Shown in pieces: positions 1-64,000 of a stretch of DNA of 64,000 nucleotides. The notes under the pieces are model-generated. The model saw only the letters and a program-made list of their open reading frames with translations. It did no database searches and had not been told where the DNA came from. Source of the stretch: Ephemerocybe angulata. Taxonomy: Eukaryota > Basidiomycota > Agaricomycetes > Agaricales > Psathyrellaceae. The stretch lies in assembly GCA_013368325.1 (NCBI GenBank), contig JAACJK010000231.1, positions 232,743 through 296,742 of the forward strand, given 5' to 3'. The first letter of the stretch is position 1. Every line of letters starts with the position of its first letter. A program made the position numbers and the translations under genes.

Positions 1-1
1 T

Positions 2-265
2 AGTGAGCTCGTCGTACCACGGTACCACTGTCCGGTTTCTACGGCTGACTCTTTTTGGCCGGCAGCCATGTTGACCACCCTCGCTCTCTCAACACTTCTG
101 TGAGTCCCTCATAACTTCCGCTATCCTCTACTGATCTTCATTCCTTCAACTAGGATTTCGCCTTTAAGTTCTGAGGACGATGTAAAACCAAAACCAATCC
201 CGGCGACATTGACATCGCGGTTAACCTACCTTTCTCCACATCATACTTTGACAAGCGGCAGGTAG
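2..265 (+). CDS. 3' end of an unrecognised two-exon gene (partial)
   Basis: The reading frame is open from the window edge (codon 2-4) to a GTGAGT donor at 100. A TAG acceptor ends at 153, and the frame continues in phase to a TAG stop at 263-265. The spliced tail of about 69 residues has a short hydrophobic stretch (PAAMLTTLALSTLLISPL) followed by a charged, proline-containing tail. The clean donor and acceptor pair and phase-consistent joining support a real C-terminal exon pair of a gene entering from the left. No family is recognisable and the short length leaves room for coincidence. Confidence 0.3.
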
Positions 266-2480
266 AAAGGCATTAAAATGCATTTCATTCAAATGGTATT
301 ACACAGTTCAATACGACTAACTCTACTGACTCGCATATTCTTCTACCAGCCTAAGCACGGTTCTAGTTCACCTCTGTTCGCTAACAAGACCCTATTCAAA
401 CTGTAAGCAAATCGTGGCCGTAATGCAGCATCAGACTAACCTCGATTCGATTTGAGCAGTGCTTTCGTCCACTGGCGAGCGCAGGGCGAACTTTGCGCGC
501 AGCCATCCGTGACACAAGTGCCGGTGCTTTCGACGACGGCTGGTCCTCCATGCGCAGTCAGCTTGGTAGCCAGTCTGATCCTTGTTGAGGTGAGCATGCC
601 GTCGCGTCCACCTGAAAGGTCCCAACCGAACCGATTTCATACAACCAGCATCATCGAAACCTCGTTTCCAAGGCTTTCTTGATACTGATCGCGTCGCCGT
701 CGCTAAGCCAGGCTGTTCTCTCGTTTGTTTGCTGACCATGGCGTGGCAGGGATATAGTAATGCTAGAAGTCTGGTACATTAGTATTGCCGTTTCGATACT
801 CAGTTGAACGATCGACTCACTTTTGTTATCACCAACCCTTTGACGACAACTCTCGTCTCTGCCCGACACCCGAGGCACATGATGTCCTCAACCACGGTCT
901 GTCGTCCACTCGCACCCTGCGCGTGCCATCGCGTCGCGCAGACCTCTCTTGTCGCCGTCAGGTCGTCCTTCGCACACAGCTGGTCGCAAAGCCGGTGGTT
1001 TTGCCAGGTGACAAGGCCACGGGATGAATCGTTTCTGGACTTTCGGTAAGCGATGACGTTCCCAATATTCAATTGAACGACATCGACTCACCTCTGCTAT
1101 TTCCAACCTGTTGCCGACAGTGCCCACCTCCACCATTTGTACCCCTCGACGATGGTCAGGCGTACGCCTTGAGTCGCGTCGCGTCACCGTCGGCCCGTCG
1201 CTCACTCACGGTCGGTCCCAGAGCCGATGTTCGTCGACGAGGCGTTGGGTTGTTTGTCTCGGTGCCGTGCTGGTGGAGATCTGGGGTTGTATGCGGGACA
1301 GAGGGTCGCGCACGCTGTCGTGGGAGTGCCAGCTGGCTTTGGGGTCGAGCACTGCAATGGGTAAGTGTGTTGCACTCGTCGCGAAAGGAATGGGTACTTA
1401 CCGGATCAGTCACAGACAGCCAGCATCATTGCTGGTGCGCACTTGGGTGTCGTCGATTTGAAACTACCGAAGCAATTGTAAGTCTATCCTCACGATGTAG
1501 AAAGCGTAACTAACCTTCATGAGTCTCCTTCTGCAAACGGCGCTCTGTTAGCGAGATCCTGCTGCCGCAAGCTGCATACTGGGTGGTGCGAGAGCTTCGG
1601 AAGCGCACGAGAGAGGTTGTAAACCGGTGGGGATCTGGAATGGGGTCAAGAGTGAGCTATTTATAATTATGTCGCACTCACTGAATCAGCCCCCACAACC
1701 AGCATCATGCATCATTGCTGGCGCGTCGATCCTCTTCACGCGAAGACTGGAGGTGTCCCCTATTGAAGGACGCCATTTTGGGACCATCGGGACACTCGTA
1801 AGCCTATCGCGAATCTTGAATAATGGGGTTGGCATCGTCTGGTGGTGGGAGCGAACGGAAACGGAAGGTGAGTATGCTGCGTCTGTCGGGTCGGATCTAG
1901 GTACTTACGTTGTCAATCCCCTACAACCAGCATAATGGCAGGCATGTTAATTCTCCTGTCGTGCAAGGTGCACGCAGTGGGCAGTGGGCGATTCCCGTCG
2001 CTGACCTGGGAGGTTGTGAGTGGGCCGTCCTGGGAGCTTGAACACGGCGGCTTGGTGGGGTCAAGATGGGCGTGGGCCTGCGGAATTCTTGTTCAACCGT
2101 AGATAAGCGGCTGTCTTGTAGTAGTTGGGTGCGTGCAGAGGTGGATCTGAGTTGAAGGCAGGAGGGGCGGAGGCTGCGTCGGCCCTGGAGCAGCCTGATC
2201 CGGTGGGCCGTGCGCACATGACAATCCAAGCCAACACAGCAAAACAGCGAACTGCTTCAGGCTTCGTTCCTCTCTTCATCCTTCCATCTCTTCTTCCATA
2301 TAGCTTTTTTCAGTGTATAGGTCTGAAATAATCAAATCAACTTTGAACGTCAAAAACGACCTCGTCCGTAATACCCGAATAGGCAAAATCCTGCGGCTTC
2401 AAACTGAGGGCTCCTGGCCTTCAATATGCCGCCCAATGCTCCCATGTCAATAAACGCGTAGCCGCAGGGCTGCTCAAACC
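266..2480. other. Intergenic region with degenerate direct repeats, no convincing gene
   Basis: No ORF with protein-like composition stands out. A block around 790-848 recurs, diverged, around 1061-1121 (both contain CAATTGAACGA/CAGTTGAACGA followed by CGACTCAC and a GACGAC/GCCGAC segment), a spacing of about 270 bp. A second motif, ACAACCAGCATCAT with variants, occurs near 642, 1412, 1695 and 1922. These look like old tandem duplications or a decayed repeat. They could instead be exons of an unrecognised multi-exon gene, but no consistent phase was found. Confidence 0.3.
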
Positions 2481-2507
2481 CGGCGCTAGCACTCCTCATC
2501 AAAGAGA

Positions 2508-2950
2508 CTTATGATCTTAACATTTCCCATGGACAACAGCCGCAATACCAGCAGCACATCCAGCTGAACACGAACCACTTCTCCATTCTTGGCATCCAGC
2601 CCAACTCCATCCTCCCGAATATCGACAAGAACCTGAGCGGCAGCCATCACGCATCTCGAGCGGTCAATAGCACCGCCGCTTTGCTGCGATTCGAGCAGGA
2701 CATCGCGCGACTCTACTCGACACGGCTGTATGTCATATCCCTGTTCTCGAAGCCGCGATCACCCATATCTCTGTTCTCGTACCGAAGCTGGCGCAGCAGG
2801 GCGGCCCTGGCTGGGTCGCGATGAACTTTGAAAGCGAAGAGGTGAAGGACTTTTTCAGGGCCATCATCGGAATGGACATGCGGGAGGCGGGGGAACGCGT
2901 CGCAACCAAGAGCGTGCTCTGGAGCTACACAGTCTTGCGCCAATTCGTGA
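2508..2950 (+). pseudogene. Unrecognised gene relic
   Basis: Two protein-like stretches lie in different frames. The first (about 2508-2740) reads a Gln/Asn/His-rich segment ending near ALLRFEQDIARLYSTRLYV. The second (about 2770-2945) reads VLVPKLAQQGGPGWVAMNF, then a charged helix-like segment to LWSYTVLRQF. Between them a short direct duplication (CATATCCCTGTTCTCG and CATATCTCTGTTCTCG) shifts the frame. I do not recognise the family. It could be two exons of a live gene or a decayed copy. Confidence 0.3.
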
Positions 2951-5900
2951 GTTACCCTTATAGTGAGATTGCCTTACCTATTTGTCCCACCCTTTGGTCA
3001 ATTTTCGGTTCCCTGTCGATTCCCTGGAGAACAGTGTATCAGTATCAAGTAATACCCCTTCGCTCAACAATAGCCAGACCTGACTTCAGACCTCAGTCCT
3101 CAGGAGTCGTGGTCGGTCTAGTGTCGGTTTTGGACTGGGTTTTGCGTTCCCAAATTCCATCAAACCGAGCCAAAATCGATGGTAACGTCGCGGAATGATT
3201 TAGGCGCCCAAGGTTGGACATAGTGCTTGCGCGTAAACCGGATAGCGGTGAACGCTCGGAAGAGGCGCACTTGGTAGCGCTTGTAAATCGCTCTCCGCGA
3301 TGACAAGCTGGGCTCGATTCCAGCATTCACTAATTCCATACAGGCCTAGAACACCAGCCTAGGTCTGCCACCTCTCGAACACTTGTGGGGTGTTGCATTT
3401 GTCATATCTGCCATTATAGAAGGCAGCTGCAAGTGCATCAATTGTCCTACGAGCATGTAAATGAGTACTCGCTGCGAAGTCAATGGCCAACTCACCTTAC
3501 GCGTTAAGTGCCCAAATTAATTGAGATTCTCAAATTAGGTGAGAATTCAGTGCAGGCGAAACCTGGACTCGGGAAAATAAAATGAACGAGTATGTACCAG
3601 TGGCTCGCGAGCGCGAGCGCACCGCAGGTGCGCGCCAGCGAGCGAGCAGGAAAGGGGCCGTGAGCCAGGAGAAGGTCGTAACCAACTTGTGTCGGGGCAG
3701 GGCGTAATTATTTCTTTGGACGGGCTGGTGGAATAAAGCGAGGCTGGAATAGGGTGGGCAGTTGAAGCGAATTTGGAGACCTGCTATTCTGGCTGGGCAT
3801 AGGCTTGTCTGTATGAATGTAAGTAGTAAGTACGAGGTCCTTCTTTGGAATGGAGAATGGAGTAAACAAAGGTGTGACCAGAGGGACCCTTACTATCCCA
3901 GAGCGCATTATCTGCTTCCAGTTATTGGCACAGGCTACTGGAGGTCGAGAGGCGGATTCAGAAGCATCGCTACATGTACTCGGCCATGAGCCAGTCGTCC
4001 ATTGTCCGGCAGAGCTCAGCGAATGTAATTGCTCTGGTCCATCATTTACCTGAGCCGGCAGTTGAAGACTGAACTGTCCGTTCGTCGATCCGGCCCGCCG
4101 CTCTACAATGTCCGCTATTCATGGCACATGCACCTTCCCCTACCTGCTACATAAGAGAGCATCCAGAGAAAAATGTAAATCCTCGCAAAGCAGCGGCCCT
4201 CAAGTCTGTAGTAATACAATATATTATATGGTTATCCGTCTCTACATCTCCGGAAAGAAAAGAACTAAGTAAAGACTCGGAACCGCCGTGCGAAGCAGCG
4301 GCCCTCTAGCCCAAGTCTGGCAAGGTATTGATGCCAATTCGACCCTGAACCGGAAGTTGCCGGAGACCGGCACCCAAGCCCGGCAGGCAGCTTAAGTCAG
4401 CTGCCGATGGATGCCGAGGTAAGCCTCAGCACTTCCTCGAAGCCTCTTCAGTGTTTCCTCATCTACCTCAACGCAATTCAAAGACTATTAACCCCCTTTA
4501 TACCGGTAGGCACCACATTATATTGATAAAGAGCGTCAAGCCCTTTTACAAGACGTATTATATGCTTATGTTCTCCCAATTCTACTCCAAGAGTGAATGA
4601 AGTTGAAATGAAGTTTGCCTGACCTTCGCACTTCCTCGAGCTCCAGTTTAAGACTACAAGTATCAATATAATAGAGAATTATAGTAGGCTACAGGTATGT
4701 CAGGTAAGAGAGTTGAAACATGGTGCCATGCAAGTGAGGACTCTGAAGGGCGAAAAAGAGGGGATTTGGTTGGACTTCCGGAGACCTCAAGAAGCATTTA
4801 AACCAACACAAATCTTTAAAAAAGCTGAATGTGTGTTGCTCTTACATTAATCGTCGCCATCCTCTCCTCCTTTCCACTCAACGGGACTCGCAGCTGCCGT
4901 GACGGCCGCTCAAGCTTCTGGAATAAACACGCACAACATAATCTCCTTTTTGAGCGAATCCCACGACCCACCCCTCCCATCAATACCTTTCCAGATCTGA
5001 ATCGGCGACACCTCTTGGGCTGGACAGCTGGAAGGACGATGAAGGTTGGTACTGAGCAAGGAGTTGCATTCCCAAGGAGAAGGGAATCTGCATAAGAGGT
5101 GAATGGGAGCCAGGAGGCGTGTTTCTCGTAAATTAGAGCCAAACCTCGGAATTATACACGTCCCGCGCGAGACACAGTAAACGCTGAATTGGCAGATCCC
5201 CGGCTGATCCTCTACACACACCTTCCAAACCGAGTCTTGAACGTAACGCCGGTGAATTTGACAGGAAAAATTCACTCTGATTCCTGCGCAGCACCCCAAA
5301 GGTCGTCGAACACGAAATGGCGACCCCAATTTCTGGGCGCTAACCACTGGCAGGCTCACTAGCCTTCGCTTGGCAATGATATCACAGCCTCAAATCGAAG
5401 ACGATGCAAATCAATCGTGCACAGATTGTGCAAGCTCAGAATCGCTGTGCAAAGCGATCTTCGTTTGAAGTTCCCGTTCAACGGACTGCCACACCGCTGT
5501 GCTCATGACCGCGACAGTACTCGCGCATATCTCCTGGTACGGGGACGCTTGTCGGCCACCCAAGACCGTTCAAACTGCGGGCTGGAGTCTGGAGTCGGAA
5601 TTGGTTGGTCTCTGGGGTTCTCTCTTAAGATTACGCTGAATTAGAGAAAGAAGGAAACTCACCAGGTTCACGTCATCGCCGCGGTTGCCGTGTGCACCTT
5701 CGATAACCGTTTTTGTTTGACATCTCTGTAACGTTAGGATCTCTGGTCAAGAAAGGGACTAAGTCGGGACTACATAAGTATGAGGTCGTCGAGTTTCGAT
5801 CGAAGCAAAATTAATCGAGTTTTGCCATATTTGCGCATGCTTTGATTGGAGGTCAAAACCTTCTGGCAGCTCGTCTGACAGGTGGCCGAGTCCTCAGTTC

Positions 5901-6512
5901 TCCTTTCGTTCTCCCTATAGAAGGCTATGCAAACTCACTCATTGTCCGCTCTCGCAGTATGGCTTGCCGCGACGGACTGGGGCAGAATAGTTGATAAGTT
6001 GTTGGAGCTCAATGGCCTCAGGGCAGGACAGCGCCCGGGGCGCGCGACCTCAATTCACACAACCCGAGCCAGCACGATTTGCGGATCCAAACAGGTGTTC
6101 AGAGATCTATCTAGAAGAAGGAAGTATAGGTATGTTTGAAATTCCTATGTCATGGTGACCTTGATCGCTGACATTCCTTCGACCACTAAGTGCTAACGGC
6201 ATGATAAGACTTACGTGTATGGCCCGACCCTTGATATTCAGTGGGTCCCACTCAGCAAATGCCACAGCACGCCAAACTCCTCTACGTGCTTTCCGCGGCT
6301 CGGCGATGTTCCATAATCGCCGAACCTGTATTACAGGTTACAGAGAATCTCGACCGACGTGTCCGGGTAGGGATAGCACTTAGCCCCTTCTTGGTCAGCG
6401 CTCGATTCGACGAGAGGGACATGAAAGGGTTCTGAGCAACATATAAAGCCACTTTCTCAAAGCCAATTAAACTATCAACATCTAAATCTTCACCCAGTAT
6501 CTCACCATCCCA
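2951..6512. other. Intergenic region, no gene seen
   Basis: Only short, composition-poor ORFs are present. Around 3236-3327 there is a sequence with A-box and B-box flavour (TTGGTAGCGC; GGGCTCGATTCCAGC), possibly a tRNA-derived relic, but it does not fold as a proper tRNA. GAAGCAGCGGCCCTC/AAAGCAGCGGCCCTC occurs twice near 4190 and 4295, and GCACTTCCTCGA twice near 4430 and 4628, suggesting fragments of decayed repeats. No promoter or terminator could be assigned. Confidence 0.3.
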
Positions 6513-8382
6513 ATGACCTCTCAACTTATCCTCGTAAGTGGCAACCCTAGCTTCTTGATCTGTCGGCTAACACCACCGCATAGGTTACTGGAGTCACTGG
6601 CTTCATCGCTGGTCATGTTGTCGAGCAACTCCTTCGCACTGGCTATCGTGTTCGAGGGTGCGCTTATCCGATTCATTGCATCCAGTAGCACCCATCTCAA
6701 CATATATTTCTATAGTACCGCTCGTAGTGCGAAAGTAGCCCTTCTCCAGAAGACAAATGTATCCAACCTGGAGTACGTCGCCATTGACGACGTCGCAGTC
6801 AGCGACTTCACCGAGGCTCTCAAAGGTATGAGACGAGATATCTAGTAGTTGCTCATATCCTGACTGCCATCTATAGGCGTCGATGCGGTGGTGCACGTTG
6901 CCTCCCCCTTGCCAGGAAAGGCCAGTGTCGAGGAAACAATCAAGGTGAGAATGGGGAGATGATTTGAACTGTCGTTAATCTGTACTGACAAACGAAATGG
7001 TGTAGACCGCGATCGAAGGATCTCTGAACGTCCTCCGCCAAGCTGAGAAGGCTGGAATCAAGAAGTTTGTCGTTACCAGCAGCTTTGGTTCAGTCTTAGA
7101 GTGTGAGTTCAGAAGAGGTCATACCCGACGAAAGGTTAACTGAACCTCGTCCTCGCATTGCAGCATCTCTTAAGGCGTCGTTTGCTGGTCTAAACTTTAC
7201 CGACTCAGATTGGGCTCCGACCGCCCACGAGGACGTTCTCGCGAATAGTGATTTACGGGCCTGGGCTTGGCCTGAAAGCCCAGGCTTGGGCCTGGCTTGG
7301 AGGGGCCCAGGCTCACTCAAAACACAAGCCCAGCCTGCCTAGAAGGCTTGGGCTTGGCTTGGCCTGGCTTGGGCCTAGGCCCGGGCTTTTCAATACAATT
7401 ATTTTGTAATGCATACAACATTGAGTCACAAATATTTGTATTGAATTTATATAGACTGATCCAGAGAGTTAGAGAATGCTTCAAGTGGGAGTTAAATTGA
7501 GTAAAACTATGTTGGAACATGCTGGAATTGAACCAGAGACCTCATAGACACAACTCAACATAAATTCCAGTGCACTATTCTCCTGTTTTTATTTCCTGAT
7601 ATAGAAGCCCTGAGAAGCCCCAGGCTCAGGCTTTCCCAAACCCCAAGCCAGGCCCTAGGCCCGACCAAGCCTCGGTGAAAAATAACAAAGGCCTGGCTTG
7701 GCTTGGGCTTTTAGGGCCTGGCTTGGGCCCGCCTAGGGCTTCAGGCCCAAGCCTGTAATTCACTACTCGCGAACGCCGAAGATCCTTACTATGTTTACTT
7801 TGCTTCGAAGGTGCTTGCCGAGAAGGCTGTCTGGGATTTTGCTCGAGAGCATCCGAACATCGATGTTGCAACCAGTACGTGCATTCTTTTCCAGTATACC
7901 GCCGCCCTTCTCATATACATTTTGTAGTCCTTCCGGGACTTGTCTTCGGGCCTTATGCTGAGACCTTCCCCCTACCCTCCAACGTCTCGCAACTCGGCAC
8001 GAACAGCTTCCCGTGGGCTTTGATCAACGGCAGTGCCCCGCCCATGGCCCCGCCTTACATCGTCGACGTCAGGGATATTGCCAAAGCCCACATTCTTGCG
8101 CTCGGCCTCGGCCCCGTCGTTCGACCTGAATCTGTTGAGAAGAAACGATTCTTGGTCAATGCAGGGATCTATACGTGGAAGCAGGCCGCGGAGCACCTCA
8201 AAGCTGTGAGGCCTGAGCTGAATATCCAGGATCTGGACAAGTTCGCGGATATGCCGGGACCGATTTCGACTTTGGATACCAGCAGGGCGAGGGATGTCTT
8301 GAAATTCGGAGAATATATCGACCCAAAGACCACGGTCCTGGACGTCGCCGACGCCTTGGTCGAAGTTTCGAAGACATGGTGA
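6513..8382 (+). pseudogene. NAD(P)-dependent extended SDR reductase (cinnamyl-alcohol dehydrogenase/GRE2-like), broken by a MITE
   Basis: Seven exons can be joined in phase (6513-6533, 6584-6657, 6716-6825, 6877-6944, 7006-7102, 7164-7874 minus the insert, 7928-8382). Without the insert they total 1008 nt, or 335 residues, the usual length of this family. The N-terminus carries the Rossmann nucleotide-binding motif TGVTGFIAGH. The catalytic YFASK (YxxxK) is present, as is the upstream TSS segment. The family (dihydroflavonol reductase, cinnamyl-alcohol dehydrogenase, methylglyoxal reductase Gre2) reduces aldehydes or ketones with NADPH in the cytosol. The exact substrate cannot be told. Exon 6 is interrupted at 7246-7765 by a hAT-type MITE that brings an in-frame stop near 7340. 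Apart from the insertion the frame is intact, so the break is recent. Confidence 0.85.
7246..7765. mobile_element. Non-autonomous hAT-like MITE (520 bp) with 8-bp TSD
   Basis: The element is flanked by the exact 8-bp duplication CTCGCGAA at 7238-7245 and 7766-7773. Its ends are inverted: the left begins TAGTGATTTACGGGC, and the right, read inward, begins TAGTGAATTACAGGC. Both ends continue into long GGCTTGGGCC-type repeats that are largely self-complementary. An 8-bp TSD with short TIRs fits the hAT superfamily. There is no coding capacity. The centre (about 7510-7592, minus strand) contains a T-arm-like segment, CTGGTTCAATTCCAG, resembling a tRNA B box. The element disrupts exon 6 of the SDR gene. 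Confidence 0.85.
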
Positions 8383-9263
8383 TTATGATATGCCGTACTA
8401 GAGCATACACCAGTATATAGACTGCGTCTATCTTAGCGTCAGCGTGGAAATACTACATTGATGATCTTTGTTCCCTAGGAGGCCCGCAGAAATGGTCGAG
8501 AAGCAGTCTGAAAATAGGCGAAGGAAAGTGAGCGAGGCAATGAGAAATTATTGAGCAGGGCTCAAGATAATATTGAGGATCGTTCATACCTGTATTGGTT
8601 CGATGGGTGTTTTCCTTTTGACTCTTTTGTTTCATATCTCTATCTCAAGCTTGATGAAACCAAGTCCCAATTTAGTGTGACCACCATGCGTGGCGCTACA
8701 CATTTCGTGTTGAGGCAGTGCCCAACAGGAACGGCCCACAGCCAATACAAGGCATACCTTCGAGATTCCTAAATAAGCGCCGAGCTGAGTGACGGTCGCT
8801 TTTAGCAAGTCCCGCGCTGAGACTTGTAACGAAGAATATTGGTAGTTCAAGGAGAATATCCCCTAGGTAATGCTGTAATGATTGAAGAGAGGATTGGCTC
8901 CAACTTCCAAGGCTTCATGTGGAGCCTCGGCGTTATCTGTAGGCCGCCTTCGACCGTTTATGGAGTTAAGCGCCCATGTGTCGTATCAGAATAGTGTTTC
9001 CTTAATCTGGTCCCCACCGCCTCATTTGTGATACGATTCACATATATTGCTCAGATACAACACACTTCATCAAACATCATCTTCAATGATTATTAATATA
9101 GAATAGACGGCAATAATCAAATTAAATAGCCATTCTACACAAGCCTCGTCTCGCAAGATAACTTTTCAAAAGTAGGCTAGCTATGAGGGGGGATACATTG
9201 GGGGTGGGGTGATATGGAGATAGGTGCGCCAGCACACCAGTCCAGTCAGAAGCAAGTTGGCAT
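8383..9263. other. Intergenic region, no gene seen
   Basis: This is the spacer between the SDR gene and the 3' end of the convergent small secreted protein gene. It contains only short ORFs without recognisable features and an AT-rich segment near 9050-9125 that may include the 3' UTR of the downstream gene. Confidence 0.3.
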
Positions 9264-9766
9264 CTATCGGCGGGCTTTCGCCTTTGCTTCCCTCTCTTTT
9301 CGGAGCTTCTCCAGTGCATTCTTGTCTTCGACGATCGTCTTATGACAGTTTGCGGCCTGATTGTGGCACATAGCAACGTCAGTTACGTATTCCAAAATTC
9401 GCGGAAAAAGGTGAAGATACGTACTCCGGCGGCGGTTGGGAACTCCTTGTTGCAATGGAAGCAGTGGAACACGGGCTTGCTGGCGCCGCCTCCTCTAGCC
9501 TCTAGGCGGCTGGAGAGCTCATCGATGAGGTCGCGCGTTGAGATTTCGGCAAGCTCCTCCATGATTTCTGAACGTCTAAGGAGGCTCTGGATTTCACGGG
9601 TGCTCAACTCGTCGACAAGGTCACGGGCATCGAATTGCTGTTGAAATAGGGCAGTCAGTATACAGTAGGCCAAAATTCAAGATAGTCTTCTCACATCGTA
9701 GTGGCCTTGGACGTATGACGCCAAAGCGACGACGGTAGGAACAAGGACGAGGATGTTGAAGCGCAT
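9264..9766 (-). CDS. Small secreted protein, 125 residues, three exons
   Basis: Exons on the minus strand are 9766-9695, 9637-9425 and 9356-9264. GTGAGA...CAG and GTACGT...CAG introns of about 57-68 nt join them in phase. Residues 1-21 (MRFNILVLVPTVVALASYVQG) are a typical signal peptide. The mature part contains a duplicated motif, DLVDELSTRE and DLIDELSSRL, about 30 residues apart, around a helix-forming segment. A cysteine pair follows (CFHCNKEF), then a third cysteine and a Lys/Arg/Glu-rich tail. The size and signal peptide place it among the fungal small secreted proteins, whose roles (effector, cell wall, development) cannot be told from sequence. I recognise the type, not a named family. 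The start is set by the signal peptide and the upstream TATA box. Confidence 0.75.
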
Positions 9767-9880
9767 GGTGTATAGAATTTAGCGTGGAGAGGGTTGAAAC
9801 TTGGTTGAGACTGCTAAGTCGATTGGAGTGGGGTGTTTAGGCTGAGAGGAACTGTAGAATATCGACCGTTGAGTCCCAGC

Positions 9881-9887
9881 TTTTATA
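9881..9887 (-). promoter_or_regulatory. TATA box of the small secreted protein gene
   Basis: The minus strand reads TATAAAAG about 115 nt upstream of the ATG at 9766, in an otherwise gene-free stretch. The spacing suits a core promoter with a leader of roughly 80-90 nt. Confidence 0.5.
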
Positions 9888-9905
9888 CTTTTCGTAGGCC
9901 AGCAG

Positions 9906-10143
9906 CGCAGCCAGTGCGGGTGCAGTTTAATCCCAGCAGGAGAGCGATCACCGCCGCCATACCCGCAGAATATATTGCGCTCACTGGGCGCTCGCAAAGG
10001 ACCCTGAGATAGCGCAGCCACCGCGGGTGCAATTTCATTTTTACAGGAGAGAGATCACCGTTGCTATACCTTGCTATACCCGCAGGATATGTGGTGCTCA
10101 CAGGGCGCTCACAGAGTACTCGCAGAGGACCCTGAGATATCTA
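9906..10143. repeat. Two-copy tandem repeat of about 110-128 bp
   Basis: The block from about 9906 to 10014 is repeated, diverged and slightly longer, from about 10016 to 10143. Shared landmarks in order are GCAGCCA, GCGGGTGCA, CAGGAGAG, GATCACCG, ATACCCGCAG, GGCGCTC and GACCCTGAGATA. The second copy has an extra internal duplication, TATACCTTGCTATACC. It lies 140-380 bp upstream of the small secreted protein gene, so it occupies that gene's promoter region. Confidence 0.7.
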
Positions 10144-10533
10144 TCGCGCATGCGCACAACGCCTCGACCCTGATCAACGCTGATGAGCGCTCAGAATATT
10201 CGGGCCGTCGTGTGAACGGGCGCCGAACTGGCCAGCTCGACATGTGATAGCGTCTGCACTGGTGTATCATCTGGTAAGCTTACTGCTATACCCTGCTTTT
10301 TTGGTCATTGGCTTTCAACCCTCAATATGGCGCGTAGGTAGCTAGATATCGATTGAAGGCTAGGTATTTGGGAAAGGGTAGGGGCGAGAGGTGTGATGAC
10401 TCGCGCCAACTGAGGCGGGCAGGTGGCGCCGCGAACCTGAGAAGATCAACTGCGACCACGCGGTGGCTCCACGCATCTATTTACCGGGATTAAGAGAGGA
10501 AAGCGAGGTAAGAAAGAAGGTTTTTAAGGAAGG

Positions 10534-11083
10534 TGTCGTGAACACCGGTCAGCCTACCTATTTTCTCTTCTTTTCCTTTCATTTCTTCCTTTACTATTCA
10601 TTCATGCGCATTCCTGCACACTCTTGCACACCTTTGCACACCCTTGCACACCTTCACACTGCCTTCGCTCTTCTGAGCCTTCCCCTCACTTCATGCACAG
10701 CACGTTCGTGCTTCTTATTCTCGTGCACAGCACGTTCACACCTTGTTCACACCTTTGTTCTCAGGCGCACTGCCCGCGCGCTGCCTTTTAGTCATATCGA
10801 CTCATATGGACTCTATTGTTCTTTGGATCATTCTATTGTTCTATTTTCGTTCGAGATCATCTGGACACATATATACTCGTAGCTACTCGTTCATTATTCC
10901 TCACTTGATCTCTTTGACTATACAGGTACATAGTCGCTTTGCTCCTATTCCCTGTATTCTATTTACCTTTGACTATACAGCTCTTGTATCTGCATCGCTG
11001 CTCGTCGCTCGTCCGACCGCTGCTCCTCTGCTCTCTGCTCTCCGCTCGTCGCTCGTCCGACATCAGCCGGCATCTTCGCCACA
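10534..11083 (+). repeat. Element A 5' LTR (550 bp)
   Basis: It begins TGTCGTGAACACC and ends TTCGCCACA, so it has TG...CA ends. It contains a run of CACACCTTTGCACACC-type repeats and is matched at 33938-34488 with about five differences. Confidence 0.95.
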
Positions 11084-11531
11084 TTAGATCAAGTCCTCCC
11101 AACTGCGCCGACATTCATCGTCCTCGCAGCCCCTGCTAGCCGGCACCATCGCGCCCACCCGTTCCCCCTCACCTGCAACCTCTGACGGCTCTCAACCGGA
11201 CAGCTGTGCACCATACCTTCACGGCCTACAGATCGACTCCGCCTACCTCCGATCCACCACTGATCCAGTCTGGTCCTCAGTCTACTGGTACATCGACCGG
11301 AACGGCTTAACTGTCTACACCGACTGCACAGAACAACCCTGCCCCCACGCTAAGGAAACCCAGGATTCTATCCCAGGCTTCTACCTCTCTGGCCTTCGTG
11401 GAGAACTAGTCCTACCACTAGTCCCACAGTACCTGCACCCTACCAGCCCGCCTAGCCGCATCCCACCCCCATCGTCACCACCGCCGCCGTACTCCCCAAA
11501 GCTCCCTGACTACCCAAGTCCACCTCCTGAC

Positions 11532-12803
11532 ATGTCAGACGATCGCATCGAAGCCCTCTTCGAGAGGCTCATAGAAGCCCAGACAAAGACCAACGACCAG
11601 TTGACCGCGCTGGCCGCAGCTCAAAACCAAGCCCGATCTGCACCTGCACCTGCTCCAGCCACCAACACCACCCAGGTTGGGGCTGTCAACGTGTCCACCG
11701 GCTCCAGTATGGCTCGCCCGGAGCCTTTCAAGGGAGGTTCCGCCGACGCCCGGCGATTCCTCCAGTACTACACCATGTGGGCCCGATCGAAGGAAGCTCC
11801 CCTCAACAAGCTCAACACTACCACCGGCTTCCATGAGATCGCTCCCGAGCAGTGGATCATCCACGCCCTCTCGCTCCTGCAGGGGGAAGCCGCGATATGG
11901 GCCGTCCGCTACCTCCAAGACATCGAGGCCCATGCCACCACCCAAGCCGCCGCTGCAGCCGCTACCGCAGCCAACCAGACCGCTGTCCCCATCACCCCTT
12001 TCCCCTTCAGTGGATCGTGGGACGAGTTCGTCAAGGCCTTCAAGGCCCGCTTCATGGCCTCGGACGACAACGCCGAAGCCCAGAGGGAACTCGAGTCCAT
12101 CACCCAGGGCAACAAGACGGTTGCGCAGTACGCAGCGCGCTTCCAGGAGGTCTCCGGACGCACGGACTACTCCGAGTCGGACCTTGGCCATCGCTTCAAA
12201 CAGGGCCTCTCCAAGGACGCCCGTGCCTGGTTGACCATGGCCTCCTTCGCCAAGGCACCCGCCACCTTCGAGGAGCTTGTCCAGCTCGCTGTCAAGGTTG
12301 ACTTCCACATGCGCGACAGCATGGCGGAAGGCCCTCGTACCAAGGGTTCCACTGCCTACTCCCCTCCCACTGCCGCTCGCGACCCCTACGCCATGGATGT
12401 CGACGCTAGTCGAAGCTCGACGGCTCGCACCCGCGAAGACTTCACCAAGCTCATGCGAGGTCGCTGCTACGGGTGCGGCTCCAAGGCCCACCTGAAGTCG
12501 GCAGGAGGACACGAGGCCACCAAGTGTGGATACTGCGCCCGCATCGGGCACATCGAGGCCGTCTGCCAGGACAAGTACCTAGGCAACGAGAAAGGCCGAG
12601 GAGCCCGACGCTCTCAGAAGGCAGCTGCCACGACCAGCGACACCCCCTTCACCCTCTTCCCAGGCGAGACCTCTGCCCCCAACGTCTCGTCCCCTGCCCC
12701 TTCGACGACACCCGAGGACCCTAGGTTCACACGCCTAGAGGCGGCCCTCGCCGAGCAGAACCGCCTCTTTGGGCTCCTCGCCAACGACAAGCCGGGTTTT
12801 TGA
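11532..12803 (+). CDS. gag: Element A Gag (capsid/nucleocapsid)
   Basis: The ORF has 423 residues from the first ATG. The N-terminus has a coiled-coil-prone, Ala-rich segment. The middle has the retrotransposon Gag capsid core: a WIIHALSLLQGEAAIWA segment, then WDEFVKAFKARF, then a QYAARFQEVSGR segment. At about residues 310-350 there is a zinc knuckle, CGYCARIGHIEAVC (CX2CX4HX4C), preceded by a CYGCG pair. Gag forms the virus-like particle in which the RNA is copied. The frame stays open for about 148 codons upstream of this ATG (from 11088) with protein-like composition but no ATG, so translation may start upstream at a non-AUG codon. The stop at 12801-12803 directly follows a slippery heptamer. 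Confidence 0.9.
   Translation: MSDDRIEALFERLIEAQTKTNDQLTALAAAQNQARSAPAPAPATNTTQVGAVNVSTGSSMARPEPFKGGSADARRFLQYYTMWARSKEAPLNKLNTTTGFHEIAPEQWIIHALSLLQGEAAIWAVRYLQDIEAHATTQAAAAAATAANQTAVPITPFPFSGSWDEFVKAFKARFMASDDNAEAQRELESITQGNKTVAQYAARFQEVSGRTDYSESDLGHRFKQGLSKDARAWLTMASFAKAPATFEELVQLAVKVDFHMRDSMAEGPRTKGSTAYSPPTAARDPYAMDVDASRSSTARTREDFTKLMRGRCYGCGSKAHLKSAGGHEATKCGYCARIGHIEAVCQDKYLGNEKGRGARRSQKAAATTSDTPFTLFPGETSAPNVSSPAPSTTPEDPRFTRLEAALAEQNRLFGLLANDKPGF
12794..12800 (+). other. -1 frameshift slippery site, element A gag/pol
   Basis: The heptamer G_GGT_TTT is in the correct phase of gag (codons GGT TTT) and is followed at once by the gag stop TGA. A -1 slip leads straight into the pol frame, which reads TTG AAG from 12800. 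The following sequence is GC-rich with short inverted repeats (for example GTGC-TGCT-GCAC). Confidence 0.7.
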
Positions 12804-14966
12804 AGCGGGTGCCCGTCCGTGCTGCTGCACGCGTACCCATCGCTATGTGTTCCACCTCCTCCTATGACTCCATCTCATCATGTACCATTAGTTCTATTCG
12901 TGAAATCGATCCCACTTCAGACCATTTCCGAGTACGAACAACATTGAGAGGTCGCAACAGGAGCACTAGCTCAGCAGCCATGATAGATTGTGGGGCCACC
13001 GCCCTCTTTCTTGACCACCCTTTTGTCCTAAAGCATCACATCACAATCTTCCCGCTCCGTCACTCCATCCTCCTTCGCAACATTGATGGCTCCCCAAACA
13101 CTGCCGGGGACATCACCCACTTCGCGCGTCTTCACCTCACAGTCGGACCCCACAACCGCTGGACAGACTTTCTTGTCACCGACCTAGGAGGCGAGAACAT
13201 CATCCTGGGGCTCCCCTGGCTTCGCCAGGTTAACCCAGAGATCGACTGGACAAAGGGTATTGTGCGCATCAACCCCCGAGCCACCATCGAGGACGTTCCT
13301 GAGGACCCGAACCCGAGCTATGCTCTGGGGGAACCATCCAACGGATCTGTCCTGGAAGAGATCTATGCCTCGAGCGCACCCCCGGACCCCATCGCATTCG
13401 TTCCAGAGCTCCTACCCTCACGCCGTCATCCCCGCGCCTCGGTAGAGGAGGTGCCGGAGGAAAGACATCCGTGTTTGGACTTAGGGGAACCCTCTGACGG
13501 ATCGATTCTGGAGGAGATCTACGCCTCTTGGCCCATGCTCCCCAGCTCTCCAACTCCTGAACCTGCCCCACCGTCGTCGCCCCCTCCTGTGGAAGAGAAG
13601 CCCGAAACCCCCTTCTGCCGAATCCGTGCTAACCGAACTACTCGACGCCGCTGGCTTCGAGCCGGTATCATCGAGCGCACGAATGAGGAACTGTGGTGTT
13701 CAGCTGGCTTCACCTACTCCCAGAAGATCGCTGAGGACGCGAAGAAAGGTAAACCGGAGAGAACACTCGAGGAGATCATCCCTGCCCACTACCGAGAACA
13801 CGCCGCCGTCTTTTCTGAGCAAGAGTCTACTCGACTTCCAAGCCACAAGGACTGGGATCATGCCATTGAGCTCACACCCGGCGCTCCAGCCAACATCCGC
13901 ACCAAAATCTACCCCATGTCCCTAGATGAACAAGCCGTGCTCGATACATTCCTCCAGGAGAACCTCGCCAAAGGATACATCCAGCCCTCCAAGTCGCCCA
14001 TCTCCTCCCCCGTTTTCTTCATCAAGAAGAAGGACGGAACTCTCCGGTTCATCCAGGACTACCGCCGTCTCAACGAGTATACCATCAAGAACCGCTACCC
14101 GCTCCCTCTCGTCGCCGATATCATCAGCCGTCTCCGAGGTGCCAAGTACTTCACCAAGTTTGACGTCCGCTGGGGATACAACAACGTCCGCATAAAGGAG
14201 GGAGATGAATGGAAAGCTGCGTTCGCCACCAGTCGAGGCCTCTTCGAACCCAAAGTCATGTTTTTCGGTCTAACCAACTCACCTGCCACATTCCAGGGCC
14301 TCATGAACTCGATCTTCTCAGATCTGGTCGTCTCCGGCAAGGTGGCGGTCTACCTCGACGACATCCTCATCTTCACCATGGACCTGGAAGAACACCGCCG
14401 CATCACCCACGAAGTCCTCCGTCGCCTGCGACAGCACGACCTCTACCTACGTCCTGAGAAGTGTGAGTTCGAGAAGGAGGAGATTGAATATCTGGGTATG
14501 GTTATCCGAGAGGGAGAGGTGAGCATGGACCCTGCCAAGGTCCAAGCCGTCCGTGGCTGGCCCGTACCGCGCAACGTCCGCGAAGTCCGAGGATTCCTGG
14601 GCTTTGCCAACTTCTACCGCCGCTTCATCAAGGACTTCTCCAAAGTCGCCCGCCCGCTCCATGACCTCACCAAGAAGAACACCCTGTTCGAATGGACTGA
14701 CGAACGCCAACAAGCCTTCGAAACCCTCCGTGACGCCTTTATCTCGGCCCCCGTCCTCGCTCTCTGGGATCCTGACCGCCCTACTCGCATCGAAGTCGAT
14801 GCCTCTGGCTTCGCCACCGGAGGTGCCCTTCTCCAGCAAGCCGCTGATGGCGCCTGGCATCCTGTCGCCTTCCGATCAGCGTCTATGGACCCAGCTCAGC
14901 GAAACTACGAGATCTACGACCGGGAGATGCTAGCCATCATCGAAGCCCTCAAAGATTGGCGCCCGT
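12800..14966 (+). pseudogene. pol: Element A Pol, N-terminal part: protease, reverse transcriptase, start of RNase H
   Basis: Read in the -1 frame after gag. The protease active site is IDCGAT near residue 60 (Cys in place of the more common Ser). The RT carries LRFIQDYRRLN, FGLTNSPATFQ and the catalytic YLDD near residue 517. RNase H begins with EVDASG near residue 664. The coding sequence is cut at DWRP by the insertion of element B at 14967; the in-frame continuation into the inserted LTR to a stop at 15112 is accidental. The remainder of Pol resumes at 32146. This is therefore a broken gene, inactive unless supplied in trans. Confidence 0.92.
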
Positions 14967-16348
14967 TGATGCGCCTTCAGCGCGTCTACCCACTAAAAAT
15001 CGCGATTTACCTTAATAAATACGCGATTCCCACTGCATATCATCTATCAAAAGACCTGCACCAACGTAAAGGGGAACGAGAGTCAGAGCCGAGCCCAGAG
15101 CTGCTGACTTAGCCTCTCTGACCTACGCGCGGGACTACGAGAAGTGACGAGTAGCCTCAAGCGGGTAAGACCTACCTTCGCGAGACACTTGCTACTTTAA
15201 GGAGACACGCGCGGGACAACTATGGGACCGACTTGGCAAGTAACGGACATAGGCAGAGTAGTGCGTATCAATGGGAAGCCCCCTACCCATCCCTTCGTAT
15301 CTCGCGAGAACACTCTCGCCACACCCAGAGTCGAGAGATCACCGTGACATCAGTAGTCGAGAGGGATTGCACCCGAGCCCCTGATAAGCGCCGGAGTATA
15401 GCTCCCGCGCGACTTGATCTTCACGAGAGGTGGCACGTCGAGAGGTCGATCACACCTCGAGATGTTCGCAATCAAACCACGTCTCGGGAAAGTTCTGGGA
15501 TCGCCATCGGCTGAGGGGAAAACTCAGTACAGGCACCCGCGTGTAACACAGGGGAAGCGGAACCGGCACAACTTAAGCGCCCCATGATTCCCTTGCCCGG
15601 ATATCGGATAGATCGTCCGCGGCTCCACTCTATCAGAGGGGAACCACAATCAGAGATAAGAATAGGTCGTTCCACACGAGACGGGTGGCGCGGCGTGTAC
15701 GAAGAAGTCGGTTGGTGGCAACGGCACAGTCTTGGGTATTTACCCGGGCGCTAATTGGCCTTGAGTTCAACCTCGAGAGGTCTTCCCTCCTATCTCTATG
15801 TTTCACTTGGACTGTTTCGGAATGTATCGCGATCGCATGTGTTTTTCATCTGTTTGTCTTCGAGCTTGTTTGTAAATATTCGGCATGTACTTAAGTCTCG
15901 CGAGTAGTTTAGAGAAAATCAGTTACCCCCCAGTTTTCATCTTTCAAGTCTCTAAGTCAAAGTCCAAGTCTAGCCGTCGCGCTATCTGTCTGTCTGTCTG
16001 TCTGGTCGTCGTGCCAATTGTCTTTAAGTTTTCTGTTCCTTTTGCGAAGCTCTCGAGCCTAGTGAAAGCCCTCTCGTGGTAGCGACCTCGTCCTCCCGAG
16101 ACCCCACCCTCTCATCGAGAACCTATATCACCCCGAAGCGCGGTCGAGTCTAGAACTCCCCTTCAAACTTGCTAGTTGCGAGTACCTTAGAGTCGACCTA
16201 GTCCTCTAGTCCAATACATTACTTTGCCCGCTCTATCTTGAGTGAGTTGCCCCTCAGCTACCTTAGTGTGGTTGTGTGTGTGTTGTGTGTTGTGTTTGTT
16301 GTTTTGGTTAGAGGCGTGTTTGGCTCTTAGCCCCGTAGCCGCACATCA
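14967..16348 (+). repeat. Element B LTR1 (type alpha, 1382 bp)
   Basis: It begins TGATGCGCC and ends GCACATCA, with a 5-bp terminal inversion TGATG/CATCA. It contains a TCTG tetranucleotide run near 15990 and a GT-rich stretch near its 3' end. By eye it matches LTR3 throughout. It differs from LTR2 and LTR4 mainly in a block of about 75 bp near 15548-15625. Confidence 0.95.
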
Positions 16349-17188
16349 TCTGGAGCCCACCGCGAGGGGGAGTCAGAATCGATCAAAGCTTCATTCGTGA
16401 TCAAGCTCTCGAGCGAGATCCGTTTGTCCGTTTCAGATAGTAAACGAGTTCTATCAACATAGCGTCGAGAAGACCTGTGCTTGATAAAGGAAAAGGAGTA
16501 GAGCGACCCAGGAAGAACCCAGTTCTCCCTAGTCAACCCGTTGGAACCCAACCGTCCGTTCGTGCGCGAACGAGAACAGCTGTTGCCGAAGCAGGAACAG
16601 AACTAGTTGCCTTTGATAACTATCCCAGACCAGGGACAAGTTTCCAAGCACCTACGAACGCGAAAGCGAGAAGCAGCAGAGTCGTACCACCGGCTGTACC
16701 TCCTACCAGAACCCGCCAAGTCGCCCCGTTCACCGGCTGCCATACCAAGGGAGGGATCGGCCATCTATATAGAGAGAGAAGAGAGAAGAGAGTACGAAGA
16801 GAGGCGGAACGCGAGTCAGAAAGTCCCCAAGAAGGCCGGGCTATATGTGAAGACAAATGTGACATTTGTGACATGAGCCCGGGAATGGATAACGCAGAAG
16901 AATCCTGGGAGAACATTCAGAACGCGCTTCGAATGACATGACATGTTGAGAACTACGCGAGAAGGATGTGACGCGGGCTAAACCTGCAAGCACCGGGAAA
17001 AACTTAGAATCAATAGAGTCGAGGGTACAGGGTTGTTAGGACGTCTCGGGATCAGAATGAACCGGGGACCTCGCGGCAAAGGACTGAGGCGAGGCAGACA
17101 GGTCGGTGAACTCGCGAGAGGACAAGAACGAAGTTGGGTAGCGGTATCAAAAGGACTGAGGACAGTCTAGATTTCAGTTGGGGGGAGA
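16349..17188 (+). pseudogene. Internally deleted element B body with truncated gag
   Basis: It starts with the same PBS as the full copy and keeps the beginning of the gag frame (GTG-started ORF 16477-16941). At about 16734-16735 it jumps from gag (CCCCGTTCAC) to the eleventh codon of antisense gene X (CGGCTGCC). It then runs through the X leader and PPT to LTR2. About 11.3 kb is missing. The part right of the junction matches the 51-53 kb copy (type beta), not the adjacent full copy. No clear microhomology is visible at the join. Confidence 0.85.
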
Positions 17189-18571
17189 TGATGCGCCTTC
17201 AGCGCGTCTACCCACTAAAAATCGCGATTTACCTTAATAAATACGCGATTCCCACTGCATATCATCTATCAAAAGACCTGCACCAACGTAAAGGGGAACG
17301 AGAGTCAGAGCCGAGCCCAGAGCTGCTGACTTAGCCTCTCTGACCTACGCGCGGGACTACGAGAAGTGACGAGTAGCCTCAAGCGGGTAAGACCTACCTT
17401 CGCGAGACACTTGCTACTTTAAGGAGACACGCGCGGGACAACTATGGGACCGACTTGGCAAGTAACGGACATAGGCAGAGTAGTGCGTATCAATGGGAAG
17501 CCCCCTACCCATCCCTTCGTATCTCGCGAGAACACTCTCGCCACACCCAGAGTCGAGAGATCACCGTGACATCAGTAGTCGAGAGGGATTGCACCCGAGC
17601 CCCTGATAAGCGCCGGAGTATAGCTCCCGCGCGACTTGATCTTCACGAGAGGTGGCACGTCGAGAGGTCGATCACACCTCGAGATGTTCGCAATCAAACC
17701 ACGTCTCGGGAAAGTTCTGGGATCGCCATCGGCTGAGGGGAGAACTCAGTACAGGCACCCGCGTGTAACACAGGAGAGGCGGAACCGGCACATCTTAGGC
17801 GCCCGCACGGTCTCCCAGCCCGGGTATCGGAATGATCACCCCCGGCTCCACTCTATCAGAGGGGAACCACAATCAGAGATAAGAATAGGTCGTCCCACAC
17901 GAGACGGGTGGCGCGGCGTGTACGAAGAAGTCGGTTGGTGGCAACGGCACAGTCTTGGGTATTTACCCGGGCGCTAATTGGCCTTGAGCTCAACCTCGAG
18001 AGGTCTTCCCTCCTATCTCTATGTTTCATTTGGACCGTTTTGGAATGTATCGCGATCGCATGTGTTTCTCATCTGTTTGTCTTGGAGCTTGTTTGTAAAT
18101 ATTCGGCATGTACTTAAGTCTCGCAAGTAGTTTAGAGAAAATCAGTTACCCCCCAGTTTTCATCTTTCAAGTCTCTAAGTCAAAGTCCAAGTCTAGCCGT
18201 CGCGCTATCTGTCTGTCTGTCTGTCTGGTCGTCGTGCCAATTGTCTTTAAGTTTTCTGTTCCTTTTGCGAAGCTCTCGAGCCTAGTGAAAGCCCTCTCGT
18301 GGTAGCGACCTCGTCCTCCCGAGACCCCACCCTCTCATCGAGAACCTATATCACCCCGAAGCGCGGTCGAGTCTAGAACTCCCCTTCAAACTTGCTAGTT
18401 GCGAGTACCTTAGAGTCGACCTAGTCCTCTAGTCCAATACATTACTTTGCCCGCTCTATCTTGAGTGAGTTGCCCCTCAGCTACCTTAGTGTGGTTGTGT
18501 GTGTGTTGTGTGTTGTGTTTGTTGTTTTGGTTAGAGGCGTGTTTGGCTCTTAGCCCCGTAGCCGCACATCA
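17189..18571 (+). repeat. Element B LTR2 (type beta, 1383 bp)
   Basis: This shared LTR is the 3' LTR of the deleted copy and the 5' LTR of the full copy. Its diagnostic variants (CATTTGGACCGTTTTGG, CTCGCAAGTAG and the diverged 75-bp block) are shared with the LTR at 51129-52511 but not with LTR1 or LTR3. Confidence 0.93.
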
Positions 18572-18573
18572 TC

Positions 18574-18591
18574 TGGAGCCCACCGCGAGGG
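18574..18591 (+). other. Primer binding site of element B
   Basis: Two bases after the LTR end comes TGGAGCCCACCGCGAGGG. It starts with TGG, the complement of a tRNA CCA end, so it is a typical minus-strand primer site. The same sequence follows LTR1 at 16351. I cannot name the primer tRNA by eye. Confidence 0.75.
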
Positions 18592-18699
18592 GGAGTCAGA
18601 ATCGATCAAAGCTTCATTCGTGATCAAGCTCTCGAGCGAGATCCGTTTGTCCGTTTCAGATAGTAAACGAGTTCTATCAACATAGCGTCGAGAAGACCT

Positions 18700-20781
18700 G
18701 TGCTTGATAAAGGAAAAGGAGTAGAGCGACCCAGGAAGAACCCAGTTCTCCCTAGTCAACCCGTTGGAACCCAACCGTCCGTTCGCGCGCGAACGAGAAC
18801 AGCTGTTGCCGAAGCAGGAACAGAACTAGTTGCCTTTGATAACTATCCCAGACCAGGGACAAGTTTCCAAGCACCTACGAACGCGAAAGCGAGAAGCAGC
18901 AGAGTCGTACCACCGGCTGTACCTCCTACCAGAACCCGCCAAGTCGCCCCGTTCACGAGAGGAAAACCTCGAACTACCGCACTCGCGCTAGCCTCGAAAT
19001 CCAATCGCGTAGAACCCGCGCGCAATCCGAGACGAGAAAGTAGAGAAAGTTCGCAATCCACGAACTCCAGTCGCAGACGCCGTAGAAACCGCAGACATTC
19101 GAGTAGCAGTCAATTATCAACGACTCCTATCATGGCTGGCGAACAAGCGCGAATCCGAGCCCTCGATCCTGATGCCACTGGCGAAGGATTCCCTGGGCTC
19201 CCTATGTCGAATAAAAACTTCCCGAATAGTTATTCCGCGAATCGTCCTAAGTACGATTCTACGAAACCAGAGGAGTTCCTAGAGTATGTGAGACAAGTAG
19301 AGGATGTGATCAGCGCATGCGAAATCATCCCGGATCGCTTGAAGAAGAAGGCATTGGTTCACTTCCGAGATGTGTCGGAACAGAGTCTCTGGACAACGCT
19401 ACCTGAATATAAAACGGGTACCTACGCGGAGTTCAAAGAGAAACTGTTCTTGTACCATCCTACAGCAGCACTGCAGAACCGTGGCAGTTTAGCCAGGATC
19501 CAGTTGTTGTGCGCGAGGCACCAAGGGATAGGTCTAGACGCGAGTCATACCTTATTGCAGTTCGCGCTGAAGTTCAGGGCCGAGGCAGCGAAACTCGAGA
19601 AGCATCTCATGAGCAACAATGAATTGGTTAACCTTTTCTTGGGCGCGTTAGATGAGCCTTTCCGTACGAAAGCATGGGAGGTACTCTCGAAGGAAGCCGA
19701 AACGGATGACACCCTGGAAGTCGTTGCAGGAGAGAAGATCATTCCGTTTGACCGATGGATCTCGTGTGCTGAAAAGTTGGCGGTTCAGAGAGAACGCTTT
19801 GGAGAAAGGTTCGGAGGAAAGAAGGGAGGTATCTTGGCTAAACCCTCGGTCGTCTCTGCCACCCCGAGCACTCCAGCAGTGAATCCCGCGGCCCCATCTA
19901 AGTTGTACGAGCCCGGTTGGAACGACGAGCCCACTGTGAAAGTCGAGTACGAGGACCTCGAACACCGAGTTCTGCAGGGAGTGAGTTCTTTGCTAGACCA
20001 GAAATTGAGTGCCATCGATAAAAAGATGATCTCTCGGGATGCCTACATGGAAACTCAACTCGAGGAATTGCGCGCTGGTCAAGGACGCGCTGACAAGTTC
20101 ATGCGCCAGCCCAACAACTTCGCGGTTGCAACTCAGCAGAACAATCCAGGCTCGAGAGGGGGCTTTGGATTCGGAAACAATACGAGAGGACCACCTCCCA
20201 GCGCGGGGTCGATTTGCTACTACTGTAATGGACAGGGTCACTTCGCGAACGACTGTCAAGCCAAGCAGAAACATATCAGCGAAGGCAAGATTGTATCGGG
20301 ACCGGATGGGACCTTCGACAAGCATGGTAATCGCCTGCGCAATATGCCCGGCACCTCCTTGAAAGAGGTAGTAGACAAACTGCCCATGCCCACGGCTAGC
20401 CAGAACGTCCAGCACTACTATGATGACAGTGCGGACTATGTGCGCGATCAGTTCCATCAAGCGCCGTACCAGGAATCAGAAATGATTACTCGGGACGAAA
20501 TGAACATTCTGCGAGACGAGATTTATCATCTGAGTTCCTTAAGGGAACAAGGATCGTCCGCGCGAGCCAAGAACATGCAGCCACAGGCCCAGTTCGTACA
20601 GAAACCAGTGGTCGAGCCTTGGAAGGAGCTCCAGCAGGAGCAGAAGCGGAGCAATCAATTGATGTCCCAATTAGTCGCGGCACTTACCCCGATGGTTGGG
20701 AGGAATCAATTCCCTTTGCAGACGCGGTCTGGAGCGAACCAAGGTGGCGAGGATGATGAGGGTTTTCTCAGCGACCAGTGA
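18700..20781 (+). CDS. gag: Element B Gag
   Basis: The frame is open from 18667. The ORF given starts at a GTG, and the first ATG is at 19132 (MAGEQARIRALDPD), which would give about 550 residues. The segment before that ATG is Arg/Ser-rich and protein-like, so a non-AUG start is possible. The capsid region includes KPEEFLEYVRQVEDVI and KEKLFLYHPTA, and a coiled-coil segment follows. A zinc knuckle, CYYCNGQGHFANDC (CX2CX4HX4C), lies before a Gln-rich tail. It assembles the particle and binds genomic RNA. The ORF ends in TGA overlapping the pro frame and contains the slippery heptamer at 20760. It is intact here and broken by several indels in the copy at 62.5-64 kb. Confidence 0.88.
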   Translation: MLDKGKGVERPRKNPVLPSQPVGTQPSVRARTRTAVAEAGTELVAFDNYPRPGTSFQAPTNAKARSSRVVPPAVPPTRTRQVAPFTRGKPRTTALALASKSNRVEPARNPRRESRESSQSTNSSRRRRRNRRHSSSSQLSTTPIMAGEQARIRALDPDATGEGFPGLPMSNKNFPNSYSANRPKYDSTKPEEFLEYVRQVEDVISACEIIPDRLKKKALVHFRDVSEQSLWTTLPEYKTGTYAEFKEKLFLYHPTAALQNRGSLARIQLLCARHQGIGLDASHTLLQFALKFRAEAAKLEKHLMSNNELVNLFLGALDEPFRTKAWEVLSKEAETDDTLEVVAGEKIIPFDRWISCAEKLAVQRERFGERFGGKKGGILAKPSVVSATPSTPAVNPAAPSKLYEPGWNDEPTVKVEYEDLEHRVLQGVSSLLDQKLSAIDKKMISRDAYMETQLEELRAGQGRADKFMRQPNNFAVATQQNNPGSRGGFGFGNNTRGPPPSAGSICYYCNGQGHFANDCQAKQKHISEGKIVSGPDGTFDKHGNRLRNMPGTSLKEVVDKLPMPTASQNVQHYYDDSADYVRDQFHQAPYQESEMITRDEMNILRDEIYHLSSLREQGSSARAKNMQPQAQFVQKPVVEPWKELQQEQKRSNQLMSQLVAALTPMVGRNQFPLQTRSGANQGGEDDEGFLSDQ

Positions 20782-20816
20782 AGGACACTGCCGTCGCGAA
20801 AAGAACCGTTGGTCGC
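20760..20816 (+). other. gag-pro -1 frameshift signal, element B
   Basis: The slippery heptamer G_GGT_TTT (20760-20766) is in gag phase. After a 4-nt spacer, GCGACCA (20771-20777) pairs perfectly with TGGTCGC (20810-20816). An alternative pairing GTCGCG (20793-20798) with CGCGAC (20814-20819) could form a competing or pseudoknotted structure. The -1 frame is open from the heptamer into the pro ORF. The site is conserved in the 51-64 kb copy. Confidence 0.75.
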
Positions 20817-22145
20817 GACAAGGCAAGCCCGGAGGTGCGTAACAACAAACCCAGCAGAAAAGCCACGGTAGAGGATGAGGAAGACGATGAGGATGAGGAG
20901 CCAATAAAGAGAGGGCCGCCGTCAGGAGTAAAGAAGGTCTTTAATCCGCGAGCACCTCGAGGAGTGCGGTTCGAAACGGTAGAAGTTGGGGGGACGAGTC
21001 AAGCGGCGCCTAAGTTGAAAGACCGGCCCTTTGTACTAGTACCACCACTCAAAACGACTCCGTTGAAAACACCAACCCGCGAGGATGTACAGCAAGGGAG
21101 AGAAGGTCGTTCCGATCCCAAAACAGCGTTGCCTCGCTTAGAGAAGAAGGGACCCGCGTATCAGCACAAGGCGCCTATTGAGGAAGCCGAGTCGCTGAGC
21201 CGCATTATGGAGGAGTTACTGAGTACGAGGTTCACTACGAGTCTTAAGGACTTGGCAAGCATTTCGGCACCTGCCCGCGAGTACTTGAAAAAGATGATAA
21301 CCAAGAAGAAGATTGCGATTGATAATAAGGAAAAAGCCTCGGATCTCGAGTACCAAATCATCGCTCTCATCGACTTGATGTCTACCGAGTACAAAGCTCG
21401 CGCGGTACAAATGTGCAACATCTTAGAGGCAGAAGAGGAGTTGGGCGGAATGGAGATCCCCGATCCTGAGAGAGAAGAAGAGGAAGAACCAGGGACTGTA
21501 AGAGTTGAACAAGTCTTCGTGCAGTTGGAAGAGCTGCCTCCCGCGCAAGTCTTTCTGGCACAAGGAATTCCATCGGTACCCGACGGAGCCTTCGTAGTTA
21601 GTGACCCCGTGGAGCAGTATCTAAATTCATTGGAAGATGGGGAAGAGCCGCGGCCAATTCTGGTAGCGCGCGAATCCGTGTCTCTGAGAACTGTCTACCC
21701 GAGTATCAATAAATCGGGTAAGGTAGAAGTCCTCTTGGATACGGGCTCCCAGATCTGTTCCATGGATGCAGATGTGGCGAGACGTCTGGGAATCTCATTC
21801 GATCCAGATATCGTCATTCACCTCCAGTCCGCAAACCGAACGACAGAAAAGACTCTAGGTCTAGCTAGAAACATCGAGTTCGACTTCGATGGAGTAACGG
21901 CATATATCCAGCTTCACATCATTCGCCGTCCAGCGTATGATGTTCTTCTCGGGAGACCTTTCGACGTCGCTATGTCAAGCGAGGTCAAGAACAACACCCG
22001 CGGCGAGCAGCAGATCACACTCTGCGATCCCAACACGGGCAAGAGGATTACCATTGCCACCAGCCCTCGAGGCAAACCACCCCCGCACGTTAGAAAAGAG
22101 ATGCTTGACGCTCAAGAAGTAAATTTTCGAGCCTCGAGGATCTGA
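20778..22145 (+). CDS. pro: Element B protease ORF (pro)
   Basis: The ORF has 455 residues, lies in the -1 frame relative to gag and has no ATG of its own at the start, as expected for a frameshift product. The first third is acidic and linker-like. A helical segment (IEEAESLSRIMEELLSTRF, then APAREYLKKM) resembles regions preceding the protease in other basidiomycete retroelements. The retropepsin motif is VEVLLDTGSQICSMD near residue 318, and the flap-side partner is DVLLGRPF near residue 395. It cleaves the polyprotein in the particle. The ORF is intact, as is the second copy at 61129-62496. Confidence 0.85.
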   Translation: MKDTAVAKRTVGRDKASPEVRNNKPSRKATVEDEEDDEDEEPIKRGPPSGVKKVFNPRAPRGVRFETVEVGGTSQAAPKLKDRPFVLVPPLKTTPLKTPTREDVQQGREGRSDPKTALPRLEKKGPAYQHKAPIEEAESLSRIMEELLSTRFTTSLKDLASISAPAREYLKKMITKKKIAIDNKEKASDLEYQIIALIDLMSTEYKARAVQMCNILEAEEELGGMEIPDPEREEEEEPGTVRVEQVFVQLEELPPAQVFLAQGIPSVPDGAFVVSDPVEQYLNSLEDGEEPRPILVARESVSLRTVYPSINKSGKVEVLLDTGSQICSMDADVARRLGISFDPDIVIHLQSANRTTEKTLGLARNIEFDFDGVTAYIQLHIIRRPAYDVLLGRPFDVAMSSEVKNNTRGEQQITLCDPNTGKRITIATSPRGKPPPHVRKEMLDAQEVNFRASRI

Positions 22146-22183
22146 TCAACGGTGATCAGGAGGAAGTGGGTCTAATCCTCGAG
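22121..22183 (+). other. pro-pol -1 frameshift signal, element B
   Basis: The slippery heptamer A_AAT_TTT (22121-22127) is in the pro phase. After a 5-nt spacer, CTCGAGGAT (22133-22141) pairs with ATCCTCGAG (22175-22183). Inside it sits a perfect hairpin, CTGATCA-ACGG-TGATCAG (22142-22159). The pro stop (22143-22145) falls within this structure, and the -1 frame is open through to pol. The heptamer and stems are also present at 61.1 kb in the second copy. Confidence 0.8.
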
Positions 22184-25100
22184 AGAGATGACAGGACTGG
22201 CGAGATTAGCCTAACCCAAGTCGTGAGACCCACAGAGAGCGTATTCAGCCAAGAAGAGTTACAGAGAGCATATCTACAGTCGTACTTCGAGGGAACTCCA
22301 GAAGGCGACGAAGATGACAGAAAAGGACGAGAGGTATTTCAAAACTACCTCTCGACTATAGAAAACCCAGATAGTGAAAAGAGAGTACAGTTAGTCGTGG
22401 AGACGCAACCAGCGATGACCTCCCAAGATCAGAAAGCGAAAGCCAAGGTCAAGGGAGTCTCGAAGGGCACGAAATACAAGAAGGTGGCTGATAAAGTCAA
22501 ACCGGTTATGGGGCACTTAGACGAGAGGTTTCGCATCATTAGGGACATTAAAGGTGACCCGCTCGCGAACCTCCCTGAGCTGCCAACTAGGCCTTCGGAG
22601 TTCAAACCCACTGGGCGCTACACACAAGAAAGGAAGGAGGACATGGACAAGCTGCATAAAGGGGACTTCTTGTGGGACGAAGAAAGGAAACTACTACATA
22701 ACTTCGTCTCGATACATGAAGAAGGCTTCGCTTGGGACGATTCAGAAAGGGGGAGCTTTAAACCAGAGTTCTTCCCGCCAGTCGAGATACCCACGACCCC
22801 TCACACCCCTTGGGCGCTTAGAAACATTCCTATTCCCCCAGGCTTGTATGATCGCGTGTGTGCCATGATCAAGAGCAAAATAGATGCCGGCGTGTACGAG
22901 CCTTCGAACTCATCGTACAGGTCGAGGTGGTTTTGCGTGTTGAAGAAAGATGGGGAGAGTCTGAGGATTGTACACAGCTTAGAACCGCTGAACGCAGTTA
23001 CAATCGCTCACTCGGGAGTGCCCCCAGCAACGGAAGAGTTAGCGAGTAAGTTCGCAGGAAGGTCGTGTGGAGGCTGTCTGGATTTATATGTGGGATACGA
23101 CGAGAGGTTATTATCACCCTCCTCGCGAGATCTCACCACATTCCAAACACCCTTCGGCGCGATGAGACTGGTAACCCTACCCATGGGATGGACCAATTCC
23201 GTGCCCATCTTCCACGACGATGTCACCCATATCTTACAAGAAGAAATACCAGAAGTCACTTGGCCGTTTTTGGATGATGTGCCCGTAGGCGGACCTCGTA
23301 CTAGATACGAGAAAGCCGACGGTACGTACGAGACTATACCCGAGAACCCTGGTATCCGAAGATTTGTATGGGAACATTTCCAGAATCTCAACCGCGTAGT
23401 GGAGAGAATGAAGTACAGTGGCGGCACATTCTCAGGAAAGAAGTCCGTACTGTGCGCAGACGAGTTTGTGGTGGTTGGCCATTTATGTACCTATGAAGGT
23501 CGAAAACCACTGCCAGAGAGAGTAGGTGTCATCGAGAGGTGGGGACCTTGTCAGTCTGTCAGCGATGTCCGCGCCTTCCTAGGAACAGTGGGGACGATGA
23601 GAATATTTATCCGTGACTATGCTAAACGCGCAGACGCGATCCAGAAGCTGACAAGGATTGACCAACCGTTCGAGTGGGGAGAAGCTCAGGACGCCGCGAT
23701 GCGAGACTTAAAGGATGCAGTCCGAGACGCACCATGCCTAAGATCCCTGGACTATGATGTTAACACCGAGATCAAGCTCTCAGTCGACACGTCCTACAAA
23801 GCGATCGGCTGGTACATAAGTCAACAAGACATTGCAGACCTTAAGAAGTGGTGGTACGCGCGGTTCGGCTCGACTACCATGACTCCGCGCGAGGCTCGCT
23901 ACTCCCAACCAAAACGAGAGTTATTCGGATTGATGAGAGCATTGCAGGAGAACAAATACTGGCTCATTGGCTGCAGACGTCTAGTGGTAGAAACCGATGC
24001 TCAATACATTAAAGGAATGCTCAACAATCCGGAAATGGGTCCTAACGCTACCATTAACCGATGGATTGAGAACATTCTGATGTATCACTTCGAGCTACGG
24101 CACGTAGCAGGCAAGACCTTTGCCGCGGATGGACTTTCCAGGCGTGATCGCATGCCCGAGGATCCGCCGCACCAGCCCTACGACCACCAAGGAGAATCGG
24201 GCGACGGACTGAGAGGATACTCGAAACCTAACCCAGAGGATCCGGACCCGCTCGACTTCGAGGACTTCAAACATGAGATTGACACGCGAGGAGGATATCT
24301 CCTCAATGTCACGATCCCTGAAGCCGATTTCGAGGATGACAGAGTTCTGACTGGTGTCTCGCGACATGTCCGAACGGCGACGCGAGCACAGTTGGTCAAC
24401 GTCGAGATGTTGCCAGATGCAGAGTTGAAAATGGATGAAGAAGAGATAGAGGCGTACGATGACGCGAGACGATCCCAACAAGCGCGGGACACAGACGAGC
24501 GCCTACCCAAAATAGCTAAGTGGCTAAAGGGGCCGCTACAAGCGCCCGAGGGATTGAAGCTGGCAGATGTGGGCAAGTGGGTCCGAGAGTGCAGCCATTA
24601 CTTCGAAAAAGAAGGAAAGCTGTATCGAAGACAAACTGGTCACCCACAGCTAGTTGTGCCTAAGGAGAACCGTATGTACATGATGAGGGCCGCACACGAC
24701 GCACTTGGACACCGAGGCGCGTGGGCCACCACTCAGGTTCTACTGAAGCGCTTCTGGTGGCCTGAACTCGAAGGAGATGTGAACTGGTATGTAAAGACCT
24801 GTCACGTTTGCCAGCTGAGGACAAAGCTACTGTTGAAGATCCCACCACAAGTCACGGATACTCCGTCGATTTTCCAAGTGTTGCACGCGGATGTGTTGCA
24901 GATGACTCCCGCGAGCAACGGCTGCAAGTACATTGTGCATGGTCGGTGTGCGCTGTCTTCTTGGATGGAGGGCAAGCCCTTGAAAGAAGAAACAGGCGCA
25001 CAGATCGGCGCGTGGTTATTGGAGATCATCACGAGATGGGGATGCATGAGGGAGATTGTTACGGACAATGGAGGCGCGTTCGTGAAGGCTACAAAATGGC

Positions 25101-25891
25101 TTGAGGACAAGTATGGCATTAAGGGAATTAAGATCTCGCCGTACAACTCCAAAGCCAATGGTCGGATCGAGCGTCCCCACTACGACGTCCGCGACATGCT
25201 GTTCAAGGCAACCAATGGTGTCGCGAAGCAATGGTACTGGTACTTCCAACACATTATGTGGGCGGACCGCGTCACGGTACGACGTCGATTCGGAGTCTCT
25301 CCGTTCTTCATGGTCACCGGCGCGGAACCAGTTCTGCCATTAGACATCCAGGAAGCAACTTGGCTAGTCGAGCCTCCAAGCGGTCCTATGACCACAGAGG
25401 AGCTTCTGGCGCAGCGCGCGAAGGGCTTAGCTAAGCATAGGGACTTAGTCGAGAATATGAGGAGTCGAGTTGATAAGGAGAAGAGAGAACGCGTCGTGAA
25501 ATACGAAAAGGAGTATGCACGGACAATCCGAGACTTAAAATTCAAACGCGGAGACTTAGTATTAATGCGCAATACGAGTATTGAGAAAAGTCTCGACAAG
25601 AAAATGAAGCCGAGGTATTTGGGCCCTTTGGTGGTGATTGCACGTAATAAGGGAGGAGCGTACATTCTCGCAGAAATGGATGGTGCCGTCCTACAGAGCG
25701 CCGTTGGTGCCTTCAGAGTCATCCCATATCACGCGAGGAAACGCATTCCTCTCCCTGCGTCAATTCATGACTTCATCGACATAGAGCCGTCCACGCTGGA
25801 AGAGATGGAAGAAGAGTCGGAAACAGGGTACATTGAGGACTTAGCATTTAAAGGAATGCCGAGAGGTGACCCTGAGGAAGACGACGATTAG
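22166..25891 (+). CDS. pol: Element B Pol: reverse transcriptase, RNase H, integrase
   Basis: The ORF has 1241 residues, starts at a GTG and is reached by a -1 frameshift from pro. The RT region (about residues 190-420) has the catalytic FLDDV near 367 and FQTPFGAMRLVTLPMGW upstream. RNase H (about 530-660) shows SVDTSY, KRELF, ETDAQYI and AADGLSRRD. The integrase has an HHCC zinc finger (HDALGHRGAW ... CHVCQ, about 843-880). Its DDE core residues are in HADVLQ (near 907), VTDNGGAF (near 967) and GRIERPHYD (near 1000). A basic Gypsy integrase C-terminal segment and an acidic tail end the protein; no chromodomain is visible. The ORF is intact, while the copy at 57.4-61.1 kb is frameshifted. 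Confidence 0.93.
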   Translation: MGLILERDDRTGEISLTQVVRPTESVFSQEELQRAYLQSYFEGTPEGDEDDRKGREVFQNYLSTIENPDSEKRVQLVVETQPAMTSQDQKAKAKVKGVSKGTKYKKVADKVKPVMGHLDERFRIIRDIKGDPLANLPELPTRPSEFKPTGRYTQERKEDMDKLHKGDFLWDEERKLLHNFVSIHEEGFAWDDSERGSFKPEFFPPVEIPTTPHTPWALRNIPIPPGLYDRVCAMIKSKIDAGVYEPSNSSYRSRWFCVLKKDGESLRIVHSLEPLNAVTIAHSGVPPATEELASKFAGRSCGGCLDLYVGYDERLLSPSSRDLTTFQTPFGAMRLVTLPMGWTNSVPIFHDDVTHILQEEIPEVTWPFLDDVPVGGPRTRYEKADGTYETIPENPGIRRFVWEHFQNLNRVVERMKYSGGTFSGKKSVLCADEFVVVGHLCTYEGRKPLPERVGVIERWGPCQSVSDVRAFLGTVGTMRIFIRDYAKRADAIQKLTRIDQPFEWGEAQDAAMRDLKDAVRDAPCLRSLDYDVNTEIKLSVDTSYKAIGWYISQQDIADLKKWWYARFGSTTMTPREARYSQPKRELFGLMRALQENKYWLIGCRRLVVETDAQYIKGMLNNPEMGPNATINRWIENILMYHFELRHVAGKTFAADGLSRRDRMPEDPPHQPYDHQGESGDGLRGYSKPNPEDPDPLDFEDFKHEIDTRGGYLLNVTIPEADFEDDRVLTGVSRHVRTATRAQLVNVEMLPDAELKMDEEEIEAYDDARRSQQARDTDERLPKIAKWLKGPLQAPEGLKLADVGKWVRECSHYFEKEGKLYRRQTGHPQLVVPKENRMYMMRAAHDALGHRGAWATTQVLLKRFWWPELEGDVNWYVKTCHVCQLRTKLLLKIPPQVTDTPSIFQVLHADVLQMTPASNGCKYIVHGRCALSSWMEGKPLKEETGAQIGAWLLEIITRWGCMREIVTDNGGAFVKATKWLEDKYGIKGIKISPYNSKANGRIERPHYDVRDMLFKATNGVAKQWYWYFQHIMWADRVTVRRRFGVSPFFMVTGAEPVLPLDIQEATWLVEPPSGPMTTEELLAQRAKGLAKHRDLVENMRSRVDKEKRERVVKYEKEYARTIRDLKFKRGDLVLMRNTSIEKSLDKKMKPRYLGPLVVIARNKGGAYILAEMDGAVLQSAVGAFRVIPYHARKRIPLPASIHDFIDIEPSTLEEMEEESETGYIEDLAFKGMPRGDPEEDDD

Positions 25892-25931
25892 GTCGAGCGG
25901 TTCGCAGAGTCATCAAGGACGATGATTTTTT

Positions 25932-25944
25932 AGTTGGGGGGAGA
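25932..25944 (+). other. Internal copy of the polypurine tract, element B
   Basis: AGTTGGGGGGAGA lies 41 bp after the pol stop, identical to the tract that touches the 3' LTR at 30751-30763. It marks the left edge of the antisense gene block. It could act as a second plus-strand primer, or mark where the 3' LTR once began. Confidence 0.6.
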
Positions 25945-26136
25945 GAGAGGGTACTACCCGAACTCAATACTTAACATAAAGATTATCTTACTCCGAAATT
26001 TTGCGATTTTAGAGAAAGGTCCAAACGAGAATCATATTGACATCGAAAGCGGAAAACTAGAGAGCAAAAACCGTTCGAAGGGACTACGCGATTAGACTAA
26101 AGCTGGTTCAGCGGATCCAAGACTACTAAAGCGAAC

Positions 26137-27647
26137 CTAAGTAGAGGTAGAAGGAGCAGAAGAAGAAGCAGCAGAGTTGTCGTTGAGAGAAAGAAGAGAA
26201 GCCTTCAAAGTGGTGTACTCCTCGTTGAGGATCTGCCAGAAACCAGTGTAGATCTGAAGCTTGTGAATAACCTGCAACATGACGCCGCGGGTCTCGCCAA
26301 TAATAACACGGAGGTTCTCCTCGTTCTGAGTCTGGTTGGCGAAGTCGCGAACCAACTTGAGCGAGTTGGAGACCACTCCCTGAACGTACTGGTTAGAGAT
26401 CGCGCGATCATCGACTACAAGAGAGAGTAAGCCCGAGGACATAAGGAAATCGAAGGGAGAAGGCGCACTGTACTCGACGAGGTTACCGTCAGGGAAAAGA
26501 CGGTTCCCAGAGCCTCGAGAACCAGAAGCCTGAGCCTCGCGATGAACCTCTCCCTGGCGAGACCTCTTGTTGTTAACTTGCGGGGCCTTCATAAACATAG
26601 GAGAACCGGTGTCCATGTTAGGAACCTGAGAGTGGTCCAACATGCGGACTCCGCCGGACGAGTTGGTGCTACCACCACGAGTGGGACGAGTACGAGAGCC
26701 CTAGGAACGAAGTCAGAAGGAGAAAGTGGGAAGAAAGAAAGATGCATACCCCAGCAGCACCGCCGCGAGCAGAACGGCCGCGACGAGCATTGTTGGCAGA
26801 GGCATCGGCCATGACCACATCCTGAGGTTCCAAGAAGGTGATCTCCTAGAGAACGCGAGAGTAAGCAACGGGCTACAGGAGAGAAACATAGGATACGAAC
26901 CTCAATGTCCTCAGGGGCAGGAGCACTAGCCTTAGCTTTACCCTTAGAGGGAGCACTCTCCTCAGCCGGAGTAACAGACTCAGCGACAGGGAACAAGACG
27001 CCTAGGGAGAGGATGAATCAGAGAAGAGAAGATAAGACGATGAAGGAGAGTACGCACGAGCCAAGGAAGACGCGGTAGACTTCGCGGCACGAACAGTGGC
27101 ATCGCCATCGGCCGCGGTAGCCGCAGAAGCAGCGGTAGGCATCGGGGTATCCTGACGCGGACCGTAACTTTCGCGGCACTCGCCCAGGTACTTGAGAACC
27201 AGCTCGAGCTTCTCGTTATCCGGAGGCGTGACCTCGCGAGAGGAGAACGCGGCCTGGTGAGCAGTCAACGCGGCATGGAGTTTCCCAACGATGCGACGGT
27301 GACGAGAGTTGTGCTTAAGAACGGCTTCGACCGCAGGTGGCTCCTATGAGAAGGGTCAGTCGCGGGGTAAGGAGATCTGTAAGAACCGAACGTACAACGA
27401 GGTCAAACAAGCCCTCTTGGGCGCGACTAACCGCGTTGGCGGCACGAGGGTTCAAGGTCTTGGAACCAGGAAGGATGTGCTTGAGGCAATCGTTGCGAAC
27501 TTGGGTGAGGGACGTAATGCTGGTCCCTAAGAGGTGGTCTTCAAGGTCATTCGCACCTTCATTGAAAGTGCGAAGGATAGACCGGGGAGACGCCGGAGCA
27601 GCAGCCTCAGGAGGAGGAGAAGGAGAAGGGGAAGGAACGACAGGCAT
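26137..27647 (-). CDS. Antisense gene Y of element B (432 aa, 4 introns)
   Basis: It is encoded against the direction of gag-pol and ends 245 bp from the pol stop, tail to tail. Five exons join in phase with GT-AG introns of about 50-57 nt (positions worked out on the twin copy at 55628-57138). The predicted 432-residue protein has a Pro/Ser-rich start (MPVVPSPSPSPPPEA) and a helical region around SILRTFNEGANDLEDHLLG. An Ala/Thr-rich linker and an Arg/Gly-rich segment (NNARRGRSARGG) follow. A long helical C-terminal domain includes DFLMSSGLLSLVVDD and GVMLQVIHKLQIYTGFWQIL, and the protein ends in a Ser-rich tail. I recognise no family. It has a TATA box 55 nt upstream of the ATG. Both copies are intact and almost identical, which argues for a working gene. 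Confidence 0.75.
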
Positions 27648-27701
27648 TGAGAGAGAGAAGGTCGAGTAAATCGATGCTGAAAAGGAGAGAAAACTCCCCA
27701 G

Positions 27702-27709
27702 TATTTATA
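27702..27709 (-). promoter_or_regulatory. TATA box of antisense gene Y
   Basis: The minus strand reads TATAAATA 55 nt upstream of the Y start codon, inside the element body. It indicates that Y has its own Pol II promoter independent of the LTR. Confidence 0.6.
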
Positions 27710-28290
27710 CTCGAGAAAGAACTGGAGCGGGAACAGGGGTCTAAGTCATAATCTAGCATTGGGTCTCGGAGTCCGGCACCCAGAGATGGCGACATGTGAG
27801 GTAGCGCGTGGAATAGGATGCCAGAATAGCTCGGCGCGAGGAATATCGCGCGGCAGCGAAGCTGAGAGGAATTGCACGCGTGAAACGCTATGGAAGGGGA
27901 GCGTAATTGCACCCGCGCGCCATCAAACAGGGGGGCGCTTAACGGCTAAACCGAGATCTCGAGGACCGTGACTACGACGAAGGTTCCAGGCGAGAGGTGC
28001 GATCGACAAGGTCGAGCCCCTGTCGATCCTCCGCCATGATACCAAGAAGTGAAGCCGAGAGATAGAGAAATCTTACCTCGAGAGGTGGAACTGCACACCT
28101 TCACACGGGCGCTTAAAATGCGCGAAACCAATCAAAGAGCTATGAGACGTCAAAATACGAGCGCAATACATTTGAGACGTGAATGGGAAGGTACATGGAA
28201 GCCATAGTAGTGGTGTAGAAGTATAGGTGATACGTAAGAGTCAGTGTCTGTTTGAGAGAGAAGAGTCCAAGAAAAGGGGAAGCCGAGCGC

Positions 28291-30339
28291 CTAAGCAACG
28301 GGAGGAGCGTCCTGCGCATCCAACGCCGCTTCGCCTTCTTCCTCCTCGTCGATGGGAACACCCCCGTCACGAACTTCGCCTCCCAGCTCCTGTTCGACCG
28401 AGTGGTCGTCCTCGACCTGCGAAGACGAACCTGACGAAGGGAGGACCGCGATTTGAGGAGCGGCAGGCGACGACGACGAAGGAAGTGGATTGGAGGCCGG
28501 AGTAATGAAGTTGGCAGGGTTGACGACGGGGAACGCGACGGTGCCTTGACTGGTTCCTCGGTTCTCGGCGGCGGCGTACCAAGAGGAGGAAGCGATGCTC
28601 TTGATGAGCTCGTCGGAGCCACAGTCGCGAGTGCTGTTTAGGATGTTCGCGAGGAACGATTGAGCGGCGTCGACCTTGAGGGCCTGGAACTCGCAAAGCT
28701 TGCGCATCTCGTCGTACATGGCGTGCTCGACGACGAGCGTTTGGAAAGCGCGATTAGCATCTAGAGAATGGGGGAGGTGAGTAAAACGGAACCAGGATGG
28801 CGCGAAGGGTAGAACGTACTGTTGACGCTCGGCGCCTGACTCGTGAGGAACTCCATCTCCCGGACTTGAGGTAAGGTGACGCGAGGAGGGCGTATCGAAG
28901 GAGCCCACGAGCACGACTGGCTCGAGGTCTTACAGGCCAAGCACTTCCCGTGGGGGTCTTTAGGGTCCTCGACGCACTCCGGAAGTGCACCTCGAGCGAT
29001 GCATCGACCGCAAGGAGGAGGCGGCTGGGATCGAGAGGTGAGTAACGAAGTGGTAATGGAGAAAGAGGGACCAACCCTAGGAGGAGGAGTGGTGACGCGC
29101 TTGAGGAGCTTGACGTCGGAACGAGACGAGAGGAGCTGGGAGGGCGGCACTAAGTGCTGAAGGACCTCGGCCATGGCGAGCTGATGAGCTTGAAAGGCGG
29201 CGGCCTGCTTCGCAGCCATAAGTTGCCTGCGGCTTTGCGCCTCGTCGACCTCACCCTCGCCGTCGTCTCCAGCATCCTCAGCGTCGCCCCCAGCGTCTCC
29301 AACGAAGTCTCCGGTAATGCTAGAAGAGTCGCTAGACGAATCGGAATCGTCGGACTGTTCAGGATCGTAGGTCTCGACATCGATCGTAGTCCTAACGGTC
29401 TTGGGAACGGGAGGGCGAAGTTGATGGGCAGCGTACAGAGAGGGTGGAGGCTGCGCGGCACGGCCCTTGCCTTTCGAAGACGAAGTTCTGGTAGACGAGG
29501 AGGGACCAGCACCGCGGGATGACGAAGTCGGCTCGACTTTGATCTTCTTGAGGGGAGGCGGCTGCACGCCCAAGAACTGTTCAGATAAGTCGACCGAGAG
29601 GAACGGAGAGAACGCGACGTACCCCAGTGTCACCAGAGGACTTGCGCTTGGATGGAACCTCGGCGGGACGAGCAGAACTAAGGCCAGCCACTTGATGGCG
29701 CCGACCGACGTCCTTGACCTCACCGAGCGAGATAGGCGCCGGTTGCGTCGCAATCCGCTCTCGGGTGTCTGAAGCTTTCGGACGCGAAGTTGAGGGTTTG
29801 GAACTGGAGATGTGCGCGTTGACGCTGGAGAAGAATGTGAGTACACCGCCAAAATGAGCATCGAGGCTACGCACCGGGCAAGGGGCGCGGACACCGTGCC
29901 TTGAGCTTTCCGAGAGGAACCCGAGGAAGGGGCCTTGGACGAAGGGGGTGTAGCTGGAGTAGGCCAGTCGGAGGGCGGAGGATTAGGTGGAAAGAGGGGC
30001 GCGGACCACTGAGCTTTAGGATTGAGCGCCGACGAAAGGGAGCGTTTGATTTTCTTGTCAGAAGTGGCCTGGCCGAGGTAGTACGCCATGTAGTTGCGAA
30101 AAGCGGGGAAGTTGGGATGCTGAGTTAGCAGAGGGTTGGTATGGATGAGTTGCTGTGGATCGAGAAAAGAAAGAACTCTTAGCGTCCGATCGTAGAGCAG
30201 ACGAGAGGCAGCTTACCACTACGCGGATCCACTCATCGTAGAAGGCGTTTAGCTTTTGAGGACTCCAGTCCGGGGACGCCGTCGCCGCCTGAAGCGCAGC
30301 TACCATATCGGCGGCCATACCGAGAGAGGGATCAGCCAT
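28291..30339 (-). CDS. Antisense gene X of element B (592 aa, 5 introns), cysteine-cluster protein
   Basis: The start is 412 bp inside the PPT, and transcription runs toward pol, against gag-pol. Six exons join in phase (positions worked out on the twin copy at 52936-54984). The protein begins MADPSLGMAADMVAALQ. It has a Pro/Ser-rich stretch, a basic patch (LKKIKVEP) and an acidic Asp/Ser run. It then carries a cysteine cluster, CGRCIARGALPEC ... CLACKTSSQSC (CX2CX8C, spacer, CX2CX6C). A helical segment and a Glu-rich C-terminus follow. The cluster resembles fungal Zn2Cys6-like domains that bind DNA, so a nuclear DNA-binding role is possible but inferred. Near the start codon the two copies differ only at silent third positions. 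Confidence 0.75.
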
Positions 30340-30750
30340 CTGTATAGAGAGAGACGAGAGACGAAAGTACGAAGAGAGGCGGAGCGCGAGTTAGAAAGTC
30401 CCCAAGAAGACCGGGCTATATGTGAAGACAAATGTGACATTTGTGACATGGGCCCGGGAATGGATAACGCAGAAAAATCCTGGGAGAACATTCAGAGCGC
30501 GCTTCGAATGACATGACATGTCGAGAACTACGCGAGAAGGATGTGACGCGGGCTAAACCTGCAAGCACCGGGAAAAACTTAGAATCAATAGAGTCGAGGG
30601 TATAGGGTTGTTAGGACGTCTCGGGATCAGAATGAACCGGGGACCTCGCGGCAAAGGACTGAGGCGAGGCAGACAGGTCGGTGAACTCGCGAGAGGACAA
30701 GAACGAAGTTGGGTAGCGGTATCAAAAGGACTGAGGACAGTCTAGATTTC

Positions 30751-30763
30751 AGTTGGGGGGAGA
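30751..30763 (+). other. 3' polypurine tract, element B
   Basis: AGTTGGGGGGAGA directly abuts LTR3 (TGATGCG at 30764). The same tract abuts LTR2 at 17176-17188 and LTR4 at 52512-52524. It primes plus-strand synthesis. Confidence 0.9.
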
Positions 30764-32145
30764 TGATGCGCCTTCAGCGCGTCTACCCACTAAAAATCGC
30801 GATTTACCTTAATAAATACGCGATTCCCACTGCATATCATCTATCAAAAGACCTGCACCAACGTAAAGGGGAACGAGAGTCAGAGCCGAGCCCAGAGCTG
30901 CTGACTTAGCCTCTCTGACCTACGCGCGGGACTACGAGAAGTGACGAGTAGCCTCAAGCGGGTAAGACCTACCTTCGCGAGACACTTGCTACTTTAAGGA
31001 GACACGCGCGGGACAACTATGGGACCGACTTGGCAAGTAACGGACATAGGCAGAGTAGTGCGTATCAATGGGAAGCCCCCTACCCATCCCTTCGTATCTC
31101 GCGAGAACACTCTCGCCACACCCAGAGTCGAGAGATCACCGTGACATCAGTAGTCGAGAGGGATTGCACCCGAGCCCCTGATAAGCGCCGGAGTATAGCT
31201 CCCGCGCGACTTGATCTTCACGAGAGGTGGCACGTCGAGAGGTCGATCACACCTCGAGATGTTCGCAATCAAACCACGTCTCGGGAAAGTTCTGGGATCG
31301 CCATCGGCTGAGGGGAAAACTCAGTACAGGCACCCGCGTGTAACACAGGGGAAGCGGAACCGGCACAACTTAAGCGCCCCATGATTCCCTTGCCCGGATA
31401 TCGGATAGATCGTCCGCGGCTCCACTCTATCAGAGGGGAACCACAATCAGAGATAAGAATAGGTCGTTCCACACGAGACGGGTGGCGCGGCGTGTACGAA
31501 GAAGTCGGTTGGTGGCAACGGCACAGTCTTGGGTATTTACCCGGGCGCTAATTGGCCTTGAGTTCAACCTCGAGAGGTCTTCCCTCCTATCTCTATGTTT
31601 CACTTGGACTGTTTCGGAATGTATCGCGATCGCATGTGTTTTTCATCTGTTTGTCTTCGAGCTTGTTTGTAAATATTCGGCATGTACTTAAGTCTCGCGA
31701 GTAGTTTAGAGAAAATCAGTTACCCCCCAGTTTTCATCTTTCAAGTCTCTAAGTCAAAGTCCAAGTCTAGCCGTCGCGCTATCTGTCTGTCTGTCTGTCT
31801 GGTCGTCGTGCCAATTGTCTTTAAGTTTTCTGTTCCTTTTGCGAAGCTCTCGAGCCTAGTGAAAGCCCTCTCGTGGTAGCGACCTCGTCCTCCCGAGACC
31901 CCACCCTCTCATCGAGAACCTATATCACCCCGAAGCGCGGTCGAGTCTAGAACTCCCCTTCAAACTTGCTAGTTGCGAGTACCTTAGAGTCGACCTAGTC
32001 CTCTAGTCCAATACATTACTTTGCCCGCTCTATCTTGAGTGAGTTGCCCCTCAGCTACCTTAGTGTGGTTGTGTGTGTGTTGTGTGTTGTGTTTGTTGTT
32101 TTGGTTAGAGGCGTGTTTGGCTCTTAGCCCCGTAGCCGCACATCA
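30764..32145 (+). repeat. Element B LTR3 (type alpha, 1382 bp)
   Basis: It has the same ends and length as LTR1 and appears identical to it by eye, including the diverged 75-bp block. It is followed by the CCGT duplication at 32146-32149. Confidence 0.95.
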
Positions 32146-33903
32146 CCGTTCCTGGAAGGTCTCCCTGACACCTTCGGGATCGTAACCGATCATGCTAACC
32201 TGAAGTACTGGCGCACTGCCCAAGATCTGGCACGACGACAGGCGAGATGGGCTCTGTACCTCTCTCGCTTCGACTTCCGTCTCGAACACCGCCCGGGTGC
32301 CGCTAACACCCAAGCTGACCCCCTCTCGCGCATGCCCCACCATCATGTCTCGGACTCTGACGACAACACCCAGCGTACTGTCCTCCGCCCTGAACACTTC
32401 GCCAAACTCGCAGCTGCTTCCCAGTTCACCAACCCCCTAGAAGACCAAATTCGTCGTGCGAGTGCACGCGAATCTGTGGTCTTGGGAGGGCTAGAGAAGC
32501 TGCGCAAGTTTGGACCCCAGAAACTCGTCAACGGGTTGACAGAGTGGACAGAGGAGAACGGGTTAGTACGGTTCAGAGGCAAGGTATACGTCCCAGCAGA
32601 TGATGAACTCTGGCGAGAGGTGGTGAAGCAGTGCCACGATGACCCCACTTCAGGCCATCCCGGGAACCATGCAACTCTCGAACGAGTCGAGCGGTTGTAC
32701 TGGTGGCCCACGATGCGCGCTTTTGTGAAGAAGTACGTCGAAGGCTGTGATCTCTGTGCTCGACGCAAGCATGCCCAGCACCCTCGTGCCCTCACCCAGC
32801 CCATGGACGTCCCGGAAGGCCCTTGGGAGGCTGTTGGAGTTGACCTCATCACACAGCTACCACCTGCCCATGGCTTCGATGCAGTCATCGTCTTCACCGA
32901 CTTCTTCACCAAGCAGATCCATGCACTCCCCTGCTCCTCCACCATCTCGACTGAAGGTGTCGTCGACATCTACTACCGAGAGATCTTCCGCCTCCACGGT
33001 TTGCCCCTTCGTTTCATCAGTGACCGAGGACCCCAGTTCGCCTCTAACGTCATGCGCACTCTCCTCCAACGCCTCGGGATTGGATCCAACCTCACAACGG
33101 CCTACCACCCTCAGGCCAATGGCCAGACTGAGCGTGCAAACCAGGAAGTCGAGAAGCACCTTCGCTTCTACATCAGTCGACGACAGGACGATTGGGACCA
33201 GCACCTCCCTATGGCTGAGTTTGTTATCAACTCCCGCATCCACTCTGCTCATAACCGCTCCCCCTTCGAGGTTATCTACGGCTACTCCCCCCACTTCAAC
33301 ATTCCCATTGGCGCTACCACCGGGGTTTGCGGTGTCGACGAACGCATCCAGGACCTTCTAGACACCCGGAAAGACGTTGAAGCGGCCTTACGAATGGAGA
33401 AAGCCCGCCAGAAGACGACCTTTGAAGCTGGGAAACAGACAGCACACACCTTCGCCGTGGACGACTACGTCTGGCTCAGCGCCAAGAACATCAACATCAA
33501 GGTGCCCACTCGAAAGCTTGGGGACTTCCAGCTCGGCCCCTACAAGGTCATTGAGAAGGTCGGCGACCTTGACTACCGCCTCGCACTCCCTCAGTCTCTA
33601 TCCCGCCTCCATCCTGTCTTCCACGTCGACAAGCTTAGTCCCTGGAAAGGGAACGACACCAACGGCATCCTACCTCCCCCACCAGAGCCTGTTGAACTCG
33701 AGGACGGGACAGAGTTTGAAGTTCAGGACGTGCTGGACAGTAGGGAGGTCAAGCGTGGACAAAAGCGCTGGGTCGAATACCTCATCAGCTGGAAGGGCTA
33801 CAACGACAACGAGAACTCTTGGGAACCCCTTACCAACCTTGGGAATGCAGCTGAAGCCGTCGCGGAGTTCCACCTTCGACACCCCACGGCACCCCGACCA
33901 TAG
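32146..33903 (+). pseudogene. pol: Element A Pol, C-terminal part: RNase H end, integrase, chromodomain
   Basis: It resumes the frame lost at 14966 (PFLEGLPDTFGIVTDHANL) and ends RNase H with ADPLSRM. The integrase HHCC finger is HPGNHATLERV ... CDLCARRK. The DDE residues lie in VDLITQLP, FISDRGPQFAS and GQTERANQEVEKHL. At the C-terminus is a chromodomain (RWVEYLISWKGYNDNENSWEP), which marks element A as a chromovirus and may direct integration to marked chromatin. There are no stops after the junction. The gene is broken only by the nested insertion. Confidence 0.93.
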
Positions 33904-33924
33904 TCATCGAGGACGATGAGTTCT

Positions 33925-33937
33925 AGGAGGGGGGTAA
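33925..33937 (+). other. Polypurine tract of element A
   Basis: The purine run AGGAGGGGGGTAA lies directly before the 3' LTR (TGTCGTG at 33938), 22 bp after the pol stop. Confidence 0.75.
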
Positions 33938-34488
33938 TGTCGTGAACACCGGTCTGCCTACCTATTTTCTCTTCTTTTCCTTTCATTTCTTCCTTTACTA
34001 TTCATTCATGCGCATTCCTGCACACTCTTGCACACCTTTGCACACCCTTGCACACCTTCACACTGCCTTCGCTCTTCTGAGCCTTCCCCTCACTTCATGC
34101 ACAGCACGTTCGTGCTTCTTATTCTCGTGCACAGCACGTTCACACCTTGTTCACACCTTTGTTCTCAGGCGCACTGCCCGCGCGCTGCCTTTTAGTCATA
34201 TCGACTCATATGGACTCATATTGTTCTTTGGATCATTCTATTGTTCTATTTTCGTTCGAGATCATCTGGACACATATATACTCGTAGCTACTCGTTCATT
34301 ATTCCCCACTTGATCTCTTTGACTATACAGGTACATAGTCGCTTCGCTCCTATTCCCTGTATTCTATTTACCTTTGACTATACAGCTCTTGTATCTGCAT
34401 CGCTGCTCGTCGCTCGTCCGACCGCTGCTCCTCTGCTCTCTGCTCTCCGCTCGTCGCTCGTCCGACATCAGCCGGCGTCTTCGCCACA
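33938..34488 (+). repeat. Element A 3' LTR (551 bp)
   Basis: It has the same TGTCGTG...CGCCACA ends as the 5' LTR and is followed by the GAAGG duplication (34489-34493). Differences from the 5' LTR include GTCTGCC for GTCAGCC, an extra AT near 34220 and GGCGTCTTC for GGCATCTTC. Confidence 0.95.
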
Positions 34489-34493
34489 GAAGG

Positions 34494-35541
34494 TATAAGT
34501 CTCCTTAAAGTTTTCTTGCAGAAGTGCAACCATCCTCAAAATCATAGCCAGATTCGCTTTGCTGCAGAATCCTTCAAGTATGTATCTATGTCTTGACTTG
34601 GTGATCCTCGCCATGCGATCGCCATTGTCCATATTGCCTCCGAGCAGAGTCACCGTCTCAACCAACGATGATCTGAGGCCTGTCATTGCCACGATATACT
34701 CGCATCCCCAAAGCGCCATCAATGCATGGCCTAGTATGTAGTCTAGATGCTTTCAGGGCGTTGCTTCACACAGCAAGGCGAAAAGAAGACTGAGCGCTGT
34801 CTCACAGCTCCGTGTACTGAGGCCCGAGGGCTAGTAACATGTGGAGTCTTTCCTATATCGAATGTCCTTTATCATCTCCAAATAGAGAGTCTCCGCTAGA
34901 TAACGATACACGGTTGAACATTTATGCATGAACCAATTTCGAAAGGTGCACATACACTTGTGACTCTAAAACGGTTCTCCCGGGTCCGAGACTCTGCAAG
35001 TTAGAAGACTGGGTCTGAACACTGAAGCTAGGTGCCAATTTCAGAGTTTTGTTAGCCCAGCTGTGTAAAGGACTACCATGTCGCCAGCTGTCCTCTAAAC
35101 TAAAATCTACGAAGGCCTCGTGGTTGGTTCGCTGATGTCGGGCCCTGGTCTCGTCCCCAGAAGGCAGGAGTGGGGGCGCCATCAAAGAGATAGTTTTGGT
35201 TCCCAAGTAACGGCGGAAACCCGTACAAGTGGGAGCTAGAGCCGTATGCTACCTCTCTGGCCAGACTTTCAAGTTTCGGCAAAGTGCCGGTGCTTGTCAT
35301 TTTGTGCCGAAGATGAGATGCTGATTTTTCTGTGTTCACGCCAACGTGCATTAGATAGAGCATTGATAGCTCTGACGCTTACTACGCCCACTATGCTTTA
35401 ATGCACCTGGCAGATTATATTCAACTCGATGAAGCAGACTGGACGAATTACAGGAACTCTCGACGGGTTCGACTGTAAAGTATCGACATAGAGGAGAAGC
35501 GTCTATATGGCCCCGCCACATCATCGGCCCACAAGAATCAG
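34494..35541. other. Intergenic region, no gene seen
   Basis: This is the right flank of element A. Short ORFs only; no family, repeat or promoter could be supported. Confidence 0.3.
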
Positions 35542-37644
35542 CTCTGATGATGCATCAGAGCCTATAAACTCACGATATTTGCTGAAGTATTAACTCCCAT
35601 AATCGTCGTTTTTCTGCCCGTGATGCATCACACCCTCCTGGGCGCGCAGCTCATGGGCTGGGACCGGGCATGCCAAACGTCATGGGGGATGGTCCCAGGG
35701 GGGTAGACCGTGTGCATGGGGTGTGGACCATGGGCATGGACTTCATCAGATCACTGCCCCGAATCCCCTGGACATGGACACTAGCCGCCGCATCGGGCGC
35801 TACTGATGCGCCTACCCTAGGATATGGGTTGGCTGTCCCAACTGGGTACGACCACACCGCATTCCTCAATCGGGGTTTTACTGGTTGGTGAAGCATCCTC
35901 AACACGGCGCGAGGGGTAACCACGCACCAAAATTATCAAAATTCGTACGCCGGCTACCGGCAGGTGATTCTTCACCTCGATCCGCATGTATATACCGCGC
36001 CCCATATTAAACAGCAAAATACGCACCATTTAGCGACTCATGATGATTCACCACGTCACACCGCGATATAGCCACGCACAAGAATAACCAAAAATCGTAC
36101 GCCGGCTACCGGGAGGTGATTCTTCACCTCGATCCGCATGTACATCCCGGGCCCAATATTAAATAGGAAAATACACGCCATTTAGCGACTTGTGATCATT
36201 CACCACATCACACCGCGATATAGCCACGCACCAAAATAACCAAAAATCGTACGCCGGCTACCGGGAGCTGATTCTTCACCTTGATCCGCATGTACATCCC
36301 GGGCCCAATATTAAATAGGAAAATACACGCCATTTAGCGACTTGTGATCATTCACCACATCACACCGCGATATAGCCGCGCACCAAAATAACCAAAAATC
36401 GTACGCCGGCTACCGGGAGCTGATTCTTCATCTCGTTCCGTATGTATATACCGGGCCCCATATTAAATAGGAAAAATACGCGCCATTTAGCGACTGACGA
36501 TGATTCACAACCCCACACTGCCATATATAACTGCAGCGCAAGTTATCGGCAGGTGATCATTCACCGCCTTCCACGCGTATTGACGGGGTCGGATATTCAA
36601 TTCAAAAGTGCGCAGTAGTTCGCGGGCAGTGATGGTTCACCACCTCACACCCCTGCTAGCCCGGTAGTACGAAGTTTAACGGCTACTCGCGAGTGGTGAA
36701 GCATCACACTCTTCGCGGGCCTATATATATAATTTCAAACTGGAGCGTCAGTTATTGGCAGGTGATGTCTCACCAGTTTTCGCGCCTATTGATGGGGTCT
36801 GCTCTTCAAATAAACCATACACGGTAGTTGGCGAATGGTGAAGGCTCATCAACTTAGTGTGCCTGTATAGGGGGACCATATTAAATATCATAATATATGA
36901 TGATTTGCATTGGGTGATGCTTCACCACAGCTGCGCATTCTTGTGCCTTCATATGCACGCCTATAATATGCAATAACCTGCGACAGGTGATGTTTCACCA
37001 TGGCTCGCCTTTTTGCGGGCGCACATTGTTTTATTAATTAAATTTGACCTTTTCCTTATTTGCGAGAGATGATGTATCATCGAGCGACACCCATCGGCAG
37101 AGGATAATTCAATATGCTCCGCGCCTGCATATGGAGCCCCAGAATAAATGGAAAAGCACACGAGGATTGGTGTCTGGTGATACTTCAGCACGCGGATGTA
37201 TCAGAAAATGCGCCGTCGGTCATCGGGAAGTGATAATTCACAGATTTCCGCGCCTACATGCGGGGGTTGGCGTTACGCACAACAGGTGAAGTGTCACTAC
37301 TGCTTAATGAAGAATCATCAATGGAGTACACAGTATCAGCGCCCGTTCTCGAATATGAAGCATCATTACCAATATTGGGCCTTGCGAGTGGTGAAGCTTC
37401 ACAGGCACTCGTGACCAATGTGCTTTGCAAGTGGTGATGCATCACGATCACTCGTGGCTACCGGTTCCCAGGTTGGTGTGAAGCTTCACGAGCACTTGCA
37501 ACTATGCGCTTGTGAAGCTTCACGATCACTGGGGACTATCCCCAGCTTCGTGTGATGCTTCACATGCTCTCGCGACTATGTGCTTTGCGAGTGGTGAAGC
37601 TTCATGATCACTCGCGACTATCCCCAGGTCGGCGTGAAGCTTCA
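35542..37644. repeat. Array of about 30 short degenerate palindromes (GTGAWGNWTCAC type)
   Basis: A 12-16 bp inverted motif recurs through 2.1 kb. Examples are GTGATGCATCAC (35620, 37434), AGGTGATTCTTCACCT (35962, 36114), GTGATCATTCAC (36192, 36344), GGTGATGTCTCACC (36761), GGTGATGCTTCACC (36913), GGTGATGTTTCACC (36986), GATGATGTATCATC (37068), GTGATAATTCAC (37230) and GTGAAGCTTCAC (37391, 37478, 37512, 37633). The arms RGTGA/TCACY are kept while the centre and the DNA between sites change. Spacing is about 75 bp on the left and 35-80 bp on the right. No gene lies in the array. It ends 1.3 kb before the KDZ gene cassette. Confidence 0.85.
35944..36547. repeat. 152-bp tandem repeat, about four copies
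   Basis: CGTACGCCGGCTACCGG recurs at 35944, 36096, 36248 and 36400, an exact 152-bp period. Each unit holds two of the palindromes (one TGATTCTTCA type, one TGATCATTCA type) about 78 bp apart. Copies 2 and 3 are nearly identical; copies 1 and 4 have drifted. Confidence 0.9.
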
Positions 37645-37821
37645 CGAGCACTCGTGACTATGCCCTCGTAACTATCCTCAAGTTGGCGTCACTTACCATC
37701 GGGTGCGCTCACCCGCCTGTTATGACTACAGTCTACTGCTCGTCTGAGGACCCAACTCCCAAATATAACCTCAAGTCACAATGAGAGTCTTCACAGTATA
37801 ACATGTCAATGACATGATCTA

Positions 37822-38470
37822 CAGTCGTGGACAAGCAAAGTCAACAACTTTGATGGCCAAAATAGAAATGTCATTGATGCCTCCGAAAACTATTGGAAAC
37901 GATAGATCTGGTTAAGATGGGTGCGTGGACCAAGTTTGAGCAATTTCCTACGAGCGGTTTGGGAGAAAACTCGGTTTTAGTCTTTTAGGTGCCCAAATTT
38001 TCGCCAACTTCCGTAATTCTATAGGTAGAAACATATAAAGTAGCGCAATCGACTCCTTTTTAAAATCCCCGCTGATCCACAAAGTTTGGAAGTGTTCTCA
38101 CGAGCCGTTTTTGAGCAATAAATTCGCCAATAATTGGGTCAAAAATCCGAATATATTGGCGGTGGGAAGACAGGGTGACCGAAAGGCGTCAAAATAGCTG
38201 AATATCACCTAACTGGTGAGCTTTCGAAGCCAATTTGGCATATTAGGCTCACCTCGGCTCCTGTCCATGTTAAAATTTCCTGGCATGGTACCCCAAAGTA
38301 GTCGGGAGAAGGGTCAAAATTTTCGCCAAACTCAAAAACACGTGGGAAAAATTTCGGAGATGGCTTTTTCGAGCTCTTTCCCAATTCCGAGTCTGTTCCC
38401 AAAAAATCTAAGGATTTTCACGAGCGGTTCGTGAGAAATCAAAGTTGTCGAGTTTGCCTGTCCACGACTG
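37822..38470. mobile_element. Tc1/mariner-type MITE (649 bp) with TA duplication
   Basis: The element is flanked by TA at 37820-37821 and 38471-38472. Its ends are inverted: the left starts CAGTCGTGGACAAGCAAAG and the right, read inward, starts CAGTCGTGGACAGGCAAAC. The match continues to about 35 bp (both end near ACAACTTTGAT). There is no transposase ORF. The TA target and the CAGT start fit the Tc1/mariner superfamily, so it would need a transposase supplied from elsewhere. Confidence 0.85.
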
Positions 38471-38536
38471 TAGATGGCCCAAGTGGGCGTGCATATGCCC
38501 CATTAGTGATGACACAAGTGACCTCACCTGAGTCCT

Positions 38537-38605
38537 ATCAATGACAGGCGCCGCATGGCTCAGGTGAGCTGACCTCACCTGAGCCATGCGGCGCCTGTCA
38601 TTGAT
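38537..38605. repeat. Perfect 32-bp inverted repeat with 5-nt loop
   Basis: The left arm 38537-38568 and right arm 38574-38605 are exact reverse complements, starting ATCAATGACAGGCGCC and separated by CTGAC. The centre reads GGTGAGCTGACCTCACC, echoing the GGTGA/TCACC arms of the array upstream. As RNA or single-stranded DNA it would form a very stable hairpin. It has no coding role and lies 345 bp from the end of the first cassette gene. Confidence 0.9.
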
Positions 38606-38949
38606 ATGGGCTCAGGACCGCTGGGCGGCCGCATTCCACCACAAATCCGAACCGGGCTGGATCGCTTTTGCCCGGCGGCTTTCCTGCCACCTTCCTCCAG
38701 GCAATTAGTCCCGAAAAGTCGGACCAACCTGACAGATGATCCGAGGTTTTGGTCCGTCAGACATTGGGCGCCTATATTGTGCCATCCGATGTCGTGCGAC
38801 ATCCGACTCACCTCGAGAATCGGAAAATGGTGGGCTTGCGAATGGCCACGCAACTTGTCTTCTCTGAAGCACTATATCCCTATTCACAGTATAGGTTACA
38901 CAAAAACAAATCACGATTCATTGAGGAAGGCTTTAGCGATTATATAGAA

Positions 38950-39832
38950 TCAGACTTCATTGCGTTCCACAAGTCCTTCGTATGGATTCTCCTCAGCATC
39001 ACCCTCTCCCTGGAACATTTGCGCGAACTCCGTCGCCCTTGTTTGAGTGAACGCTGCGATAGAGATGCTGTCGATGGTCTTCTGGATCAAGTTTCGACTG
39101 CGTACAAGGTTTTCGTAGTGGTTGATGAGGCGGCTCTGGATCCACACAAGGTTGCTCATGTGAGCATCGAGAAGCACGGCGGAGGACCTTGCAGCCGAAT
39201 CAGGGGACGCGGTGCTGTATAAGGTGGCCAGTTGTTCGAACGCCATCTCACCGATCTTTGCTGCGTCCTCGTTTGGGGCTTGGGACGGCCGGGGAGGGGC
39301 GGGAGTACGGAGGGGGTTTGGCTTCGGGTGGACAGAGGGTAGCGCTCGAGCATATTTCTCGAGCATGGCCTCATCTGCTGATATCCTAGACTTGGCTTCT
39401 TCAAGCCGCCGAGTAAAATCGAACGGGGGTACTTTCCACTGCGAGGTCTGACCTCCCTCGGTAATCGACGCTGCAGGAACACGGGCGAAGGGGGAGCGCA
39501 GGAGCAGAGGGGACGAAGGAGAGGGACGTGTACGTGAAGGTGAGGTGAACGCCGCCTTATATATGTCGTCGGTGACTTCATATCCAGCGTCTAGGGTGCG
39601 CATATTGTTAAAGCTCAGGATGCAAGGTACCATGATAACAGACTGTGCTTACCGGATTGTGTACCGGGAGGGCCCATATCTCCGCCATCGTTGTTCTCAT
39701 CTATGGACGCCATTTCCACATCCACTAGGTGGGGGAGTGAGTCAATGACTATAGCCCATACATGAGCTATGAGTAAAGCTTACCCTCTTTGCCTTTCTCC
39801 TTTGATTTTGCGCCTCCAGTCTGAGACTTCAT
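38950..39832 (-). CDS. KDZ-linked hypothetical protein, 253 aa
   Basis: Exons 39832-39784, 39724-39653 and 39590-38950 join in phase through short GTAAGC...TAG introns. The start MKSQTGGAKSKEKGKE is followed by an acidic stretch, a Ser/Pro-rich linker and a predominantly helical C-terminal half (MAFEQLATLYSTA, then MSNLVWIQSRLINHYENLV). No family is recognised. It is divergent from the gene at 40258, with 425 bp between starts. A short conserved-looking ORF at 39930-40029 could be an additional 5' exon. Its membership of the KDZ cassette is inferred from position. Confidence 0.55.
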
Positions 39833-40257
39833 CGGGGAATGGACAAGTATAACGGGCGTCGACAGCAAGCGGGTGAATGGAACAACGTGATAAATATGAT
39901 ATAGTAGGGAGAGAATAATCGGAGAAACTCACGCTCAACGAGATCGGACCACGCAATTTCCGATCCGATAAAGAAACCCACATCATCAGCCTGATATACC
40001 AAATTGAGCTGCATACCGTTTACAAGCATAGTCGGAATAGTCGCTCAAATTCCGATTGAGTACGAGCCACATCGAGTCCACCTGTCCATGGTCCCAGAGA
40101 CGTCCCAGAGAAGTCCTTCTGATTATCCGAGATCATCATGACTTCTTAGATTTGCTAGACGGGTTTCCGACGAAGGCTTGAGAGGGAAATCAGACCGGAT
40201 CTCCCTCGTTGAACTCTCCCCTGAGATCACTTCGTAACTCCCGCTCTCCAAAGCATT

Positions 40258-43200
40258 ATGGACACCAGCGCTAAATCAGCAACTAAACTCACCAAGCCAG
40301 TTCCGACGATCGAGTTCTGTCAAGCACAAATTCGTGCCCTGGACAAGATGTTAGAGGTAGCTGAAGATTGGGATAAGGACAAGGACGACTTGAAAACCAT
40401 ACATCGACGGCTCTTAGGATGTTCTGTGAGTATTTTGTATGGCCATACAAAGACCAACCTAACTTTGAGCTCTTAACTTTATTAGAAACCAATTTTACTT
40501 AGCTATGCCGCTTACGGGCGATCTACGTTCGCTGCGCACACCAACGACCGAGTCGAAGCCTGGTTAAAGGATTGGAACAACCAGAAAGATGAACTCAACT
40601 TGAGCCTTTTTGAGAAGGCTCCGTTCAGTCAGTCCACAATATCGAGTCAGATGTATGGTATATTCACTTCTAACTACATAATATACAGGACGGAATATGG
40701 AGCATAAGCAGACACCTCCCGACCTCAACATTGGTGCGAAGCCTATGGGCAGCTTCGATCCTGTTGGTCAAGTCGCGTTCAATGAGCAGGGCAGGGCGGT
40801 GCCAGGATCGTCTGGTGGAGGAAGCGGGAACACCTCCGGTGGTACAGAAGTCCCAGCGGGAGCGGGAGCGGGTGGTGGAGTTGGAGTCGGAAGTGCGGTC
40901 TTTGAAGTGCAGACCGCTACAGCGGTCGGGAGTGAGCACGCCGCCGGGGTGACGATTGGTGTCGGAGTCGGGAATGCGGGCGTCGGGAAAGCGGTCACTG
41001 TGGCGACGGGGGTGGGAGTCGAGGTCAAGAGAGCGGGAGCGGGGGGTGAAGCGGGGTCGGGAAGCGCGAAGACGGAAATCGGGAAAAAGAAATGGGAGTC
41101 ACTGGACAAGATGTTAGCCAAGTGGGACCACGCGGCCAAGACCTACGGGGCCAAGAAATCTGGAGAGGTGGTCGGGACGACGGGGGTTGAGGGTACGGCA
41201 GTCGGGAGCGCAGTCGGGAGCGCGGTTGCTGAGAGTTCGGGATCGAAGGTCGCAGGGAAAGGGGACGTCGCAGGCAGGAGTGACGTCGAAGTGAAAGGGG
41301 ACGTCGCAGTCGGGAGTGACGTCGCCGGGGGAGGGGACGTCGCAGTCGGGAGTGACATCGCCGGGGGAGGGGACGTCGCAGTCGGGAGTGACGTCGCTGG
41401 GGGAGGGGACGTCGCAGTCGGGAGTGACGTCGCCGGGGAGGGAGATGATCAGCAGGATGAAGATATGCAGGTTGATGTGGGGATGGGAGGGAATGGTGGT
41501 ACTCACACTAACGACCTGAAGGGGAAGCAGAGGGAGATAAACGTTGTGAAGCCCGACAAGGGTTTACACCGCGCTGGAGTGGGGAAAGGTGGCGATGACA
41601 GTGAAAGTGGGAGCGGGACTGGGAGCGGGACTGAGAGCGGGACTGGAAGCGGGACTGGGAGCGGGACTGAGAGCGAGGAGGAGAGCGGGAGGGAGAGTGA
41701 CTCGAAGGGTAGTACCGTTGATGAGGGCGAGGGGTCTGACGAAGATGGATCGGAGGTGGACAACAGCGACGAAGAGAAGGGGAGGGGCCTGACGTTCGTG
41801 GGGTTCACTGCTCTGTTCTCTGCACAAGTAGTTGTAGACCTACTTGGAGATCAGTGGAGGGAGTTAGGAAGCAGTGATGGCAGCATAGAACGCTCTCCAT
41901 TACATTCCGTGATATTCAGGCTAAACGGTCAAAATTGGGTAATTACCAAGGAGCAGGAGGCCATGTTTGAGGCGTGGAGGAGACAAGGTTATATTCTCGA
42001 GGTAGAGTCAACGGATGTATCATATCGACTTATGTACCAGTGATAAAGCGAAGGGCAAGGCCCCGATGAAAGCTAAGGGCAAGGAGGATGCTGGTAAGAT
42101 GAAGGGAGATGGGAGTAATGCAAGGGGAGCTGGAGGACGTGAAGGGAACTCCGGGGCTAAACCGGACGTCGTCAACAAATCAAAGTCTGGGTTGGGGAAA
42201 GGATTGACAACTGGCGGGCAATTAGGGAAGGGGGAAGTGAAAGGGCAGGGCACCAAAAAGCGAAAGACATCGAAAGGCACTGACGAATCAAGTGGGGCGG
42301 AAACAGAAGGAACAGAGGCTAAGAGGCTGAGATTTGACCCAGATTTCTTGGCGACTCTCCAACGGCACCCACCTCGCTGCGAAAGCTGCGTTCAGTACAA
42401 CCGGACATGCTATGTAGCGCCACCGAAGAAGCGACGGAATTTGAAAGCCTGTTACCACTGCTCGGAGTATAGGAAGAGGTGTGTTTTCGACCAGGGAGAA
42501 AGTCCAGCAACATCCGCCGGGAGCAGCAGCGCTGCCGCGATGGAGGCAGGGAGAGGTGCTCCAGCAGCATCCGCCGGGAGCAGCAGCGTCGCTGCGATGG
42601 AGGCAGGGAGAGGTGCGAGCGTTGGCAAAGGGACATCTGCTGGTAGTGTCGGAGCGGGGATGAAGCCTAAGATCCGGGTTACAAAGCCACAAGGAGGGAG
42701 AGGGAGGAAAAAAGTTAAATCACCCGCAGTCGTAAAGGACGAAGAGGAGGACGTGAAGATGGATGTCGTTCCCTCAGTCGCGATTGGAGGCAGCAACCCT
42801 CCTAGTCTGTCTAGTCAGCCGCGCCCTAGCAAGCCTCAGGTAAGTTGCATATCACAGTTCCGTTGATCGACGATAGCAGGTCTGAACAAACCATGGCTGT
42901 CCATTAGATCTCTATCTCCGCTCCGATCAATCCGGCGTCGGACGGAGGGCCGCAAAGGCGGCGAACACCGTTGGAGGCAGGATCGGCGAAAGGGAGGGTG
43001 AGCAAAATAAGTCGGGTTACCCCTGCATACGAGGGCGAACTATCCGGTCAGAACGTTCAGGTAAGGCATATCCTAAACTAAGTATAATCAGTATAAGTCT
43101 GACGACTGCAATAGACCGCTCTGTCCCGGTTATCTCAAGACCATAGGGCTCTTGAGAGCGATGTTCGTGACATTGAGGGAGAGTTGAAAGTCATTCGCCG

Positions 43201-44254
43201 GGATTCGGTAACACCAACCGACCTTAGTGCTAGGGTTGACAAGATCCAGACCGTTCAGGAGGCAACGGCGGCGCTTTCGGAGCGGGCCAGTCGGGAACTG
43301 GGACTCCGAGTCGATCACCTCAGTGGTCAAGTGATGCAGGGCGTAGACTTTGCAAGGAGAATAGGCGAGGTGGAGAAAGGTTTAGGGGATCTGCGGGTGG
43401 ACGGTGCAGTTATATCGTCTTTTGGAAACAGGATAAGCTCGCTCGAGAGCCGGACGAACAGTGGTGAAGGAAGAGCGGCGGACATGGAGTGGCGTATCGG
43501 AGAGATGACTGGCTCCAGGAGGGATGATGATGTTCTAGCGAGGTTGGGGAGTTTAGAGAAGGCAACGGAAGGGAGCGCAGCAGCAGCTGTGGAGAATCGA
43601 CAGGAACTTGTCGCATCCCTCGAAAAGCTGTTGCGTGTGCAGGAAGATAGGATGAAGGTGGAAATCTCTCATGCGACTCGAGCACTTGTGAACGATCTTC
43701 GAACCGACATCGCCGAGTTGAGGAAGGATGTCAATGATCAGCGTCGAGACATGGAGTTACACATTCGAAGGATTTCAGACGACGTTGGGAGAATCCGAGA
43801 AGCCTTTCCTTTAGTGTCGTCGGTCGTGCACAATGCAGCACCTGGCGTCACTCCGCAATCGACACACCGCACCGACCACTCTGACTTCGCGCGTAGGAGC
43901 AACGCTGGGATGGCGATCCAGTCGGACTTTCAGAACAACGACCTCAGCATCAATTTGGGGCAGCGGGGTCACTCGATATCAACCGGACACAGGCTCGCAC
44001 CCCGCTCTAATCCCAGTTCCTCCCTTGTCCCCCAGCCGGGCAGCTGGTCGACTGACAACTCGGCGTTGACATCGCTGCCTTCATCCGGCTGCCTATCACC
44101 AAGGCACGACTGGTCGACTGATAATTCTTCTTTAACCTCAGTCTCAGCAAATACTGCATCAACACACGAACCTCAATCCAGAGGTGGGTCTGGCCTCATG
44201 CTTCCACCACCAGACAACCTTTCCTGGGGCCAAGGCGATGTATTGATGTGTTGA
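40258..44254 (+). CDS. KDZ-linked protein with Cys6 cluster and coiled coil (multi-exon)
   Basis: Likely exons are 40258-40425, 40486-40657, 40689-about 42000, about 42040-42840, one between about 42908 and 43060, and from about 43112 to 44254. The third junction is uncertain. The N-terminus is helical and charged (CQAQIRALDKMLEVAEDWDKDKDD). A long Gly/Val/Ala-rich region contains a 12-residue repeat (GDVAVGSDVAGG), then acidic and Lys/Gly-rich stretches. A cysteine cluster follows, CESCVQYNRTC ... CYHCSEYRKRC (two CX2CX6C units), of Zn2Cys6 flavour. Last is a coiled coil (SRLSQDHRALESDVRDIEGE onward) and a Ser-rich tail. DNA binding is a guess from the cluster. Confidence 0.6.
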
Positions 44255-44390
44255 TGCGGGTACGTTTACCGACTCCTCCTATCCAATCTAGATCACTTGC
44301 GAAACCTCTACGTAGTCAGTCCTTCTTTAATTAACGCTAGGGCATGTTGTACTTAGACCTATTTTATCTCTCTTCACTCTCTGATACCTT

Positions 44391-44483
44391 GAACATCCGG
44401 CGCTCACCAACCAGGACATTGGGCGCTTAGTGAATGTGCAAATCGGGACATCGGGCGCTTCCGAAATGGGACGTCGGGCGCTT
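44391..44483. repeat. Short tandem motif GGGACATCGGGCGCTT, four copies
   Basis: Variants of a 15-16 nt motif occur at 44391, 44414, 44445 and 44468 (GAACATCCGGCGCTC, GGACATTGGGCGCTT, GGGACATCGGGCGCTT, GGGACGTCGGGCGCTT). They lie in the 390-bp space between two convergent genes. They could be part of a 3' processing region or a decayed minisatellite. Confidence 0.6.
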
Positions 44484-44642
44484 ATGCATCGGGATGGTGA
44501 AAGAAGTGCCTATCAGCCGGGGTTCACCGGCTACGAGCATGGACATGTGGAAGGTAAATTACGACACGTCACCGGGGTAAGATGTACATGGTAGAAGATG
44601 AATTCCGACACGTTGTCGGGGAACTGTACAACAGATTATACA

Positions 44643-45237
44643 TCAAGTCTCCGTAGAGGGGGGAAGATGAAACCAAAGGGGTCCATATTTCAGTCCATCG
44701 CTGGGAACCCGACCACTAATGATGACTGAGCCAAGAGATTGTTGCCAGACCTCCCAAGCTTCCGCTAGATTGTCGACCTCCACCATTTGCTTCACGCTAT
44801 CGTCGAGCTTATCAATGAGATGATTGGCCCACTCCCTTCAAAGTAGAAATAAAGTCCGTTTTAGAATGACTACTAGACCTGGTCAGACTGAGGCAGACTT
44901 ACAAATTGGTGTAGATACCAGGCGCTCGTCCCTTCAGAATCACGTAGAAAACCTTGCTTGCGTGGTCGAACGGGGGAACAAGCGCGAACTTGCTGGGTAG
45001 CCCATCCTCCGCGTTGTTATCGAAACAGCCGATAAATTCATCCAAGCGGGTTACAATCGCCGTCTTGGATGCTTTGACCTCCTCCGTCTTCTCGTCCATC
45101 TTTCCTAGCAGTGATGCCAAGACGTTCATCCTTTCTCGCAGACTGTGAACACGATTATCAAGAGCCTCAAGCATGTCGGGTGTTGGCTCGGGAGGCAGTT
45201 CAACAGAGCTATCGGGGTGTTCGGACGGGCTGGACAT
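44643..45237 (-). CDS. KDZ-linked hypothetical protein, 175 aa
   Basis: Two exons (45237-44903 and 44835-44643) joined in phase through a GTAAGT...AAG intron. The start MSSPSEHPDSSVELPPEP follows an apparent intron acceptor, so an upstream exon may exist (open to about 45330 without an ATG). The protein is mostly helical: LEALDNRVHSLRERMNVLASL, then IVTRLDEFIGCFDN, and a C-terminal REWANHLIDKLDDSVKQM. No family is recognised. Its place between two other cassette genes is the only functional clue. Confidence 0.5.
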
Positions 45238-45433
45238 GTGGAATATGACCTGCAAGTTGCGAAGGGGATGTAGGGACTCACCTCTGTAATCTGGGCTTTT
45301 ATCAAATATTTCTTAGAACCTGTCCCCAAAGTAAGAATCTCCGCTCCTTCGGCGAAGCTAAGAAGACCCGGACATATAAGGAGTTCTCGAGAGAATGGAT
45401 AGATACATGATTATCAAAATTGTCACATGGTGT

Positions 45434-48400
45434 CTACGCTTGCTCCAATAACAAGGCCTTCGCCGACTTCTTAACGCGTCTTTTACCATCCTGTCCATGT
45501 TTCTCAGCACCCTGCATTAAAATCTCATCCTCCTTCGATCTCCGGGTGGACCTCCTCAAAACGGCTGGCTTCACTTTAGAAGCCAGCGGTGTGGACACCC
45601 TGGGCTTCTTTTCCCTCCCTTTACCCTTAAGTCCCCGTTTCGCCGCCTTCGAAGTCGCGGCATCTGACCAATCGGGGTCTGTGGGATCCTCTACATCCTT
45701 CATTTCAACGTCCTGTTTCGCTGCAGGTATGTCCGACTGAGGGTTTTGGGACGTTGACGGGTTAGGAGCGGGGTTAGGAGCGGTCTGGAGGTGACCGCCG
45801 TTCAAGGTAAGCAGGTGAGGGTGGGACTGGAGGAGGTTGAGCACCGCCGCTACCGTTGCATTGTCTAACTGTATATCCGAAGGTGAATTCGGGAATGGAG
45901 ACGGGGGCGGGATTGCAGATAAATTCATGGCGGAGGTCGCCTTCACAAGCTTCGCGGTAGTTGGTGTAGGAGGGGTGGATTGGTCTCCATGTGAAGCGAG
46001 TGAGGAGGGGGTCGTTGGATTCAGTGTCGGCGAGGACTTTCTCGTCATACCTAAAGTGATGTCAGCAATAGTCTGGAATAACAGAGCTTTTTGAATCTGG
46101 ACCGACCTGTTTCTGTCCCCTCTTCATCTGAGCTCAAACCCCTCCTTCCATGTAAGCGAGCTAGTGCTCTTGCCTTGGATTTATCTCTTGCTGCTTTCTG
46201 CGTGCCTATCTGGTCCTCCCCGACTTGCTTTCCCCAAAAATTTGGAGTCTCGGGGAGGTTCTCCTTAATCGGGAGCGGCTCGTCAATATTCATCGCGAAC
46301 GATGCCCCGAAGTCCCCTTCGACAGCGACCGTGTCTGCCATGGACTCTAAAGACGACCCTCCGCCCGACAATCCACCCATCTCTCCACCCGACCTGACCT
46401 TTCCTCCGCCCGACCCGACCTTCTCTCCGCCCGATGCTGCACCCATCTCTCCGCCCGACCTGACCTTCTCTCCACCCGATGCTGCACCCGACCCGGCCTT
46501 CTCTCCGCCCGACACCACATCCATCTCTCCGCCCGACCCGACCTTTCCTCCGCCCGACCCGACCTTCTCTCCACCCGATGCTCCGCCCGACACCGCACCC
46601 ATCTCTCCGCCTGATGCTGCACCCATCTCTCCGCCCGACCCGACCTTCTCTCCACCCGATGCTGCACCCAACCCGACCTTTCCTCCGCCTGACTCTCCAC
46701 CCATCTCTCCGGCCAACGCCGACCCGACCTTTCCTCCGCCCGACTTCCCTTGAACCTTGTCTTTGCCCTTGTCTCCAACCTTTCCTCCGCCCGACTCCAG
46801 GACCTTTGCTTCGTCCGACTTCGCAGCCTCATCCTTTCCCCCGACCTTCTTCCTGCCCTTCTTTCCGCCGCTAGTTGCGGCCGATTTCTGCTTTCGAGTA
46901 GAGCGACGAGGTGCTTCTGACTCGCTCCCATCTGTTGTGTCAGGTTGTTTAGATGCGTTCGATGACTTAGCGTGTGGTTTCTTCTTGGGGCGCCGAACGG
47001 GGGAAGGTTCGTCGGACTCAGACTGGGATACATTGAGGATCTCCTGCCTGGGCTCGCTGACCACCATGGTCGTCCCGCTGAGATACTGATGAAAGCGAAA
47101 CACGACGAGCCCATCCTCCTGACGGCGATGCCAGTGTCTGAGGAGGTTTCGGTTACATTCAACCCCCATGATATTGGGGTCTTCGAACGCCCCGAAGCCG
47201 TCTGGAAGATACTCACTCTCGATGAACGAAGGGGTATCCCTTGTGATCGAGTTCCAGGGCGGACCAACGTTCCTAGTACTAACGGGAATGCCTTTAGCAC
47301 ACGCTAAGCCCTTTGCATCAGTTTAGAGTACGGTCTAGGAGAAAATAAACGAACCGTAGAATCCCTTTACAATCAAACGAACGAGTTTAACGTAGAATTT
47401 ATGAGCTTTCCATCGCTTTGGGACGGTTTCGGGGTTCGGTATGATCGGTTCACCGAACTTGTTGATATCGAGGACGATATCGTTGGACTTGGCCTCAGTC
47501 TCATTGTCGTTGCCATCGTCACCCGGTGGTCCGGGCATGTCATCCTTCACAAACCGCCCATAGACTCCTTCAGGGTCGTTCTTCTCCCACCAACTCCGAA
47601 TAGTGGGCTTAAATGCCCGACCCCCTCCAAGTTCGAAGTTGAAGTCCATAGTCACTGTTAATAAAATACACCTTAACGAGGCACCGGTCATGGGATATCC
47701 GTCACATACCTATATGCAAGTCGTCGTTTGTATCAACATGACTGGTGAGGAAGACAATGCGAGCACCCATTTGGTTATATACGTCCTTCGCAAACTGCCT
47801 CAGCCATGGACGCAGGTTCTTCTCAGCCAGCCTAAGAGAGATTCAGTGAGAAATCTGTTACGTCGGGGAATGGCTTCAAAGGTTACCGTTTCTTCTCTTC
47901 TGCACTCGGTCCCCGTTCCCTCCACTCAACCGCCATTTTTTCGTATTTTTCTCGCTCCTTGTCACTTAACTTGGCCATCTCCAGAGTGATCGCAGCCTGG
48001 AAACAGTTGAAAGGTTTCGGTTTCTTCACATTCGTCGGTTCGGGTTCGCCGTCGGGGAATTCATCGTCGCTTTGATCATCCTCAAGTTCTTCCGTCGTCC
48101 CCCGTCGTCCAAGAGCTTGTTCATGAAGCTCCATCCACGTGGCCTTGCACTTGTCGACATTCTCCCGGTAGAAGCACTGACGAGCCGTCCATGGTACTGT
48201 CCAGGTAGGAGGATCGTTGTGGCTTCGCCCCCGTTGGGCATACCACGTTCTCACATTCTACCTCAAGGTCAATACATTGAAACTCCGCACAGATTAGCGC
48301 CCACTCACTTCTCCGACTGCATTCCGCTCCTCAGGCTTAACTTCCCAACCGGTTTTCTTGATTTCCTCGATGAAGTGGTCAACTGTGTGTTGGCAGAGCT

Positions 48401-48605
48401 CTTTGCGCTCGTTTCCTGTTCCAGATCGGTACGTGTCCCTCCGTTCCTGGAGATACTCGAGCTGATACTCAGAAAATCTGTCATCTAGACGTTTTGGTGG
48501 GGGCGGTGGTTCTAGAATTGTCGGCTTTTCGTCTGGAGCCTCGGAGGATTCTTTCACGGACATCGGAGAAGGGGATGGAGGCTCTGCGGATTGTTTCAAG
48601 GACAT
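45434..48605 (-). CDS. KDZ-linked large protein with HMG-box-like region and Gly-rich repeats (about 960 aa)
   Basis: Six exons (48605-48309, about 48257-47887, 47831-47710, 47654-47355, 47291-46107, 46050-45434) join in phase through 50-70 nt introns. The first part has charged helices. A segment with KKPKPFNCFQAA, LSDKEREKYEKMAVEWRER and LRPWLRQFAKDVYNQ resembles an HMG-box-like or related KDZ-linked helical domain. A globular part follows (LVVFRFHQYLSGTTMVV). Then comes a Lys/Ser-rich region and a long run of SGGEKVGSGGEM-type repeats. The C-terminus is basic. Its ATG is only 96 bp from the divergent KDZ transposase ATG. That spacing points to shared control. The HMG reading is tentative. 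Confidence 0.6.
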
Positions 48606-48701
48606 CGGAGAAAGCTATGGGTCAGCAAGGACCTATGTGGGCTTATATAGCCGCAGAATGTTATCTCCAAAACCTCAGAACAAACCACTCTCTGCGCTGC
48701 C
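48606..48701. promoter_or_regulatory. Compact divergent promoter between the large companion gene and the KDZ transposase
   Basis: Only 96 bp separate the two start codons. A TATATA lies at 48644-48649, about 55 nt upstream of the transposase ATG. Such a short divergent spacer implies coupled transcription of the two genes. Confidence 0.5.
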
Positions 48702-51124
48702 ATGCCTCCTAAAGCAGCATTCGATTGTCGGGGCTTCAAGGTCTCAGATCTTGTTGTCAAGAAGTCGAAACGTGGCGATAAGCTCAAACTTGTGCCCGCC
48801 ACCAGAGCCAAGTTATCCTCCATCCTGCCCAAGTCCCCCAAATCCAAGAACCCGGCCATAAAGCGCCTGAGAACTGACGACCACGAGCCCAATGTTCATC
48901 GGATGGACCCTGAAGTTCCTCAATTCACCGAGGACGACAGCGGACCGGACGATGGAGGCTTCAGGTTCGGGGATGAACCCGATCCGAAACCCGATCGGAA
49001 ACAGGTGTACAAAGAGGATCTCTTTGAACGGCATTCAGGCCGTACGAGCCAAGGAAATGTAAGTCCTAACATATTCTTCCATTTGTGTCGCTTTTAAATA
49101 ACCTTCATAGACAACACACGAGTACATGGCAGCCTGGAAGGAAGCGAAAATCGGCCTCTATCTCCAGGAGATCATAGACGCTGAGGCTCGCAGGTCCTTG
49201 GTCTGCGAGAGGTGCTCCACTACCAGTTCCGAATGGCGGTGTCTTAGCTGCGTTGACACACCCCGACTCTGTGGGGATTGCTGCCGGCGAGAGCATCGTA
49301 CCAGCCCGTTCCATCGCATCGAACGCTGGTCGACCGATCACTGGGTTCCCCTTGGCTTTGGCAGGTCGGGAGTATCATCTGCACCGGGCACGGTATGGAG
49401 CCTTGCCCCAGATATCAATCCACTCGCGAGAAGCTGGAGGCCCGATGCATCAACATCAACGAGGTGGACGACTTCTCCCATGACCCAAGCTTCGGTGCAA
49501 TCCCCGTCAAGAAAATCATCGGATCGGGGGAGGTTGTAGCCTTCGTTCACACAAATGGGTACCATCATCTGCCTGTTTTTACTTGTTTCTGCCCAAATTC
49601 CCCACCCGATGAGGTCCAGTACCTCCGACACTCCTTCTACCCCACCATGTCGAAATCTGTCAAGACGGTCTTCACATTCGAAGTCCTGAAACACATCCAT
49701 CTCCTCAAGGTGCATACCCACATGGCCAGTGACAGCTACTCCGACATTCTGCGCCGCCTGACGAACTCCAGTTTCCCGACCGAGAGTATAGTACGTCTAA
49801 GTCCTAGATTATAATCACCTATGCCCGAATCACTGACATATCTCCTTACCTTTATAGGATCGTAGAAGAGAACTAGCCAGGGTTTGGCAACAGTACAACC
49901 ACCTTACAAACCTGAAGCGGAACGGTTTCGCGCACTCGGCTAAGGGCAAGACGCCGGGAGAAGGCGAGCTTGCGCTCTTCTGCCCGGCATGCCCTCAGGT
50001 GGGTGTCAACATCCCGGAAAAGTGGGAGACGATCGGGCCCAAGTACGTGCCTTCCTTAACATCGTCACGCTGCACTGCTGATCGGGTGTCTGAATGAATC
50101 GACCAGATGGCTGTATAATCGTTACCTTGTGACCGATGGGAACTTTGTTCTTAACCATGCGTTCAAGGAGCGATCGGAGACGCCGATTCTGCTCACGGAC
50201 GGGGCGGCTTATATGGCTGAGAACTCTGAGTATGGGAAACACCTGAAGTCCTCCAAAGAGTACACTGAGGTAGGTTCCCTTTTCATAAGATAGTTCTCTT
50301 TTTCTAAGATTCTCTCTTAATTACTCATGTAAAATACTGAAATGACTACATTTGTCCCATCTTAGGCGCCTATGTGCAACAAGCATCGCGCGATCATGGA
50401 TAAAAACCAAGCTAAGAAGGGGTATGACTCCACGGGGCTTGTGGCGGTGGCTTGTGCGCGACATGGATGCTTTGCTCCCGGAGCCGTGGTGGACATGCAG
50501 AAGGGGGAACGGTGAGTATCGCCATTTGTCTTTGTCTCGCGGTGCTTAACGGTGTTCCTACTTCGACAACGCCACCTCCAATTCCGCTCTTCCCCCGATA
50601 TCATTCCCCGATTACGCCTCCCACTCCCGGACCCCCGCTCCGCCCCGCCTTCACACCCGCTCCGACCCCGCCTCCGGCTCCGATAGCCAAATGAACGTTG
50701 ACTACGCACTCTGCCAGGCCTTGAGACTCACAAATGCAAAAGCGTTACCCAAGTCAATCCTCGCCTACGATATTAACTGTCAATATTGCATCAACTTCAG
50801 AACCCGCATATCCCAAAGTCCCCGCTTAGCAGCAGCTGTACCCAAAGATATGGTTTTTGACTTCCTCATTGGTTTGTTTCACGTCCATGGCCACAAAGAA
50901 GAATGTCTCCACCGCTTTGCGCCGACCTACTACCCTGGCGTCGGCATCAATAGCGGTGAAATTGTAGAGTCCTTGTGGTCTAACTTGAACGGCGCGGCCA
51001 ACATGACGCGGAACATGACCCCAGCACACCGAGCAGAGATGTTGGACGCCTGTATGATGGATAGCAACTGGCGCAAGCTGCAGGGAATGGGTAAGTTCTT
51101 GATATCCACATTATAACCCTTTAT
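48702..51124 (+). pseudogene. KDZ (Kyakuja-Dileera-Zisupton) transposase with CxC2 cysteine cluster, interrupted by element C
   Basis: Exons: 48702-49058, 49111-49790, 49858-50042, 50107-50269, 50366-50511 and 50687-51090. The N-terminus is followed by the CxC2 cluster: a WKEAKIGLYLQEIIDAEARR helix, CERC ... WRCLSC, LCGDCCRREH and PFHRIERW. Next come FCPACPQVGVNIP, VTDGNFVLNHAF (catalytic Asp), CNKHRA, CARHGCFAPGAVVDMQKGER, YDINCQY, HVHGHKEEC and GINSGEIVESLWSNLN (catalytic Glu region). These are hallmarks of the fungal KDZ transposases. Element C sits in the intron starting at 51091, so the C-terminus lies beyond the window. A frame change near 49350-49370 (HWVP to WLWQVGSI) suggests a 1- or 2-base indel. 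Confidence 0.88.
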
Positions 51125-51128
51125 CCGT

Positions 51129-52511
51129 TGATGTGCGGCTACGGGGCTAAGAGCCAAACACGCCTCTAACCAAAACAACAAACACAACACACAACACACA
51201 CACAACCACACTAAGGTAGCTGAGGGGCAACTCACTCAAGATAGAGCGGGCAAAGTAATGTATTGGACTAGAGGACTAGGTCGACTCTAAGGTACTCGCA
51301 ACTAGCAAGTTTGAAGGGGAGTTCTAGACTCGACCGCGCTTCGGGGTGATATAGGTTCTCGATGAGAGGGTGGGGTCTCGGGAGGACGAGGTCGCTACCA
51401 CGAGAGGGCTTTCACTAGGCTCGAGAGCTTCGCAAAAGGAACAGAAAACTTAAAGACAATTGGCACGACGACCAGACAGACAGACAGACAGATAGCGCGA
51501 CGGCTAGACTTGGACTTTGACTTAGAGACTTGAAAGATGAAAACTGGGGGGTAACTGATTTTCTCTAAACTACTTGCGAGACTTAAGTACATGCCGAATA
51601 TTTACAAACAAGCTCCAAGACAAACAGATGAGAAACACATGCGATCGCGATACATTCCAAAACGGTCCAAATGAAACATAGAGATAGGAGGGAAGACCTC
51701 TCGAGGTTGAGCTCAAGGCCAATTAGCGCCCGGGTAAATACCCAAGACTGTGCCGTTGCCACCAACCGACTTCTTCGTACACGCCGCGCCACCCGTCTCG
51801 TGTGGGACGACCTATTCTTATCTCTGATTGTGGTTCCCCTCTGATAGAGTGGAGCCGGGGGTGATCATTCCGATACCCGGGCTGGGAGACCGTGCGGGCG
51901 CCTAAGATGTGCCGGTTCCGCCTCTCCTGTGTTACACGCGGGTGCCTGTACTGAGTTCTCCCCTCAGCCGATGGCGATCCCAGAACTTTCCCGAGACGTG
52001 GTTTGATTGCGAACATCTCGAGGTGTGATCGACCTCTCGACGTGCCACCTCTCGTGAAGATCAAGTCGCGCGGGAGCTATACTCCGGCGCTTATCAGGGG
52101 CTCGGGTGCAATCCCTCTCGACTACTGATGTCACGGTGATCTCTCGACTCTGGGTGTGGCGAGAGTGTTCTCGCGAGATACGAAGGGATGGGTAGGGGGC
52201 TTCCCATTGATACGCACTACTCTGCCTATGTCCGTTACTTGCCAAGTCGGTCCCATAGTTGTCCCGCGCGTGTCTCCTTAAAGTAGCAAGTGTCTCGCGA
52301 AGGTAGGTCTTACCCGCTTGAGGCTACTCGTCACTTCTCGTAGTCCCGCGCGTAGGTCAGAGAGGCTAAGTCAGCAGCTCTGGGCTCGGCTCTGACTCTC
52401 GTTCCCCTTTACGTTGGTGCAGGTCTTTTGATAGATGATATGCAGTGGGAATCGCGTATTTATTAAGGTAAATCGCGATTTTTAGTGGGTAGACGCGCTG
52501 AAGGCGCATCA
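51129..52511 (-). repeat. Element C 3' LTR (type beta, 1383 bp)
   Basis: It is the reverse complement of the LTR family and shares the beta variants with LTR2 (17189-18571). Ends are TGATG/CATCA. Confidence 0.93.
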
Positions 52512-52524
52512 TCTCCCCCCAACT
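52512..52524 (-). other. 3' polypurine tract, element C
   Basis: The plus strand reads TCTCCCCCCAACT, the complement of AGTTGGGGGGAGA, directly against the LTR. Confidence 0.88.
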
Positions 52525-52935
52525 GAAATCTAGACTGTCCTCAGTCCTTTTGATACCGCTACCCAACTTCGTTCTTGTCCTCTCGCGAGTTCACCGACCT
52601 GTCTGCCTCGCCTCAGTCCTTTGCCGCGAGGTCCCCGGTTCATTCTGATCCCGAGACGTCCTAACAACCCTGTACCCTCGACTCTATTGATTCTAAGTTT
52701 TTCCCGGTGCTTGCAGGTTTAGCCCGCGTCACATCCTTCTCGCGTAGTTCTCAACATGTCATGTCATTCGAAGCGCGTTCTGAATGTTCTCCCAGGATTC
52801 TTCTGCGTTATCCATTCCCGTGCTCATGTCACAAATGTCACATTTGTCTTCACATATAGCCCGGCCTTCTTGGGGACTTTCTGACTCGCGTTCCGCCTCT
52901 CTTCGTACTCTCTTCTCTCTTCTCTCTCTATATAG

Positions 52936-54984
52936 ATGGCCGATCCCTCCCTTGGTATGGCAGCCGACATGGTAGCTGCGCTTCAGGCGGCGACGGCGTC
53001 CCCGGACTGGAGTCCTCAAAAGCTAAACGCCTTCTACGATGAGTGGATCCGCGTAGTGGTAAGCTGCCTCTCGTCTGCTCTACGATCGGACGCTAAGAGT
53101 TCTTTCTTTTCTCGATCCACAGCAACTCATCCATACCAACCCTCTGCTAACTCAGCATCCCAACTTCCCCGCTTTTCGCAACTACATGGCGTACTACCTC
53201 GGCCAGGCCACTTCTGACAAGAAAATCAAACGCTCCCTTTCGTCGGCGCTCAATCCTAAAGCTCAGTGGTCCGCGCCCCTCTTTCCACCTAATCCTCCGC
53301 CCTCCGACTGGCCTACTCCAGCTACACCCCCTTCGTCCAAGGCCCCTTCCTCGGGTTCCTCTCGGAAAGCTCAAGGCACGGTGTCCGCGCCCCTTGCCCG
53401 GTGCGTAGCCTCGATGCTCATTTTGGCGGTGTACTCACATTCTTCTCCAGCGTCAACGCGCACATCTCCAGTTCCAAACCCTCAACTTCGCGTCCGAAAG
53501 CTTCAGACACCCGAGAGCGGATTGCGACGCAACCGGCGCCTATCTCGCTCGGTGAGGTCAAGGACGTCGGTCGGCGCCATCAAGTGGCTGGCCTTAGTTC
53601 TGCTCGTCCCGCCGAGGTTCCATCCAAGCGCAAGTCCTCTGGTGACACTGGGGTACGTCGCGTTCTCTCCGTTCCTCTCGGTCGACTTATCTGAACAGTT
53701 CTTGGGCGTGCAGCCGCCTCCCCTCAAGAAGATCAAAGTCGAGCCGACTTCGTCATCCCGCGGTGCTGGTCCCTCCTCGTCTACCAGAACTTCGTCTTCG
53801 AAAGGCAAGGGCCGTGCCGCGCAGCCTCCACCCTCTCTGTACGCTGCCCATCAACTTCGCCCTCCCGTTCCCAAGACCGTTAGGACTACGATCGATGTCG
53901 AGACCTACGATCCTGAACCGTCCGACGATTCCGATTCGTCTAGCGACTCTTCTAGCATTACCGGAGACTTCGTTGGAGACGCTGGGGGCGACGCTGAGGA
54001 TGCTGGAGACGACGGCGAGGGCGAGGTCGACGAGGCGCAAAGCCGCAGGCAACTTATGGCTGCGAAGCAGGCCGCCGCCTTTCAAGCTCATCAGCTCGCC
54101 ATGGCCGAGGTCCTTCAGCACTTAGTGCCGCCCTCCCAGCTCCTCTCGTCTCGTTCCGACGTCAAGCTCCTCAAGCGCGTCACCACTCCTCCTCCTAGGG
54201 TTGGTCCCTCTTTCTCCATTACCACTTCGTTACTCACCTCTCGATCCCAGCCGCCTCCTCCTTGCGGTCGATGCATCGCTCGAGGTGCACTTCCGGAGTG
54301 CGTCGAGGACCCTAAAGACCCCCACGGGAAGTGCTTGGCCTGTAAGACCTCGAGCCAGTCGTGCTCGTGGGCTCCTTCGATACGCCCTCCTCGCGTCACC
54401 TTACCTCAAGTCCGGGAGATGGAGTTCCTCACGAGTCAGGCGCCGAGCGTCAACAGTACGTTCTACCCTTCGCGCCATCCTGGTTCCGTTTTACTCACCT
54501 CCCCCATTCTCTAGATGCTAATCGCGCTTTCCAAACGCTCGTCGTCGAGCACGCCATGTACGACGAGATGCGCAAGCTTTGCGAGTTCCAGGCCCTCAAG
54601 GTCGACGCCGCTCAATCGTTCCTCGCGAACATCCTAAACAGCACTCGCGACTGTGGCTCCGACGAGCTCATCAAGAGCATCGCTTCCTCCTCTTGGTACG
54701 CCGCCGCCGAGAACCGAGGAACCAGTCAAGGCACCGTCGCGTTCCCCGTCGTCAACCCTGCCAACTTCATTACTCCGGCCTCCAATCCACTTCCTTCGTC
54801 GTCGTCGCCTGCCGCTCCTCAAATCGCGGTCCTCCCTTCGTCAGGTTCATCTTCGCAGGTCGAGGACGACCACTCGGTCGAACAGGAGCTGGGAGGCGAA
54901 GTTCGTGACGGGGGTGTTCCCATCGACGAGGAGGAAGAAGGCGAAGCGGCGTTGGATGCGCAGGACGCTCCTCCCGTTGCTTAG
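52936..54984 (+). CDS. Antisense gene X, second copy (592 aa, 5 introns)
   Basis: Exons 52936-53058, 53123-53400, 53451-53652, 53699-54199, 54251-54455 and 54515-54984 total 1779 nt and join without a stop. Introns have GTAAGC, GTGCGT, GTACGT, GTTGGT and GTACGT donors and AG acceptors. The protein matches the copy at 28291-30339, with one visible substitution (Gln to Pro in the acidic segment YDPEPSDD) in the middle exon. In the first 15 codons there are five differences, all silent. The cysteine cluster (CGRC ... CLACKTSSQSC) is kept. A CTATATAG sequence directly precedes the ATG. The gene remains open although gag and pol of this copy are broken. Confidence 0.78.
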
Positions 54985-55565
54985 GCGCTCGGCTTCCCCT
55001 TTTCTTGGACTCTTCTCTCTCAAACAGACACTGACTCTTACGTATCACCTATACTCCTACACCACTACTATGGCTTCCATGTACCTTCCCATTCGCGTCT
55101 CAAATGTATTGCGCTCGTATTTTGACGTCTCGTAGCTCTTTGATTGGTTTCGCGCATTTTAAGCGCCCGTGTGAAGGTGTGCAGTTCCACCTCTCGAGGT
55201 AAGATTTCTCTATCTCTCGGCTTCACTTCTTGGTATCATGGCGGAGGATCGACAGGGGCTCGACCTTGTCGATCGCACCTCTCGCCTGGAACCTTCGTCG
55301 TAGTCACGGTCCTCGAGATCTCGGTTTAGCCGTTAAGCGCCCCCCTGTTTGATGGCGCGCGGGTGCAATTACGCTCCCCTTCCATAGCGTTTCACGCGTG
55401 CAATTCCTCTCAGCTTCGCTGCCGCGCGATATTCCTCGCGCCGAGCTATTCTGGCATCCTATTCCACGCGCTACCTCACATGTCGCCATCTCTGGGTGCC
55501 GGACTCCGAGACCCAATGCTAGATTATGACTTAGACCCCTGTTCCCGCTCCAGTTCTCTCTCGAG

Positions 55566-55573
55566 TATAAATA
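55566..55573 (+). promoter_or_regulatory. TATA box of antisense gene Y, second copy
   Basis: TATAAATA lies 55 nt before the Y ATG, the same place as in the first copy. Confidence 0.6.
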
Positions 55574-55627
55574 CTGGGGAGTTTTCTCTCCTTTTCAGCA
55601 TCGATTTACTCGACCTTCTCTCTCTCA

Positions 55628-57138
55628 ATGCCTGTCGTTCCTTCCCCTTCTCCTTCTCCTCCTCCTGAGGCTGCTGCTCCGGCGTCTCCCAGGTCTATCC
55701 TTCGCACTTTCAATGAAGGTGCGAATGACCTTGAAGACCACCTCTTAGGGACCAGCATTACGTCCCTCACCCAAGTTCGCAACGATTGCCTCAAGCACAT
55801 CCTTCCCGGTTCCAAGACCTTGAACCCTCGTGCCGCCAACGCGGTTAGTCGCGCCCAAGAGGGCTTGTTTGACCTCGTTGTACGTTCGGTTCTTACAGAT
55901 CTCCTTACCCCGCGACTGACCCTTCTCATAGGAGCCACCTGCGGTCGAAGCCGTTCTTAAGCACAACTCTCGTCACCGTCGCATCGTTGGGAAACTCCAT
56001 GCCGCGTTGACTGCTCACCAGGCCGCGTTCTCCTCTCGCGAGGTCACGCCTCCGGATAACGAGAAGCTCGAGCTGGTTCTCAAGTACCTGGGCGAGTGCC
56101 GCGAAAGTTACGGTCCGCGTCAGGATACCCCGATGCCTACCGCTGCTTCTGCGGCTACCGCGGCCGATGGCGATGCCACTGTTCGTGCCGCGAAGTCTAC
56201 CGCGTCTTCCTTGGCTCGTGCGTACTCTCCTTCATCGTCTTATCTTCTCTTCTCTGATTCATCCTCTCCCTAGGCGTCTTGTTCCCTGTCGCTGAGTCTG
56301 TTACTCCGGCTGAGGAGAGTGCTCCCTCTAAGGGTAAAGCTAAGGCTAGTGCTCCTGCCCCTGAGGACATTGAGGTTCGTATCCTATGTTTCTCTCCTGT
56401 AGCCCGTTGCTTACTCTCGCGTTCTCTAGGAGATCACCTTCTTGGAACCTCAGGATGTGGTCATGGCCGATGCCTCTGCCAACAATGCTCGTCGCGGCCG
56501 TTCTGCTCGCGGCGGTGCTGCTGGGGTATGCATCTTTCTTTCTTCCCACTTTCTCCTTCTGACTTCGTTCCTAGGGCTCTCGTACTCGTCCCACTCGTGG
56601 TGGTAGCACCAACTCGTCCGGCGGAGTCCGCATGTTGGACCACTCTCAGGTTCCTAACATGGACACCGGTTCTCCTATGTTTATGAAGGCCCAGCAAGTT
56701 AACAACAAGAGGTCTCGCCAGGGAGAGGTTCATCGCGAGGCTCAGGCTTCTGGTTCTCGAGGCTCTGGGAACCGTCTTTTCCCTGACAGTAACCTCGTCG
56801 AGTACAGTGCGCCTTCTCCCTTCGATTTCCTTATGTCCTCGGGCTTACTCTCTCTTGTAGTCGATGATCGCGCGATCTCTAACCAGTACGTTCAGGGAGT
56901 GGTCTCCAACTCGCTCAAGTTGGTTCGCGACTTCGCCAACCAGACTCAGAACGAGGAGAACCTCCGTGTTATTATTGGCGAGACCCGCGGCGTCATGTTG
57001 CAGGTTATTCACAAGCTTCAGATCTACACTGGTTTCTGGCAGATCCTCAACGAGGAGTACACCACTTTGAAGGCTTCTCTTCTTTCTCTCAACGACAACT
57101 CTGCTGCTTCTTCTTCTGCTCCTTCTACCTCTACTTAG
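55628..57138 (+). CDS. Antisense gene Y, second copy (432 aa, 4 introns)
   Basis: Exons 55628-55879, 55932-56217, 56274-56374, 56430-56525 and 56575-57138 total 1299 nt, in phase throughout. The protein matches the copy at 26137-27647 apart from a few substitutions (for example KAQQV for KAPQV and PDSNL for PDGNL). The Arg/Gly-rich segment and helical C-terminal domain are preserved. The stop lies about 245 bp from the end of the opposing pol gene. The 640-bp gap after gene X holds the X 3' end and the Y promoter; no further gene is seen there. Confidence 0.78.
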
Positions 57139-57330
57139 GTTCGCTTTAGTAGTCTTGGATCCGCTGAACCAGCTTTAGTCTAATCGCGTAGTCCCTTCGA
57201 ACGGTTTTTGCTCTCTAGTTTTCCGCTTTCGATGTCAATATGATTCTCGTTTGGACCTTTCTCTAAAATCGCAAAATTTCGGAGTAAGATAATCTTTATG
57301 TTAAGTATTGAGTTCGGGTAGTACCCTCTC

Positions 57331-57343
57331 TCTCCCCCCAACT
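57331..57343 (-). other. Internal polypurine tract copy, element C
   Basis: TCTCCCCCCAACT on the plus strand, identical to the tract beside the 3' LTR and in the same place as in element B. Confidence 0.6.
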
Positions 57344-57383
57344 AAAAAATCATCGTCCTCGATGACTCTGCGAACCGCTCGAC

Positions 57384-60300
57384 CTAATCGTCGTCTTCCT
57401 CAGGGTCACCTCTCGGCATTCCTTTAAATGCTAAGTCCTCAATGTACCCTGTTTCCGACTCTTCTTCCATCTCTTCCAGCGTGGACGGCTCTATGTCGAT
57501 GAAGTCATGAATTGACGCAGGGAGAGGAATGCGTTTCCTCGCGTGATATGGGATGACTCTGAAGGCACCAACGGCGCTCTGTAGGACGGCACCATCCATT
57601 TCTGCGAGAATGTACGCTCCTCCCTTATTACGTGCAATCACCACCAAAGGGCCCAAATACCTCGGCTTCATTTTCTTGTCGAGACTTTTCTCAATACTCG
57701 TATTGCGCATTAATACTAAGTCTCCGCGTTTGAATTTTAAGTCTCGGATTGTCCGTGCATACTCCTTTTCGTATTTCACGACGCGTTCTCTCTTCTCCTT
57801 ATCAACTCGACTCCTCATATTCTCGACTAAGTCCCTATGCTTAGCTAAGCCCTTCGCGCGCTGCGCCAGAAGCTCCTCTGTGGTCATAGGACCGCTTGGA
57901 GGCTCGACTAGCCAAGTTGCTTCCTGGATGTCTAATGGCAGAACTGGTTCCGCGCCGGTGACCATGAAGAACGGAGAGACACCGAATCGACGTCGTACCG
58001 TAACGCGGTCCGCCCACATAATGTGTTGGAAGTACCAGTACCATTGCTTCGCGACACCATTGGTTGCCTTGAACAGCATGTCGCGGACGTCGTAGTGGGG
58101 ACGCTCGATCCGACCATTGGCTTTGGAGTTGTACGGCGAGATCTTAATTCCCTTAATGCCATACTTGTCCTCAAGCCATTTTGTAGCCTTCACGAACGCG
58201 CCTCCATTGTCCGTAACAATCTCCCTCATGCATCCCCATCTCGTGATGATCTCCAATAACCACGCGCCGATCTGTGCGCCTGTTTCTTCTTTCAAGGGCT
58301 TGCCCTCCATCCAAGAAGACAGCGCACACCGACCATGCACAATGTACTTGCAGCCGTTGCTCGCGGGAGTCATTTGCAACACATCCGCGTGCAACACTTG
58401 GAAGATCGACGGAGTATCCGTGACTTGTGGTGGGATCTTCAACAGTAGCTTTGTCCTCAGCTGGCAAACGTGACAGGTCTTTACATACCAGTTCACATCT
58501 CCTTCGAGTCCAGGCCACCAGAAGCGCTTCAGTAGAACCTGAGTGGTGGCCCACGCGCCTCGGTGTCCAAGTGCGTCGTGTGCGGCCCTCATCATGTACA
58601 TACGGTTCTCCTTAGGCACAACTAGCTGTGGGTGACCAGTTTGTCTTCGATACAGCTTTCCTTCTTTTTCGAAGTAATGGCTGCACTCTCGGACCCACTT
58701 GCCCACATCTGCCGGCTTCAATCCCTCGGGCGCTTGTAGCGGCCCCTTTAGCCACTTAGCTATTTTGGGTAGGCGCTCGTCTGTGTCCCGCGCTTGTTGG
58801 GATCGTCTCGCGTCATCGTACGCCTCTATCTCTTCTTCATCCATTTTCAACTCTGCATCTGGCAACATCTCGACGTTGACCAACTGTGCTCGCGTCGCCG
58901 TTCGGACATGTCGCGAGACACCAGTCAGAACTCTGTCATCCTCGAAATCGGCTTCAGGGATCGTGACATTGAGGAGATATCCTCCTCGCGTGTCAATCTC
59001 ATGTTTGAAGTCCTCGAAGTCGAGCGGCTCCGGATCCTCTGGGTTAGGTTTCGAGTATCCTCTCAGTCCGTCGCCCGATTCCCTTGGTGGTCGTAGGGCT
59101 GGTGCGGCGGATCCTCTGGCATGCGATCACGCCTGGAAAGTCCATCCGCGGCAAAGGTCTTGCCTGCTACGTGCCGTAGCTCGAAGTGATACATTAGAAT
59201 GTTCTCAATCCATCGGTTAATGGTAGCGTTAGGACCCATTTCCGGATTGTTGAGCATTCCTTTAATGTATTGAGCATCGGTTTCTACCACTAGACGTCTG
59301 CAGCCAATGAGCCAGTATTTGTTCTCCTGCAATGCTCTCATTAATCCGAATAACTCTCGTTTTGGTTGGGAGTAGCGAGCCTCGCGCGGAGTCATGGTAG
59401 TCGAGCCAAAACGCGCGTACCACCACTTCTTAAGGTCTGCATTGTCTTGTTGACTTATGTACCAGCCGATCGCTTTGTAGGACGTGTCGACTGAGAGCTT
59501 GATCTCGGTGTTAACATCGTAGTCCAGGGACCTTAGGCATGGTGCGTCTCGGACTGCATCCTTTAAGTCTCGCATCGCGGCGTCCTGAGCTTCTCCCCAC
59601 TCGAAGGGTTGGTCAATCCTTGTCAGCTTCTGGATCGCGTCTGCGCGTTTAGCATAGTCACGGATGAATATTCTCATCGTCCCCACTGTTCCTAAGAAGG
59701 CGCGGACATCGCTGACAGACTGACAAGGTCCCCACCTCTCGATGACACCTACTCTCTCTGGCAGTGGTTTTCGACCTTCATAGGTACATAAATGGCCAAC
59801 CACCACAAACTCGTCTGCGCACAGTACGGACTTCTTTCCTGAGAATGTGCCGCCACTGTACTTCATTCTCTCCACTACGCGGTTGAGATTCTGGAAATGT
59901 TCCCATACAAATCTTCGGATACCAGGGTTCTCGGGTATAGTCTCGTACGTACCGTCGGCTTTCTCGTATCTAGTACGAGGTCCGCCTACGGGCACATCAT
60001 CCAAAAACGGCCAAGTGACTTCTGGTATTTCTTCTTGTAAGATATGGGTGACATCGTCGTGGAAGATGGGCACGGAATTGGTCCATCCCATGGGTAGGGT
60101 TACCAGTCTCATCGCGCCGAAGGGTGTTTGGAATGTGGTGAGATCTCGCGAGGAGGGTGATAATAACCTCTCGTCGTATCCCACATATAAATCCAGACAG
60201 CCTCCACACGACCTTCCTGCGAACTTACTCGCTAACTCTTCCGTTGCTGGGGGCACTCCCGAGTGAGCGATTGTAACTGCGTTCAGCGGTTCTAAGCTGT

Positions 60301-61108
60301 GTACAATCCTCAGACTCTCCCCATCTTTCTTCAACACGCAAAACCACCTCGACCTGTACGATGAGTTCGAAGGCTCGTACACGCCGGCATCTATTTTGCT
60401 CTTGATCATGGCACACACGCGATCATACAAGCCTGGGGGAATAGGAATGTTTCTAAGCGCCCAAGGGGTGTGAGGGGTCGTGGGTATCTCGACAGGCGGG
60501 AAGAACTCTGGTTTAAAGCTCCCCCTTTCTGAATCGTCCCAAGCGAATCCTTCTTCATGTATCGAGACGAAGTTATGTAGTAGTTTCCTTTCTTCGTCCC
60601 ACAAGAAGTCCCCTTTATGCAGCTTGTCCATGTCCTCCTTCCTCTCTTGGGTGTAGCGCCCAGTGGGTTTGAACTCCGAAGGCCTAGTCGGTAGCTCAGG
60701 GAGGTTCGCGAGCGGGTCACCTTTAATGTCCCTAATGATACGAAACCTCTCGTCTAAGTGCCCCATAACCGGTTTGACTTTATCAGCCACCTTCTTGTAT
60801 TTCGTGCCCTTCGAGACTCCCTTGACTTTGGCTTTCGCTTTCTGATCTTGGGAGGTCATCGCTGGTTGCGTCTCCACGACTAACTGTACTCTCTTTTCAC
60901 TATCTGGGTTTTCTATGGTCGAGAGGTAGTTTTGAAATACCTCTCGTCCTTTTCTGTCATCCTCGTCGCCTTCTGGAGTTCCCTCGAAGTACGACTGCAG
61001 ATATGCTCTCTGTAACTCTTCTTGGCTGAATACGCTCTCTGTGGGTCTCACGACTTGGGTTAGGCTAATCTCGCCAGTCCTGTCATCTCTCTCGAGGATT
61101 AGACCCAC
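57384..61108 (-). pseudogene. pol: Element C Pol, frameshifted
   Basis: Two ORFs (61108-59063 and 58883-57384) together correspond to the intact 1241-residue Pol at 22166-25891. A one-base deletion near 59084, relative to the intact copy, shifts the frame just after RNase H (after PYDHQG). RT, RNase H and integrase catalytic motifs are all still present. The upstream pro-pol slippery heptamer and stems are conserved near 61.1 kb. Confidence 0.88.
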
Positions 61109-61128
61109 TTCCCCCTGATCACCGTTGA

Positions 61129-62496
61129 TCAGATCCTCGAGGCTCGAAAATTTACTTCTTGAGCGTCAAGCATCTCTTTTCTAACGTGCGGGGGTGGTTT
61201 GCCTCGAGGGCTGGTGGCAATGGTAATCCTCTTGCCCGTGTTGGGATCGCAGAGTGTGATCTGCTGCTCGCCGCGGGTGTTGTTCTTGACCTCGCTTGAC
61301 ATAGCGACGTCGAAAGGTCTCCCGAGAAGAACATCATACGCTGGACGGCGAATGATGTGAAGCTGGATATATGCCGTTACTCCATCGAAGTCGAACTCGA
61401 TGTTTCTAGCCAGACCTAGAGTCTTTTCTGTCGTTCGGTTGGCGGATTGGAGGTGAATGACGATATCTGGATCGAAAGAGATTCCCAGACGTCTCGCCAC
61501 ATCTGCATCCATGGAACAGATCTGGGAGCCCGTATCCAAGAGGACTTCTACCTTACCCGATTTATTGATACTCGGGTAGACAGTTCTCAGAGACACGGAT
61601 TCGCGCGCTACCAGAATTGGCCGCGGCTCTTCCCCATCTTCCAATGAATTTAGATACTGCTCCACGGGGTCACTAACTACGAAGGCTCCGTCGGGTACCG
61701 ATGGAATTCCTTGTGCCAGAAAGACTTGCGCGGGAGGCAGCTCTTCCAACTGCACGAAGACTTGTTCAACTCTTACAGTCCCTGGTTCTTCCTCTTCTTC
61801 TCTCTCAGGATCGGGGATCTCCATTCCGCCCAACTCCTCTTCTGCCTCTAAGATGTTGCACATTTGTACCGCGCGAGCTTTGTACTCGGTAGACATCAAG
61901 TCGATGAGAGCGATGATTTGGTACTCGAGATCCGAGGCTTTTTCCTTATTATCAATCGCAATCTTCTTCTTGGTTATCATCTTTTTCAAGTACTCGCGGG
62001 CAGGTGCCGAAATGCTTGCCAAGTCCTTAAGACTCGTAGTGAACCTCGTACTCAGTAACTCCTCCATAATGCGGCTCAGCGACTCGGCTTCCTCAATAGG
62101 CGCCTTGTGCTGATACGCGGGTCCCTTCTTCTCTAAGCGAGGCAACGCTGTTTTAGGATCGGAACGACCTTCTCTCCCTTGCTGTACATCCTCGCGGGTT
62201 GGTGTTTTCAACGGAGTCGTTTTGAGTGGTGGTACTAGTACAAAGGGCCGGTCTTTCAACTTAGGCGCCGCTTGACTCGTCCCCCCAACTTCTACCGTTT
62301 CGAACCGCACTCCTCGAGGTGCTCGCGGATTAAAGACCTTCTTTACTCCTGCCGGCGGCCCTCTTTTTATTGGCTCCTCATCCTCATCGTCTTCCTCATC
62401 CTCTACCGTGGCTTTTCTGCTGGGTTTGTTGTTACGCACCTCCGGGCTTGCCTTGTCGCGACCAACGGTTCTTTTCGCGACGGCAGTGTCCTTCAC
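61129..62496 (-). CDS. pro: Element C protease ORF
   Basis: An uninterrupted 455-residue ORF nearly identical to 20778-22145, including LLDTGSQICSMD and DVLLGRPF. Pro remains open although gag, on which its translation depends, is broken upstream. Confidence 0.83.
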   Translation of the reverse strand: MKDTAVAKRTVGRDKASPEVRNNKPSRKATVEDEEDDEDEEPIKRGPPAGVKKVFNPRAPRGVRFETVEVGGTSQAAPKLKDRPFVLVPPLKTTPLKTPTREDVQQGREGRSDPKTALPRLEKKGPAYQHKAPIEEAESLSRIMEELLSTRFTTSLKDLASISAPAREYLKKMITKKKIAIDNKEKASDLEYQIIALIDLMSTEYKARAVQMCNILEAEEELGGMEIPDPEREEEEEPGTVRVEQVFVQLEELPPAQVFLAQGIPSVPDGAFVVSDPVEQYLNSLEDGEEPRPILVARESVSLRTVYPSINKSGKVEVLLDTGSQICSMDADVARRLGISFDPDIVIHLQSANRTTEKTLGLARNIEFDFDGVTAYIQLHIIRRPAYDVLLGRPFDVAMSSEVKNNTRGEQQITLCDPNTGKRITIATSPRGKPPPHVRKEMLDAQEVNFRASRI

Positions 62497-64000
62497 TGGT
62501 CGCTGAGAAAACCCTCATCATCCTCGCACCTTGGTTCGCTCCAGACCGCGTCTGCAAAGGGAATTGATTCCTCCCAACCATCGGGGTAAGTGCCGCGACT
62601 AATTGGGACATCAATTGATTGCTCCGCTTCTGCTCCTGCTGGAGCTCCTTCCAAGGCTCGACCACTGGTTTCTGTACGAACTGGGCCTGTGGCTGCATGT
62701 TCTTGGCTCGCGCAGACGATCCTTGTTCCCTTAAGGAACTCAGATGATAAATCTCGTCTCGCAGAATGTTCATTTCGTCCCGAGTAATCATTTCTGATTC
62801 CTGGTACGGCGCTTGATGGAACTGATCGCGCACATAGTCCGCACTGTCATCGTAGTAGTGCTGGACGTTCTGGCTAGCCGTGGGCATGGGCAGTTTGTCT
62901 ACTACCTCTTTCAAGGAGGTGCCGGGCATATTGCGCAGGCGATTACCATGCTTGTCGAAGGTCCCATCCGGTCCCGATACAATCTTGCCTTCGCTGATAT
63001 GTTTCTGCTTGGCTTGACAGTCGTTCGCGAAGTGACCCTGTCCATTACAGTAGTAGCAATCGACCCCGCGCTAGGAGGTGGTCCTCTCGTATTGTTTCCG
63101 AATCCAAAGCCCCTCTCGAGCCTGGATTGTTCTGCTGGGGTTGCAACCGCGAAGTTGTTGGGCTGACGCATGAACTTGTCAGCGCGTCCTTGACCAGCGC
63201 GCAACTCCTCGAGTTGAGTTTCCATGTAGGCATCCCGAGAGATCATCTTTTTATCGATGGCACTCAATTTCTGGTCTAGCAAAGAACTCACTCCCTGCAG
63301 AACTCGGTGTTCGAGGTCCTCGTACTCGACTTTCACAGTGGGCTCGTCGTTCCAACCGGGCTCGTACAACTTAGATGGGGCCGCGGGAGTCACTGCTGGA
63401 GTGCTCGGGGTGGCAGAGACGACCGAGGGTTTAGCCAAGATACCTCCCTTCTTTCCTCCGAACCTTTCTCCAAAGCGTTCTCCTGAACCGCCAACTTTTC
63501 AGCACACGAGATCCATCGGTCAAACGGAATGATCTTCTCTCCTGCAACGACTTCCAGGGTGTCATCCGTTTCGGCTTCCTTCGAGAGTACCTCCCATGCT
63601 TTCGTACGGAAAGGCTCATCTAACGCGCCCAAGAAAAGGTTAACCAATTCATTGTTGCTCATGAGATGCTTCTCGATTTCGCTGCCTCGGCCCTGAACTT
63701 CAGCGCGAACTGCAATAAGGTATGACTCGCGTCTAGACCTATCCCTTGGTGCCTCGCGCACAACAACTGGATCCTGGCTAAACTGCCACGGTTCTGCAGT
63801 GCTGCTGTAGGATGGTACAAGAACAGTTTCTCTTTGAACTCCGCGTAGGTACCCGTTTTATATTCAGGTAGCGTTGTCCAGAGACTCTGTTCCGACACAT
63901 CTCGGAAGTGAACCAATGCCTTCTTCTTCAAGCGATCCGGGATGATTTCGCATGCGCTGATCACATCCTCTACTTGTCTCACATACTCTAGGAACTCCTC
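62493..64000 (-). pseudogene. gag: Element C Gag, partial and multiply frameshifted
   Basis: It corresponds to the gag of element B from about residue 190 of the long ORF to its end. The upstream part is outside the window. Compared with 18700-20781 there are single-base indels near 62535, 63065, 63116, 63133, 63484 and 63685, plus a stop-forming change near 63075. The gag-pro slippery heptamer is unchanged near 62508. All are single-base events and could in part be sequencing errors. Confidence 0.85.

Follow-up and report, generated by a model that had tools for sequence, protein, structure and literature searches.

Does an LTR retrotransposon of the mushroom Ephemerocybe angulata carry two complete genes with introns on the strand opposite to gag-pol, and if so, what would their proteins do for the element? 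The question arises from element B of the window (the whole stretch of DNA that was analysed, 64,000 nucleotides), in which an initial annotation had placed two antisense genes, X and Y, between pol and the 3' LTR. Our argument is drawn from the DNA: the location of the genes within the element, their intron structure, the purifying selection on them, the TATA box of Y and the similar genes in related families. On balance, and with some reserve, we favour the explanation that X and Y are antisense, spliced accessory genes that would be expressed from their own promoters and would regulate the element.

Element B and its two antisense genes

Element B has the structural features of a Ty3/Gypsy element, namely two LTRs that match at 1382 of 1382 positions, a 5-bp target duplication (CCGTT) on both flanks and a polypurine tract.

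14967..16348, plus strand: 5' LTR of element B, 1382/1382 identical to 30764-32145; its flank ends in CCGTT
18667..20781, plus strand: gag-like ORF with a CCHC knuckle; sole Pfam match zf-CCHC (E 2.5e-4)
20760..22145, plus strand: aspartyl protease ORF; Pfam gag-asp_proteas (E 5.5e-7)
22109..25891, plus strand: pol ORF (RT, RNase H, integrase); Integrase_H2C2 (4.9e-17), RT_RNaseH_2 (8e-14)
26137..27647, minus strand: gene Y, 432 aa; ATG at 27647, stop ending at 26137; four introns (27395-27344, 27057-27002, 26900-26846 and 26749-26701; 52, 56, 55 and 49 nt)
28291..30339, minus strand: gene X, 587 or 592 aa; ATG at 30339, stop ending at 28291; five introns (30216-30153, 29874-29825, 29622-29562 or -29577, 29075-29025 and 28819-28761; 64, 50, 61 or 46, 51 and 59 nt)
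30764..32145, plus strand: 3' LTR of element B, preceded by the purine tract GTTGGGGGGAGA and followed by CCGTT
52936..54984, plus strand: X of the inverted element C
55628..57138, plus strand: Y of the inverted element C

The order of domains (CCHC gag, protease, RT/RNase H, Integrase_H2C2) fits Ty3/Gypsy, an assignment made by domain order. In the Pfam search of B pol the RVT_1 match was weak (E 0.048), rve was not found and there was no Chromo match, so that B is not classed as a chromovirus. The same search detected Chromo (E 2.7e-13) in ORF 32128-33903 of element A, the chromovirus inside which B sits (gag 11088-12800; pol 12725-15112 and 32128-33903).

X and Y lie between pol and the 3' LTR, inside the LTR-bounded element and against gag-pol, with five and four introns as annotated. 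The length of X depends on the acceptor of intron 3: the 592-aa form uses an acceptor 15 nt upstream of that giving 587 aa, and the residues added by the upstream acceptor are present in 5/6 X-type proteins in the protein database. Y may have a fifth, in-frame intron of 54 nt (26468-26415), the sequence inside which is invariant across copies. Element C is a near-identical inverted copy of B that runs to the end of the window. The annotation had described the module as open there too (52936-57138), and with coordinates mapped from B through the inverted repeat, both genes are indeed open in this copy (locus L002).

X and Y as probable spliced genes under purifying selection

A simple splice-aware gene finder scored the minus strand of the module at 108 and the plus strand at -0.6, a contrast that is somewhat circular since the program was trained partly on X and Y; the maximum in 20 dinucleotide shuffles of the module was 2.5. 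At seven related loci outside the training set, which carry the sister genes described below (Y-type, at some loci with X'), antisense models scored 57-125 (penalties differ between the two runs behind this range, and in L033 and L034 the model runs X' and Y' together) and plus strands at most 6.3. An eighth related locus, L036, was left out of these scores, its model extending into another element. We regard as artefacts the joining of X and Y into one model, seen also in the module itself, an additional intron and an upstream start modelled in L034, and the upstream start in L036.

The annotation had proposed a search for further copies, and many were found. Searching the genome DNA with the module gave at least 35 match rows. 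In a pol search, for which the best 42 of 435 candidates were scored, 25 of the 26 B-family pols among the matches listed have after them the module or at least its pol-side start, and the 26th (C87:780-3113) ends at the contig end; the pol of element C is not among these matches. At two of the 25 (C120 and C152:825789) the adjoining match is just 66 and 114 bp, the rest of the module being displaced by other DNA. We aligned 25 copies or part copies, 18 of which span the whole module and are the basis of the selection counts. The part copies excluded from the counts are L010, L021, L022, L023, L026, L027 and L029, among which both genes of L010 contain early stops, and L023 has a stop in X under the exon model of B; L017, L024, L025, L028 and L030-L032 lie outside the alignment. 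In each of the 18 full copies, the 500 bp that follow the module are LTR (98-100% match). Y is open in 18/18 and X in 15/18, the remaining three (L006, L009, L012) being frameshifted in X from the first exon on. Decay of most copies at the neutral rate, which the annotation had named as the outcome that would speak against it, was thus not observed.

The introns begin and end with GT-AG in 161 of 162 cases (nine per copy, 18 copies), the exception being a GC-AG at Y intron 1 of L016. Among the 15 copies with an open X, exon lengths differ from B by 0, +3 or -9 nt, always keeping the frame, and the lengths of introns 1, 2 and 4 differ by -1, +1, +2 or +3; six of these copies (L011, L013, L015, L018-L020) have an out-of-frame change in intron length (-1, +1 or +2). 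Y shows zero length change in exons and introns among the 18 full copies.

Selection was estimated from all pairs of the 18 copies, pairs that are non-independent because the copies are related by ancestry and recombine. Pooled pS and pN are 0.107 and 0.033 for X (ratio 0.31) and 0.021 and 0.0032 for Y (ratio 0.15); for L001 and L018 alone, dN/dS of X is 0.29. Intron diversity (0.089 in X, 0.019 in Y) is close to the synonymous level. Variable sites fall mostly at third codon positions, with 155/588 in X (57 and 64 at the other two positions) and 40/433 in Y (9 and 9). Constraint is uneven, pN/pS reaching 0.85 in Y codons 241-320, and it is tighter in the 3' end of pol of the same copies (251 codons, 0.04) than in X or Y. 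The dN/dS check that the annotation had suggested therefore came out well below 1, with near-neutral introns, and bears out its claim that antisense, intron-bearing genes are kept by selection. Chance pairs of GT and AG as an account of the introns are ruled out by the conserved splice sites, the near-neutral introns, the open frames and the frame-keeping exons. From these patterns we conclude with high confidence that X and Y are spliced protein genes under purifying selection, and that this selection has kept them during copying of the element suggests that the element needs their proteins.

Antisense genes in related families

Two features lie beyond what the initial annotation covered: related families also carry such genes, and X and the X-Y spacer form mosaics when copies are compared. 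Sixteen further pols, 61-64% identical to B pol, were among the matches listed, and all 16 have an antisense gene nearby: X' at ten and a Y-type gene without detected X at six. X' lies 2.3-3.2 kb after pol and is antisense in 10/10; Y' is also present in both of the X' loci that were read (2/10). One more X', the eleventh, lies on contig C47 and, like a few fragments, has no listed pol. Eight sister loci were read past pol; all eight carry an intron-bearing Y-type gene in antisense, whose end lies 33-128 bp past the pol match. At C87, C64, C134, C215, C115 and C121:225236 no X was found by the X' search, the X-type search or the gene finder, a combination that could miss a very divergent X and that covered 3 kb of C121:225236. 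Similarity between L035 and L040 stops about 3.7 kb into the compared stretch, so that an X would have little space ahead of the element's end.

Across the eight Y proteins from outside B, the first intron occupies one and the same alignment column and is in phase 0. The first intron of B Y is also in phase 0, and the B protein gave no sensible alignment with the other eight. Constraint is evident in the sister genes as well, with pN/pS of 0.04 for Y' (L033/L034, 354 codons) and 0.13 for Y'' (L035/L040, 407 codons). In hhalign comparisons, X and X' share the Cys6 motif as their sole common part (E 0.01, probability 4%), Y'' and Y' matched with E 0.00067 (probability 27%), and B Y against Y'' gave nothing beyond an 18-column low-complexity match; tblastn of X and Y against six sister loci gave weak matches only, which we judged to be low-complexity. 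Because X and X' share the Cys6 motif alone and B Y has no alignable match, we treat the sister genes as positional counterparts of X and Y; that they are homologues is probable, though unproven.

Putative promoters and predicted proteins

27648..28290, minus strand: X-Y spacer, putative Y promoter; three haplotypes among copies
27704..27709, minus strand: TATAAA box of Y, 62 bp before the Y start codon
28911..29012, minus strand: Cys6 zinc-cluster-like motif of X, CX2CX8CX10CX2CX6C
30340..30763, minus strand: region from X to the 3' LTR (424 bp), putative X promoter; a 17-bp palindrome lies at 30428-30444

The annotation had argued that X and Y have promoters of their own. A TATA box at a plausible distance supports this for the Y-type genes; upstream of X, TATAAA was looked for and is absent. 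In 8/9 Y-type genes a TATAAA lies 51-86 bp upstream of the start codon, the ninth gene having TATAAG; these nine include the close pairs L033/L034 and L035/L040, and the number expected from base composition in the stretch from -90 to -50 is 0.002-0.008 per gene. Among ten B-family copies compared, the Y TATAAA and the sequence following it are kept across all three spacer haplotypes, which differ by up to 29%. Upstream of X, pi of the 424-bp region is 0.022, against a pS of 0.084 in X codons 1-80; recombination could be an alternative cause of this low diversity.

The six cysteines of X are invariant in seven aligned sequences. The consensus spacing of the Gal4-type Zn2Cys6 cluster is CX2CX6CX5-12CX2CX6-8C, which X' fits (x6, x10, x6) and from which X departs in its first loop (x8 versus X6). 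Compared with the Zn2Cys6 family profile, neither X (E up to 1) nor X' (E up to 5) matched in Pfam. Judged by eye, the motif suggests that X binds DNA, and basic clusters picked out in the same manner (PPPLKKIK in X, PPPPKKRK in X', RGTKR...KGRV in Y'') suggest that X, X' and Y'' are nuclear.

X, Y and their relatives had no match in Pfam and no convincing match in the PDB, where X matched Ran-binding protein 9 (E 0.025) within its acidic, low-complexity middle, and Y'' matched PMF1 (E 0.045). In the protein database X had six matches and Y'' ten, all named Ephemerocybe angulata (Psathyrellaceae), and Y had none; for each query about 8000 of the best word-sharing candidates were scored, and with low-complexity words being common, absence elsewhere is weakly shown. 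At least 16 fungal database entries named hypothetical proteins (X-type and Y'') are thus very probably genes of mobile elements.

Mosaic copies

In block tables of 11 copies, Y and the stretch adjoining pol are 95-100% identical among copies, the 3' half of X occurs as two haplotypes that are about 85% identical, and the spacer as three that are about 71-89% identical. Combinations of the X and spacer haplotypes are incompatible with one tree, and the simple explanation of this is recombination between element lineages. Could the 3' half of X and the spacer form an exchangeable specificity cassette, X being a DNA-binding regulator of the element's own promoters, with regulator/operator haplotypes that reassort among elements otherwise nearly identical, so that immunity-like groups repress kin and not non-kin? 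We consider this improbable; it is weakened by the fact that the two haplotypes sometimes travel apart. As candidate regulatory specificities, the exchangeable haplotypes of X and spacer are nevertheless the most interesting point of the locus.

Possible roles of X and Y

The model we propose is that X and Y serve a Ty3/Gypsy-type retrotransposon as accessory genes and are not passengers. With the integrated DNA as template, RNA polymerase II would transcribe them against gag-pol, each from its own internal promoter; the host would splice the antisense transcripts, and the mRNAs would then be translated. Transcription and splicing are here inferred from sequence features. By the established logic of splicing, antisense introns persist because the sense genomic RNA carries their complement only, to which the spliceosome is blind, and the introns of X and Y would outlast retrotransposition for this reason. 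X would bind DNA through its Cys6 motif, Y would be its helical partner, both proteins would be nuclear, and together they would regulate transcription or chromatin of the element in proportion to the number of integrated copies. The regulatory part of this model, argued by analogy with HBZ and GENE23 of maize Grande, we put at a little short of an even chance; the roles that the annotation had suggested, in copy number or chromatin, are plausible.

Selection at the level of the element is compatible with any function, including one in the copying cycle. X and Y might instead be accessory proteins for nuclear import of the preintegration complex, choice of integration site or particle structure, an alternative also offered for plant elements (PMC7264820); the basic clusters would be compatible with nuclear import. 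The inferred antisense promoters and splicing, however, would uncouple X and Y from gag-pol output, which, if indirectly, fits a regulator better than a structural part. We regard a role in the copying cycle as possible and less probable than regulation.

The layout of the element implies convergent promoters, and antisense RNA roles have been discussed for plant elements (PMC7264820), so that the useful product might be the antisense RNA, with convergent transcription leading to dsRNA by which the element is silenced or dampened, and the ORFs being minor. Constraint at the codon level, frame-keeping across introns and near-neutral introns need a protein function, however, and make this account quite unlikely; an RNA role may exist on top of the protein function. 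Least probable of all, and very much so, is that the element carries X and Y as passengers, either as genes captured from the host or as a nested DNA transposon: their multi-exon structure resembles that of host genes and no source gene was found, leaving room for an unrecognised one, but the module start follows 25/26 B-family pols among the matches listed, similar genes occur in related families, constraint persists, and no transposase or host domain was recognised in the Pfam and PDB searches.

The module shows that complete multi-intron genes can be carried by an LTR retrotransposon when they are antisense, and that purifying selection acts on such genes. The function of antisense accessory genes of retrotransposons also becomes open to experiment in a mushroom whose genome offers numerous near-identical natural copies.

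Comparison with known systems

The nearest fungal case is the antisense gene brtn in Boty-like elements of Botrytis cinerea (Zhao et al., 2011, as cited elsewhere). Like B, Boty belongs to the Ty3/Gypsy elements of fungi and has an additional gene that runs against gag-pol; according to these secondary accounts one antisense gene is named, compared with two in B, and a Boty-like gag-pol has a chromodomain, unlike B pol with its lack of a Pfam Chromo match. Across the open-access literature searched, no fungal two-gene, intron-bearing antisense module was described.

In plants, antisense accessory ORFs are reported for Grande (GENE23), RIRE2 and Retand (PMC7264820). GENE23 has its own promoter and a nuclear protein (PMC7264820), and for TRP28 of Retand DNA binding is predicted (PMC11963269). 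Judged by the names given, the plant proteins differ from X and Y. The main text on Retand (PMC11963269) does not contain the word 'intron', in contrast to the multi-intron X and Y, and the available portions of PMC7264820 and PMC11963269 describe no two-gene, multi-intron module.

HBZ of HTLV-1 is antisense, spliced and nuclear, and controls sense transcription (PMC10186651). X and Y resemble it in being antisense and, by prediction, spliced, and would do so in nuclear regulation; unlike them, HBZ is the single such gene of a retrovirus, encodes a bZIP factor and is expressed from the 3' LTR. Penelope-like elements carry intron-containing genes, and PMC3846280 names an antisense template as one with which the retention of introns would be compatible. 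They are, like B, retroelements that copy introns, and differ from it in not being LTR elements, with host genes mobilised in trans. In summary, antisense accessory ORFs were already known from plants and from Boty of Botrytis, and what is new here is a module of two genes and nine introns, with a predicted separate promoter for at least Y, that one mushroom harbours in several related families and for which purifying selection has been measured.

Rearrangements of element B and its relatives

The 5' end of the Ty3/Gypsy-type element B carries additional sequence, delimited by repeat comparison within the window:

16349-18956: extra piece at the 5' end of element B

Contained in this piece are 455 bp of the X start/promoter region, as well as a second LTR (16734-18571) that is 99.9% identical to the LTR of element C, the near-identical inverted copy of B, and after which the 385-bp leader is repeated. 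The extra piece is probably the product of aberrant reverse transcription or recombination. The two copies also differ in pol, which in element C (57384-61165) consists of two overlapping frames, whereas its counterpart in B is a single ORF.

Other repeats and ORFs in the window

A three-copy direct repeat with a spacing of 152 bp lies at 35917-36475 (copies 89-91% identical to the first), and an irregular repeat of a 119-bp family at 46341-46717 (five overlapping copies, 63-88% identical to the reference) sits within long ORFs overlapping on both strands. The plus strand at 40682-44254 contains three long ORFs of 453, 286 and 379 aa; a Pfam search of the 453- and 379-aa ORFs gave no significant match in either.

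B-family modules elsewhere in the genome

DNA and pol searches revealed B-family modules of the antisense genes X and Y split by approximately 7 and approximately 19 kb at C120:1035666-1046749 and C121:212315-235692 (covered by loci L017, L029, L031, L022 and L038). The gap on C121 holds a pol of a sister family (C121:225236-228619), and thus a sister-family element seems to be nested inside the B-family module. At another locus, the B element L023 (C13:157271-162562), the final Y exon is 98% identical to that of B, and the X DNA is just 55-75% identical across most of the gene, with X closer to the E. angulata database protein P0006 than to the X of B. Judged by these identities, L023 shows a swap of X between element lineages.
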